Positions 1-64,000 of a stretch of DNA of 64,000 bases are shown here, piece after piece. Made by a program: the position numbers and the translations under genes. Each line of letters starts with the position of its first letter. Positions within the stretch are counted from its first letter, which is position 1. Where the stretch lies: NCBI GenBank assembly GCA_964019415.1, contig OZ025870.1, forward strand, positions 9,780,270 to 9,844,269, given 5' to 3'. This DNA is from Ianthella basta. Lineage: Eukaryota > Porifera > Demospongiae > Verongiida > Ianthellidae. The notes beneath the pieces are model-generated. The model ran no database searches. It was not told the DNA's origin and saw only the letters and a program-made list of their open reading frames with translations.

Positions 1-385
1 AATGTGAACAGCGTCATGTATGCAGGCACTGTATGCAGACACGTTGATATTGTTGTCATTTATTTCCTTTGGAAGATTTCGGCAGCCAGTCAGGCAAGCA
101 GTAAGAATTGGAGCAAAAATACTCCAGATCTGGAAAAACAATGACTTATGCACTCCTCAAGTCACACTTCGTCCTCGTTTACTAAAATAGCAATTTAGCT
201 CTGTGTATCTGTTCCCTGATTAGCCATTTTGCTATGAATATCATTATTGCTTGAGGTTTCACAACCACCAAAGTAAATTCCGCTAAATGCCATCATTTCA
301 GCAATCCACCAAAATAGACTTCCACAAAAACTTACTGGCCGTACATTACTGTATTGTGCGTCCACAATATATGTTGACCTAAGAT
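1..385. other. Non-coding stretch before the RNA array
   Basis: I see no exon, hairpin unit or repeat boundary here. The stretch around 270-330 (ccaccaaaat...) reappears at 3870-3910 just before another array unit, so it is spacer of the same repeat array. Confidence 0.5.
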
Positions 386-557
386 GTGATAATGCAACCA
401 CAACTGTTGTCCTGGTGGTGGATTTATGTGTTACAGTACCTAGCTATGGTATTGGATTGCCTTTACAATAGAAGACTTGAGAATGAATCTTTGTAAGGAC
501 GTGTGCAGTGAGGTCAGGTGCTGTGGAGGTGCACTTGTCCTCTTGCTGCGCATGTCA
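386..557 (+). ncRNA. Array unit 1 (alpha type)
   Basis: The conserved block is at 386-414, with one change (GATAAT for GATACT). The hairpin at 497-557 has arms beginning GGACGTGTGCAG and ending CTGCGCATGTC, which pair over 11 bp, then GAGG/CCTC, one mismatch, and CAGGTGC/GCACTTG around a purine-rich loop. The U-rich site is weak (CTTTGTAAGG). CTGTAATGGCT follows at 567-577. Near-identical hairpins occur in units 3 and 6. Confidence 0.55.
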
Positions 558-1079
558 CATGAGAAACTGTAATGGCTTGGGGTTTCATCATCATAGCTGG
601 ACTTCACTTTCCGTGGAGTCCACCTTCACGAGTCTGAGGACTAAATTACGTCCAGTTTACTAGTTCTGTTGACTCTGCTCTCAATCACATGAATAAAGTA
701 TTGGGACCAATGTGATGGATGGCGGTAGATGGTAGATGCACACTTCCTTCTATCATAGATTGATGCCATCTAGCACTCATGGATATGTGATTGTGTTCAT
801 GTGATCCAGTAGTGCAGAGGGCACTGGGTAATAATCAGGTCTGGAAACCCTCGAGCCATTGTCCCAGCTCTTAGCTCTTCTCTGGCCAGTTTTGTGTTTG
901 CTGCTGAAACGTGAACTCTTGCAGCAATAGCCAAAATGTGCAGTGGAATGATGGTCAAGTCCCCTGGGAGTAATATGTGCAGGGCTCATAAATTCATATG
1001 TTGATGTAGATCTATTTATATAATTATAGTGCATTTCATCAGTTGTGATTGACTGTATATAAACTTGTTTATCTGTACT

Positions 1080-1247
1080 GTGATACTGCAACCACAACTA
1101 TTGTACTGTCAATACACATAATATGCTGTTACTGCACACACGGTATCACCAAATTCATCAGATGTAAATCTTTCACCTTTGGAAGGGCATGTGTGTTGCT
1201 AAGTCAGTGCTGAGGAGTTGCACTTGACTTCCTTCTGTGCATGTCCT
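1080..1247 (+). ncRNA. Array unit 2 (beta type)
   Basis: The block is at 1080-1108 and the hairpin at 1185-1246. The upper stem has AAGTCA (1201-1206) against TGACTT (1225-1230), where alpha units have GGTCA with a C-rich partner: both sides changed and pairing is kept. A TATATAAAC box lies about 30 bases before the block and recurs in unit 7. Confidence 0.6.
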
Positions 1248-2321
1248 AAAATGTTGCATAAGGACTTAAAGACGTTTTGTATGGTTATCTGCACCAGGTG
1301 TTGGACTCAAGAACATGATATCAGAGACCTTTTTGAATCGCTTGTCCACACTGTGCACCGGTATCCGGGAAACGCTCGCACGATATTATACGGATTCATA
1401 CACATCCTTACAGTATAATTGCAAAATCTAGTGTTGACATAGATTACGAGCTAGAGATTTTATACAGCAATACTGCTTATGTTTATGTATATAATACCAT
1501 GATTTCATCCGGTACCCGGTGCCCGGTGTGGACAACCAACCCAAAAACGTCTATATAAACATATATTGCTGTCTATGTCTGTACTCGATTTTATAATGTA
1601 TTGTAAGTGTGTGAATCCATATGAAATCATGCAAGTGTGGACAACCAACACAAAGGTGTGTGCGCCTCCTGCGTATGTCTTACTGTTCACATTGTGTTGA
1701 ATTTGGTTTAATGCCGTTCCATCTGAGTTCTTGCCACTTTTACGGTCGCCGCCATATCTAAGAGATAGATGTTTTGTTGTCCAGAAACTCCTCCTTCAAT
1801 TTTCCACCAACCTTCACCAAACTTGGAAAGGTATATCATGGTGATATCAGGAGGGGGGAGGGGGGGTTGACCTAAAGTGGTTAGTGCCTACGCCACTGGA
1901 CCCCATTAGGCGAAATGGATTAACATAAGTAAATTCTGTATGCGTGGAGTTTTACGGAGCTAGTCTACGAAATGTTCCCAATTAAATGGACGGTTTTGAT
2001 TGGTTTGACACTCTTATTACGAAGCAGACTGGGAACCACCCGAAGGGCGGGCATTCAGCTAGTATGTGTGATGTAGAAATTTTCACAGATTGAAAGTCAT
2101 GTGGAAATTTGCACTTACACAGTACAATAGTTATATGGATTGATCACCTTTTTTTATATAACAATGTATAATTGAGCAAGCATTCAACCCAGTCAGGTCC
2201 TGGTCTCCTAATCACGGGCCTAAATGTCCAATGTCAGCATAAAATGATAATTGGTACTCATTGCACAAACTATCGCTTTAAGTATTTCATTGAGCATGCA
2301 TTGTTTTTGATTATCATAGAT

Positions 2322-2496
2322 GTGATACTGCAACCACAACTGTTGTCCTGTTAGTACATTTATGCCTATATTGTAGCAGCTTGACTGTGGTCACGACTTC
2401 TGGAGATTTGAGACGTACGTAGACTAATTTTGTAAGGACGTGTGCAGTGAGGTCAGGTGCTGTGGAGGTGCACTTGTCCTCTTGCTGCACATGTCA
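2322..2496 (+). ncRNA. Array unit 3 (gamma front, alpha hairpin chimera)
   Basis: The block at 2322-2350 and the next 60 bases (TTAGTACATTTATGCC...) match the gamma units at 3663 and 5389. The hairpin at 2436-2496 (TGTGGAG loop) is of the alpha type of units 1 and 6. The simplest explanation is an unequal crossover that joined a gamma front to an alpha back. Confidence 0.6.
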
Positions 2497-2886
2497 CATA
2501 AGAAACTGTAATGACTTGGGGTTTCATCATCATAACTGGACTCGACTTTCCGTAGAGTCCACTTTCACGAATCTGAGGACAAAATTACGTCAAGTTCCTA
2601 GTCCTGTTGCACTCTGCTCTCAATCACATGAATGAAGCATTGGGACAGATGTGATGGATGGCGGTAGATGGTAGATGCACACTTCCTTCATCATAGATTG
2701 ACGCCATCTAGCACTCATGAGTATGTGACTGTGTTGACGTGATCCGGTACAGAACACACTGGGTAATTAGGTCTGGAAACCCTGCCCCCCCAGATTTGTG
2801 TTTGCTGATGAAATGTGAACTGTTGCTGCAATAGCCAAAATGTGGTGTGCAATGTGTATATAAACTGTATTAATTTTATCTATACT

Positions 2887-3052
2887 GTGATACTGCAACC
2901 ACAACTATTGTACTGTTAGTACACATAATGTGCTGTTTCTGCTGATTGGGTAACGCCAAATTCATCGGTACGTAAATCTTTCCATTTTGGAAGGACGTGT
3001 GTTGTGAGGTCAGTGCTGAAGAGTTGCACTTGACTTCTTTCTGTGCATGTCC
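2887..3052 (+). ncRNA. Array unit 4 (beta type)
   Basis: Block at 2887-2915; ATTTTGGAAGG at 2984-2994; hairpin 2993-3052 with GGACGTG (2993-2999) pairing CATGTCC (3046-3052), GTCAGTGC pairing GCACTTGAC, and loop TGAAGAGTT. A short palindrome CACATAATGTG lies in the variable part. The TATATAAAC upstream box is shared with units 2 and 7. Confidence 0.65.
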
Positions 3053-3662
3053 GAAATTGTTGCATAATAGCTTACAGACATTTGCTGTTCCAAGTACCCG
3101 CTGGAGTCACATGATATTATACATAAACATATGGTGTGCTTTTATATAAATCAATGGACTGATGTCTATGTCTTTACTTGATTTTGAAGTATATTGAAAG
3201 TGTGTGTACCAATTCATATGAAATCAAGCAAGTGTGGACAACCAACACAAAAGGTGTGTGTCTCCTACGTATGTCTTACTGTTCACATTGTGTTGAATGG
3301 CCAATATTTCGTGAATGGCCATTTGGAACCGTTTGTAGGTTAATTGCCCACTTTCTTATATTGTGTACATGCAATGTATTTGTATGCAAGATACATACAT
3401 ACGTAGTGTAGAAATTTTCTCAAAGTAAAGTCATGTGGAGATTTGAGCTTACACAGTACAATAATTATGTAGATTGATCACCATTTGATATAGCAGTGTA
3501 TCATATAGTAACAAGCATTCAACCAGTTGAGTCCTTCGTCCCACATCACTGGCTTAAATGTTCAATGTCAGCATGATTTGTTAATCGGTGCATTGAGCAC
3601 AATGCACTGATTGTCATTGCAAAAAGTTCATTGTGCATGCATTGTTTGTGTTTATCATAGAT

Positions 3663-3830
3663 GTGATACTGCAACCACAACTATTGTCCTGCTAGTACTT
3701 TTATGCCTCAATGTATGGTAGTAGGTTGGTTGTCAGTTCTAGACTTGTCTTGTCTTGTCTGATTTTGGAAGGATATGTGCAGTGAAGTCAGGCAATGAAG
3801 GTTTGCACTTGACTTCTTCTGTGCATGTCC
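3663..3830 (+). ncRNA. Array unit 5 (gamma type)
   Basis: Block at 3663-3691; GATTTTGGAA at 3761-3770; hairpin 3771-3830 with loop region GGCAATGAAGGTTTGC, which differs from alpha and beta. It lies only 296 bases before unit 6, the tightest spacing in the array, and marks a repeat junction. Confidence 0.6.
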
Positions 3831-3958
3831 TATGAAGAAATCTGAAGTGAATTCTGCCAAATGCAATATTTTCAGCAATCCACCAAAATGAATTCCCACC
3901 AGAATTTCAGGCCTTAAATAGATGCATTGTGTGTCCACAGCTTATAAAGACCAAAGAT

Positions 3959-4131
3959 GTGATACTGCAACCACAACTGTTGTCCTGATAGTAGATTTAT
4001 GTTTTACTGTAGCTTTCTTATGGTGCTGGTGTTCCTTTGATAGAAGATTTTCGACTTACATTCTTTGGAAGGACGTGTGCAGTGAGGTCAGGTGCTGTGG
4101 AGGTGCACTTGTCCTCTTGCTGCACATGTCA
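3959..4131 (+). ncRNA. Array unit 6 (alpha type)
   Basis: Block at 3959-3987; TTCTTTGGAA at 4061-4070; hairpin 4071-4131 with arms GGACGTGTGCAG and CTGCACATGTC. Relative to unit 1 the 3' arm has A for G, turning a U-G pair into a U-A pair, so pairing is kept. TTGTAATGACT follows the hairpin. Confidence 0.6.
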
Positions 4132-4660
4132 CATGAGAAACTTGTAATGACTCAGGCTTTCATCAGCATAACTGGACTGTGACTTTGTGTTGACTCCATC
4201 TTCACGAGTCTGTGGACTAAATCATGTCCAATTTACTACGTCCAGTTTGCTCTGCTCTCAATCGCATGAATAAAGTATAGGGACCAATGTGATGGATGGT
4301 GGTAGATGGTAGATACACACTTCCTTCTATCATAGATGGATGCCATCTAGCACTCATGAGTATGTGATTCTCCAAGTACTGTGATAACGTGATACAGTGC
4401 AGAACGCATTGGGTAATCGGGTCAGGAATCTGTCAAATAATTGTCCCAGCTCTTAGCTCTTCTCTGGCCAGTTTTGTGTTTGCTGCTGAAATGTGAACTG
4501 TTGCTGCAAAAGCCAAAATGTGCAGTGGAATGATGGTCAAGCCCCTTGGATATATTACCTGCAGTGTTTAAAAATGCGTATGTTGAGGAATTCCATTTAT
4601 ACATAGTGCATTTCATCTGTTGTGATTGACTGTACATATATAAACTGTACTTATCTGAGC

Positions 4661-4822
4661 GATGATACTGCAACCACAACTGTTGTACTGTTAGTACACA
4701 TATGCTGTTCATGCTAAGTGTGTAGTAGCTATTCACTAGCACATTCTTTCCCTTTTTGAAGGGCATGTGTGTAGTGAGGTCAGTGCTGAAGAGTTGCACT
4801 TGACTTCTTTCTGTGCATGTCC
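4661..4822 (+). ncRNA. Array unit 7 (beta type)
   Basis: Block at 4661-4690; CTTTTTGAAG at 4752-4761; hairpin 4761-4822 with loop TGAAGAGTT. The 3' arm matches unit 4, while the 5' arm starts GGGCATG as in unit 2. Block and hairpin starts are about 98 bases apart. Confidence 0.6.
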
Positions 4823-5388
4823 TACAATGTTGTGGAACATAGTACAGACATGTTCTGGTAGGTTACCTACACCGGGTATCCCCCATGATATTATACATAA
4901 ACATAGTTTGTATATGTATATAAATCAATAGAGTGATATCTATAGTGGTCTACACTTGATTTTATAATATTGTAAGTATGTGTATGAATCTATATGAAAT
5001 CAAGCAAGTGTGGACAACTGACACAAAAGGTGTGTGTGCCTTATTCTCAGTCTTACTGTTCACATTGTGTTGAATGACCAATATTTTGTGAATGGCCGTT
5101 TGGAACCATAGTCCATAGATTTGTTGCCCACATTCTTATATTGCATGCTTGCAATGTATTTGTATGCAAGATACTCTACATGCAATGTAGATATTTTTTC
5201 AAAGTGAACCCTGTGGAAAGTTGAGGTTTACACAGTACAATATGTAGATTGATCACCCTTTTAATATAGCATCCTCCTCATCACTAGCCTAAATGTTCAA
5301 TGTCAGCGTAATTTGATAATCAGTGCCCAATGCACCGATTGTCATTTTAATACTTCATTGTGCATGCATTGTTTGTGTTTATCATGAT

Positions 5389-5552
5389 GTGATACTGCAA
5401 CCAGTCCTGTTAGTACGTTTATGCCTATATTGTAGTAGGTTGACTGCGGTCAGGATTTGTGGACTCTTATGCATTGATTAATTTTGGAAGGGATCTGTGT
5501 AGTGAAGTCAGGCATTGAAGATTTGCACTTGACTTTTTTCTGTGCATGTCCT
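5389..5552 (+). ncRNA. Array unit 8 (gamma type, block partly deleted)
   Basis: The block at 5389-5409 has lost about 10 bases, including half of the AACCACAA core, so promoter or RNA function may be gone. AATTTTGGAAG (5480-5490) and the hairpin (5489-5552) remain, with gamma loop GGCATTGAAGATTTGC. The lower stem is weaker (GGGATCTG against CATGTCC). Confidence 0.5.
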
Positions 5553-5829
5553 ATGATGACCTCTTAAGGTCCTGAGCCTTCTTTATCTTCATTTCAAAAT
5601 TTGTAACGACTAACTTTGAAAAAGCTGCGGCAGCCCCTAAGGGGCAATAATTGCAGAGTGCAAAATGTTAGCCGTGAGCATAAACTGTGAAATAAAGTAT
5701 TCAGCCCTAGGGAAATCATGGTGGTCTAGAATGTTATGTCATAGAGGGCTCCCTGCCACATATGTTCTACATGTAAGGGACGAAAAGGTGAGGGCTAAGC
5801 ACAAAAAATATTAAAGAGAGAAATTTCTA

Positions 5830-5892
5830 GGAAGGAGATAAGTTTGGGAAGGTGCTGACAAGCTGCACTTGACCTCTTTCAGTGCATATTCT
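5830..5892 (+). ncRNA. Hairpin-only remnant between units 8 and 9
   Basis: AGGTGCTGACAAGCTGCACT and the following TGACCTCTTTCAGTGCAT match the hairpin top and 3' arm, but no conserved block precedes them and the 5' arm is degraded. It is a decayed copy. Confidence 0.4.
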
Positions 5893-6355
5893 ATATAGCA
5901 TGTCGTGTAATGGTTTAGGTCTACAGATGCCGTACTCCCTGTTACTTTTCAGTTGAGGTGCTTAGTCTCACAAGATGCTAAGCCCTAAGTTTAACCAAGC
6001 AATCACTCATGTAACCGTCTGGTTGTTGTTGTTTTGCAGTTGCCTCCCACTGCTCCATGTTTGTAGCTAATGCTGGCTGCTGTACTGTACGTACCTTCAC
6101 TTTATGGTATAGTAGAACTTGTGTATATATTCTTCTTCACTTTACTCGAAGCACTTTAATCTGTGGCCAGTCCACTGTCTGTCATGTCTGTTGTGCCCTT
6201 TCTTAAATCAGTTGGTTTATGTCCTTACCCAGTAATCATTCACTGTGTTACTTGCCTAGTGGTGCAATGTCAGCCTATTGCTTATTGTGTGGTTCATGAT
6301 TATCATTACCAAGATATGCAAACATCTGTGTTTATTTATTATTGTGCTGAGGAAT
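5893..6355. other. Array spacer
   Basis: I see no gene or repeat that I can name. The spacer does not resemble those of units 1-8. Confidence 0.4.
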
Positions 6356-6533
6356 GTGATACTGCAACCACAAGTATTGTACCTAGTTGGAGGTACATGT
6401 ATGCATAATTCAGTGGTGATCTGTACATTTTGTCTTTGACATTTTCTACTGGAAATGGTCTTTTTGGAAGGGGTATGGTTGCGCAGGTAAAGTGCTAAAA
6501 GAGTTGCACTTGGCCTCACTTAGTTGCATACCC
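6356..6533 (+). ncRNA. Array unit 9 (lower stem co-varied)
   Basis: Block at 6356-6383; CTTTTTGGAAG at 6460-6470; hairpin 6471-6533. The lower stem is GGGTATG (6471-6477) against CATACCC (6527-6533), a perfect 7-bp helix where other units have GGACATG/CATGTCC. Two base pairs changed on both sides together, which is direct evidence that pairing is maintained. Confidence 0.65.
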
Positions 6534-6534
6534 T

Positions 6535-7389
6535 GCACTGCAATGTAATGCCTCAGCCATAAACCTCACTACTTGCTCACTTTGAATCCATCTTGACCCT
6601 TAGTCTCACAGGCTAATCTACCCATGGTTTGTATGTTCTCCTGTTTATGGGCATTTGTCTGACAGATATCAGTGCTGTCCACTGCTCCATGTACGTACGT
6701 AACTACCACTGTGGGTGCTGTGGACGCTCAGTGAAGTAGAACTCCTGTTGTCTTCCTCTTTCGCTCAAGTCACTTTTCTAGCTTTGTGCAATGTCCGAGC
6801 TATCAATGTGGCATGTGTTGTGTTGGCAGATTGATTCAACTCCTGCTTAGCACTACAATAGGTGCCCCAGTTTTGATGCAGATTGCAATGTTGGTTAAAC
6901 TTGTCACTAACAGTGATCAAATAATCTAGGCTTATATTTAGAGCCCAGTGCTCTTGTGCTAGTTGTTTATACAGGATAAGTGCATGCCTATGAATACAAT
7001 ATATGATATACAGTACATAAGTGCCAGTGAATATGTTAAAGTATATTGGTCTTTTTAATGTGGTCTGCTATATGTATATACATCAATCTGCTGAAACTAT
7101 ATATATGAGGAAGAAGTAAACATTGAGAAGTAAGAAAACGAAGCATCACCAATACCTCTACCTTCTAAGGTTAGTCCTCCATTTTATGTATATTAGTTCC
7201 CCTTTGTAATAAGTAGATTCATAGCTTAAAACTGTCGCCCTCGTTTACCCCAGTACAAGTGTAGTGTCAGTACTTTGTGGTATGTATGTTGGATATTTAC
7301 AGTGTTCCAGCCTGTCCTATGTAACTTCCTTCCATGTAAAGATAGTGTGTATGCATGCATGTTACATGTGTTGTATAGTGAGTGCAGAT
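6535..7389. other. Array spacer
   Basis: AT-rich sequence without a supported gene. Nothing recognisable was seen on either strand. Confidence 0.4.
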
Positions 7390-7564
7390 GTGATACTGAA
7401 ACCACAAGTATTGTATTGGCATGTTCATTGTCCCTCAGTTGCACATGAGTTGTCGCTACATACCACCCTCTGGTTAAGTTCATTAGCTATTAAATATTTT
7501 TGAGAGGACATGTGAAGTGTGGTCAGGTGTGAAGAGTGACACTTGACCTCTATTGTGCGTGCCT
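7390..7564 (+). ncRNA. Array unit 10 (upper stem co-varied)
   Basis: Block at 7390-7418 with one change (CTGAAACC); ATATTTTTGAGAGG before the hairpin; hairpin 7505-7564. GGTCAGGTGT (7521-7530) pairs ACACTTGACC (7539-7548), while most units have GTGC/GCAC here. The closing C-G pair has become U-A. Confidence 0.6.
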
Positions 7565-8968
7565 ACGTACTGTACATATAACAATGCTTTAATATATATA
7601 GAGGCTATGTAATGGTGTTGCAATACCGGAAGGTCAAAAGGTCGACAGTGAAAGGGTGCACTGTTGTCCATGTGTATACATAGGGAAATGGTTTTCACGG
7701 CGACTTACTTTGTCTTTGCTGCTGTGTCGCGCCGTTAAAGCAGGTTTGGAGGTGCTGAAATAGCAAGAGTCCAAGGCAGATGTAGCTGCGAAGATGTGAA
7801 TACACCTGGATGCTAAGACTTGGATGAGTGTACTCACACATCACAGCGTTGGCAAGCAGCCCACGAGCGTCAGTAAGGTTTCTGGTAGCACTCTGTGTAG
7901 GCCTTCGGGTCTGAGACCTTCACCTGTGACACCAACTGGCAAAGAGTTTTGGAGGCGCTATCGAGCGAATCGCAACATGTACCAACGCTATTCAAACGGT
8001 CACAGCAACAAGAGCTCTCTCTGCAGAAAGGGAATAGATGGTAGTGTCTTCTAGAAATCTCCAAACTCCTTGTTGATGATGATACATGCAAATTCAATTG
8101 CCACAAAACCGGTTTCCTCTCGTAAAGGGTATTGGCTCACTTGTTGCACTCAGATACAAATAGCTTGCACAGGAGAGCATGTTCACGCCGGGTAGACCTA
8201 CAGCTAGCAAGGGCATGCATACAACTACCCAAAGAAGCTGTTTAGAAGTCATATACATGCCCACACGTCCACAAAAGTACCTCCACACGCTAGACACTCA
8301 TGAACCCATGCAAGTCAATCGAACACTGGAAACATGTTCCTACGTAGGTTACCAGGGACATCTTAAGCCACTGTTCAGCACACACTTGAAAGGTGGCGAC
8401 TGGCAACATGCAACACTGTATGCCTCGGTTTTGGAGTGCATCAGCGCCTAACCCTAGTGAGTGCTTCGCTTTAACTTCCAGAAAGTTTAGCACCGTTCTT
8501 CCCTGGTTCTCTCGTTCATTCATCGACTAGAAGAACCTTCTATTACACAGAGATTTTAGCCTCCCCACGGTCTAAAGACTTAGAGAAATCTCCATCAAGG
8601 TTGTTGAAGTACTGTAGGTGTCCATTTTTCTATGTTTATGTATTGCGGTCCCATGCACTATTCACCGTCCAGAAAAAGTGGTAAAAGTGGGCATTGTGAC
8701 GCATATCCTCCACTCAGCACATTGTGTATAGCAGACTTCGTGTATGTTGGAGTGTACTAGTTTACAAGTGATGAAGTTACCTTGACCCTCCTTCATCTAA
8801 TCTGTCAGTCCCTATTCCTGAATCCATTGGCTTATGTCTCCCCAGCCCGAAGGCATGCTCTGTGTTGCTGGTTTAACAGTGCAGTGTCGGCTTGTCGCTG
8901 TATGCAATGGCTCACAATACAGTATACTGTATCTTTGCATACAGTTATCTGTGTTCATGCTGTGTCCA
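7565..8968. other. Long spacer with CpG-richer inserted sequence
   Basis: From about 7620 to 8530 the sequence is richer in CG than its surroundings and open in short frames on both strands. I recognise no domain in those frames. It may be an old insertion that lengthened the spacing between units 10 and 11. Confidence 0.3.
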
Positions 8969-9134
8969 GTAGATACTGCAACCACAAATGTTGTGCTGGT
9001 AGCAGGTTTGTATATAAGCATCTATACACATTCAATGGTTGTCCATATATATTTGGTATGTTGATATTTTTGAAGGGTGTGAGTTGGAAGGTCAGTGTGT
9101 GAGGTGCACTTGAACTCCCTTTGCTCACATGCCC
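8969..9134 (+). ncRNA. Array unit 11 (lower stem co-varied)
   Basis: Block at 8969-8998 (AGATACTGCAACCACAA); ATATTTTTGAAG before the hairpin; hairpin 9075-9134. TGTGAG (9078-9083) pairs CTCACA (9124-9129), whereas alpha units have GTGCAG/CTGCAC in this position. Confidence 0.6.
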
Positions 9135-9135
9135 C

Positions 9136-9793
9136 ACAATACGAATTTTGTTGAATGATTCTTGTGTCATTCATCTTACAGTAGGCCTGGGCGATAGTCC
9201 CAATACTATTCACTATCTTGATAGTAGGCTCACTATTCGAATACGACAGTGAGATATTGTACTATTCATCCACTAGGTTATCTATGTAAACAGTTTATAT
9301 AGCATTAACTAAGCTATACAAACTGTTGTAATAAGCAACGTGATTAGGCCTATGGACTCGGCTGCTCGAGGTGTGAGCTTTAGGATTCGACGTGTTAACA
9401 GGACGAAGGCTCCACCGCTGTTGTCTAGCTGCATGAATGGTTTCAAAGCCTGTGTTCAGGATCGGTCGGTGTGCTATGGCCACTGGAAGCTCATCTTCTA
9501 GATGCGAAGAGGATCAAAGTCACATCATAGGTACCCCTTGCTTGCACAACTAGCATGCAAATACCTCTCTATCTTTGGCCTCTCTTCTGACAAAGTAACT
9601 GTATTAATACCTGAATTGTTTAGGTCTTACTTATGGCTCCAAGTGTGATTACACTTCAGTTGCGAGTCGAAAGTCAAACAACTATAATGGCAGTTTATAT
9701 TCCTTTACTATTCATTCTGCATTGTTCATGTATAATTTATACTTGCACTGTATTCAGTGTGTATCACTGACGTACAGTGCCTTATCTTAGGAT
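9136..9793. other. Array spacer
   Basis: Contains short ACTATT/AATAGT repeats around 9190-9270. No gene is supported. Confidence 0.35.
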
Positions 9794-10043
9794 GTGATAC
9801 TACAACCACAAGTATTGCACTGCACTGTTCCTGCATAATGTATTCAGTGTGTACTGCTACTATCTCCTATGTTAGCGTAGGACATGGTACCACGAGTGCA
9901 TTGGCGAGAGCTATATACCAATTCACTTGTTTACCTTTGCTCTGTTTTGTGACTCGTACACTGCATTTGCTGTCTTTGGAAGGACATGTCTTGTGAGGTC
10001 AGGAGCTGAAGATCTGCATTTGAACTCTTTCTATGCATGTCCT
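9794..10043 (+). ncRNA. Array unit 12 (long middle)
   Basis: Block at 9794-9822 (CTACAACCACAAG); hairpin 9981-10043 with GGACATG/CATGTCC base but a poorer upper stem. The block-to-hairpin distance is about 187 bases, some 80 more than elsewhere, suggesting an insertion at about 9825-9950. CTGTAAAGGCTC follows the hairpin. Confidence 0.5.
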
Positions 10044-10834
10044 ACATATAGTGATCTGTAAAGGCTCTACTTCATTACTGATCAATGATCGGTCCAGCTT
10101 GGTGCGCATATCAATCTGCACTGTAGTTTAGGTTGGTTGATAGTGCTGTCAATTTTCTCCCCTGGAAGAGTTTAAGAAGGGGTTTCTGGACCATTAGTCC
10201 TGTGAGGAGTGGCTAGTGGATGGTTGGGTGTGGGAGAGGGTGTCATCTTTCTGTGCAAAGTGAAGTGGCTGAACGCAGGGAGAATCTCTTTGACTTGGTG
10301 TTTTAACAGGTACTGTACAGTACAATTGTTACTGTACGTACTGCCCACACCACGTGACTAGTGGTACCTTTCAAGGTACAATGCCATATATTAATAGCCC
10401 CTGGGATGATTAAGGGAGCAAGTAGGGTTCTGTATCCTTCAAAGACAGCATGGAGAGAATGCTGAGTATATTAGTACCATATGCACAGTACATTTGAAAT
10501 CCATCGATTATCTAAGAAAAGATGGAAAGCCACAGACAGCTGTTTTGCCCTTTTGGGGGCGCATCACTGTGGCATACTGATGGAAATGGTTGTGAATGAC
10601 ACTTGTTGTTGCATGCAAAAGCAGATAACGAGGCTACACTCCTCTTGACTGAGAGACTAGGGCCGAGGTCTTCAACCAGTCCCTCTGTGGCCTCTTTGTT
10701 CTGTATTACTGGAGCTGTGCATGCATGTCAGCATGCGATTGTATTGTGATATCCTACACACCCCTGTACTTTATTCTACTGTATTATTTGTACTGTTTAT
10801 TTACTCAACAGTATTACTGTATGTATATCTGGCT
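10044..10834. other. Array spacer, duplicated downstream
   Basis: The part from about 10500 (GATGGAAAGCC...) to 10800 is similar to 11650-11960, so this spacer and the following unit were duplicated together. No coding region seen. Confidence 0.45.
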
Positions 10835-11013
10835 GTGATACTGCAACCACAAGTATTACACTGCTAAGAGTTGTATACCCTGCCACACATAAATTAGCCT
10901 GTGTATCAGGACAGACTCCCCCACAGACAAGACGTTGTTGTTTTTGGAGGGACATGTGTGTATAGTGATCAGGTGCTGAAGAAATGCACTTGATCTTATT
11001 CTGCACATGTCCT
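10835..11013 (+). ncRNA. Array unit 13 (upper stem co-varied)
   Basis: Block at 10835-10863; GTTTTTGGAGGG before the hairpin; hairpin 10949-11013. GATCAGGTGC (10967-10976) pairs GCACTTGATC (10986-10995) over 10 bp with one wobble. The usual GGTCA/TGACC has become GATCA/TGATC, a two-sided change. Confidence 0.65.
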
Positions 11014-12004
11014 GTATTGAACTGTAATTCATGGAAGTTAGATGACCGTGAGTCATATCTTATCCCAGATGAGCTCTTTCACGGTACATTGGAATTGCAA
11101 TGGGCGCAAGTCCAAAGACCTCCAGTTTGTGAGCGTTTGCCTCGCGTGCTGCCCCATGTTGTGGCTGCCATTGGGTGCTGTGTCTTCACTCCAAGGAGCA
11201 GAGAGCTCAGTACTACAGCGAGTGGAGTATGGAGTGCCCACTTTTGCATTGTTTTGCTTGTACAGTTCGTCCTTGCTCTGTTTTGGGAGTGTACCCAAGC
11301 GAAGTCGTAGCAAGTCCAACCATATCATTCGAGCAAGCTGACACTATGTCTCTGAGTTTAGGCTGACAACATACAATGACGAATCTGTACAGGATCTTGT
11401 CCGGGACACAAGTTAGCGTACGCAGTAGTACCAGCCCCTTCCACAAGGGTCGGGTCTAGCGCACAAGCCTAGCCGTCGCCCTAGAGCTCCACGTGGACCA
11501 TAATTAGTACAGCAAATTTACATAATCTTGTGATAGTTCCCAGCTCAGCAATGCATTGCTCTGCAGTGTGCTCTGCAATGCAGTCTATGTGTTGTAGGCA
11601 GTCAGTGCGTCAGTGCCATCTGTGCTACATACATTGGAAGCCCTTCAGTCATTAACGTATGAAAGATGGAAAGCTGCAGACAGCTGTTTTGCCCTTATCT
11701 GGGCTCATGATGCAGTGTCGCATACTGATGGAATGGTTGATTGGCAGACTGTTTAAGTGCCACAGGTTACAAGCGAAAGCAGATAAATAGGCTAAAGGCT
11801 TCATGACTGAGGAACTAGGACTGGCGTCCTCAACCTAGTTCCTCACTGACCCCTTTAGTCTGTAGTACTGGAGCTATGCATGCAGTGTCAGCGTTCAGAC
11901 TGTAGAGTGTGGTATCTTATGAACAAACCCTGTGCTATTCCACTATACTATTTGTGGTATTATATTCATTCAGTATGGTATCTTACAATATGTTTGTTTG
12001 GGAT
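11014..12004. other. Array spacer, CpG-richer part
   Basis: The segment 11040-11470 is relatively CG-rich, with open frames of about 90-100 codons on both strands, none resembling a domain I know. From 11650 it repeats the 10500-10800 spacer. Confidence 0.35.
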
Positions 12005-12100
12005 ATGATACTGAAACCACAAGTATTGCGCTGGTAAGAGTTGTGGCCCGTTTCACACTTGACTACATTGGGTTGCAGTGGTCCCAAGTCCCCATATGCC
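12005..12100 (+). pseudogene. Array unit 14, hairpin lost
   Basis: The block is well kept (ATGATACTGAAACCACAAG, ending GCGCTG at 12033), but the expected U-rich site and hairpin are absent. Only a fragment similar to the 3' arm (CACACTTGACTACATT) appears near 12053. It is probably a dead copy made by the 10.5-11 kb duplication. Confidence 0.45.
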
Positions 12101-12419
12101 TAAACTCTTAATGTAATCTACGTATTATACTCAACAGTAATAGTGACTTCTTTGTGTAAGTGTCTGAGGAGAGAATACTGAACAGTCCACCCCATGGCGT
12201 TAAGGGTAGAGTGCCAACTGTGACGTAGCCTTAGACTGACTAAGGGCTTACTTTGACCATGATCCCTATGTAAAGCTCCCCACGGGCTATCTAGTAATTG
12301 ATACAGCAGATTAACATACATAAACTTGCAACAATTTCATGTCCTAAAGCAGTTGTTACCTAGGATACATACAGAGTGACAGGAGATAGTTGTGTATGCT
12401 ACTGATACCTATCATAGGC

Positions 12420-12545
12420 TAGTCTCTCATAGTCGACTGCTGTTCCTGCCTCCATTTTATATGCTGATGTCATCAGTCTTTCTCCCCAACTAATGACGTC
12501 ATAATTTAAAATGGAGGGAAGAAAATGGTCGGCTACACGAGACTA
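12420..12545. mobile_element. Small fold-back MITE with TAGTCTC ends
   Basis: The sequence starts TAGTCTC and ends GAGACTA. The halves are imperfect inverted repeats that include CCTCCATTTTA against TAAAATGGAGG and TGATGTCATCAG against CTAATGACGTCAT. The ends resemble those of the large inverted-repeat element at 36.5 kb, so this may be a non-autonomous relative. Confidence 0.5.
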
Positions 12546-12682
12546 ATCCTTCGTCTGCCATTCCATAATGGAGGCTATAAGCAAAATGTATTATATCTGT
12601 TTTCAATCCATTGCATAGTTATGCTATTGTGTGCAATTTTATAAATTCAGTGTGCATCAGTAATGAATGAGATTAACATAAT

Positions 12683-12867
12683 ATGATACTGTAACCACAA
12701 GTATTGTGCTGATAGAAACTTTATATTAATCCTATCTCACATTATCCATACTATTAGTCACCCTCTGGCTACTAATATTCAGTTTTACGTATTGCAACTT
12801 TTTGGAAGGGTGTGTAGTGAGATCAGGTGCTGAAGAGTTGCACTTGGCCTCTTTCTATACATTACCC
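12683..12867 (+). ncRNA. Array unit 15
   Basis: Block at 12683-12711 (ATGATACTGTAACCACAAG); CTTTTTGGAAGGG at 12798-12810; hairpin 12808-12867. The base is GGGT against ACCC, then TGTAG against CTATACA, which differs from the GGACATG helix but still pairs. GTGTAATGTCCTG follows. Confidence 0.6.
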
Positions 12868-13568
12868 ATGTAAGTGTAATGTCCTGTACAGTGACTACAG
12901 TCTCAGCTATACAAATGACCATTGTCATGTTCACTTCGGCTCCTTTAAGGGAGTGGTCTTGCAGACTTCCCTGCACATTTCAATCTGCATGGACACTTTC
13001 TGTACATTGAATCACAGTGTCTTACATAGCCAAACCAAGCGCCATTGTTTGATAGAGGTCTAGGGGAACTCACGATACCAACCAAAGCTAATGCACCACA
13101 GTGTAAGGGAAGAAGGTAAACATCTGGCACTTAACGGTTTAGGAAAAGTGCTCCTGATTAACCCTAACAGCAATCGCTTGCTGGCACAATCGCTAAATGT
13201 TAGGCTGGCTTTCATCCCTTGTAGAGGCTGCATTAACTGTCATTGCTTCTGACTTCCCTGGACTTTTGTCAGCAAAAACTAATGGTGTCTACAAAATGGC
13301 GATGTGGATACCTGAGACTACAGTGCTTTAGTGACATTTGCGTGGTATATAAATTCCATAGGGCCCTAATTCTAATCTGCCTACATTTTATATAGGAGTC
13401 CAAACGGGAGCATACCAACTGTATAGAAAATGTTATTATAGCAAGTGTGTATCTAATAAGTATGTATGTATGTATGTATGTATATATCTTGTATACATTG
13501 TCCTTTGATATGTATAAATTCAGTCAGTGCATATTTGTCGGTATGCAGCATTATGTAAACCATAGCAT
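12868..13568. other. Array spacer
   Basis: No gene seen. A short (GTAT)n microsatellite lies at about 13460-13485. Confidence 0.4.
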
Positions 13569-13736
13569 GTGATAGTGCAACCACAAGTATTCTACTGTTG
13601 GTTTATTTGTACTAGCTCTCATGGCTGGGGGTAAGTTTACCAGCTAAGTGTTTTTTCAATACTGTATTTTGGAAGGACATGTGTAGGAGGTCAGGTACTG
13701 TTAGGAGTTGTATTTGACCTCATTCTGTGTATGTCC
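13569..13736 (+). ncRNA. Array unit 16
   Basis: Block at 13569-13597 (GTGATAGTGCAACCACAAG); GTATTTTGGAAGG before the hairpin; hairpin 13675-13736. GGTCAGGTAC (13689-13698) pairs GTATTTGACC (13710-13719), with A-U replacing the usual G-C near the loop. It is the last intact unit of the main array. Confidence 0.6.
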
Positions 13737-15257
13737 TATAAAGAGCTGTATAGTGGCATGGTTGGCTAAACAAACATGCATACAAATGTGGGGGTATTGA
13801 GCATGGAATGTCCATAACTAGGCAGATGTATTGCATTGTGGAGATGCATTGCATCGTGGGGGCGACCCTGAGCAAGCCGAATGAGTTGTAGTTGTAGTTC
13901 ATGAAACACAAGTCATGTGCGTGGGTGTTAAAGAGCTGGAGAGGCTGTAAGATGAGTGTTAACAAATTTGTAAAGTTAGAGAGGGGAGAGGACACTGGTG
14001 GAGCACACAAGGGCCATTAATTGTATGAGATTCAGGTGTTAGGAGTTCTTTGAGAGCAAGGCATGATGGATAACACAGTTACTCTAGGTACAATGGGGGG
14101 TGGGAGATACAGATGGGGGAAGGAGTGGGAAGGGCAATGGGGGTAGGGACAAAGTGGGAGCTACGGATGGATAGAAAGCCGACTCAGCAGGATGTTGCTA
14201 ACTTTGAGCCAAAGCTGTGTCTGCTCTGCAGTTTTTTCCTGACAGCGCACGGGCTAGTGTTCCCTGTCCTTAGCCAACCAAAGCTGTGTCTGCAGTTTCT
14301 GCCTTATGGCACACGCTGGTGTCACCTGTCCTTAGCTAGCCGAAGATGTGCCTGCTCGGCAGTTTGACCTTTTGCGCTGCTGGTGACTCAGTGACGTCAT
14401 TCATGGTAGCCAGGCATCTTCATTCTGAGACTCTAATGCAATACAGTGTGTGTTGTGTGCATGCAATGTCTGATAGTGCAACGGCAATGCTTGTATAATG
14501 AATGTGTACTGGTATAAACGTTATTTGGCTGCCATATGACACAGGGAAAATGAACGTTGCACAAGTAGGATAGTTACAGTGCAGTACAAACAAACAGACT
14601 GACAGACAAAGTAAGCACTGCCCAGTGCGTTGATTCGATTTACCACATTATACCAATTTACTATAGGGGCTCACTTTGCTCGTCCCAATTATAGTATGCA
14701 TTTGTGGCAGATTCTAGTAGCAAAATGTGGTATCAACTGATGTCAATTGTCTGAGCAGAGTGCAGGTTTTAATAATTTCTCATTTGTAGGACATTTTGAT
14801 CCAAACATCTTCATCTTGACATATTTCAGGAGAATCTGTAACATTATTCATAGCCACCTCTCAGTACACTCCTGATCCTGTAAACAGTTGACAGGACCTT
14901 TGTGTCCAGACATCATGCAATCACCGTGCAATTGAGTTTTCATTGGCAGTTGTGTTCTGGTCAGAAATTTGATGTCGGTTTATACATCAATGCAACTAGG
15001 AGCCTCTACAGTATCATGGGATGTGATTGGGCAATAATGTAGCAAAACAGTGTAAATTGGAGGGAAGTTTTAACCTCAAGGGTCTTTGTCAGTCAGAAAA
15101 CATAGATTGTTCAAATGTTTTGTACAGAATCACTTTTGCACCATGCGGGTGTGGAGGTACCACTAAATGGCCATCTCCCTATATGCTGGAGTAGCCCTAG
15201 CGCTTGCCCACTTCTAGGTGAAGTTCGTCAATGATGCCATGTCTTTCTCTCATTCAG
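13737..15257. other. Intergenic or intronic stretch with a last block remnant
   Basis: A degraded block (TGATAGTGCAACGGCAATGC) sits at 14471 with no hairpin after it. The rest shows no exon I can support. Because a TGFBRAP1-like exon with an open 5' phase starts at 15258, part of this stretch should be intron of that gene. Confidence 0.4.
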
Positions 15258-16690
15258 AACAAAGAAGTCTCAGTTTGAAACTCTTGTGGGACTACTGACA
15301 CGGCATGCCCCTGACATCAATATGGCCAAGGTGGGTGGGGCAGGGGTGTGGTCTCAAGTGGTAGGGTGGGCTCCAGCTGGGTGGGGCAGGGGTGTGGTCT
15401 CAAGTGATGGGGTGGGCTCCAGCTGGGTGGGGCAGGGGTGTGGTCTCAGGTGGTGGGGTGGGCTCCAGCTGGGTGGAGCAGGGGTGTGGTCTCAGGTGGT
15501 GGGGTGAGCTCCAGCTGGGTGGGGCAGGGGTGTGGTCTCAAGTGGTGGGGTGGGCTCCAGCTGGGTGGGGCAGGGGTGTGGTCTCAGGTGAGTGGGGTGG
15601 GCTCCAGCTGGGTGGGGCAGGGGTGTGGTCTCAAGTGGTGGGGTGGGCTCCAGCTGGGTGGGGCAGGGGTGTGGTCTCAAGTGGTGGGGTGGGCTCCAGC
15701 TGGGTGGGGCAGGGGTGTGGTCTCAAGTGGTGGGGTGGGCTCCAGCTGGGTGGGGCAGGGGTGGGTTCCAGCTGGGTGGGGCAGGGGTGTGGTCTCAGGT
15801 GGTGGGGTGGGCTCCAGCTGGGTGGGGCAGGGGTGTGGTCTCAAGTGGTGGGGTGGGCTCCAGCTGGGTGGGGCAGGGGTGGGCTCCAGCTGGGTGGGGC
15901 AGGGGTGTGGTCTCAGGTGAGTGGGGTGGGCTCCAGCTGGGTGGGGCAGGGGTGTGGTCTCAGGTAAGTGGGGTAAAACATTCAATCTAGAATGGTAATG
16001 TTCCTTTGAAGTGACGTATGGTGATTCACAGACTAGGTAATTGTATAAATGCTGACTGATGTGTGATGTACAGAGACTACTAGACTCTCTGTGATAGTAA
16101 ACATCACCGTTTTGATGTCATGCCTTTGATACTAATACATACATGTATACAGCTTCTGGTGATCTTGCTGCATTTGTTCACAGACAGTAGATATTCTACC
16201 TTCAACATGGCCCTTGGAAGTCATTGCAAAAGCGTTGCTAGGTAACATGCGAGACACCATGGCAACGGAGAGAAAAATGAAGATCAAGAAGGGATTGGCA
16301 AAATCAGAGAACTTGCAGGTTAGTAGTATGGAAGGAAGTGGGGTGACAAGCCCCCCCCCCCCCCCCCCACACACACACATGGGTTTCACTTTGTACCACA
16401 TCACTGCTGTAAGGGTAAAGTTGTAATTCGACTCGTTTTAATGCTTTGTGTTTGTCCTTTCATAGGTACACAGGAAGCTGATACAGGAACACAGCCGCTC
16501 AGTTATAATGTGGGAGTACAAGTGAGTGTTGTTAGTGTTGTGCATGGTTATAATTGTGTGATGGAGCACTGCTTTTATAACATTTGCTGTCTAAATGTGT
16601 GTTTCATTGTCTTGTGCTCATGCTGTATCTGTGTGCTGTATGTGCACTTAAACACCTGTATATCTGCATCTGCCACACACACGCACACCT

Positions 16691-16763
<73 letters not shown>

Positions 16764-16933
16764 ACACACACACACACAGCACCTGCCCGATTTGCGACCT
16801 CCCATTCGGTGAAGCCTCCTTTGTCCGCTACCCTAACGGAGTCACAACTCATCACAAGTGCAGCCGGGACAGATCTGTCTGTCCTCTCACAGGAAAGTGG
16901 TTCCAAGCGGACAAGGTCTTGCCTCCAAACTGA
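15258..16933 (+). CDS. TGFBRAP1: TGFBRAP1/Vps3-like protein, C-terminal four exons
   Basis: Four exons join in phase: 15258-15330, 16184-16318, 16466-16521 and 16780-16933 (stop TGA 16931-16933). Each has AG before it; the first three end in GTGGGT, GTTAGT and GTGAGT donors. The product reads ...FETLVGLLTRHAPDINMAK, LPSTWPLEVIAKALLGNMRD, GLAKSENLQ, then a Vps39_2-type zinc-binding tail CPICDLPFG...FVRYPNGVTTHHKC. The order TW, MRD, (G)LA(R/K)SENL, C-x2-C, RYPNG is that of TGFBRAP1 (Vps3), a CORVET tethering subunit acting on early endosomes. Vps39 has a similar tail but fits less well. The first exon begins in the middle of a codon, so 5' exons lie upstream and I did not find them. The tail carries an extra stretch after the usual end (SVCPLTGKWF...). 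Confidence 0.7.
15331..15975 (+). repeat. 46-bp G-rich minisatellite inside the TGFBRAP1-like intron
   Basis: About 14 copies of a 46-bp unit (GGGGTGTGGTCTCAAGTGG...CCAGCTGGGTGGGGCA) start directly at the splice donor of the 15258-15330 exon. Some copies are shortened. Some contain CAGGTGAGTGG, and the last ends in CAGGTAAGTGG, a near-perfect donor. The + strand carries dense G runs that could form quadruplexes. Long frames through the repeat arise because the unit has few stop codons. Confidence 0.9.
16683..16776. repeat. (AC)n microsatellite
   Basis: A long AC run that ends at the CACAG acceptor of the last TGFBRAP1-like exon. The repeat thus sits where the polypyrimidine tract would be expected. 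Confidence 0.95.
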
Positions 16934-18221
16934 ACACACTACTTTAACTTCCTTCACTCCCACTGTTACTTTCTGTGCTATATCCTTTTTGTTTTGCAAT
17001 TGAGTTGTAAAGAGTCCAAGTGACTTCTGATGTACATGAGTGTGATTTCTCACTTTGCAGTGTCTCCTGCATTAATTTTTCATTGCATGGAGAATTATAG
17101 TAGCCATGCGCATGCATTAAAATTTGTATGACCAATATAATATAATGCCCTAGCTAGTGCTACTATAGTGCGCGTGCACTTACGTAAGTCAATTGCAATT
17201 GACTGCAATATATGTATGGAGGCCCATATATACCAAGCCATTAATTTAATTCTGATGTAATATAAGTATAATTATATTAAATAATATTATATTTTTATAA
17301 TTTTATAACAAGCCATAATAATAATAGTGGACGTCTGTAAACTGCATATAGTACAATGTATATACAAACATACGTAGCTGCATGCATGCAAGAAAACAGG
17401 AATGCAGATTGAGTGAGTGTGCACGGAAAATGTGTATGGATCGATCATTAATTGCTTGTTTATACTTTTATGCGCTGGTCATCCTAATTATAATTAGTCC
17501 CTATTTGTACACTAGTGACACTTTTTAAGGAAGAATGTATCATATTTGGGAATGACAATTATTGTAAAATGCATCACATAATGCGTTGTGCATACTAGTG
17601 GATGGATTGAATCCTCGTACTCAGCATGCATGCCGGCTGTTTAGACTCCGGCTGGTAATTATAATATTAATGCCACGGCTAGCCATGCACCAGCAAGCTC
17701 ATGGACTGGACACTAAGTAGATATTGTGTTAAGGAGTAATGGAAGTGCAATAACAACATGTGTCATAAGCAAAATTTTAAATTTGATACTGCAGCGCATG
17801 TGGCTGTACCTTATGCAAGTAGCGTACGTATTGATAACTGGGTATCCCATATTGTAGTAAGGTGGCTGAGCACTTAGCTAGCACGGAATTTGGAGCTTTG
17901 GATGAGTTGATTCTGTTGGGCTTGGTGCAGGGAAGTGCAGGAGTGAGGGCTGTTATGTAAACAATGTGTAATATGAGCTGGCTGAGGTGCTAGGTGTGCG
18001 GTTAGAGGGCGCATAATTAGATTACCAACCGGAAGTGCGTCGCATTCTAGGGGCGGAACGGTATGCACACTGGACACTGCATGACGTAGAATAAAATGGC
18101 CGATCGGCCCGCGGAGGAAAGACAGTGCCACAATCTTCTGCAGCAGAGCAGCTTGGGGAGCGTCAACCTCAAAAGAACATAGAACAAGATGCCCTTAATT
18201 AGCATGGAGAATTTTGCGGCG
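16934..18221. other. AT-rich intergenic region
   Basis: This is the 3' flank of the TGFBRAP1-like gene. Beyond short palindromic AT stretches near 17270-17330 I see nothing to annotate. Confidence 0.5.
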
Positions 18222-18347
18222 GCCCCCTGAGCGGGACAGATTTTTACGGTGACAAACCTGAAACAAACAGAGAATCGGTGTATTACAGTAAGATAATTAT
18301 ATGGATTAGCTCCTTGTGGTTACTATATAATTTAATTATATAAATAT

Positions 18348-18518
18348 GTGATAGTGGAACCACAAGCATCATACTGGTAACTCAGTATTATGGAGCATAC
18401 TATTTATATGTAGCTAGTGTAATATTTCTAATGAATTTGTTTTTGGTGTTTTTTGGAAGGGCATAGGTGTAATCAGAGGTCAGTTGCTGTAAGCTGTCCT
18501 CTAACTACTAAATGCTCT
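18348..18518 (+). ncRNA. Structured-RNA unit 18 in block L1
   Basis: Block at 18348-18376 (GTGATAGTGGAACCACAAG); GTTTTTTGGAAGGG at 18448-18461; hairpin 18459-18517 with AGAGG/CCTCT and CAGTT/AAGCTG around a short loop. It is diverged from the array, yet block, spacing (about 111), U-rich site and hairpin are all kept. Just upstream, TTGTGGTT (18314-18321) makes an inverted pair with AACCACAA (18358-18365) around an AT-rich centre. Confidence 0.55.
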
Positions 18519-18570
18519 ATATGTAATAAATGTAATAAGATTATGGTGCAAGCTGCATGTGCTCAGACAG

Positions 18571-18695
18571 CTAGAGCAGATTTATGCAACTTTGCAACAG
18601 GTTCCAAATCCTTGGGCTGTCGTTACCTAGGTAACAACTACCCACAATTTGGGAACCTGTTGCAAGCTTAAGATTGCATAAATCTGCTGTAGATG
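18571..18695. mobile_element. Fold-back MITE, copy 1
   Basis: Nearly the whole element is an inverted repeat: GCAGATTTATGCAA...GCAACAGGTTCC on the left and GGAACCTGTTGC...TTGCATAAATCTGC on the right, around TTACCTAGGTAA. Related copies lie at 19371 and 29916, with an end fragment near 36765. Confidence 0.75.
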
Positions 18696-19370
18696 ATGAG
18701 GTTGAAGGCACAGTGAATAGTACAGTGTGGATATGTATGTATCTAGCTAGTGAGGGAGGTGTAGTAGTTCATCAATTAAAAGCTTCCTGTTAACGTCCTT
18801 TGCACTATATAATATACAGTAATGATAGCAATTTGATGCAGCCTGTATAGCATTTAGACGATAAATACATGTAGCCATGTCGTTGCCTATGTTGCAAGTA
18901 CATTCCCACACTTTTAGAACTTTATGTGACGACCGGTGCTGGTTATGTTCACCAAGTCTGAAGGTCCAAGGCTAACATCCAATCTACTTGGGAAGAAGAA
19001 AAAAATGGTGACATGTTTATAAAGTGGAATATTGTGGTCGTTGTGAAGATCAATGGCAATCGACAGAGTGCTCTCCGTTGGACAGTACCAGGTTAATCTG
19101 CATGTGTTATCATACTGATGCAAGGGAGTTCTGTTCATTACTACCACTGTATAATTAAATATGACGCAATGTGAGATGTGCAGCCTATAAATTGCTTTGC
19201 TAACAAGGAACTAAAATTACAATTCGTACACTGTAGAATAGGTAGAATACAACATGGGAGAACTCCTGGGCTATCCACCTTGCATGCACAATGAGTGGTT
19301 AGAGCAACATGTCATACGTGGTCAAGTTTGAGACCAAAAGCAAATTATAATTATTATGACATCTGGTACA

Positions 19371-19535
19371 GCCGATTTACGCAATCTTGCAACAGGTTCC
19401 AAACCTTCGGGCAATCGTTACCTAGGATACGGACTGTGTGACATCATAGTTGTGCACAGTTTTGGTTCGTAACCTAGGTAACGACTACCCACAGTTTGGG
19501 AACCTGTTGCAAGATTGCGTACATCTGCTGTACAT
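19371..19535. mobile_element. Fold-back MITE, copy 2 (longer centre)
   Basis: Ends ACAGCCGATTTACGCAATC and GATTGCGTACATCTGCTGT pair, and the inner CAACAGGTTCC/GGAACCTGTTG arms match copy 1. The centre is about 40 bp longer. It ends about 35 bp before the TGACGTCA site upstream of the lysozyme gene. Confidence 0.75.
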
Positions 19536-19568
19536 TGGACTGAATAATTTATGGTCAGGTGATAATAT

Positions 19569-19576
19569 TGACGTCA
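19569..19576 (+). promoter_or_regulatory. CRE-like palindrome TGACGTCA upstream of lysozyme
   Basis: A perfect TGACGTCA lies 99 bases before the lysozyme ATG and is kept at 30767-30774 in the duplicated copy. This is the CREB/ATF consensus. Use as a promoter element is inferred from position and conservation only. Confidence 0.4.
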
Positions 19577-19674
19577 TCGCATTTTTGCGCAACTCCTCAG
19601 AGGGCTAAAGGGAAACTCCCCATTCACCAGACGAGCGTTGTCCTCGTGTATTCTCCTCCGGTCACTCTCACGCC

Positions 19675-20070
19675 ATGTCCACGAGCGCAAAAGGCCTGGG
19701 TTACCAGCCCACTCAGAGAGAACTTGATGCCATACGTAAAGTGGAATCGGGCGGCTGCGCGGATCCACTGAATGCTGTCGGTGACGGAGGTCTCTCCATA
19801 GGACCGTACCAGATCATGGAATGCTATCACAACGATGCGAAGGCGTTCGATCCATCACTCCCGCCTTATGAAAGTATGAGAGGACCCGGTAGCATCGCCA
19901 ACAGCGAGCGCGTAATGCAGGCATACTCCAACAGGTACACCACTGAAAAACGGTTGGGCCGTCCGCCTACATTTGAGGACTTCGCTCGTAACCACAACGG
20001 GGGGCCTGATGGATACAAGAAAGACAGTACTGTCGGCTACTTTGCCAAAGTCAAAGGAAATCTGTCTTGA
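19675..20070 (+). CDS. Invertebrate-type (i-type) lysozyme, cysteine-poor, intact
   Basis: A single uninterrupted frame of 131 residues with the layout of the destabilase/i-type lysozyme family (cleaves peptidoglycan beta-1,4 bonds). The acidic pair is present: Glu24 in KVESGG and Asp37 in VGDGG. GPYQI (43-47), the Y..RY segment (84-88), RNHNGGP (105-111) and STVGYF follow in family order. Unlike secreted members, which have ten or more cysteines, this protein has two (Cys28, Cys50), and I see no signal peptide after the start MSTSAKG. An intracellular, disulphide-free enzyme is therefore inferred. The ATG was chosen because two paralogues keep it in the same place. ATTAAA at 20105-20110 could be the poly(A) signal. 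The gene appears intronless in its coding part. A secreted form made from an upstream exon cannot be excluded. Confidence 0.75.
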   Translation: MSTSAKGLGYQPTQRELDAIRKVESGGCADPLNAVGDGGLSIGPYQIMECYHNDAKAFDPSLPPYESMRGPGSIANSERVMQAYSNRYTTEKRLGRPPTFEDFARNHNGGPDGYKKDSTVGYFAKVKGNLS

Positions 20071-20599
20071 GTGAGCATCTCCACAATGGTTGCACTTTAT
20101 AACAATTAAAGGTCCCTGATCTTCATTGGATTGGCGTTCGTGGACTCTTGTATACTGTGTGTGGGTTGTTTAGCTGTGATGTAATCTCTGTATAATAATT
20201 ATGTAGTTTTGAACCCAGATCACCAACCAATTGTGTTGAGGGGAAAGGGTCTGGCAACTTAAAGCACCGTTTACCATGCTATGGGTGCAGTAATCGGCAA
20301 CAACGAATGCACAAATGCTGGCCTATAGATGTATTATCATGCCTTTGGCAGCAGCAGAGAGCTAGAGCTGTTGCATGGTCATGCAGAAGTGTTCCCATTG
20401 TTATAAGAAGAAGGCTACTGAATTCTCTAGTTAGCTATCTGGTGAAGTTTGGATGCCTATGTACAAGCAAGTTTGGAATGGCAGAGAGCCAGTCATGTGC
20501 TGCTAATGCTTTTATGTAGACTAAGTGTACTGCAGTCGAATTGACCCCTACAATATACTTAGTTGTGGCACAGACAATGGTGTGGTGTGTCGCCAGATT

Positions 20600-20760
20600 C
20601 TCTCTACAATGCTGCATTCAATGCCATCTCCACTGTCCCCTCCTTGGTGGTGCATGTTGCCACCAATGAAAGCCAGACACATGCACAGAGGCACATGCAC
20701 CTTTCCACTTCACATTTCTTGCTCATGTAGAGTTCAGGGAGGGGCAGCCTTGGGGGGGAG
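20600..20760 (-). pseudogene. Decayed copy of the last MYG1 exon (block L1)
   Basis: On the - strand the sequence resembles the real exon at 59094-59256 (CTGCCCCTCCCTGAAC..., the FVHVSGFIGG region, AMAVK region) but has several indels that break the frame. It lies tail-to-tail with the lysozyme gene, as in the other two blocks. Confidence 0.65.
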
Positions 20761-20937
20761 AGAGGATGTGGAGAGGGGGTGGGTTAGGTAGTGAGCAACT
20801 ATGCATATATATATACAGGCATACAGTGACATACACGAGTGTGCGCAGTTAATTACTATAGCCTCTCTGACAGTGGCTAAAGCTTTGATACACTTGAGCA
20901 TTGGTCTGGTGCATGATCTTGCCATCTGATCTCTATA

Positions 20938-21124
20938 GGGCATAGGGGGTGTAGATGCTGTGTAGATGTTCCAGAGCTTTCACTAGCCCATTGATCATCC
21001 GTGTCAATGCTTCTGCTCCGGAAAGCAGAACAGTCTCTACAGTGGCTTGAAAAAGACGTATGATGTTGTGAGACACCTTAGACTGCCATCTGCTTGCATG
21101 CCTACCAAGCACAAGCATTGTCAA
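20938..21124 (-). pseudogene. Non-LTR retrotransposon reverse-transcriptase remnant
   Basis: The - strand reads GRHASRWQSKVSHN..., then RLFQATVETVLLSGAEAL, matching the conserved C-terminal RT segment of LINE-like elements (RLF-A-V---LLYGAE). It is a short fragment with frame damage. Related fragments lie at 22.90 and 55.93 kb. Confidence 0.5.
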
Positions 21125-22270
21125 GCCACAAAAATTTGCAATTACTAATTGAATTAGCTAGTAAGGCCCACATGGCTAGTACTGTGTGTTTTCCCAATGC
21201 ACTGCTGTTCAATCAGAAGTGTGTGATCCGCAGCATCACACGATTCTGAGGCATCTCAGTGTCTCTCTTAGAGGTTATGAGGCCTTCTCTCTATATAGTG
21301 AATAATTCATAAACTACATTATTATCTTATTGTCCAGGATATACACTCATTCAATTCTAATAATAAATTATTATGCAAACATGAGAGTTTACTTGGAATC
21401 CTACAAGCTATCTAAGTACTTACATAGCTACCCTGGACACAGCTTAGCTTGATGGGATATATGCTGTGTACAGTGGGAGGACCTCCTCGCTTACAAACTG
21501 TTCACATAAATGGTATGTTGTGTACTGCATGGTTGGAGTGAACATCACACTGCAAATGGGCGTGCTCACAATGGCAACAAATTCACACCAATTTTGGGTG
21601 TGAGCATCACTCCATATTTTTTCACAGTGCTCGATTATGTGGACAAAATCCCAATGATTGGCTCTATCAGTCTACCCTGTATAAATGTCCCCCCTGAAAT
21701 ATGGACACCCCGTTAATCCGCACTGCAGATAGCGCCCTGTGCATCACCCTATACAACTCTAGATCTGTATATACCTCACCCAATTATCCAGACATCTCAA
21801 TCAGCTCCCTGACAAGCAACAAGAACAGCACAAAAGTTGACGAGTGCTTGAGCGAACCACCCTTACCTTTACAAATTCGTCTTATTTCGGTACTTTTTCA
21901 TGCATACTACATGATTGTTTTAACATATTATATATATGGGCATATAAGCCGTACCTCTGAAATGTGGATGCCCCTATAATCAGGACACTTCTCTTGTTCC
22001 GAAGAGTGTCCGCACTATAGGGGTTCCACTGTAAAGGTCTGAATCCGTGGAAATTATCAGTTGTGATGCTCATGACGTCTTGTTAGGAATGTGCTTGATA
22101 AAAATACTGTAGACAAGTGGCTTGCTCCTATATCATCTCCTCTTGGCCTGCATGTGTATATATAATAGTGTGTCAATAGCTCATGTAACTGGAGCTATCT
22201 ATATAGATCTTGGTGAGCCACGTGAATTGTGCATACTAAGATTCAGTAATTGTCTCATACTCCCATTGTT
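21125..22270. other. Intergenic region
   Basis: The part 21190-21340 is repeated at 23130-23270 and 56200-56330, so it is part of a duplicated LINE-bearing segment. No gene is supported in the rest. Confidence 0.4.
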
Positions 22271-22273
22271 AAA

Positions 22274-23450
22274 GAGAAGAAGGCTGCTGAATTCTGAATT
22301 CTCCATGCATGCAGTGAACCATCTGGTGAAGTTTGGATAGCTACCTATGTACAAGCAAGTTTGGAATGGCAACGAGCTAGTCTATAATTATATATACCCT
22401 ATGCTGCTCTAGTGCATTTACGTAGCGTTCTGCAATTGAATTGAGCCTTAATGTACTTGGTTGTGGCACAGATAATGGTGTGCTATATAATTCAGATGGC
22501 CTATGTACCATGGTGACACGAATGAAAGACAATGGTGTGGTGTTGCCAGATCAAGACTTAATTATTCCACAGTGTCTTGACTGCTATCTCCACTGCTCCC
22601 TCCATGGTGGTGTTGCCACCAATGAAGGCAGATACATGCACTAGACACATGTAGCTTTCCACTTCACAATTCTTGTTTATATATAGTTCATCCGGCCCAC
22701 AGTCCTCTCCAGGGCTCAAGGGGGCTAGGTTATAATTAGGTAGCAAGCAACTACGTACAGTGACATACACAAGTGACATACACTAGTATATTTGTGTAAT
22801 TAATTACTATAGCCTCTCTGACAGTGGCTAAAGCTTTGATACAATTGAGCACTGGTCTGGTGCATGATCTTGCAATCTGTTCCCTATAGGGCATTCCTTA
22901 AAAGTTGGGTGTAGACGCCGTTCATGATCCAGAACTCTCACTAGCCCATTTGTCATTGTTGTCCATGCTTCTGCTCCATACAACAGAACAGTCCCTATAG
23001 TGGCTTGAAAATGACGTACCCCTTGATGTTATGGAATACATTAGGCTGCCATCCGCTTGCATGCCTGCCAAGCTTGAGCATTGTCAAGCCTCAAAAATTT
23101 ACAAGTCCTAATTGGATTAGCTAATAAAGCCCACATGACTGTGTGCTTCCCCCACAACTGTACATGTTCAATCAGATTTAATTGTATCACGTGCAGCATC
23201 ACATGCATGATTCTGATACATCCTAGTGTCCCTCTTGGAGGTTACCTTATCCATATATAGTGAATATAATTCATAAATTGCATATACAATTAGCGATGCA
23301 CGCTGTCTCCAGGAGTTGATTGATTGGAGGTGGGAGGCAATTGTATAAGCCCAGATGTACAGCACCCATGCACATTGTCACTATCAGTGGGTCACAATGC
23401 GACGTAATAATATTATTATATGCTATACTTGGCTAATGAACATGCAGGTA
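22274..23450. repeat. Second copy of the post-lysozyme segment
   Basis: From GAAGAAGGCTGCTGAATTC onward this repeats 20400-21350 in the same order, including a decayed last MYG1 exon (22560-22735, - strand) and an RT fragment (22900-23085, - strand). The part 22.8-23.4 kb also matches 55.9-56.5 kb. Confidence 0.65.
22560..22735 (-). pseudogene. Decayed copy of the last MYG1 exon
   Basis: - strand similarity to the MYG1 C-terminus (CCTGGAGAGGACTG..., GGCAACACCACC region) with small indels and changed codons; no open frame across it. No lysozyme copy precedes this one. Confidence 0.55.
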
Positions 23451-23569
23451 TGATCTGCAATAAATTTATATATAGTCTGGGGCTGATCAGTCACAGCAGT
23501 GTTTTCCGCTGTCCCCATGCAGATAGCAGGGGTGACCTTAATTGCAGCTGCAGCAAAACATTATGCAGT

Positions 23570-23822
23570 TGTACCGTTGTCGTGGGCACGGGGTACATGG
23601 GACAAGTCCAGACAGCGAGGACAGGGTAAGGGACAGGCACTACGCGAACGGACACTGGTAACGTGAATCAGGGAGCTTTATTGAACAACAACAGCAGCAC
23701 TTACAGAGGGAGGAGGTGATCTTTTATAGATGCATGTGTCAAAAGTTCTAGACAAAGTGGCACTACACATTGTTACATGACAGCAGGTGATCGGAGCCTC
23801 TGGGAGACATGCCTTCACAACA
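23570..23822 (-). repeat. 3' LTR of the gypsy element
   Basis: 253 bp, same length and apparently same sequence as the other LTR; starts TGTACCGTTGTCG and ends TTCACAACA on the + strand. Confidence 0.92.
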
Positions 23823-23862
23823 CTCTCCCCTCCTTAACTTCACACTGGGTTTGGTTCCTCAA

Positions 23863-26800
23863 TCAACTGTGATAACGATCAGGAGGGCGTCTGGTCCGAC
23901 TGCTCCTCCTCGGTTGGCTTGATGAGTCCCTAGGTACCGAATCAGCCTGAGGATCAGTAGTGGTGCAGGGCGCTGAAATTGTTTGCTCCAGGGCCCGGAA
24001 CCAGGTTGGAGGGCTAGCCCCAGTATAGCTCCACAGTCTATTTCTGTGAACCACTTTTGGCTTTGCAGTTGGACTGAGCTTGATCCTGTAGACTACATCA
24101 TTGATCCGTTTAATGATGGTGAAAGGGCCCTGCCATGGGCGTTGAAGCTTAGGGGAAAGGCCTTTAGTCCGCTGTGGGTTGTGGAGCCAGACTGCGTCAC
24201 CTGGTTGCAGCCTGTGACACTCCGGTGACGAGTCGTACCTCTGCCGCATTCTGTCCGTCACCAGCTTGAGATGGTTTCTGGCAAAGTCATGGACCCTCTC
24301 AAGTCGCTCGTGCAGGGCATTGGTGTACTCCACAGTTGTCTGAGGCTCCTCTTCTTCAGGTCTACCAAATGTCAAGTCAACTGGCAGAGTCAGTTCTCTC
24401 CCCATCATCAGCTTGGCTGGAGAGCAACCAGTACTCTCATGGACGGCTGAACGGTAGGACATTAGGAGAATCTGGAGGTGCTCGTCCCAGTCCTTCTGGT
24501 TGTGATCAACGAACTTAGAAAGTAAGGCTTCCAAGGTCCTATTGAATCGTTCAACCATGCCATCTGACTGTGGATGGTAGGGAGTTGTTCTGGTCTTCTG
24601 GATGTCTAGTAACTTGCACATCTCAGCAAATAAAGCTGACTCAAAATTTCGCCCCTGGTCAGTGTGAATTATTAACGGCATCCCGAACCGGCTGATAAAT
24701 TCCTGGACCAGTAGTTCTGCTATGGTCCCCGCTTCTTGATTGACCATTGGATAGGCTTCCACCCATTTGGTGAAGTAATCCGCAATGACAAGGATATACT
24801 TGTTGCCTGCTTCTGTAGGGGGTAGTGGGCCCAGTACATCGATGGCTATGCGCTCCAAAGGGGATCCCACATTGTATGTCCTCAGCGGGGCTTTAGGTTT
24901 TCTCTGAGGTCCTCTCTTCTGTGCACACAGATCACAGCTTCGACACCACATGTGCTCCTCTGAGAAATCATACTGCTGGAGACTCTCAATCCATCTGGCA
25001 GTCTGGCCCTCTGGGTGCCGGAAGTTCAACAACCAACGAAGAGCTGAATGATCAGTGCGAAGCCGAAACTTCCTACCATACAGGTAAGCATGAAAGTGCC
25101 TGATTGCCTTCACCATGGCCAGTAGCTCTTTACGGGTCACACAATAGTGGCGTTCTGGTGCTTTCAAGGCGCGACTGAAATAAGCAACCACCCTCTCTTG
25201 TCCATTAACCTGCTGTGAAAGAACAGCACCGATGCCAGTGCTACTTGCATCGGTGTCAAGCACAAACTCAACATCCAGTTGCGGATAGGCAAGAATAGGG
25301 GACTCTGTCAGCATCTGCTTTAGTTTGCTGAAGGCATCATCAGCTTCCTGTGTCCACTCAAAAGGAGAGACTGTGGCACTCTGATGTAGGGGGTGTGCAA
25401 TGTCGGCAAAGAAACTGATGAATCGCCGGTAGTAGGAGCAAAGGCCCAGGAAGCTCTTCACTTCGGTAGCCGTAGTAGGCTTAGGCCAGGACTTGACTGC
25501 CTCAACCTTGCAGGGGTCTGGGGAGATGCCCTTTTCATTGACTACATGACCCAAGTAGTTCACTTCCTTCTGGAAAAGAGTGCACTTCTTTGGTGACAAC
25601 TTCAGTTTAGCCTCCCTCAGCCGTTCAAACACTTGTCTCAGGTTGGCAAGCTCCTGGGAAAAGGTACGTCCAAGTACAAGGATGTCATCCAGGTAAACGA
25701 GGGCTATGGATGTGGGTAGCCCAACTAGAACCTGTTCCATCAACCGTTCAAAGGTGGCCGGGGCATTGCAAAGTCCAAACGGCATAACCTTGAACTGCCA
25801 TAGCCCACTCCCAGTTGAAAAGGCAGTTTTTTCTTTGGAGTTGTCATCCAGTTGAACTTGCCAATAACCGCTCTTGAGATCAAGTGCAGAAAACCACTTT
25901 GCTCCTGATAAGGCCTCGAGAGTGTCATCTATTCGTGGCAATGGATAGGAGTCCTTGTGTGTAACATCATTCAACTTGCGGTAATCAACACAAGGACTCC
26001 TAGTGGTCCTGGGGAGTGGGCTTGCATCACCACGAATAGCATCTACCAGTTGCTGTAGGATGTCTTCCCTGGCTGTAGCTGTGGACACCTGCTGTTGCAC
26101 TGCGTATCCATCCTCCAGCGACTGGGCTTCTCTCACATATTTCACTCGCTGCCTACTGGCTAGTTGATAAGACTCCAGTTCCAGAGCAATCCTCAAGGCG
26201 TCACGCAATGTCACTGGCTTGTTCTGGCGAATACGGAGCCTCACGTCCTCTTCCACCAAAGCATCTACGAATTGGTCTTGTGCAAGAACCTGGATCATGT
26301 CTTCGGTTGCTCCTGGGTATGCAAGGCGTGTAAGGCGTTCAACATCTTCTGCCAGCTCAGCCAAGGTCTCATCTCTGTGACGGGTTCTGGACTTGAGGCG
26401 CATCCTGTTCAGTTCAGTCTGGTGTGTCGCACCAAATCGGGAGTCCAGTGCTGTAGTCAGGGCTGCATAGTCATGGCGCTTCTCCGGAGGGAGGTTTGTC
26501 AATACGGTGGCTGCAGCCCCTTTTAGACTGATGGCCAGATAAGTGGCCTTCTCTGAGCGGTCCCACCTATTCATTTCTGCCAACAACTCAAATTGGGCAT
26601 GGTAGGCGTCCCAAGCAAGCGTCCCATCGAATGGTGCAGGGCGCTGTTGTACCACACTCGGGGTGAGGGGTGTCCTGCCCGCTGCACTGGTGTCCCCAAC
26701 CCGATTAGTCTGCCCTCCAATTGCTTCTGTATTCGGGTCCGAAGGCGTGAAGGGGCGCGCAGCAGGGCGAAGACCGGGTGTAGCTCCAAGCTCCCGTAGT

Positions 26801-27141
26801 AGTTCCACGCGAAGTTCCTGCTTCAGTGACTCGCGGCTTTCTCCGACCTCGGTGCGGAGCTGATTCGTCAGTCCTGATACTGAGCTCTCCATTACACTCA
26901 GCCGACCCTCAACGGTCAGCTTTACGGAGCTCAAATCTCCTGCGATGGCACTGACTTCCTGTTCAGTCTCCTTTTGCTTCTGGGCGATACCGTCTACTCG
27001 TTCCGACTGCTGCTGACTCAGCATCCTCAGATGCTCGCTAATTTGCTCCGACTGCTCGTCCATTCGCCGGACTATCTTTTCGTTCTGCTGGATCACCTCC
27101 TCAAGAAGAGCCTCCATCTTGGTTGTCGCTCTGGTACTCAT
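23863..27141 (-). CDS. Gypsy Gag-Pol polyprotein with two in-frame internal deletions
   Basis: A single 1092-residue frame. Residues 1-110 look like coiled coil; 165-335 form a retrotransposon Gag/capsid-like region (FDGTLAWDAYHAQFELLA). At about residue 380 the frame jumps directly to the RT (CVDYRKLN, YLDD at 483-486). The zinc knuckle, protease and first RT strand expected between are missing. RNase H follows (DTDASSTGIG near 629, RTDHSALRW near 697). A second jump at about 726-728 (YDFS to EEHMWCRSC) removes the RNase H end and the HH half of the integrase zinc site. The integrase core has Asp768, Asp828 and Glu864 (DD35E). An intact element would be several hundred residues longer. The copy cannot make protease, so it would need proteins supplied by a relative. 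Confidence 0.88.
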   Translation of the reverse strand: MSTRATTKMEALLEEVIQQNEKIVRRMDEQSEQISEHLRMLSQQQSERVDGIAQKQKETEQEVSAIAGDLSSVKLTVEGRLSVMESSVSGLTNQLRTEVGESRESLKQELRVELLRELGATPGLRPAARPFTPSDPNTEAIGGQTNRVGDTSAAGRTPLTPSVVQQRPAPFDGTLAWDAYHAQFELLAEMNRWDRSEKATYLAISLKGAAATVLTNLPPEKRHDYAALTTALDSRFGATHQTELNRMRLKSRTRHRDETLAELAEDVERLTRLAYPGATEDMIQVLAQDQFVDALVEEDVRLRIRQNKPVTLRDALRIALELESYQLASRQRVKYVREAQSLEDGYAVQQQVSTATAREDILQQLVDAIRGDASPLPRTTRSPCVDYRKLNDVTHKDSYPLPRIDDTLEALSGAKWFSALDLKSGYWQVQLDDNSKEKTAFSTGSGLWQFKVMPFGLCNAPATFERLMEQVLVGLPTSIALVYLDDILVLGRTFSQELANLRQVFERLREAKLKLSPKKCTLFQKEVNYLGHVVNEKGISPDPCKVEAVKSWPKPTTATEVKSFLGLCSYYRRFISFFADIAHPLHQSATVSPFEWTQEADDAFSKLKQMLTESPILAYPQLDVEFVLDTDASSTGIGAVLSQQVNGQERVVAYFSRALKAPERHYCVTRKELLAMVKAIRHFHAYLYGRKFRLRTDHSALRWLLNFRHPEGQTARWIESLQQYDFSEEHMWCRSCDLCAQKRGPQRKPKAPLRTYNVGSPLERIAIDVLGPLPPTEAGNKYILVIADYFTKWVEAYPMVNQEAGTIAELLVQEFISRFGMPLIIHTDQGRNFESALFAEMCKLLDIQKTRTTPYHPQSDGMVERFNRTLEALLSKFVDHNQKDWDEHLQILLMSYRSAVHESTGCSPAKLMMGRELTLPVDLTFGRPEEEEPQTTVEYTNALHERLERVHDFARNHLKLVTDRMRQRYDSSPECHRLQPGDAVWLHNPQRTKGLSPKLQRPWQGPFTIIKRINDVVYRIKLSPTAKPKVVHRNRLWSYTGASPPTWFRALEQTISAPCTTTDPQADSVPRDSSSQPRRSSRTRRPPDRYHS

Positions 27142-27165
27142 CTAGATCCCACTTCTGACACCAAT

Positions 27166-27418
27166 TGTACCGTTGTCGTGGGCACGGGGTACATGGGACA
27201 AGTCCAGACAGCGAGGACAGGGTAAGGGACAGGCACTACGCGAACGGACACTGGTAACGTGAATCAGGGAGCTTTATTGAACAACAACAGCAGCACTTAC
27301 AGAGGGAGGAGGTGATCTTTTATAGATGCATGTGTCAAAAGTTCTAGACAAAGTGGCACTACACATTGTTACATGACAGCAGGTGATCGGAGCCTCTGGG
27401 AGACATGCCTTCACAACA
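27166..27418 (-). repeat. 5' LTR of the gypsy element
   Basis: 253 bp, matches 23570-23822. The polyprotein ATG (27141) begins 24 bases inside it. Confidence 0.92.
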
Positions 27419-27422
27419 CAGT

Positions 27423-28849
27423 GAACCCTAGCTGTACGTACTACTAATATTAGTGACAAGTCCTGTTGTTCTGCTTAGACTTCATGCTCGATCTGAAGAA
27501 GGCTGCAGTGTCGTGGCCGAAACTGCAGTGAAGATTTATTTTTATGAATATTTTGCTGGAATTGAATGACCAATCATTACATAAAGGCGAGCTTCTACAT
27601 ATTATCTAATTGTCTAAACTGATATAGCTAGCAAGCTTAGCTATCCATTAGCTAACTAGCTATCTATCTATCTATCTATATGTTGATAACTCCCGCAGCT
27701 GGGAGTGAATGTGGCTGTTTGCATGTAGATATTTAGCTAGCTTTAGTGTAGCTAGGCACTCTCCACTGAGAGTATTGGTGGTGCCTGTTTCATCTACAAA
27801 GCTGTATTGTACTGTATACCTGTTGTACCTTTCGAGGCAGCCACATGCAGGGAATGGGTGTGGCTGGGAACAATACAAGGTATGACATAGCTACATATAT
27901 AGGGTGTGGATCATATCTATGGGGTGTGGCCGAAATACATGACTTTTATAATTATTATAATATTATTTGGTTATTATAGGGTCATGGGCATAGCTAGTTT
28001 GTAAGCATTAATTTACTGCAGCCTACTGCTAACTCAGCTTTGCGGCAGCAATTAATAAGCTAGCTATAGTTTGAAGCATGCTTATAATTATTATTGTCCA
28101 GGACCTTGGAGAGTCTGCAGGTGTACGTGCATGCTGTTTGCCAAGCTCACGTGTAGGTAGCTATAGCTACCTGGCTAAGGTGAGCTGCGCATGTGCACGT
28201 GTCAACATTAATGAACTCACACACAACTGAATTCCAACAGTATGTTTTAGCATATTATTTTGCATGCTATATAGCTGCACAACTTGTTAGTCCATGAGGT
28301 ATAACCCCTTCCTCCTCACCCTCCCCTCCTTCCTCCATCATTCCCAACCCTACACCTTCCCATCCCATCCCCTGCCAGAAATCATCTTGCACGTGTCTAT
28401 AGCGTGGCTAGCTCTATATGTGCTGGGGATGGTAATACAGTCCTTTCTGAGCTGCAAATGCAGGCCCGGAGGAAGCACTTTAAAGGTGGTCAGGCCAAGT
28501 CAGAACAATATTACCTAGACAGCCACTTGCACAGGCCAGGAAGTACCTTAGCAATAGAAAGGCATGGGCATGCAGACCTAAAAAAACTTGTCAGGCTGTG
28601 GCCTGGGCAGCCTGGGTGGTTCCGCTGGGCATGAGATGCCCTCGAGCTCCTTTCCCTTCACAGTCTCTCTAGTGACAACAGGAGCCAGAAGAGAAAGGCC
28701 AGGAGGGAGAGGAGAGAACTGGGCCTCAGCCACAACCAAAAGGGCCTCAGAATATTTGCAGGATCCCCACAAGAGACTATAGCCCACTGCTGTTAGCAGC
28801 TCCAAGGATCCCACAGACTGAACTGAAAATATAATACAATGTTGCGTGC

Positions 28850-28940
<91 letters not shown>

Positions 28941-29560
28941 AGGATACTCATCATACATTGCCTTAATTCATCCCATCACTGTACTGTTTATTGTAGCTAC
29001 CCATGCATGTTGATGGAATGTCATTAATACTGTTGATCCCATGTTGTGGGATGGAACAGCTGGAGGAAAGCTAAGACAACTTTGGAATTATAATATGGGT
29101 ACTAGCAGGAAAGCCCGCCTTTGGCGGACTTCCCTGCCAGCATCCCTGGCCCACGACGGCTGCTCCACGACAGCTACTCCATGATAGCCAGGCAATGCCA
29201 ATGTGGTTATGATAGTTTGGGTAAGCAAGATAGGCATGCAACAGAAGCAGTTAATTAGGTTAATTGCTTGAATGAACGTAAATCCTCCACGCATGTCACT
29301 ACATTCGCATAATTTCTTTCCTCTGTTTTGTTTTGTACTGTGTTCCATTTTCTTTTACCCCTTTTTCTTCACTGCATGGGTGCCTGGGAGAATACATAGC
29401 CTATAGGACTAAAAGCTCCTCATTCTAAATAATGATCCCCTGATTCCCTGAACCATGCATGTTGCGGATGATGCTGTGCGTATATAGCATGATGTGGACA
29501 AATCATAGCAGGAATCGCCGGGAATATGCAGAATATTACATAGTTAGATGTTCAATCAGA
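27423..29560. other. Intergenic region with a long (GT)n tract
   Basis: Holds a CTAT repeat at 27660-27680 and a long GT tract at 28850-28937. On the - strand, 28578-28830 is open for about 80 codons (SVGSLELLTAVGYSLLWGSC...) after a possible AG acceptor; I do not recognise it. Nothing else is supported. Confidence 0.4.
28850..28937. repeat. (GT)n microsatellite
   Basis: Uninterrupted GT run of about 85 bases after GCGTGCGTGC. Confidence 0.95.
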
Positions 29561-29692
29561 TCGGCCCTCCGAGCAGGACAGATTTTTACGGTGACAAACA
29601 AACAAACAAACTAACAGAGAATCGGTATATTAGTAAGATAATTATAAGGATTAGCTGCTTATGGTTACAATATAATTTAATTATATATATAT

Positions 29693-29862
29693 GTGATACT
29701 GGAACCACAAGCATAATACTGGTAACTCAGTATTATGGATCATACTATTTATATGTAGATACAGTGATACGTCTAGTGAATTGTTTTTGGTGTTTTTTGG
29801 AAGGGCATACGTGTAATCAGAGGTCAGTTGCTGTAAGCTGTCCTCTAACTACTAAATGCTCT
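29693..29862 (+). ncRNA. Structured-RNA unit 19 in block L2
   Basis: Block at 29693-29721 (GTGATACTGGAACCACAAG); GTTTTTTGGAAGGG at 29792-29805; hairpin 29803-29861 matching unit 18 almost exactly, with AGAGGTCAGTT against AAGCTGTCCTCT. The upstream inverted TTGTGGTT of unit 18 is degraded here (TTATGGTT). Confidence 0.55.
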
Positions 29863-29915
29863 ATATATAATAAATGGAATGGGATTATGATGCTAGCTGC
29901 ATGTGCTCAGACAGC

Positions 29916-30030
29916 TAGAGCAGATTTATGCAACTTTGCAACAGGTTCCTAATCCTTGGGCTGCCGTTACCTAGGTAACAACTACCCACAATTTGGGAAC
30001 CTGTTGCAAGATTGCATAAATCCGCTGTAG
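29916..30030. mobile_element. Fold-back MITE, copy 3
   Basis: Orthologous in position to the copy at 18571. The arms GCAGATTTATGCAA and TTGCATAAATCCGC pair with a single mismatch. Confidence 0.7.
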
Positions 30031-30766
30031 ATGATGAGGTTGAAGGCACAGTGAATAGTACAGTGTGGGTATGTATGTATCTAGCTAGTGCGGCAGCTGT
30101 AGTAGTTCATCAATTAAAAGCTTCCTGTTAACGTCCATTGCACATATATATATATACAGTAATTATAGCAATTTTGATGTAGCCTAGCATATGGACGATA
30201 TATACATGTAGCCATGTCATTGCCTATGTTGCACAGTGCATTCACACACTTTTAGAACTTTATGTGACGACTGGTACCGGTGCTGGTTATGTTCACCAAG
30301 TCTGAAGGTCCAAGGCTAACATTCATGCAATCTACTTGGGAAGAAGAAAGAAATTGGTGACATGTTTATAAAGTGGAAAATTGTGGTTGTTGTGAAGATC
30401 AATGGCAATTGACAGAGTGCTCGCCATTGGACAGTATCAAGTTAATCTGCATGTGTTATCATACTGATGCAAGGGAGTTCTGTCCATTACTACCACTGTA
30501 TAATTAAATATGACACAATGTGAGACGTGCAGCCTATAAATTGCTTTGCCAAGAATGAACTAAAATCGTGATGGAACACTATAGAACAGATAGAAAACAA
30601 CATGGGAGAACTCCTGGGCCATCCACCTTGCATGGACAATGAGTGGTTAGAGAGCAACATGTCATACTTGGTCAAGTTAGAGAGTCAATAGAGACCAAAA
30701 TCAAATTATATTATGACGTCGACCTGGCACATGATTGGACTGATGAATTTTATGGTCAGGTGATAT

Positions 30767-30774
30767 TGACGTCA
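30767..30774 (+). promoter_or_regulatory. CRE-like TGACGTCA upstream of lysozyme copy 2
   Basis: Retained from the ancestral copy, 101 bases before the ATG at 30875. Confidence 0.3.
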
Positions 30775-30874
30775 TCGCATTTGTTGCACAACTCCTCAGA
30801 GGGATAGAAGGGAAACTCCCCATTCACCAGACGTGTGTTGTCTCGTTTATCCTCCTCCTGTCACTCTCACCGCC

Positions 30875-31285
30875 ATGTCCACGAGCGCAAAGGGACAGGG
30901 TTGCCAGCCCACTCAGAGAGAACTTGATGCCATACGTAAAGTGGAATCGGGCGGCTGCGCGGATCCACTGAATGCTGTTGGTGACGGAGGTCTCTCCATA
31001 GGACCATAGATGATAGGACCGTACCAGATCATGGAATGCTATCACAGCAATGCGAAGGCGTTCGATCCATCACTACCGCCTTATGAAAGTTTGAGAGGAC
31101 CCGGTAGCATCGCCAACAGCGAGCGCGTAATGCAGGCATACTCCAACAGGTACACCACTGAACAACGGTTGGGCTGTCTGCCTACATTTGAGGACTTCGC
31201 TCGTAATCACAACGGGGGGCCTGATGGATACAAGAAAGACAGTACTGTCAGCTACTTTGCCAAAGTCAAAGGAAATCTGTCTTGA
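30875..31285 (+). pseudogene. i-type lysozyme copy 2, broken by a 15-bp insertion
   Basis: The frame follows copy 1 from MSTSAKGQG through VESGG and VGDGGLSIGP. A 15-bp partial duplication (ACCATAGATGATAGG) then adds a TAG stop in frame. Because 15 is a multiple of three, the rest (GPYQIMECYH... to the same C-terminus) stays in frame, 411 bases in all. The product would be 47 residues unless the stop is read through or an internal ATG at 31010 is used. The latter would lack both acidic residues. Confidence 0.8.
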
Positions 31286-31779
31286 GTGAGCATCTCCACA
31301 ATGGTTGCACTTTATAACAATGAAAGTTTCTTCATCTTCATTGGAGTAGTGTTCATGGACTCTTGTATACTGTGAGAGGGGTTGTGTAGCTGTGATGTAA
31401 TCTCTGCACGTGTAGTTTTGAAGCCAGACCACCTGCCAATTGTGTCGAATGAAATGGTCTGGCAACTTAAAGTACCGTTTACTGTGCCATGGGTGGAGTA
31501 CTTGACAACAATGAATGCTTGCACAAAATTAATGTTGGCCTAGATGATTAATATGTCTTTGGCAGCAGTGGAGAGCTAGAGCTGTTGGGCATGCAGAAGT
31601 GTTCCCATTGTTATAAGAAGAAGGCTACGTATACTGAATTCTCCAGTTTGCTATCTGGTGAAGTTTGGATGCCTATGTACAAGCAAGTTTGGAATAGCAA
31701 CGAACTAGTCTATAAACATACAGTGTTCTGCAATCTGATTGACCCCTAATGTACTTGGTTGTGGAACAGATAATGGTGT

Positions 31780-31960
31780 GGTAGACTCTTTCCACATTGC
31801 CTTGACTGCCATCTCCACTGCCCCCCCCCTTGGTAGTGTTACCACCAATGAAGCCAGACACATGCACAAAAACACTGTGACAGTTTTCCATGGCACATTT
31901 CTGGCAATTGCTTATATATAGTCCACCATCACGTAGTCCTCTCCAGGGCTCGGGGGAATG
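31780..31960 (-). pseudogene. Decayed copy of the last MYG1 exon (block L2)
   Basis: On the - strand CCTGGAGAGGACTACG and the SGFIGGN region are recognisable, but the frame is shifted near the start and the GAGG..GCAGT part has a changed run of C/G. Confidence 0.55.
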
Positions 31961-33242
31961 GGTTAGGTAGCAAGCAACTACATGCAGTGACATACATAAA
32001 CAAGCTAGTGTAGTTAATTACTATAGCCTCTCTGACAGTGGCTGAAGGCTTGATACACTTGAGCATTGTTCTGCTTCTCCCCATGCGGCTACCTATACCA
32101 TACCTTGCGTTGTACATTGCATTCGATCTTCGCCAAGTAGCTAGTGTAGCAGTTCAAGCACTCTTCTGTCATAGTCTACTTCGCCTCCCATATGCATAGT
32201 GTACATGTGTATCATCCTGAAATGATGTTTCATGACAGTTTTGCTCCAGTCCTTCAACACGTACACATCACATGACATCACATGTGTAGCCACGACAACA
32301 CAGGTATTTGACCTCTTAGGTGTTATATAAACTGAATTCAGCCTATAAACAGAACAGACATGTCCCACAAGCGCAGCATTAAATACACTAAGAAGTATTT
32401 GTCTTATACCAAGCAGCATTACACATGCTCAGTAGTCATGTAGTCAGCACCCACACAAACAGTATTTAGGCGTGTGCATAATTCACTTGTAAGCTCCAAA
32501 AATTCATGGTCAAGTTCTGAATTGCTTGCACTGTGTTAGCATGCTTACGGTGCATGTCTGTAGAGATAACTTGCCGTGTGTGGGGGGGGGGGGGAGGTGG
32601 GCAGACAAGCTTCCAGTTCACTGGACTCAAGGCTGCTCAACAGCTGATTATTAATAGTAAGTACATGCGAATTCGAATAATTATGGTAATACTGAGTAAA
32701 ATGTTGTGACCATGACCAGTTAGCTACAAGTCAGGTGATCCATGAGGTTACAATCAGATGACACAGGTAAGGAGTACTAGTGACGTTCCGTTCGTCTGGT
32801 AGCACCCTGAGACGATTCAAACTCGCTGGGGGGATCAATGTCACTTCACCAAGCAAGAGGATAGGATTATTCATTAACAACACTACAAAGATCAATCATT
32901 ACAAGCATGCCTAAGGAAACAGGTAAGCATAAAAAACAAATACAAATCGCACATACACCAAACATCAAAAGAAATACACGTCAGCATCAAGGTAAGTCCT
33001 ATACTACCCATGCACACAGCAAATCATAATACACACACCACATTATGCATAAAGCAAAATACGGGAGCATAAAGTAAAACACAGCTTTGTCACATAAGGC
33101 TACAGACATCGTACAAAATAGGCTAGCTTTAGTAAAAACACATACACATGTATAAGCTAGAGTACGCATGACTATAAGGACCACACTGTCAATCTTTAGT
33201 CCTGTGTCATGCCGCTGCAGTCCTTGCCATATACATCTTGAA
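31961..33242. other. Intergenic region
   Basis: The start (to about 32070) still matches the post-lysozyme segments. A run of about 12 G lies at 32583-32594. No gene or transposon seen in the rest. Confidence 0.4.
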
Positions 33243-34686
33243 GTGAGGGCTTCTCAGCTGGCTCAGGCATCAGAAAGGCATCACCGTTCTCTAATACCAG
33301 CTTCACGTTTCGACCAGATGCTCGCATGAGCACTGATCATATTTATAGCCTAGCATCTCATCATGCGCTGTCACCGGAAGCCACATCAAGGGGTGTCACT
33401 GGAAGTTGCGGGATTGCCTTCCTCAAGGCGGCCATCCAACATCCAGGCAGATCCCGCCCACCATCCCTGTTGAAGGAGGGGCGGTTCAGCCTGATGTGGA
33501 TTGCCTCCTTGGGCATCGGTTCTTAGGGGGTCCTGGCTTGGTCAGTCACCGTTGCCTCCTCCCATCTGATTGGATGGTGGTTCTCCCACGCATGTTCTGC
33601 AAGGGCTGACTTCTCCAGTGTCCCCTTCTGACAGGCATCCCGGTGCTCCTTCATTCTCGTCTCAAGCCTCCTCAGTGTCTTTGCAGTGTCTGCCATCCCC
33701 CAGGTCTCGCCACAGCTGCATGGAACTTGGTACACCACCTTGGACCTCTTCTCCAGTGCCAGTGTGTCCTTCACCTTGGTTAGCATGGAACATAGAGACA
33801 GTCCAGACTTGAAGACAACCTTCATGCCAAACTTCCTACAGACCTGTCTGATGTCCTCACTGCGTCCTTCCATGTAGGGAAGCATCACCAGTGGGGGTCT
33901 GCGTCCCTCCTCTGGCAGTGGCGCCTCAGTGGTCTCCACATCTCGCCTGGAAGGAATGGATGAGGAGCAGATGAAGTTACTGGGGTAACCGTTCTGTCTC
34001 AGCACCTCGGTGAGGTGACACTCTTCCTTCTGTAAGTTTTCCTGCCTGGTGGTGATGCTCCTTGTTCTGTCGTACAGGCATCTGACCAGCCCTCTTCTGA
34101 CGTGAGATGGATGGTGGGACCGGAAGTCCAGGTACCGCGGTCTGTGTGTGTGATGTCTTCTCTATCACAGACAAACGATCGCGACTCGATCATGCAACGC
34201 ACTGGGAACACCGTCAGCAATGATTCCAAATAACACTGCAACAACGTGCCAACACACTACGCATGCGCAATAAGTGATCACCAGACATGCTACTAAGTAT
34301 AACAGCAGACACAGCAGTCACTACCAAATATAACAGCAAATAATAATGTAACACTACCACAAATAGTAACAGACAAAACCATAAATCAGTGTATACAGTA
34401 CAGTGTGCATGGGCTTCCTGTAGACAGTGACATCCAAGTTGCCGTCATCTTTCCTCTGGAGCAGGGCGTCGAGAAAGGGGAGGCTCCCTTCCTTCTCCAC
34501 TTCCACAGTGAACTTGATGGATGGCCACACACTGTTGAGATGGCTCAGGAGTCCTTCCATTGTGCCCTTCTTCACGATGCAGCAGGTGTCATCCACGTAC
34601 CTCTCCCAGAGCCGGGGCTTGGTTGGGGCGGACATGAGTGCCAGCTAGTTCTTCGAAGAACTCCATGTACAGGTTTGCCACAACTG
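33243..34686 (-). pseudogene. Penelope-like retroelement copy A, degenerate
   Basis: Closely related to copy B at 50374-51961 but truncated at both RT and endonuclease. The GIY-YIG motif is destroyed (CGETWGMADTAK where B has CGEIYIG). A foreign segment of about 254 bp splits the coding region at 34152-34405. The 3' part lacks the two short segments that form the hammerhead-like motif in B. Recognisable pieces include RLRKRYVDDTCC-like WERYVDDTCCIVKK and LETRMKEHRDACQKG. Confidence 0.8.
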
Positions 34687-35533
34687 TCTATCAACCATGT
34701 CGTACTCTTAGCATGACAAAAGTCACGTTCCCAGGGACTACCACGAGGAGGTGATACGACTTGGTCCCCACCTAAAACTATAATGTTCCAGGACCACCTG
34801 TATGCAAATCATGCTGTATAATTGCATGCACATCACGCTTTGTAACATATAGCATTTTTTCTTTTTTGTCCTTTTCTTGGTAGCATTTCCAGTTATATTT
34901 CTGTTATATTTCTTTTCTCATATTTTCTGTGATCCCGGGTGTATGTAAAAACAACAAATAAACTCATGCACTTATTCATTGTGTTAAGCAGCTCTACGTC
35001 TTCTTCCCAGGTAAAATCGCCAGCCAAGGAAAACAACAGTGATACATAGTACTACTACACATGTTTGGTTCGTGATTAGAGGTGGACCCCCAGTGTTCAC
35101 AGCCTTTGGAAATGTGACCCAGAATCTGGGTCCGTCCGGTGAGAAGGAAACAGTTGTATCCAGCGTCCTATCGGTCAGCCGTAATAACCATCTTGTTGTT
35201 TTGGGTAGTACCGCTCCGACAAATGAAATGAATCTTCGTGCCATTCTGAGCATGCCCCCTTGCGTGTCGATGTCTATGTTCTGAGTAAACCACTGCACCA
35301 AAGGTAGAAGTTTACAGCCTTGTTAAACAGCCTGTCAATGCTTTCTTGCCATGCATATTATGTCACAGCCTATCACAACATGGCTTCTTACTTCTTACAA
35401 CACACTGAGCAACAGTAGCTAGAACACCACACACCACATTACACCACAACACACTACACCACAACACACTACACCACAACACACTACACTACACACCACA
35501 CTACACTAGTCTCATACCCGGTCGGGTACGAGA
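34687..35533. other. Intergenic region with short tandem CAC-rich repeats
   Basis: Repeats of a 15-bp unit (ACCACAACACACTAC) fill about 35440-35500. A 24-bp near-palindrome TCTCATACCCGG-TCGGGTACGAGA is at 35510-35533, next to the TTAA of the following element. The sequence around 35285-35330 matches 46205-46240. Confidence 0.5.
34984..35301 (-). CDS. Unrecognised 105-residue ORF with a C-terminal membrane segment
   Basis: A complete frame from ATG to stop. The N-terminal 75 residues are mixed. Near the end CVVVLCITVVFLGWRFYL is strongly hydrophobic and followed by GRRRRAA, which resembles a tail-anchored membrane protein. I know no family for it. It could be a chance frame; there is no splice or duplicate evidence either way. 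Confidence 0.25.
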   Translation of the reverse strand: MVQWFTQNIDIDTQGGMLRMARRFISFVGAVLPKTTRWLLRLTDRTLDTTVSFSPDGPRFWVTFPKAVNTGGPPLITNQTCVVVLCITVVFLGWRFYLGRRRRAA

Positions 35534-36504
35534 TTAACCCCTTACCGTTCACGTTACTCAGTTTCCATATGCGTATAAACGTGCATGAGCCACTATAGTG
35601 GCTTGGAAAATTACATATTTAAACAGATCGTCGTAGCGCAAAGCAAGCTCTTGTCTGCAATTGCTACGTATCGTTGGTAGGCTCGGATATCATACCTTCA
35701 TCGGAGCACCAAGATTCTTGCCTGACAGTTTTGCGCAGCGAATCCGCGGCAACTTTCTACAAGCGGTTAGTTGCGTGGTTCACGCACGATTCCAATGCTG
35801 CAGCATCAAAATCGTACCATAACAGAACTCAACTACCGCAGTATGCTCACGGTGATCGTCAAACGGAGCCAACAAGGAAGACGGGAGGTAAAACAAACGC
35901 ACGAAATGCTTTGGTGGCTCACTTGGGGAAGACGAATGGCTGAAATCTGTGGTTCAGGATGATAGAGAAGGTACCTAACTACGAGCTAATGTCCAGTCAC
36001 TGTTCCACGAGGTAATCAGCTCTTCCTTCGCTAGAAGCGCTGCCAACTGCACAAATTCAAGACAGCTTCCTTCCATCAAACAAAAATCTGGGCCAGCGCA
36101 ATATCTGTTGTGAGGCTGGCACTCAACAATGAATGTTGCTACTCTGCCTAGATGCTTGATCGAATGGGTTCAGCTGTTTGTGTGCAGACCTTTGGATTCG
36201 CCAGTTTCAAGCCAAAATTCGAAGCTTTCGCCGTTTGCGTCCGCCATTTTTTCACTCAAACTGGTGACGTTTTTCTGCGTTTTCCGTATTCTCTTTGTAT
36301 ACCTCAGTATAACTAAACTTTCACTTGCCTGTATCTTCTTTTATGTTGAATGTATGTCTCTGCAACTGTACAAATGAGGTAAAGACGATTCATAGAACAC
36401 GTATACCAAGCACGAACAAAATCGGGAAAACTAACTACCGTGCGAACGTTTGCATATAATTATAGCAAAGCCACTATAGTGGCTCATGCACGCTAAAGGG
36501 TTAA
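35534..36504. mobile_element. piggyBac-like non-autonomous element
   Basis: The 963-bp element (35538-36500) is flanked by TTAA on both sides (35534-35537, 36501-36504) and has CCC/GGG ends. Subterminal arms match as inverted repeats: CGTGCATGAGCCACTATAGT on the left, and CATGCACG after AGCCACTATAGTGGCT on the right. TTAA duplication with CCC ends is the piggyBac hallmark. No transposase is encoded. Confidence 0.75.
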
Positions 36505-38727
36505 CACTACACCACACTACACATACCACACTAGTCTCGTCCCCAGCCCACTTCCGGCCGCCATTTTGCAATGGCCCGAAAAGGTGGTCTGGCGACTATG
36601 GTCGACTTTCTTGGGCCCGGAAGTCCATTCCCAGCAGGAATGTGTGCTGGCCAATCAGATTACACAACAGCTCATTAGTGGCATGTTATGCATAACATTC
36701 ACACCTCTGGCGTTCACACCTACCTAGCAGCATAGATCTATGCTAGTAGCGAGATTTTTTTAACAGGTTCCCAAACTGTGTGAGAATAATAATAAGTATA
36801 TAGGCACACATGCACACTGCCATACAGGTATTTAAGGTAAGGTATGACATTGTAATGATAATACTTGTACATGAATGGTGGTTGAAAACAAAGAAACAAA
36901 ACATAATATGGTAAAATAAGTAACTCATAATTCTGTTATACTGTACTGGAAGTCATCTAGCAGCTGGGCCGCACATCCGCGTGTGTGCAGGCTGCTAGGT
37001 CGAGTGAATTAATGCGCACAGCTGATCTGCTTGGTCCATTTGAGGTTGATCGTGCACCTCGGATGCACATGATTGTGGATCTCAGCAGAGAGAAATTTAG
37101 TAGGCAGCGGAGCCAGGTGATGACCTGGTGGTATGACAAAGACCTCTTCTCTGCTAGAAGAGAGGCTAGTCTCCTATAGGTGACGTGTGCTGCAGGGCCC
37201 ATGCCACCTGTGGCTGAGAAGACTAACGGGGTGAAGGATCCGTGCTCAACTTCCAGTATTCACTGCTGGTAACTTTTTCTCTTTTCATTGTCATGTCTTC
37301 TGTATGCAGCGGTTTGGGTCGACTTGCAGTTACTTGGTGCATACGGGCTAAAAACCCTGACGTCAAAGAATGCACGCTGATGTCTCTCCCCCCAAAAACC
37401 TTGCGCACTTACATCGAGCCGTGCACCTTCTTCTGAATTGGCAGTTCTTAGTTGCAGACTCTCCCCAGTCAACGGTGGCAGCTCTGGTTCCACTGCCACA
37501 TTGTGGCAGACTTCGGAAAGGCACTTGGCTGTGATGTCTCTGATGTCATTGTGTCTCAGTGCTGGGAACCCTCCATGTGAGCAGCTGAGAGCATGCTCAA
37601 CTGTTTGCTGCTTACCGCATACACAGTTAGATGGCATGTATGGAGGCTGCCAGCCATAACGTAGACAGAGAGTGTCACGGAAAGCACCCTTGTGCAGACT
37701 GAAACCCAGCTCTTCCAGGGGCAGTGCAGTGAGCCAGTTTGATGCCCCCATCTCTCTGGCGCAGTCCATGACACGTTGCATCTGGGCAGGGAGCCTCTCA
37801 CGTAGTCTACTTGCCTCCTCTTCTAGCTCTTGTCTCCGCTGAGCTTTGACCTTGACCTTCAGGTTGATTTGCTCCACTGCAACACTCTGTGGATAGCACC
37901 TATCCTGCTGCAGTATAAGAGCTGTAAGTGGGGCTGTTACCCTTTGGGAGCTGTTGAATTGGTGTCCAGCTGACTTGCTGGGATTCTGAATGCCAAGGCC
38001 TCCAAGTCTCGTTGGAAGGGCAAAGAGCTCTCTCTCTAAGTCAGTGAAGCCAGTTCTGCCCGTGAGAGCAGGCAGGAATCGACATCGTATAGCATTCTCT
38101 AGTGGCAGAAATAGATCATCAACATTTGGCACAGTCCTTGAGATGTATGACCACTTGCCAGCGAGGCCATGGGTCAACAAACTGTAGGCTGCATGTGGTT
38201 GACTCGAAGCAATGGTGGCAAGTTGTTCCACCTCCTTAGTCCATTCATTGACCTTTTCTGTCACATACGCTTCCATGAAACTCTTAGTTCCCAATGCTGC
38301 ACCTAGATGCCTCTGGCCGTCAATCGTAATTCTAACCCCACTGTTACCAAACACAGTCACTGCATGTTCATAGTTCTCTTCCTTCACAATGAGCCAAGAC
38401 TTGGTGGCATTTGCTACATACCCAAAGTCTGGCCCAAACTCCCCTAGCTTGTCCCACCATTCCTTCAGATGGTGTAATTGTCCCCCCGCTGTGGCGTCGT
38501 CTGCAAACCAGACTTGCCTCGCAGAAGCTGACTCTGCTAAATGATGTATAAGGGGTAGCATGGCAATCGCGTACATTGCCATCGCAAGAGGGTCCCCTTG
38601 AGTGGTGCAAGGCTCATTGCAGTACTGCAGCTTCACATCCACCATGCTGCCCAGTACACACTTGCAGTGCCCCTGTCACTCACTGGACATCTGGGCCTAT
38701 GACAGCCAGAATGGCCTTGCCCACAAT

Positions 38728-39500
38728 AGACCAGTTGCACGTAACTCAGGAATGTTGTGGTTAAGGCGATAATTGCATATGACGTCATCACTGGTGGCAG
38801 TTTAATACATTGAAAAGATAGGGGAAAAGGTGTTGCACCGGCAGCCTCGAGCGCTTCGTGCCGAATGTTCCCATTTAGATGGCTCGGCTGAATGGTTCGC
38901 ACGAATACGCACCTGTTGGTCGTTGATTGAAGTTGTTAAGGCATATGGTTACCGAGATCGAGACTCGTGAAGGGGGATTCGCCCACATGAGCGACCAGAA
39001 TGTGGTGAACGAGACTTCTTGACACAATTTCGGCGAAAGCACCACAGCAGGCACCCAGATAGAGACGTCTGGAGATGGACTAACCGGCGAGTAACGGCTA
39101 ATAAGGCTATGACCAGCACCGTTGCGTTACCATCACTACCTGTAGCTAACCTTGATACTTTGTAGGTGGTAGTTCAACTAGAAGCTATTCTGTATCCAGG
39201 AGTGTCAAAAATCCTGTCTAGAAGACTCGTTCACCACATTTTTGTCGGCGAATCCCCCTTCACGAGTCTCGATCTCGACGACCGTAGGCCGTATCAACTT
39301 CAATCAACGACCGTCAGGTGCGTATTCATGCGAACCATTCAGCTGAGCCATCTAAATGGGAACATTCGGCACGAAGCGCTCGAGGCTGCCAATGCAACAC
39401 CTTTTCCCCTATCTTTTCAATGTATTAATCTGCCACCAGTGATGACATCATAAGCAATTATGACGTACTGCATTCCTAAACGCTTATACGCAACTGGTCT
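38728..39500. mobile_element. Fold-back element inserted in the RT gene
   Basis: Arms of about 230-270 bp (38728-38995 and 39232-39500) are inverted copies, starting AGACCAGTTGC and ending GCAACTGGTCT. A 773-bp element is flanked by AT (38726-38727, 39501-39502). Removing it and one AT restores the RT frame (AGAAGAATTGTGGGCAAG, R-R-I-V-G-K). It encodes no protein I can see. Confidence 0.8.
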
Positions 39501-40095
39501 ATTCTTCTCAGAACCTCGCCAATACCGATTGGTCTTACCCCTGGACATTTGTCCAGTGCCACTAGCCTACATGCAGTAAAGGCTGTCAGGCCTGAGGGAT
39601 CAACATACTGGCTACTGATGCGCCTTGCTAACATAGCTACTGCCTTGCACATTTCCTCCGACTCACCCTGGAAAGACGGTAGGAGGTGCTTTCACCCTGC
39701 CACGTCAATGCCAGAGAGTCCAGCAGCACCGTCTGTCCTCAGGCTCACTGAAAGGATCAAGGGGCCGTCTATCCGCTCACAGACAACTGGATGAGGAGGT
39801 TGTGTACTCATGCCAGCTTTAGCTACTGCAGATGGCTTGAGGTCCTTTCCTGTGGGGTGTTTGTCAAGTAAGATGTTGCGCACAGTTCTTCGCTCTCCAC
39901 AGGTGCTGCTGACTGGCACTATAGTGCATGACATCATAATTTAACAATTGTTCACTATAGGTGGTGACAAGCGGTGAATTTCGAATTTCGTGCCAAAAAG
40001 CGCTACACCGTCAATGGGGCGGATCTCTAGAGCCGCGCCCCTCATTCTGACGTCATTGTCGGGTTTCCATGGCGACCGCTTGTTACGTCATTGCA

Positions 40096-40205
40096 GAAAA
40101 TGGCCAAATCGACGGGTACGCGCGGAAGGTACAAGATGGAAGATTTCCAAGCCGTTGGAAGGAAGGATCCACACCAAACATGTTTTGGATTGTAGCTATT
40201 AAAGG
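40096..40205 (+). other. Possible small ORF near the left end of the DDE transposon
   Basis: Opposite to the transposase, ATGGCCAAATCGACGGG at 40100 opens a short frame (MAKSTGTRGRYKMEDFQAV). It may be the start of a second transposon gene or noise. Confidence 0.15.
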
Positions 40206-40883
40206 TAAGAAGGATCTCAAAGAGAATTTTGTTTAGCGCTGTTTTAGTTTTGTAGATACGCTCTGTTACTTATTTTGTCGTATTTTTACGTAGTTGGAGT
40301 CAGTTAGGAATTTCAGACCTAGACGTTTAGCGTTATAACTAGTGTTAGCGCTTTTGCAATGTTTAGGAAAGTATCTAGAATCTTAGGCATGATTTTATCT
40401 GTAGTCCTTATGGTCGGCTAGAATTCATCTGGTGAAATTAGGCCCTTTTCTCCTTGATCGATACATGGTAGTGATTAAGGTATTACGCTGCTTTCAAAGT
40501 ACTTCCATGCAGTGATGTTGCTGTTGGTGCACATCTAGCTACTTTCAGTATTTTACTGCTCATCATGGTCCAATTTCCTTGTAGTTAGTACATAATTCTG
40601 TGAAGAACATTGCTTGCCATCCGGCATTTCCTGTTACATGGCTAATCTGTCCATATCTGAAGTCCTCGTTGATCTTTCCTTAAGCCACTCGAGCACAAAC
40701 TCTGTTTATCCATGCTGTACAGTTCAACAGTGCAAGGTCCGCATGCATACGTGCTTTTCCCAGTATCCTCCTACCCTCCAGTCCCTGTCCTTACCACCCA
40801 TGCCATATACATGTGATGTGGCAGAGGACATGCTTTTCTGCATTTGTGCATGAGTTTTACATTTTGGCCTAGTCTAGTTGTCA

Positions 40884-43800
40884 TCAATTCTCTGTGTCTG
40901 GCACTCTCCTATGAGACCTATACTGTTTAACTGCATCCACTGCATCAACTGCTGTTTTCCCCTCCATGTAGGCCCTATGATAGTCCCGGACCTTCCGGAA
41001 GTACTTCCGGATCAGGTCCAGGGACACGACAGCCAGGGCTCTTGGCACGGTGTTCTGCAGTTGCGGAAAGCTGTAGTCGCAGTGCGACCTTGCGTACTTC
41101 TTTGCCCATCCCCAGCATCTTTCGATGGGGTTCAGCTCTGGATGAAACTGCATAAATTGAAGTTCGCTACTGAACATTGTACACCTTGGTCAATTAGTGC
41201 TATGTGTAGCAAAGTGTACCTTGGGCAAATAGATGCAGTGATGTTTCAGGTCTCGGATGAGGTACGACGCAACTGCTGACAGCTCATACCTAAAGTCATC
41301 AAACTGTTGGAGACGAGCAATCATGTCCTCCTGCACCATGTTGCGGGTATTTACTCCCCGTTCCTCCAATACCTGCTTAAGCCCTTTAGGTCTACCATAA
41401 CTATCTACCATTAATTGTCGTCGGCCATCTGGCAGTTGCCCAGGGTGCATGACTGGTTGCTTCCCGCCTGGTTTGACGTTCATGCGGGAAGCCACAAGTG
41501 CCACAAGTGCCGCATGTGGGTTATGGCACCTATGTAAACAATGTGGCTTCGTACGGCCGATTTTTGACCTTCGTATTTTCCCTTCTTTCTCCTAGAGTTA
41601 AGACCAGAACAAGCTAAGCTATACATGAAACTGTAGCTGCATTATAGTACTTCACGTTTGTATAACAATTATTTCAGTGACAGTTTCCTAGACGGAGAGT
41701 CGCGGCCGAGGACAGTACATCTAAAAACGCACTCAATCGCTGTGTGGGAGTCGGTGGAGAGACCGAGAGCGGATTAGAGGGCATAGAACAGTACGCAGTC
41801 ACACGATCTAACTTTTCCATGTGTCCGCAGTTGAAAAACGAATCCATTGGAGAGTTATGTTGGGAAAACCACTTTCCTTCTTCGCGGTCGAAGCTTTCGC
41901 ACATAACTTGCGATAGAAAACTGGTATCAAAAGCGGACACATGGAAATGTTAGAAAACATCTTTACCATCACACCTCTACCTTCGTTGTGAAACATTCGG
42001 CTGTTCTGAGGTCCCACACGGCAGTTTACTGAAGAAACCCATTTTGCCTCCTCCAACAGCTAGAGTCACATGACGCTCTCGTGACTTCCTGTCTCAGTGG
42101 GTAGGCGTAACATACGTCAACGAAATGGCGACCGTGGGATACTCAACTTACCGTGATGTCTTGCGCCGCGCGTGGCCTACTTCGTTTTCCATATATACAA
42201 GAAATGGACTCCTGCTTACCTGCTCCGGTATCTAACTTGTCGTTTCGCCTCTACGTCTTGTACCAGATGTGACATTTCTAGACGATGGCGTGACATAATC
42301 AATTGAGGCAGCCCTGGCACGCGCACATCACGCGGTGTCACATGCGTAATAGGGTAACGTAGAAGAATGCGCTGAAACCGCACGGTCCAAGCTTGTGTAA
42401 ACAAAGCTGCCATAACCCACATGCGGCATCTGCTGCATCTGGACTGGTCGTATATCCAGCACAGGTTGTATTCATCTCTGTGCAAGGATAATAGATAGAA
42501 ATTACAGTAATCATACACATATATGCCCTTTTGCTTTTTATCCTTACCTCGGGTACTTAAACATTGCAATGGCTGCTGCCTTTCTCAAGTTTGATAGGAG
42601 CATCTCGCACGTCCGGTAACCCTCATAATTCTCCCCAAAGATTAATTTTAAGGTTTCTCTCGCAGTTTGTGGAAAGGCAGGATCGATCTGCAAGGTGTTT
42701 CCAGCTTGAATTAGTTTCATTCTTAAATTGTAACCTGATAAGTTGGTCAAAGGCAGACTGACCCACCTGGCGTGCGCGCTGAAGCTCATCATCAGTTAAG
42801 GCAAGAAATCCTCCGTACCCCAAAATCACTGATCATAATTCCCTTACCTTTTCCCTTTGGCCTTGTGGCACAACTCCCCTGGGGATCGTGCCAACCCATT
42901 GACGGTGCATCATTTGCCTTGAACACGCTTTCGTCATGATAAATAAAGACAATTCGTTTTTGTTCTGTTTCGTCGCCAGCATTCCATGAAGGGATCCCAT
43001 CAGTGCACGTCGGTGGAGGCTTATGTGCTTGTTCTAGACCTTTCAACTTATTTAGATACTTTTTACGATAAACAATAACATCCTTGCGTTCATGACCATC
43101 GGTGTATTGTAGGGCTTGGCGATATGTCTTGTATTTGAAACCAAGGTTTCGCATGTAACGTGCTGCTGTTCTATCTGATACTTGTCAAGGAATGTTACTA
43201 GGTAGATCTAGATTTGGGCTCTGCAGAAATTCGTTAAACCAGATTTTAAATTGATGCACTGTCAGATGGGCTCTTTTGTCATGGACCTGTAAAATGTGGT
43301 GTTGGATATTGTTTATAAAGAAGCGAATTGAGAGAGAACTTTGCGTCCGAGAATTGCGCACCTTTGCTCGCAGCCATTTTGTCGCTTTCTTTGCAATGTC
43401 TTCAAAGGCCAACAGGTTGCTCCTCTGGTACTTCCCTCGCCGGTCCTCTGGTAGATCCCCTTTGCAGCGCAAGAACTGATGGTAGCTGGGAAATTGGAGC
43501 AATGCAGTAGTGTTGCTATGAACACATGATTCTGTGAATCAGACTGTAAACTAATAGCTACTTCTTGCTTACAGATTTCTAACAGTGCTTTCACTCATGT
43601 GATAAGCTGTTGCTGTTTTCTGATAGGCTTGCATCTTCGTGCAGTGGAATGTGTGCATGGCGTGGTAAGTCATGATAATGGCATTCTTCTGTTTGTCCTC
43701 ACGGCTAAAGGAGTGCACCCAATCTGCAAGCATGTCCTCTGTGTCTGCACCAGAAGCTTCCCAGTCGCTATCATCATCATCATCACTGTCACTCACCTGT

Positions 43801-44265
43801 ACGTATATATTTCAATCAGTGCATGTTATTTTATTTTTAATTGGATGTAATTGTGACTGTGTTGTTATACCTCACTGCATGATGAGTCATCCACATTTGG
43901 AGGTAGGAGAATGTCGTCTGCTGTATTGCCAGTGGTGGCATCTGAAGATTCGTCAAGAGTAGTAGGTATGCTGAGGGGTAGTCTAGAGATGCTAGGGGGC
44001 AGCAAAGATGACTCTTCTGGTAAGTTTTGGGAGGCTACAGATGATTCCCCGGTCAAATTGGGGGATTCCACTGGTGATTGTCCTGGTAGGCCAGGCAATG
44101 GTGCAGGGAGATCACAGCTCCACCTCTTCTGCCTCATAGCATCCATTCATGCCTTCTTGGCTTGCTTCCTACTCCAACTAGTGGGTTTTGAAGCCAAAGG
44201 AGTAGCGCCTGCTGATTCGCTAGTTCCGGAGTCGGTTGACTGCCCAGGTAACTGCTGTTCCGCCA
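40884..44265 (-). pseudogene. Multi-exon DDE transposase, inactivated
   Basis: Exon-like pieces on the - strand: 43871-44265 (MAEQQLPGQSTDSG..., TGA at 44147-44149), 43573-43796 (acidic SDSDDDDDSDW, ends SESTVRNL), from 43486 onward (YHQFLRCKG...; TGA at 43185-43187; then DGHERKDVIVYRKKYL and IYHDESVFKANDAPSMGW), a frameshift near 42830 before GGFLALTDDELQRARQ, 42544-42730, 41190-41504 (GGKQPVMHPGQLPDG, GLKQVLEERGVNTRNM) and 40884-41177 (FHPELNPIERCWGWAKKYA, SHRRVP). HPELNPIERxWG holds the last catalytic Glu of Tc1-like transposases. The splice pattern is inferred from GT/AG and phase. Confidence 0.7.
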
Positions 44266-45632
44266 TAGGCTTCTTCTAAAAAGCAGTAAATTGTTGAGGC
44301 AACGCAATCAACAAAGCGATTGTGTCGAGCGGTAATATTTGCCGAATAACATCGAGCGATTTTCGTTATTTATAGACGGCGGACATATTGCCAATGGCAA
44401 CACGTGACTTTGCGGTCACGGAAGCGTGTTACCGGGTTAACACGCAATGCACGTGACTTGTTTGGACTGTTTTCATTGGCTGAAAGTGCCATAATACAGT
44501 TCAAAGCTCATAACTCGCAAATCGTTTGCCATACAAATATTTCAAAAGCGAATTTGGATTCGGAAGGAAATTCTCTATAATATAGTATCCTTTGGTCGCC
44601 GGTGCGACCTTAACTAGGCGCGCCGATCTTCCGTGAGTTTACCCTACGAAAATTGTGAAGTTATGGTGTCTTGCACTATAGGTCATCCAAGTTGAGCTTG
44701 TCTCCTCTGCCATGTCTGGTGAGAAGACGCATGGCTGGCTTGACCTTTCCTTGGAACATTAGTCTAGCAAAAGTCTGTGCTAGTTGGGTCTCCGATGTAC
44801 TTTGTGGACCAACTGCAAAATGGTCCTGGATTGAACATCCTTCATGGAGGAGGGCATCTAAGTCTCCATCTTCCCATAGTCTCATCCGGCGTTCCAAACA
44901 AAGGATGTGGTCCTTGGCTTTTGATGTCTTATGTGGCTTTTGTAGCAAGAGGGCAGGCATTATCATAGCACACTTCAGAGCAATTGTTTCCAGGGTAGAT
45001 CCTTCAGCATAAGCACGAATGAGGCGACTCATTTCTGCTACAAAGGCCTTGCCTGCTTTTCCAGAGGGTACCTTGAACACATTCCGACGCCAGTGGGTGA
45101 CCTCTGTGTATGTAGAGTCAACCGTGAAGGACACACCATCCACCCCAGCCCACATGAAGTTAGGCTCTTGGGCCACTGAGAAGGATGGAAGACTGTACAT
45201 TTCTCCTCTTTCAGTTGCCACAGCAGCTTCTGAGGTAGATGTTGCTGAGGCTCTTGCGGTCATAGAATCAGAGGCATCTTGGGGTTGATCTGTCTGATCA
45301 TTAAGGCTCTGAGGCTCATTCACTGAAGATGACTGTTCACTGAGGCTTCGTGGCTCGCTTGCTGCTGTGACAGGGTGATTTGATTGCCCGTTTTTGCAAT
45401 TTCCAAGTCAAATCGGTAAACAATCGATACAGGTTCGTCCTGATTTGAAGCAGACACACGATCTACAGCGCCCGCTGCTGTTGCACCGGCAGCATGAGGG
45501 CATCGTGCCTACATTCAGTCACAATCTGAAGAAAAGTCCGCTCACGTTGGGTTGCTTAAAGCTCCTTAGTCTCACCGCTGATCACCGCTTGCCGCCATCT
45601 TGCCCATCATTGGGTGTCACCCTAGCAGCGAG

Positions 45633-46091
45633 ATGGCAGCTTCGATGGGAGAAGTGAGCTTCCCAAGATTGGGCGCAAGGCTACCTTCGGCCGCTGTGAA
45701 CAGTGCTATTCTGGAAGCATATGTAATACCCGGCTACGAGAAGCCCACAGATCGGGAAGAGGCAATTTTGGACTTCTTAAAGGGACGCGACATCTTCGTT
45801 TTCCTCCCAACAGGGGCGGGCAAGTCTCTCTGCTTCGCCACTCTTCCCACCACCTTGCTGCCTTTCTCCAGCTTGGAAAAACACGTTCGACTCACGTACT
45901 GGTTACTACTTTCAGCTTCTGCAAGTCGAAGCCTGATCATACACTTGGCAAAGGCGAGAACCTGGGGGCTACTCTCTATTCGCCTGCAAAAAGAAGGATT
46001 TGCCACGCTGCAGGAACACACAGCACAGCGTGGCACCTCCATCTTGCCCGTACAAATTTCACACCTCGCTGTTCCCACCAGTGTTACGTAA
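45633..46091 (+). pseudogene. RecQ-like DNA helicase fragment
   Basis: A frame of 152 residues whose first half matches the start of a RecQ-family helicase domain: KPTDREEAILDFLKGRDIFV, then the Walker A loop LPTGAGKSLCFATLP. After LPF the similarity ends, and the rest of the helicase (DEAH box, motifs II-VI) is absent. It lies just inside the right inverted repeat of the large element, so it was probably carried by that element as a gene fragment. Confidence 0.65.
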
Positions 46092-46202
46092 TTAGAACTG
46101 GCTTCCAGGCCCAAGAAAGTCGACCATAGTCGCCAGACCACCTTTTCGGGCCATTGCAAAATGGCGGCCGGAGGTGGGCTGGGGACGACACTAATACCAC
46201 AC

Positions 46203-46655
46203 TACTGCACCAAAGCCTACAGCCTTGTTAAACAAACTCTGTTACTGTACAGTCATAAACTCTGCTAAACTACGCAAACTTACAGCTGTTTAACAGGGTG
46301 TTCAGCGCAAATGTCAATCGGGACTAGAAATGATGAAACCACGGTGCATTGGATCATAGACAAACGAGGGAATGGGACTGGCAACGTGGACCAGTCCGTA
46401 TAAATTCCTTATCTGCAATACTGTAGTAGGTTCGTACAGCTTCCGTTTCCAAGGAAAATGTTAATTGATTTCGTCTCACGAGGAATTTGTCTAAGATTCG
46501 CCGTATTTCGCCGGCCTCTTTCGTCGTACTTACCGCATACCCGTCGGAAACCATTGGCACGGAGTATTCTAAGCACTGTGAAGTTGGCACCTCATCAGCA
46601 CACTCGAGCGCCAAAATCCTGGACTCCCAAGAGGAGGTAGTGTAGACGTGCGTCC
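46203..46655. other. Flank between the large element and lysozyme copy 3
   Basis: This replaces the CRE-bearing upstream region of copies 1 and 2; similarity to those copies begins only at the ATG. 46205-46240 matches 35285-35330. No gene is supported. Confidence 0.4.
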
Positions 46656-47037
46656 ATGTCCAAGAGCGCAAAGGGACAGGGTTACCAGCCCACTTGAATT
46701 TGATGCCATACGTAAAGTGGAATCGGGCGGCTGCGCAGATCCACTGAATGCTGTCGGTGACGGAGGTCTCTCCATTGGACCGTACCAGATCATGGAATGC
46801 TATCACAGCGATGCGAAGGCGTTCGATCCATCACTACCGCCTTATGAAAGTTTGAGAGGACCCGGTAGCATCGCCAACAGTGAGCGTGTAATGCAGGCGT
46901 ACTCCAACAGGTACACCATTGAACAACGGTTGGGCCGTCCGCCTACATTTGAGGACTTCGCTCGTAATCACATGGATACAAGAAAGACAGTACTGTCGGC
47001 TACTTTGCCAAAGTCAAAGGAAATCTGTCTTGAGTGA
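46656..47037 (+). pseudogene. i-type lysozyme copy 3, frameshifted
   Basis: The ATG at 46656 is kept (MSKSAKGQGYQPT), but a small deletion after CCCACT shifts frame into TGA. Downstream DAIRKVESGG to FARNH is intact in another frame. A 13-bp deletion then removes the conserved NGGP and shifts frame again. AATAAA follows at about 47068. The copy lacks the shared upstream region and both halves of the fold. Confidence 0.8.
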
Positions 47038-47539
47038 GCATCTCCACAATGGTTGCACTTTATAACAATAAAGGTTCCCTCATCTTCATTGGATTGGCGT
47101 TCATGGACTCTTGTATACTGTGTGTGGGTTGTGTAGCTGTGATTTAATCTCTGTAAGTGTAGTTTTGAACCCAGACTCACTGGCCAATTGTGTCAAGGAA
47201 AAGGTCTAGCAACTTATAGTACCGTTTACCATGGGTGGAGTAATCAACAACAACAAATGAACAAATGTTGGTCTAGATGTATATATTATTACATGTCTTG
47301 GGCAGCAGCGGAGAACTAGAGCTGTTGGGCATGCAGAAGTGTTCCATTGTTATAAGAAGAAGGCTACTGCAGCTAGCTATCTGGTGAGGTTTGGATAGCT
47401 ATGTACAAGCAATTTTGGAATGGCAACAAGCTAATTGTGTGCTGCCAAATTGCTTTTATTTCTAGCCTTTTGCAATCAAATTGACCCCTAATGTACTTGG
47501 TTGTGACACAGATAATGGTGTGGTAGACTGTTTTCACTG

Positions 47540-47655
47540 CTTTGACTGCCATGTCCACTGCCCCCTCCTTCGTGGTGTTGCCACCAATGAAGCCAGATAC
47601 ATGCACATGCAAAGACACAGCTTTCCACGTCACGTTTCTTGCTTATAGTTCATCA
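47540..47655 (-). pseudogene. Decayed partial copy of the last MYG1 exon (block L3)
   Basis: The - strand carries the SGFIGGNTTKEGAVDMAVKAVK part with the frame open, but the first half of the exon (LPLPEPWRGLRD) is missing. It ends where the 88-bp minisatellite begins. Confidence 0.6.
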
Positions 47656-47699
47656 TCCACACATGTCCAGCATTGCCAATGAATGTCCATTGGTACATT

Positions 47700-48362
47700 A
47701 GGACTCCCAAATGTCCCAGTGCTGCTTTAGGACTGTATGGGATGTCCCAGTAGCATGCCCAATCCCAACCCATCCCGTCCCATTGTACCACTGGGAGGGG
47801 ATGGGACCAGGTGGGATGTCCCACAATGTACCGTGTAGCATGCCCAATCCCAAGTGTCCATCCCGTCCCATTGTACCAATGGGATGAGATGGGACCAGGT
47901 GGGATGACCCACAATGTACCGTAGAGCATGCCCAATCCCAAGTGTCCATCCAGTCCCATTGTACCACTGGGACGAGATGGGACCAGGTGGGATGTCCCAC
48001 AATGTACCATGTAGCATGCCCAATCCCAAGTGTCCATCCCGTCCCATTGTACCAATGGGACGAGATGGGACCAGGTGGGATGACCCACAATGTACCGTAG
48101 AGCATGCCCAATCCCAAGTGTCCATCCAGTCCCATTGTACCACTGGAAGGGGATGGGACCAGGTGGGATGTCCCACAATGTACCATGTAGCATGCCCAAT
48201 CCCAAGTGTCCATCCCCTCCCATTGTACCAATGGGAGGGGATGGGACCAGGCGGGATGTCCCACAATGTACCGTATAGCATGCCCAATCCCAAGTGTCCA
48301 TCCCGTTCTATTGTACCACTGGGAGGGGATGAGACCAGGTGGGCTGTCCCGCAATGTACTGT
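47700..48362 (+). repeat. 88-bp minisatellite, array 1
   Basis: About 7.5 units with period 88 (for example TGTCCATCC at 47856, 47944 and so on), containing CCAATCCCAAGTGTCCATCC and TGGGACCAGGTGGGATG. Units alternate between two sub-variants (GATGTCCC/GATGACCC), suggesting a 176-bp higher-order repeat. Frames over 200 codons here are repeat artefacts. Confidence 0.9.
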
Positions 48363-48622
48363 GCAAAGTGAGAATGGGCAATAATGAAGAAATAGCACAT
48401 TGATATGTGGAACAGACCAATGCCTAATGAAAGCAAGGCATTGAGTACTATATAGTACGTAACTTGTAACTACTTTTAATTCTATAAGCCCTATTGCTTT
48501 CAGTAGTGATATGTAGTCACTTCTGTGGAGACTTCCTGGGGCTCCTTCTCAGTGGGCTTGGCGGTGGAGTTGCTGGTGCCTTCCTTGGGCTTCTCCTACT
48601 GGACTAAGTGTGCTAGGTCCAG

Positions 48623-49171
48623 CTACATCGTCCGCATGTGAGCATCTCCTTTCTTGCCAGCTGTTGGAGACCTGAATGTGAGTAGATAATTATGACAAAT
48701 TAATTGTGCATACATAGCTATTGATGTGGAAGTACATTTTATGTATGGTCAAGCAACTTACTGTATCTCCGGCTGCTTCATGGCATTGGAGTATTCAAGG
48801 AGAGACACGTGATACACCATCAGCTTTTTGGCAGATTTTGCCTTTTCTTCTGGTGCCTCAGGAATATCCGCTTTCACAAATATTACACTAAAATCCAGAA
48901 ATGAAAGCAATTGGAGGCATATTAAAGCAATGAACATACATATTTCAAGTAGCCCTTTCTTACTTTTTGCCTTTGGTTGGCTCAAAGATGCCAAGACCTG
49001 CTTCATGGAGCTTTTGCAGTGCTGCCTCAGCACCCTTCTTATGCCCGTGTGCCCTGAACTTCTTTGCATACAGCAAAGCTGACACATCTAGCCTCTTTCC
49101 GGGAAGCCTCAGGCAGTGAGCTTCAGTGCTGTTAGATTCAACCACTAGATCAGGTGTTTCTACAGAAATGC
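48623..49171 (-). CDS. Unrecognised small spliced gene, three exons
   Basis: Exons 48964-49171, 48762-48887 and 48623-48671 join in phase with AG acceptors and GTAAG donors, and end at TAG (48623-48625). The first acceptor has a pyrimidine tract TTCTCTTCCTCCGG. The peptide has KRLDVSALLYAKKFRAHGHK, ALQKLHEAGLGIFE, VIFVKADIPEAPEE and ends GDAHMRTM: basic and helix-rich, with no signal or membrane segment. I do not recognise the family. The 5' end would fall in or beyond the inverted minisatellite at 49.19 kb, so the gene is partial or cut off by it. Confidence 0.45.
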
Positions 49172-49189
49172 CTACCGGAGGAAGAGAAT

Positions 49190-49400
49190 TGGGCATGCTA
49201 CACGGTACATTGTGGGACATCCCACCTGGTCCCATCTCATCCCAGTGGTACAATGGGACGGGATGGACACTTGGGATTGGGCATGCTACACGGTACATTG
49301 TGGGACATCCCACCTGGTCCCATCTCATCCCATTGGTTCAATGGGACGGGATGGACACTTGGGATTGGGCATGCAGCTTGGGACATCCCACAGGTGTCCC
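49190..49400 (-). repeat. 88-bp minisatellite, array 2 (inverted)
   Basis: About 2.3 units of the same 88-bp repeat in the opposite orientation to array 1 (CATGCTACACGGTACATTG...). The two arrays flank the small spliced gene as an inverted pair about 0.8 kb apart. Confidence 0.9.
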
Positions 49401-49439
49401 TAAGCATGGTACATAATGGGACTCCCATAGTCCATCTCA

Positions 49440-50361
49440 TCATCATGGAGTCCTATCACAGCACAGCTACCAGCTGTAGCCTGTACACAATATTTTGGAA
49501 TATCAATTGACTGCAGTCCAGCCAAAGAGGCGAGCCTCCCCAGTAACTGTATGCTGACCCCTCCACTAATTGGACCACCCTGCAGTCTGGAGCCCTCTTA
49601 TCACAACTAAGTGTATTCATTGGTCAGTATCTGTTACAGCTGTTCTGGAACCTTCCCCAATTCCCACAGCACAACAAACCTGCAAGGTCAGGAGGTCAAA
49701 GTGACCTGCTGATTGATCCATACAGCCATTCATTGAATTAACCTTTCCCAGTCCCACAGCTGCATGATCATGAGTATGCACACCCACAGCACACACACAC
49801 ACACTCACACACCTACCCACCCACCCACACACACACACACACACATGCACACAAACCTTCAAGTTTGAAACTGGAAAGATAGCCACCATTTCTGCTGATG
49901 CTATTCTGCTGCAAAGTGGCAATTGCAAGCAGCCTACTCAAGTCTTGGGGTCTTCTGAACAAAATCTGGCTATGTGGGCAACTGTATAGTGAAAGGCACC
50001 TCTCTCCAATGCAATAGCTTTCTTGACACAGTGGTGGTTTTGGAAGCCAGCACTGTAGATAGGAAGCTGTGACCACAGGGTTGTGCCTAGTTGTGTTTGG
50101 GAAGAGACTAGGCTATAATATTATGTATTTAATTCTATTAATCTTATGAATTATGGCCAGTTTTGAATGAGGTGAAGGCAAGTTACTTGCCTCTATAAGA
50201 CCTGCAGGGGCCACTCCCTAGCTTGTATCTGATCTGTGCTCATTTCTCACATGCAGACAACATTCCTCCATCCTGGTGCTTGGCCATGGGACTTTCTATA
50301 TTATGTGTTTGGGAAGAGACTATAGGCTAAATTATGTATTTAGTTATATGTACTATAGCCA
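49440..50361. repeat. Duplicated segment matching 57640-58640
   Basis: The CACAGCACAGCTACCAG, TGGACCACCCTGC, TTGAAACTGGAAAGATAGCC and GAATTATGGCCAG parts all recur in order at 57.65-58.6 kb, with an (AC)n tract in the middle (about 49785-49850). No coding exon is seen. Confidence 0.7.
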
Positions 50362-50455
50362 GTTATGAATTAAGTGAGGGCTTCTCAGCTGGCTCAGGCA
50401 TCAGAAAGGGTTGGTTCTCTAATACCAGCTTCACAACAGGGTTGAAAACCTTGCC

Positions 50456-50490
50456 GACGTTTCGACCAGATGCTCTGGTCTTCTTCAGGG
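50456..50490 (-). ncRNA. Hammerhead-like ribozyme motif in the Penelope 3' region
   Basis: On the - strand CTGAAGA (50482-50488) is followed by the helix GACCAG/CTGGTC, then GAAAC. This order (CUGANGA, stem II, GAAA) matches the minimal hammerhead motifs reported in Penelope-like elements. Stems I and III are short or unclear, so activity is not certain. Copy A at 33.3 kb has lost this part. Confidence 0.45.
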
Positions 50491-50540
50491 CGAAGATAGG
50501 CTAGCGCGAGCACGGATCATATTTATAGCCTAGCATCTCA

Positions 50541-51950
50541 TCATGCGCTGTCACCGGAAGCCACATCAAGGGGTGTCACTGGAAGTTGCGGGATTACCTC
50601 CCTCAAGGCGGCCATCCAACATCCAGGCAGCTCCAGCCCACCATTCCTGTTGAGGGAGGGGTGGTTCAGCCTGATGTGGATTGCCTCCTTGAGCATCAGT
50701 TCTTTGGAGGTCCTGGCTTGGTCGATCACTGTTGTCTCCTCCCATTTGATTGGATGGTGGTTCTCCCACGCATGTTCTGCAAGGGCTGACTTCTCCAGTG
50801 TCCCCTTCTGACAGGCATCCTGGTGCTCTTTCATTCTTGTCTCGAGCCTCCTCAGTGTCTCCCCAATGTAGATCTCGCCACAGCTGCATGGGACTTGATA
50901 CACCACCTTGGACTTCTTCTCCAGCGCCAGTGTGTCCTTCACCTTGGTTAGCATGGAACGTAGAGACAGTCCAGACTTGAAGACAACCTTCATGCCGAAC
51001 TTCCTACAGACCCGTCTGATGTCCTCACTGACTCCTTCTGTGTAGGGAAGCATCACCAGTGGGGGTCTGCGTCCCTCCTCCGGCAGTGGCTCCTCAGTGG
51101 TCTCCACATCTTGCCTGGAAGGAATGGATGAGGAGCGGATGAAGTTACTGGGGTAACCACTCTGTCTCAGCACCTCGGTGAGGTGACACTCTTCCTTCTG
51201 TAAGTCCTCCTGCTTGGTGGTGATGCTCCTTGCTCTGTCGTACAGACATCTGACCAGCCCTCTTTTGATGTGAGATGGATGGTGGGACCGGAAGTCCAGG
51301 TACCGGTCCGTGTGTGTGGGCTTCCTGTAGACAGTGACATCCAAGTTGCCATCATCTTTCCTCTGGTGCAGGGCGTCAAGAAAGGGGAGGCTCCCTTCCT
51401 TCTCCACTTCCACAGTGAACTTGATGGATGGCCGCACACTGTTGAGGTGGCTCAGGAGTCCTTCCATTGTGCCCTTCTTCACGATGCAGCAGGTGTCATC
51501 CACGTACCTCTTCCTGAGCCGGGGCTTGGTTGGGGCGGACCTGAGTGCCAGTTCTTCGAAGAACTCCATGTACAGGTTCGCCACCACTGCTGAGACAGGG
51601 GAACCCATTGCTGCACCTTCCCGTTGCTCATAGAACTCTCCTCCGTAGCAGAAATAGGTGGACTTCAAGCACGTCTCAAGCAGTTCTGCAACCCTGTCAG
51701 GAGAGAGAGTGGTCCTGTTCACCAGCGTTTCATCCCTTCGCAGTCTGTCACGAATGACCTGAACTGCCTCGTCGATGGGCACGTTGGTGAACAGGGAGGA
51801 TACGTCAAAGCTGACCAGCATCTCGTCCTCCTCAACCCTCAGGTCTGACATCACCTCCACAAAGTGCTTGGAGTTCCTCACATGTGAGTCCGTCTTGCCT
51901 GCCAAGGGAGAGATGAGAGAGGCGATGTGTTTGGAGAGTTGGTAAGAAGT
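50541..51950 (-). CDS. Penelope-like reverse transcriptase with GIY-YIG endonuclease, N-terminally truncated
   Basis: The frame is open from the 5' break near 51950 (LTSYQLSKHIASLISPLAGK) through the first ATG at 51905, 454 residues from there. RT motifs: LVSFDVSSLFTNVP (motif A, Asp), AAMGSPVSAVVANLYME, KRYVDDTCCIV (YVDD), then a thumb-like part. The C-terminal GIY-YIG nuclease reads VVYQVPCSCGEIYIGET, RRLETRMKEH and HAWENHHPIKWEE. The domain order RT then GIY-YIG defines Penelope-like elements, which copy RNA into DNA in the nucleus. The head of the protein is missing, so this copy is probably inactive although its frame is clean. Confidence 0.85.
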   Translation of the reverse strand, partial: TSYQLSKHIASLISPLAGKTDSHVRNSKHFVEVMSDLRVEEDEMLVSFDVSSLFTNVPIDEAVQVIRDRLRRDETLVNRTTLSPDRVAELLETCLKSTYFCYGGEFYEQREGAAMGSPVSAVVANLYMEFFEELALRSAPTKPRLRKRYVDDTCCIVKKGTMEGLLSHLNSVRPSIKFTVEVEKEGSLPFLDALHQRKDDGNLDVTVYRKPTHTDRYLDFRSHHPSHIKRGLVRCLYDRARSITTKQEDLQKEECHLTEVLRQSGYPSNFIRSSSIPSRQDVETTEEPLPEEGRRPPLVMLPYTEGVSEDIRRVCRKFGMKVVFKSGLSLRSMLTKVKDTLALEKKSKVVYQVPCSCGEIYIGETLRRLETRMKEHQDACQKGTLEKSALAEHAWENHHPIKWEETTVIDQARTSKELMLKEAIHIRLNHPSLNRNGGLELPGCWMAALREVIPQLPVTPLDVASGDSA

Positions 51951-51969
51951 AAGAAGAGTTGGTTATGAA

Positions 51970-52156
51970 TTAACTTACTGCTCTAGCTAGATCTGGTTCT
52001 TTAAAGTCCAGTGCCTTGACTGCCATCTCCACTGCCCCCTCCTTGGTAGTGCTACCACCAATGAAGCCAGACACATGCACAAAGACACAGTTTTCCACTT
52101 CACATTTCTTGCTCAGTTCATCACGCAGTCCTCTCCAGGGCTCAGGGAGGGGCAGC
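51970..52156 (-). pseudogene. Copy of the last MYG1 exon with its stop codon lost
   Basis: From the AG at 52157-52158 the frame reads RLPLPEPWRGLRDELSKKC, FVHVSGFIGGSTTKEGAVEM and AVKALDFK. It then has GAA where the true gene has the stop TAA, and runs on to EPDLARAVS and a stop at 51970. It is fully open, unlike the other copies, but the exons that should precede it are absent. It is a recent 3' duplicate. Confidence 0.7.
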
Positions 52157-52231
52157 CTTGGGGGAGGGGCCGAGGGAGAGGGAGGAGAGAATGAGTAATT
52201 ATAATGCAGGGAGAAGTACACGGCTATGTAC

Positions 52232-52236
52232 AGTCA

Positions 52237-52292
<56 letters not shown>
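52232..52292. repeat. (AC)n microsatellite
   Basis: Occupies the same place relative to the MYG1 exon copy as the much longer AC tract at 59.3-59.6 kb does to the true exon. Confidence 0.95.
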
Positions 52293-52294
<2 letters not shown>

Positions 52295-53110
52295 GGTGAG
52301 GGGGAGTAAAACATTTCCTTATTAAGACAACAGTACAAAATTAAGGAAATGGAGTCATCGGAAAAACAGTGATTGTCAACATGCTGCAGGACACATGGCA
52401 AAATTTGAAAAATTTGATGACTCTTGGGTAGGTTTTGGAGTGTATGCATATGGCATGGTACGGTGTGTATGCATATGGCATGGTACGGTGTGTATGCATA
52501 TGGGGGGTTGTGTGTATGCATATGAGGCATGGGTTGCGTGTATATTATGCATATGGAGTGGTATATATTTGTGTGCATATAATGGTGTGTGTATGCATAA
52601 TGTGTGTATATATGCATATATGGAATAAATTAAGAGTTGTGTGTCTGCATGTGTGCATGTGACAAAGTCAAATGGCAAGTTAAGATAGAGCATCTTGCTG
52701 CTGTGGTGCTGCTCCTGGCTATGCTTGCTCATATATATAATTTATAATTATAAATTATATAAATGGTGAAGCATTGTAGGTTATGTTAGGAATCTGTTGG
52801 TCTGGCAGAAGGGTGCAGTTGCTATGGCAATGGGTGGTTGCTATGGCAGTAGGCAATGCTCTCACTTTATGATGTTATTGACTACACTAATATTTACTGT
52901 ACTTTGTATTGTTTGCTGAGATATTGTGTACCACTGTGTAAGCCATGAATACCCTCGCTCTACATCCTGACCAAGGTCATCTTTCAGCAGGCTGTGCAGG
53001 TAGGCACACAATTAGAACACCTGACAATCTCAACTTGCATGGGAATGATGTTACAAGAAGGCTGTACCAGTGTGACTGGAGAGGTGCAGTTTACTTTACC
53101 TTCCAACTTA
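52293..53110. repeat. Partial copy of a MYG1 intron
   Basis: 52757-53110 matches 63108-63470 (GGTGAAGCATTGTAGGTTA... to GACTGGAGAGGTGCAGTTTA), the sequence beside the first visible MYG1 exon. The exons between are deleted in this copy. 52435-52640 is a degenerate TATGCATATG repeat. Confidence 0.65.
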
Positions 53111-54600
53111 GTTGATCATGAGATGTGCCGTGTGTGTGTGTGTGTGTGTGTGTGTTTGTGTAAGAGTTAACATTCAAAGAAAGCAACCACATACACTGAT
53201 GTGTTGTAAGTTGCAGTTGCAGTAGCCAGCATATGAAGCAGTAGGTAATGACGAAATCTCCCACCACGGGAAAGACGCATGATCATGCAGCTAATCTCCC
53301 CAGGAAAGCATCCTGCCAGCCTGTTCTCCGATGATATGAAAGAGGCCATCATATTATTGGCCCTGGAAGATTATGAGTCAACGGCCAAAAGAAGGAAACA
53401 TGCAGTATCATCTTCAGATGAGCTAGCTGCTCTGTAGCCTAAACAGTTACTCTTATTGCTGCATAATAATTACCATCTGTATTTAGGAATAACCTAAGCA
53501 AACATTACTGTTTATTACTATTACCAGAAGTATGTAGAAATAGCCTCAGCACTGTTATTGAGTTTCTTTGGCCACTGCATTGGTCCCTGAACGTCTTGTC
53601 CTTATGGGGCCCTTTCCAAGATCTGGTAGCTCACACTTGTTGCCAGGAATTGCCTGCCCTGATTTTCATGACGCACAGTCATGCTGAAGGGACCGGAGTG
53701 AGAACAAACATGAATCACAAATACCGGCCATAGCATACAGGCTATTGCACGCAGCCTAGTAAAAGAGAAAGCCACACACTTAGATAGCACTACCGCACAA
53801 ATTGGCCTTCTCAGTATACCTCTTGCTACACCCTTACTTTAACTATATCAATAATATCAGTGGCAGATCTAGAGGGAGATCCATGCAAGGGTGCAAAGTA
53901 AACCCCCTTTTGCCAGTCTTATGTAACATTTTGGGTAGTTTTTAGACCAGAAAGAAGTGTAGTGGCCATATATCAGGGGCACTGTGTGTGCACCTACCTA
54001 CTTTAAAACCCCCTTTCAGAAATCCTAGATCAGCCAATGAATATCAACACCAATATCAATAATTTTCAATTGCCTCATGTGCTAGGCACACTATAGTGCA
54101 TCAGTCAGTGCTATACAATTGGCAGTAGACTACACAGACATGCACATCAGCGGCCCTCATGAACATGTGCTAGGTGTGGCTTTGAATTATGTGACATTTT
54201 TAGACTTTGAAATGATACAGAATTGGAAATTGGCATTTACTCGTCTGCAAACAGCCTGCAAAGTGCTATATACATGCACATTGTATAACACCAAATGTAT
54301 GCTACATTTATACTGCTGCATAGCAGTAGCTTGTATATTAATGCAACTGGGGGCATGGGCTCGCTGTGGTGGGCACCTTTGTGGATACATCCAAGTGGCC
54401 CATCTACCTATGTTATTAGCGGGATTCCTTAATTAGTGTCCAAATGGCCAACAAGAGTGAAGTGTGCTGAATAGCCCACCAACCAGCCCCCGCCAAGTCT
54501 TGACACTTAGTGCACATGGTTAGATGAACCGTTTGTGCATGTCATTAGCAGGAATGCTTAATTAGTCGCAAGATGGCGGAGATCTTTGGAACAATCTAAC
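53111..54600. other. Intergenic region
   Basis: A short (TG)n at about 53130-53158. No supported gene on either strand. Confidence 0.4.
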
Positions 54601-55060
54601 TAAAGCATACAGCTACTATACCACAACATAGATAATAAACACCCAACACCACATACCACCACTGCCACAGTACAAGTTACAAGACATGCATTCAGTATTA
54701 TGTGCCAGAACTCTAGAAAAATGACCGCCGTCGCCACCACCACCACCACCACCACACAGTTCAAGTCGAAAACACACCAGTATATTATGTGCTAGAGCTG
54801 CAAGAAAAACAAACCACCACATCAAGTGCTCTTACTCCATACTACCACCACCACCACATAGTACTAGTAACAATATTATATATGGACACCACATGCATTC
54901 CTAGACGAACAAGACCACCACCACCACCACACAGTGCAAGTTACAGTATCGCAGCCACCACCACCTGTGACATGAGTATCTGCGCCAGTTGGTCATAGCT
55001 AAAAAGACCACCGGTACAAGTTACAGTGGCTATACAGTAGTTACGACAGTGGTGGTGGTA
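54600..55060. repeat. Irregular (CCA)n-containing tandem repeats
   Basis: Four or five copies of an 80-120 base unit with (CCA)n, ACACAGT and CAAGTTACA stretches. Spacing is irregular and copies are diverged. Confidence 0.6.
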
Positions 55061-55860
55061 TATTGATATAGAGTCGTAATTACTGTATAGTAGCTAATGT
55101 CCCAAAGGAGTATCCTGGTAGTATAATGATAACGTTAACGTACTTGGTTGTTATGTTATTGGCCCTTGCTGGATGGTTGATGTTGTTGGTCCTGCTGGCT
55201 ATCAGTCTGGTACACTGAATTATTGTTAGCGGTATTGATATAATATAATAGATTATTTGTAAAAAAAGAAGAAGATACTCTACACTGAATATATTATACA
55301 TTATGATACTATTATCCTAGTATACGTACATTATCACTTTTATAGCTGGAATAAGGCACGTGTAAAGCATGACAAATGCTATTTTTAGACTGCATCAATG
55401 ATAATCATACACATGCCCAAATTGGGGAATTGTTACAAGAAGGCTGCAGCAGTGTGACTGGAGAGGTGAGTTTACTCTACCTTCCAACATAGTTGGGATG
55501 TGCCTCTCCTCATATGGACTCACCTCTCTCCTAATGCATGTTTGGCCCAAAAATTGCATTAGAAGTAAGAGCCAATCCAAATGTCCTCCACAGCCTACAC
55601 AATCTCATGACCTGCAGCTGGTGTGGGAGACCAACAGGTCTCATGAGCCAATCCGAGTGCTAGACAGCCATTGAACATACCTGTCCATTCCCATTCTATG
55701 CAGATAGCTATGTCAGTACGTTACTCTCAAAAGAAATCAAAGCTGGTGTCCATGGCAACTATGTATGCAATGCTACACAGATCAACATCGATTTTATTTA
55801 TATTAATAGGTAAATCAGCTATAAGTAGTGTGTTGAGGTCATGTTGGGATGGGAACACTT
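55061..55860. other. Intergenic region with a further MYG1 intron fragment
   Basis: 55430-55525 (CAGTGTGACTGGAGAGG..., GGACTCACCTCT) matches the sequence beside the MYG1 exon at 63410-63495 including the donor region, but the exon itself is not present. Confidence 0.5.
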
Positions 55861-55862
55861 TG

Positions 55863-56133
55863 TACGTGTGCATGAGTTGTGATTATGTGCATATTGGTAT
55901 AAAACAATAGCTTCTATTGCAAATGCCTCTGATCCATAAAACAGAACAGTCTCTATGTGCGTGTGCATGAGTTGTGATTATGTGCATATTGGTATAAAAC
56001 AATAGCTTCTATTGCAAATGCCTCTGATCCATAAAACAGAACAGTCTCTACAGTGGCTTGAAAAAGACGTACCTTGATGTTGTGGGACACATTAGACTGC
56101 CATCTGCTTGCATGCCTAGCTGCCAAGCTTGAG
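55863..56133 (-). pseudogene. LINE-type RT remnant with a 95-bp tandem duplication
   Basis: The - strand reads ARHASRWQSNVSHNIKVRLF then QATVETVLFYGSEAF, the same RT segment as at 20.94 kb. A 95-bp piece (starting GTGTGCATGAGTTG at 55866 and 55961) is duplicated in tandem. Confidence 0.5.
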
Positions 56134-57530
56134 CTTGTTAACTGGACCTCAAACATATAATTATGCAAGCCCTAATAGGATTAGCTTATAAAGCCCACAG
56201 GACTGTGTGTTTTCCCCACAGCTGTTCTATCAGACTAGTGTGATCTGCATCATCACATGATTCTGAGGCATCCCAGTGTCCTGCTTAAAGGTTACCTTAT
56301 CTATAATGAATAATTCATAAATTACATACACAATGCTATTATGATTGTAGAGGTCATGAGTTGGTCAGCCACCCTGTCTCTAGGAGTTGATTGGTTGGAG
56401 GTAGGAGGCAATCCTATAAACTCAGATGTACAGCACCCATGGCCATGCACATGTATTATCACTATCAGTGGGTCACAATGTGAAATATGCTATTTAGCTA
56501 ATAAACATGCAGGTGTAAGTCTGGCCACATGTTGCATGCTTCTTCATGCCTTAGCTAAGTTGGGTTGGTGTGCACATTTTGGGTTCAATACGTATTATGC
56601 TTCGTACATTATAGTTCATGAGAAAGTCAATGCAAGTACATAATTATGCATGCAACAGTTAATTTTAGAAGTACTAGTGGATCCTGCAATGTGTCCTCAG
56701 TGGTCACATGAATCTTGAAGAACAGGTATCCACTTGTGTAAACAGTTCTGGGAAGTTCAACATAAATGTGGATGAATAATTCATAATTGATATAATGAAG
56801 TTCCTGTACACAGAAATGGAATGTGTCGGCACAGATGGTCAGTCTCTCTGCCTCCAAAACTTGGCCGCACAAGGACTACAGGTGTTTGAAACGAGCTGAG
56901 GGTGCAATGACAACTGCAGAATAGACAACACAAGCACATGATTCAATCATAAAAGAATATATCATCAGGACTCTGATTTTGCACGGTGCACAAATGCAGG
57001 CTGCCGTCTAGATCTGCAGCATGTACATGTGCAAAATATTTTAATCGAGGACAAAATTATATATGTTTGGCATGCAAGGTGTCAGCAGCAAGAGTGCGTG
57101 TGTGTGTGCGTGCTCGTGCGTGTGCATGTGTGTGTGTGCGCGCACGCACTTGTGTGGGTGTGCTCGTGCGTGCATGTTCGTGCATGTGTGTGTGTGTGTG
57201 TGCCACACACATGCACTGCACCAAACTATGCTAGCTGTTTCCACTTGTGTTAGACACCCTAGGCAAAGTTTGGTAAATTATATACACCCATCGTGTCTGT
57301 TAAACTGCTGAAACTTACAATAATTATTTTAACAGGCTGTTTAACAGAGTCTGACCGTGTATATACAACACATGCTCTAGATCTGTTAAACCATTGGTAC
57401 CCATGATTAAAGCTTGGGAGACTGAGACCTCCACCACAATGTTCCTAAACTATGAATACCTTAGCTGTAGGGGTTGGAGATGGCCGTGGTAGAGGTCAAT
57501 TGACATTGGGGACATGCAGGATTACAGAGG
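56134..57530. other. Intergenic region
   Basis: Up to about 56520 it matches 23.1-23.4 kb (GGAGTTGATTG..., CACTATCAGTGGGTCACAATG). A GTGCGT/GTGTGC-rich low-complexity stretch lies at 57090-57210. No gene seen. Confidence 0.45.
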
Positions 57531-57930
57531 ATTACAGTGGCATAGTCTGGTGTCTGAGTGAATGTCACACTAGTAGTAATGGTGTGACTGATAACACCCT
57601 TGCATGGTGTGAGCACCTCAGATCATCTTATTAGCAGTGATAATAATATATCACAGCACAGCTACCAGTATGCTGACTCACCCACTGATTGGACCACCCT
57701 GCTGCCTCCCTCTTATCACTACTAAGTGTATTCATTGTTTAGCATGCATACAGTCACTACAGAGGCATAGTCTGGTGTCTGTGTGAATGTCACACTGAAG
57801 TAATGGTGTGACGATTAACTCTTGCATGGTGTGAGCCCCTCACACCACATTTTTAACAGAGATATTAACACAGCTACCAGTATGCTGACTCACACACGTG
57901 CTGATTGGACCACACTGCAGCTTCTTATCA
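57531..57930. repeat. Tandem duplication of about 230 bp
   Basis: GGCATAGTCTGGTGTCTG, GAATGTCACACT, TGCATGGTGTGAGC, GCTACCAGTATGCTGACTCA and GATTGGACCAC occur twice in the same order (about 57538 and 57767). Confidence 0.75.
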
Positions 57931-58016
57931 CAACTATATAACCTCAGGTAGCATCCATACAGCCATTCTTGGAATTAACCTTTCCCAGTGCACCTTCCCA
58001 CATGCAGCTGATCGTG

Positions 58017-59093
<1,077 letters not shown>

Positions 59094-59371
59094 TTATTTA
59101 AAGTCCAGTGCCTTGACTGCCATCTCCACTGCCCCCTCCTTGGTAGTGTTACCACCAATGAAGCCAGACACATGCACAAAGACACAGTTCTCCACTTCAC
59201 ATTTCTTGCTTAGTTCGTCATCACGCAGTCCTCTCCAGGGCTCAGGAAGGGGCAGTCTTGGGGGAGGGGGGGGGAGAGGGAGGAGAGAATGAGTAAGGCA
59301 ATGAGAAGTACATAGCTATAGTTACACACACACACACGTGCATGCGCGCACGCACACACACACACACACAC

Positions 59372-59440
<69 letters not shown>

Positions 59441-59456
59441 CAAACACATACAAAAC

Positions 59457-59505
<49 letters not shown>

Positions 59506-59547
59506 CACACACAAAACAACACACACACAAACACCACACACACACTT

Positions 59548-59643
<96 letters not shown>

Positions 59644-60891
59644 CAAGACACAGCAACCAGCTACACACACATGTGCCATGAAATGGATAGTCGCATTCGT
59701 CTTACACTACGCATGTGGGACATGTCCGCTGCTAGCTCAGTTTGTTCATCTTAGCGTGAACCGTGCGGTTTTATCACATTCTTTGACGTTACCATGGTTA
59801 TGCATGTGACAGCATGTGATGTGTGCGTAATTTGTAAGACGAATTGTACAACAATGCGGGACAAAACTGCTTCAATCACGAAGCTGATCGTTCCTGTTCG
59901 CAGCCAGACATTGGAGCACGCCTTTAAGACAGTTACGCAGTCATTTCCCAAAGCTCCACTCCAACTGTTACGATATTTTAACAGGGTGTAACGGGAAAGT
60001 CACATGACAATGGCTGGCCGTGAAGATGGCAACGAGTTATCTCAGCATGCAAGTGAGCTTGTGGCACTGAAGGTGAAGATCGATTTCAAAAGGCAAGAAA
60101 AAGAAGTAACTTTTCCTTGTGAGCGCTTTTGATGAGATACTCCTGTAAAGAGTTATAAGGTGCGCAACTTTTGAAGGGCAGGAAAGAAGTCAAATTTATC
60201 GATGTAACTTTGCAGTGGATTACGTAAGTTAGGAAAAGTGCTCACATAGAAACGTTAGAGTGATTGATTGCGTATTGGCCCATACCCTCCATTTCTTATT
60301 CAGCCTCTTTCTCACTTGCCACAACGACGATTCGTGCTATTTTACCATGGTCACTAATGGCACTATATATTGGGATCGAGAATGATTATTCACTATTTGT
60401 AAGCACAGGTTTGTAGCACAAGGATAGAGGTTCAGATTGATGCCAAGTTTGCACAATTTGGGTCCAATCTGGCAGAGAAAGGGAAGGGATTACGGAAGGT
60501 CAAAATCGGTCACACAGGAGCCATATTGTTTACATTTGGACATGTTCCACACATGTGTACCAACAGTGCAGAGCTGCTTGCATGTACAGAGACCACACAG
60601 TACATACACACACAAGTCCACCTGTTGGTAAATGAGCCACTGCCGATAGGAACAGCTTGCACTCTCCAAGAGCCTCCTTTGTCAGGGTAGATGACGTACT
60701 TGAGCAAGTCCTTCAGTCCTTCCTCCTCCTCCAACATGAAGAGGTGCTCGATCCAGGGACAGAACTGGGGCAGGAGAAGGACCTCACCACTGGAGTGGAC
60801 CTACAGCAAGAATGGATGAGCGGAGGGGTGGGGGGAGAAGGGTCTGTATAGATGTGTGTGTGTGCGTGTGCGTGTGTGTGTGTGCGTGTGT

Positions 60892-60984
<93 letters not shown>

Positions 60985-62796
60985 ATGCGTATGTGTGTGT
61001 GTGTGTGCATGTGTGTGTGTATGTGTGTGAAAGCAGCCAATGCCTCACCTCCTTCCTCCTATCCAGTGCCTCCTTTACAATCTCCCTGGCTGGCAGCCAC
61101 ACTTTGTGGTAGCCCCGTACTGCTGCAGAGAACTCACCGCCTGCTGTCTCCATTGCTTTGGAGAATCGTTCCTACACACAGAAGTTGACAGAATACAACT
61201 ATTTGCATCAATGGTTCACCAAGGGTCTTACAGTAGGACACACAGATGTACACACAGATACACTCAGTAACTCTCAAGAAACATTACAGAGACACCTCAT
61301 TATTCTGGACAATTAAGGGTCAGGTTCAAGCTAGTGCCCTCATTATAGAGAGGTGTCCTTATTCCAGAGGTAGTTTTTGTGCACATCTCTGTAGCTGGGA
61401 CAGTAGGCACTGTCCTCAATAGGGAGGTGTCCTTATTTCAGAGGTAGTTTCATGCACATCTCTGTGTAGCTGAAACAGTAGGCACTGTCCTTATTAGAGA
61501 GGTGTCCTTATTTCAGAGGTAGTTTTGTACACATCTCTATGAAGCTAGGACAGTAAGCACTGTCCTCCTTAAAGAGGTGTCCCTATTTCAGAGGTAGTTT
61601 TGTACACATCTCTATGTAGCTGAAATAGGCACTGTCCCCAATAGAGAGGTGTCCTGTATGAAATCAAAGTGATGCTTACAAGGGAGTGCCATGGTACATG
61701 TCAAACACAGGCAGAGGCTTCCTCTTCTCACCCATTCTCCAACACCCTTACCTGTATTCCCTCCCTGGCCTTCCATTCAACTCATTTTTCTCAAGCAACT
61801 CTCCCTTATCCCTTCCCCCCTCCCTCTCCTCCCCCACCCCTCCCCTCCTCCTTCCTCCTCCTCCCTTCCCCCTCCTCATCCTCCCCTCCTCCCCTCACCC
61901 ATCCCCCTCCTTCCTCCCTCCCCTCCCCTCCTCCCTCCCGTTCCCCCATCACTCACATCTTCCTCCACTCCCTCTTCATTCCATGCTGGGTTGAGCCGAC
62001 TAATCCGGTTAGACAGGGTTGTGGTTATCCTGTACTTGAGGTCTCCCTCAGCAACATCAATACCATTGTCAACAGCATCTATTTCTTCCAGAAAGTTGGT
62101 ATACATCTGCAACAGCCAATCAGAATGAGTCATGTGTAAGTCACCAAATTAACATTATCCATCTTGAGTCAGACAGCTTCAGTGTATACAACTGTACAGT
62201 ACACCTTCAGGTTACACGCTGACATGAGCATTGCAGTCCCACAGCACACCTTGTCATAGATCACTTGCACAGCTTTGTCTTCCTGTGGGAGAGAGAGCAG
62301 TTGTGCAATCACTCTCTCTCCAAAGTGAAGGTAGACTAGCCCGGCACTGCTCAGTTTGGTGTACCACTCCTTGCGGCCGTCAGTGAGAGAGTGCATGGTG
62401 CCATTAAAGGGTCTGGAGCAAGAGAGGTGATGGATGTGTGTGAGGGTAAACTTCACAGAGTAGTGAATGCACATTCTTCTGAATTAGTATATGAATGATG
62501 ATAGTGTTATAGTATTTTACTTATTATTCTGTATAGCGAACAATATGGCTGTGTAGTGCTGTATTTAGAGAGTTCTTTCAATGGTGGGAGCAAAACTCAG
62601 GTTAAAGGTATATGGGAAACATGCTTGGAAGTTAAAAGTTATGAGGAATAGGTGTGATACGTATCAAGGCAGGACTCCTACCTACACACAGGGATACATG
62701 AAGTACACAAAGCAAGAGTGAACACACACCCACACACCCACACACCAACCCACCCACCCACCCACCCACCCACACACACACACCAACCCACCCACC

Positions 62797-62837
<41 letters not shown>

Positions 62838-63568
62838 ACACACACACACACCATATACACTATGAACACATACACACACACACACTGTGTGACTGTCTAT
62901 CACAAGCGTTTCTGAGCAATTTTGATGCCATTTTGCAAATTATATATAAAGTTGGTATTCCGGGGTTTCTGTGAACAGGTGTACTTATTTACAGAACTGA
63001 TGTGTTTCTCATTCTAATCCTCTACAAAGTGTGTGTCCCTCCCAGCTAGATTCTTTCAGTGTACATACAGCCAATGTCACCCAGCTGCAAAGTCTGTGCT
63101 TGCTCGTATATGGTGAAGCATTGTAGGTTACAGGATAGGAATCTGTTGGTCTAGCCGAAGGGCAGTTGCTATGGCAATGGGTGGTTGCTATGGCAGTAGG
63201 CAATGCCCTAAATCTCACTTTATGATGGTATTGACTACATTAACATTTACAGTACTTTGTACTGTTTGCTGAGACATTGTGTACCACTGTGTAAGCCACG
63301 AATACCCTCGCTTTACCTCCTGACCAATTAAGGTCACCTTCCAGCATGCTGTGCAGGTAGGCACACAATTAGAACACCTGACAATCCCAACTTGGGAATG
63401 CTGTTCACAAGAGCAGTGTGACTGGAGAGGTGCAGTTTACTCTAACTTCCAACATATTTGGGATGTGCCTCTCCTCATATGGACTCACCTCTGGTGGTGG
63501 TCATAGCGATGGACACTGGGGTCATAGACTCCACCCACATCCACTACAATGTCACAAGTGTCCAGTAC
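59094..63568 (-). CDS. MYG1: MYG1 exonuclease, six C-terminal exons
   Basis: Exons on the - strand: 63489-63568, 62250-62412, 61957-62106, 61049-61171, 60622-60800 and 59094-59256 (TAA 59094-59096). All have AG acceptors and GT donors (GTGAG, GTGTG, GTGAGT, GTGAGG, GTGGA) and agree in phase. The product matches the MYG1/UPF0160 family in order: CDIVVDVGGVYDPSVHRYDH with HQR (the DHH-type metal site), TKLSSAGLVYLHFG, EEIDAVDNGI, TTTLSNRISRLNPAWN, WLPAREIVKEAL, VIYPDKGGSWRVQAVPIG, LPLPEPWRGLRD, FVHVSGFIGG. MYG1 is a 3'-5' RNA exonuclease of nucleus and mitochondria that affects RNA processing. The N-terminal exons (the GTHNGTFHCDE part and any targeting peptide) are not visible up to 64000. Introns hold long AC/GT tracts and tandem repeats. 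Five damaged copies of the last exon lie elsewhere in the window. Confidence 0.88.
59320..59640. repeat. Long compound (AC)n microsatellite in a MYG1 intron
   Basis: About 320 bases of AC with AAAC and CACAA interruptions, just upstream (gene sense) of the last MYG1 exon. Confidence 0.95.
60004..60118 (+). CDS. Candidate first exon of a ubiquitin-like-domain protein, inside a MYG1 intron
   Basis: On the + strand, opposite to MYG1, two in-frame ATGs (60004, 60010) open MAGREDGNELSQHASELVAL then KVKIDFKRQEKEVTFP, followed by a plausible donor (CCTT|GTGAGC at 60119). The end resembles the first strands of a ubiquitin-like domain as in UBFD1-type proteins. I found no following exon on this strand before 64000, so it may be a promoter-proximal exon of a longer gene, a retained fragment, or chance. 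The upstream 300 bases are CG-richer, as in a promoter. Confidence 0.3.
60852..61030. repeat. (GT)n microsatellite in a MYG1 intron
   Basis: About 180 bases of GT with GC and AT interruptions, between the 60622-60800 and 61049-61171 exons; it ends only some 20 bases before the latter's donor. Confidence 0.95.
61281..61660. repeat. Tandem repeat of about 75 bp in a MYG1 intron
   Basis: Four to five copies of a unit with GGTGTCCTTATTTCAGAGG, TAGTTTTGTACACATCTCT and CAGTAGGCACTGTCC. Confidence 0.85.
61795..61950 (+). repeat. Pyrimidine-rich (CCT)n tract beside a MYG1 exon
   Basis: C/T-only sequence on the + strand directly after the 61957-62106 exon (gene sense), so the intron begins with a long GA-rich run. 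Open frames here are compositional. Confidence 0.85.
62728..62886. repeat. (ACCC)n/(AC)n microsatellite in a MYG1 intron
   Basis: Alternating CCCA and CA repeats. The - strand is rich in TGGG runs. Confidence 0.9.
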
Positions 63569-64000
63569 CTGCCATGGAGAAGACATACACCTTTGACACA
63601 CAAGTGATTAAGTGAGGCACACAAAGGCCCCCCGCTAAACAAAGTGTACAAGGTGCAATGATTGCACAGTAAGGATGTGCAAATAAGAGTGTACATTCAA
63701 TAGTGCATGTAAGCCATAGTTATAATACGCTCAAGTGTGATACACAAGCAATATCAACTCTGAGGGAGAACATCGTTTAGCATCACAATTGAGTGTGGTA
63801 TGAGTAATACACAATACATAATCCTACTCTTCTCGGCACATTGTTGAGAAGAGTAGGATGGACAGGAAGGGAAAAGTGGAGATTCAAGAGGAGCTAAAGC
63901 AGTAGGGGTACTAGAGAAGGTGCAAAGGAGACAAGTGAGATGGAGAGAAGCCTTGACAGAGATGGGACCAGAGAGACTAGTCAGGAGAGTGTATGAAAGC
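63569..64000 (+). other. MYG1 intron with a perfect inverted repeat and a possible LINE tail
   Basis: CCTACTCTTCTC and GAGAAGAGTAGG (about 63823-63858) form a perfect 12-bp hairpin. Beyond it the + strand is open as LEKVQRRQVRWREAL then TEMGPERLVRRVYES to the window end, which resembles the C-terminal RRxRW part of non-LTR retrotransposon proteins. This is weak. Confidence 0.25.

Follow-up and report, generated by a model that had tools for sequence, protein, structure and literature searches.

A tandem family of predicted snRNA-type genes with a fixed scaffold and variable leaders in the sponge Ianthella basta

Introduction

Spliceosomal snRNAs carry an Sm site followed by a 3′ stem-loop, and their genes are controlled by a promoter element (PSE) to which the snRNA activator complex SNAPc binds. 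To our knowledge, only a few Sm-class RNAs exist outside the spliceosome, namely U7, the spliced-leader (SL) RNAs, SmY, and the viral HSURs. U7, which base-pairs with histone pre-mRNA, combines a short leader, an Sm site of its own type (AAUUUNUCUAG), and one 3′ hairpin. The HSURs of Herpesvirus saimiri, a small group of RNAs with unlike sequences, base-pair with microRNAs and mRNAs, and nematode SmY RNAs hold their Sm site between two stem-loops, the first of which is conserved. Pairing of HSUR2 with mRNAs is reported to need no fixed seed (PMC6763288), and C. elegans is reported to have 12 SmY genes (PMC11229312).

The locus described here lies in a 64,000-nucleotide stretch of the I. basta genome (contig OZ025870.1, positions 9,780,270 to 9,844,269; the window). 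Its units resemble U7 in having a short leader, an Sm site, and one 3′ hairpin, but their Sm site is canonical, their hairpin is about twice as long, and there are many unlike genes. They are reminiscent of the HSURs as a group of predicted Sm-class RNAs with unlike sequences, whereas HSURs are viral and encoded by few genes, and no HSUR family of Rfam matches the array. With SmY, which also lies outside the spliceosome, they share a multi-gene organization; in contrast to SmY, their 5′ part is not conserved and has very little structure. No such family is named in those portions of the open-licence literature that were accessible on sponge spliced leaders, Sm-class arrays, SmY, HSURs, and sponge small and spliceosomal RNAs.

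Results

The repeated block matches the promoter element of snRNA genes

Among the spliceosomal snRNAs, the genome search covered U1, U2, U4, U5, and U11 and located genes for each; those of U1, U2, and U5 lie in clusters. All five carry a PSE 56–59 bases upstream of the RNA start. This distance holds in 10 of 11 U1 copies (nine with exact AACCACAA, one with a one-base variant), the exceptional copy having its PSE 44 bases ahead of the RNA start, and in 8 of 8 U5 copies (all exact), both U4 copies (one exact), and the single U11 gene (one mismatch to AACCACAA). The U2 element is more diverged (one to three mismatches), and its distance is preserved in all eight copies read of 19 matches.

Judged by its identity and spacing, the 29-base block that recurs in the array is this PSE. 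The units thus have in common with the genome's snRNA genes both the element and a fixed start distance, the array RNA starts being placed by the PSE-to-start distance of those genes. An earlier note on this DNA held that no snRNA has such a layout, which is incorrect: an snRNA gene is laid out in just this way, with a PSE, a short 5′ part, an Sm site, and a 3′ stem-loop, which places the block in the promoter rather than in the RNA. It follows that a transcript would be expected to start about 57 bases after AACCACAA and not near the block.

Organization of the array

Twenty block matches (at most three mismatches to GATACTGCAACCACAA) occur in the window, compared to 1.06 expected. Seventeen lie on the same strand between 388 and 14487, and further ones are found at 18350 and 29695 (Table 1); the 10 kb preceding the window, scanned with a promoter matrix, yielded no additional block. 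Seventeen copies had been reported to share the block, a U-rich site, and a hairpin, and all 17 blocks are indeed present, but the other two parts accompany only 15 of them, being absent at 12007 and 14472. Similarly, the fixed distance between block and U-rich site, given as 93–121 bases, applies to 14 of the 15 units at 89–114 bases from the block start, the unit at 9796 departing from it at about 179. The two duplicated blocks (18220-19333 and 29562-30683; 90% identity) each hold one copy, as had been noted. The sequence between the parts, described as largely unrelated in the later copies, is so just before the Sm site, and this is true of most early copies as well. The weak block at 14472 was also considered as a member of a dispersed PSE-bearing repeat, and rejected as such, with no BLAST match to 80 repeat-site stretches (E <= 1e-3). 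The existence of the repeat family is confirmed, and its layout can be interpreted: of the 17 copies reported, 15 are predicted genes for Sm-class RNAs of about 95–125 bases, as are the two outliers.

Table 1. Predicted units and related features of the window (positions within the window)
Feature	Span	Strand	PSE	Predicted RNA start	Sm site	Hairpin	Remarks
Unit 1	386..556	+	388-417	~454	490-494	498-556
Unit 2	1080..1247	+	1082-1111	~1148	~1178-1182	1184-1247
Unit 3	2322..2495	+	2324-2353	~2390	2428-2432	2437-2495	hybrid: 5′ side of unit-5/8 type, hairpin of unit-1 type
Unit 4	2887..3052	+	2889-2918	~2955	~2985-2990	2993-3052
Unit 5	3663..3831	+	3665-3694	~3731	~3763-3768	3770-3831
Unit 6	3959..4130	+	3961-3990	~4027	~4064-4068	4072-4130	unit 1 duplicate
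Unit 7	4662..4823	+	4664-4693	~4730	4753-4758	4760-4823	unit 2 duplicate
Unit 8	5389..5552	+	from 5391		~5482-5487	5490-5552	8-base deletion in PSE, probably damaged
Hairpin relic without block	5828..5893	+					covariance model, 28.6 bits
Unit 9	6356..6534	+	6358-6387		6461-6467	~6470-6534	weak hairpin (z about -0.2)
Unit 10	7390..7564	+	7392-7421		7497-7502	7505-7564
Unit 11	8970..9134	+	8972-9001		9067-9072	9075-9134
Unit 12	9794..10043	+	9796-9825		~9974-9978	~9981-10043	~75 additional bases from PSE to Sm site
Unit 13	10835..11013	+	10837-10866		10941-10947	10949-11013
Decayed unit	12007..12167	+	12007-12036				3′-arm remnant 12144-12167; no Sm site
Unit 14	12683..12867	+	12685-12714		12799-12805	12808-12867
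Unit 15	13569..13737	+	13571-13600		~13667-13672	13674-13737
Weak block match	14472..14487	+					3 mismatches; Sm site and hairpin not seen; excluded from unit count
Outlying unit, duplicated block A	18348..18518	+	from 18350		~18449-18456	~18458-18518
Outlying unit, duplicated block B	29693..29862	+	from 29695		~29793-29800	~29802-29862

Further units elsewhere in the genome

The family extends beyond the window. A PSE followed after 62–92 bases by TTTTTG occurs at 16 places genome-wide (15 PSEs), compared to none for the reversed pattern, and the version ending in TTTGG occurs at 27 places, again with none for its reverse; nine of these 27 lie outside the places read (two on C2, six on C10 at 4.0–4.3 Mb, and one on C20). 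A second array of equal layout but with other hairpin sequences occupies C3:4447035-4469710 and contains at least 16 units, a lower bound with C3:4459401-4463950 outside the stretch read. Five more units form a third cluster (C3:10209762-10222022), and the layout is also seen at single genes, the hairpin sequences again differing from those of the first array. For the analyses below, units were collected in a 40-unit table, which includes the unit at 5391 with its damaged PSE and one short-hairpin unit, and excludes those at 9796 (extra leader bases), 12007, 14472, and C10:4601805 (no good hairpin found).

Sm site and 3′ hairpin

The U-rich site, which reads TTTGG in 31 of 40 units, TTTGT in five, and TTTGA in four, is recognizable as a canonical Sm site, and a 3′ hairpin of about 60 bases with covariation starts 1–9 bases past the U run, so that both hallmarks of an Sm-class RNA, a U-rich Sm site and a 3′ stem-loop, are present in the sequence. 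Hairpins have a median length of 61 bases and, in 39 of 40 units, 17–28 pairs; the fold z score is -2 or lower in 28 units and above -2 in the other 12. Within the window, a covariance model built from 10 units recovers all 15 units and the blockless copy at 5828-5893 (E <= 0.001). Of 24 pairs in the hairpin of the first array, 12 change on one side only and eight on both sides, compared to 3.1 on both sides in shuffles. Nine second-array hairpins, those of the 16 that looked alignable, show double changes in five pairs versus 2.3 when shuffled. In 14 of 40 units, one base bulges out of the 3′ arm 3–6 pairs below the loop, compared to 75 of 1148 shuffled hairpins. Exact hairpin patterns gave no match in a genome-contig collection or in a viral-contig collection, other eukaryote genomes being outside both.

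A variable 5′ leader

The leaders are short (18–55 bases, median 32) and nearly unstructured (median MFE -2.5 kcal/mol), and no k-mer is common to the 40 of them above shuffles. The heptamer GTCCATC, found in four second-array leaders, was rejected as a common motif, since shuffles give some 7-mer a count of four in 11% of runs. A genome-wide search with two of the leaders gave no further match below three mismatches; for the first of these, the reversed control gave 21 matches, more than the 10 of the pattern, itself included.

Within the 1-kb duplication, identity is 0.56 in the leader versus 0.83 in the flank, 0.92 in the PSE, and 0.93 in the Sm site and hairpin (p 1.6e-5); identity is reduced as well in the spacer ahead of the RNA start (0.61), and a single flank bin falls to the level of the leader (0.45 at -30). 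More generally, the leader is less conserved than the flanking DNA in five of seven duplication alignments (p <= 0.0011), which share units and are not independent, and its excess divergence is not significant in the other two (p 0.069 and 0.73). Taken over all seven, the dip in conservation begins 40 bases past the PSE start and extends to the Sm site; in one alignment the Sm site and hairpin themselves reach just 0.68. An earlier fixed-flank comparison gave p < 0.05 for the leader in only 3 of 15 pairs and included one second-array pair in which leader identity (0.79) exceeds that of the flanks (0.42–0.50). Because the variable tract starts about 17 bases before the predicted RNA start, part of the variability may be an effect at the DNA level. 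Recombination between units could also mix leaders.

Comparison with known RNA families

A search of the window against Rfam returned nothing at gathering score and 11 weak matches at E<=10, mostly to microRNA models. Together with the covarying hairpins, this supports the proposal that the units form an undescribed tandem family of small-RNA-like genes. No known spliceosomal snRNA is matched in the array; the genes of U1, U2, U4, U5, and U11 are located elsewhere, and the Sm site was seen in U1. The array units differ from them further in the mere 18–55 bases that precede the Sm site, the single long hairpin, and the unconserved leader. U7 was rejected, the model RF00066 staying below cut-off genome-wide (best 22.7 bits, cut-off 34) and the Sm site not being of U7 type. 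Likewise, SmY has no Rfam match here, and stem-loops on both sides of the Sm site are absent.

Discussion

Assignment of the units to an snRNA-type gene class is well supported by sequence: the PSE is identifiable and spaced as in the genome's snRNA genes, an Sm site and a covarying hairpin follow, several families display one layout, and leader divergence exceeds that of the flanks in most duplications. Beyond this, we infer polymerase II transcription, Sm binding, protein binding, and antisense action. Our favored model, offered tentatively and at somewhat less than even confidence, is that each unit is an snRNA-type gene whose product acts as an antisense or adaptor snRNP, with a fast-changing leader on a fixed scaffold. 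SNAPc bound to the PSE would direct transcription starting about 57 bases downstream, resulting in an RNA of about 95–125 bases in which a variable leader precedes a canonical Sm site and a single long, imperfect hairpin at the 3′ side. This RNA would be expected to be capped and to acquire an Sm ring, forming a stable snRNP. By analogy with U7 and the HSURs, the leader would serve as the working end and pair with evolutionarily changing targets, and the Sm core plus hairpin may present a constant scaffold to a family-specific protein.

Alternatively, the hairpin may be the working part while the leader drifts freely, the Sm ring and bulged hairpin binding protein in an accessory snRNP like nematode SmY. 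This is possible, although we consider it rather unlikely. The conservation of Sm site and hairpin over the flank in the 1-kb duplication and the recurrence of the apical 3′ bulge among unlike hairpin sequences fit such a role, and two of the seven alignments and most fixed-flank pairs fit drift; neutral drift, however, predicts equal identity in leader and flank, and the leader is lower in the remaining five. The hairpins could also be Dicer substrates, that is, microRNA precursors made from snRNA-type promoters, for which the Integrator-made microRNAs of Herpesvirus saimiri provide a comparison. Hairpin length and pair number resemble pre-miRNAs, and demosponges are reported to have microRNAs (PMC4752309). 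We nevertheless regard this as improbable: the arms of the first-array hairpin are about equally conserved (0.76 and 0.78) with the best 22-base window centred on the loop, unlike a mature/star pair, hairpin sequences differ among arrays, a canonical Sm site is retained directly before the hairpin, and no Rfam family reaches cut-off within the window.

Multiplication of a PSE-bearing gene by unequal crossing-over could have left decaying or selfish arrays with few or no working copies. The decayed copies at 5828 and 12007, the damaged PSE at 5391, and the hairpins with z above -2 point this way, but compensatory changes, and a PSE and hairpin more conserved than the flanks in most duplications, make so general a decay quite doubtful. 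Spliced-leader RNAs with many different leader exons would likewise be PSE-driven Sm-class RNAs with a short 5′ part, and a trans-spliced leader of about 37 bases with many variants is reported for the glass sponge Aphrocallistes vastus, the variants being attributed there to probable sequencing error (PMC10282587). Since the leaders have no conserved exon with a GU donor at its end (4 of 27 leaders lack GT, one of which gains it if the start is moved 2 bases earlier) and leaders share no k-mer beyond shuffles, we hold this reading to be very unlikely. Least credible, and scarcely to be entertained, is a PSE-carrying SINE or MITE family. A dispersed repeat with this PSE does exist, at 59 of 80 block sites examined, but the units are tandem and same-strand, and dispersed copies, named in the earlier note as evidence against a gene family, were not seen: a unit query (2960-3060) matched eight places in 209 Mb, all on the + strand of the array, although 7 of the 15 array units escape this query, which could also miss distant copies.

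Under the favored antisense model, the predicted genes number about 40 or more and comprise three clusters, all on the same chromosome-scale contig, plus isolated genes. That their fixed scaffold and accelerated, possibly diversifying leaders constitute an endogenous multi-gene antisense system of U7/HSUR type, directed against targets that themselves change, for instance transcripts that evolve rapidly or come from transposons or viruses, is a speculative extension that we consider possible but not probable. If true, so large a family with fast-changing 5′ ends on a conserved scaffold would mean that the snRNP format serves to target RNA through many genes, and possibly in a programmable manner. 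The PSE consensus derived from this genome is in addition a tool to annotate its snRNA-type genes. As to the 3′ end of the units, ACAA occurs at or just past the hairpin end in 8 of 40, compared to 0–4 in ten shifted windows, with some automatically placed ends being off (unit 2); it is suggestive of an snRNA-type 3′-end signal, and in this genome U1, U2, and most U5 copies likewise have ACAA close to their 3′ end.

Promoter element of the array units

The block shared by the tandem units at window positions 386..14500 (array 1) is, judged by sequence, the proximal sequence element (PSE) of snRNA genes, because the same element stands at a near-fixed distance before this genome's own snRNA genes. 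Most snRNA promoters carry AACCACAA followed by N3-TTGT. AACCACAA precedes the RNA start by 56-57 bases in 10 of 11 U1 genes (nine exact, one with a one-base variant; 44 bases in the eleventh), by 58 bases in 8 of 8 U5 genes, by 57 and 58 bases in the two U4 genes, one of which has a mismatch, and by 59 bases, with one mismatch, in U11. Of 19 U2 matches, 8 were read, and these have a more diverged element (1-3 mismatches) at 57. Several array units match the U5 element, CAACCACAACTGTTGT, in every letter. With the block identified as a PSE, each array RNA is predicted to begin about 57 bases downstream of AACCACAA, near block start + 65.

The genome analysed comprises 209 Mb in 96 contigs, and the block pattern, at up to one mismatch, occurs in it at 124 places compared to 3 for the reversed pattern. 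Within the window, the GATACTGCAACCACAA block has 20 matches at up to three mismatches (1.06 expected): 17 + strand matches span 388-14487, and a further two are at 18350 and 29695. A position matrix trained on 16 window sites and seven U1/U5 promoters found 17 window places at 32-47 bits; scores did not exceed 13.8 bits on the opposite strand or 11 bits in the 10 kb upstream of the window. The earlier note had described 17 copies with a U-rich site and hairpin. That description holds for 15 of them and fails for the blocks starting at 12007, where all that is left of the hairpin is part of its 3' arm, and 14472, where neither U-rich site nor hairpin was seen.

Sm site and 3' hairpin

The same layout recurs outside the window. 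A same-strand array of at least 16 units (array 2, C3:4447035-4469710) and a third cluster of five (C3:10209762-10222022) lie on the same contig as the window (C3:9780270-9844269; OZ025870.1), and single genes occur on contigs C6, C11, and C16; together with units of the window, they contribute to a 40-unit table. In the 40 units, the Sm site reads TTTGG in 31, TTTGT in 5, and TTTGA in 4, and the distance to it from the predicted start is 18-55 bases (median 32.5). Median hairpin length is 61 bases, with 38 of the 40 units falling between 54 and 73, and a single hairpin with at least 17 pairs is found in all but the C6 gene (39/40). Hairpin sequences at the other loci are unlike those of the window; nevertheless, the shape recurs. 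Counting from the loop, the first irregularity is one unpaired base on the 3' side after 3-6 pairs in 14 of 40 units versus 75 of 1148 shuffled hairpins; for a bulge on the 5' side, the counts are 1 of 40 versus 82 of 1148. These figures are descriptive, as paralogous units are not independent.

In array 1, two-sided changes with pairing kept were observed in 8 of 24 pairs versus 3.1 expected, and the covariation score was 0.263 versus 0.201 (sd 0.011; slid versions at most 0.113), on an alignment fitted to a model made from ten of its own units, which favours the structure. For array 2, 9 of 16 hairpins were aligned with MAFFT and the structure was predicted from the same alignment; double-changed pairs numbered 5 versus 2.3 (7 of 500 shuffles as high), the score was 0.247 versus 0.163, with one slid version at 0.193, and further pair types were not raised (12 versus 10.9).

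Leader divergence

The leader, the variable 5' part of the predicted RNA up to the Sm site, shows no 5- to 8-mer common to the 40 units beyond shuffles (p 0.11 to 0.41), and median pairwise identity among array leaders is 0.514 versus 0.513 for shuffled leaders. Rates were compared in segmental duplications inside the array, using seven alignments that share units. Within the 1-kb duplication (271-1256 / 3845-4832), the flanks have an identity of 0.83, the PSEs 0.92, and the Sm site plus hairpin 0.93, compared to 0.61 for the spacer and 0.56 for the leader (p 1.6e-5, leader versus flank plus spacer); equal-length windows as low as the leader number 1 of 811 for unit 1 and 8 of 820 for unit 2. 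The leader is less conserved at p <= 0.0011 in five of the seven alignments, one of which also has a low Sm plus hairpin value (0.68; different hairpin types); the other two give p 0.069 and 0.73. In an earlier comparison that used fixed flanks, many of which lacked homology, 3 of 15 pairs reached p < 0.05. When the seven alignments are averaged in 10-base bins, the stretch that begins 40 bases after the PSE start and runs up to the Sm site has identities of 0.53-0.60, and the remaining bins have 0.69-1.00; taken by itself, the 1-kb duplication (20 columns per bin) has one flank bin at 0.45. In one array-2 case, the leader is instead better conserved (0.79) than its flanks (0.42-0.50). Recombination between units, of which unit 3 gives an example, could also lead to mixing of leaders.

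Gene class and alternative explanations

Taken together, the units very probably form a class of PSE-driven, Sm-class genes. Given what is established about PSE-driven genes and Sm sites, the most likely product of each unit would be a capped, Sm-bound RNP of ~100 bases. A fuller proposal, in which the leaders of these genes would act as antisense or adaptor parts and the Sm-hairpin as a constant scaffold, is the favoured reading of function, with gene class and function combined held at somewhat less than even weight. U7 is a parallel for the proposed leader action, and HSURs are another (PMC6763288). Two leaders used as genome-wide queries gave no convincing second site.

A rival reading is a scaffold-only role like that of SmY (PMC11229312). 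Precursors of microRNAs are a second rival. Spliced leaders are another; a ~37-base trans-spliced leader in many variants is reported from a glass-sponge genome (PMC10282587), but the leaders of the present units have no common donor. The units may instead be decaying arrays.

Relation to known RNAs and genomic distribution

U1, U2, U4, U5, and U11 genes are present elsewhere in the genome; the snRNA search of the genome covered these five and U7. The model search for U7 returned nothing above cut-off. Rfam gave no match at the gathering score in the window, and the 11 weak matches at E <= 10 in bases 1-20000 are mostly to microRNA models. In extracts of the literature on sponge, Sm-class, and spliced-leader RNAs, such a family is named nowhere among the matches listed. 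The units represent a predicted new family of Sm-class, PSE-driven RNAs, and the leader behaviour would, if confirmed, be new.

Genome-wide, a PSE followed after 62-92 bases by TTTTTG occurs at 16 places (15 PSEs) versus 0 for the reversed control, and the same pattern with TTTGG at 27 versus 0, including unread places on contigs C2, C10, and C20, the first two groups of which look repeat-like. The earlier note had named dispersed genome-wide copies, together with an absence of transcripts, as the outcome that would count against its reading. With one unit (window 2960-3060) as query, all 8 places found lay in the array, in a search that left 7 of its 15 units undetected. On this search, the window family looks local.

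The - strand of contig C6 (C6:2620525-2620633) carries a PSE-Sm unit whose hairpin is short (GGACATCC...GGATGTCC) and whose predicted RNA is just ~65 bases long; the unit's layout is similar to that of U7, but its Sm site is canonical.

Other features of the genome and window

Eighty genome sites carrying the PSE block (up to one mismatch) were comparable, each read on the strand of its match, with the block at base 701 in most stretches; 59 of them fall into a single dispersed repeat family. Pairwise matches within this family extend from the PSE by a median of 277 bases upstream and 134 bases downstream. In many copies, a TATA-like stretch stands ~33 bases after AACCACAA, a U6-like spacing, and the repeat is read as carrying an snRNA-type promoter. 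At C11:7404717, a PSE precedes GGTATAAG and a stretch that looks structured and gave no Rfam match at gathering score; the locus may be a Pol III-type ncRNA gene.

The window has three copies of the surroundings of the Destabilase ORF, ~84-85% identical; the related stretches span 30.87-31.87 and 46.65-47.64 kb. The pol-like ORF lies between 258-base direct repeats that are 99.6% identical (23566-23823 and 27162-27419), and the DNA of the second RT-like ORF is partly duplicated at 33.3-34.2 kb.

Coding and repeat features in the window
Feature	Position	Strand	Remark
46-base G-rich minisatellite	15332-15974		13.8 copies
Destabilase (i-type lysozyme) ORF	19675-20070		Pfam PF05497, first copy
LTR-retrotransposon pol-like ORF	23863-27141	-	Uninterrupted (RT, RNase H, integrase)
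Second RT-like ORF	50541-51905, 33523-34005	-	Below Pfam's cut-off
88-base tandem repeat	47750-48363 / 49188-49374		7 copies + second, inverted array
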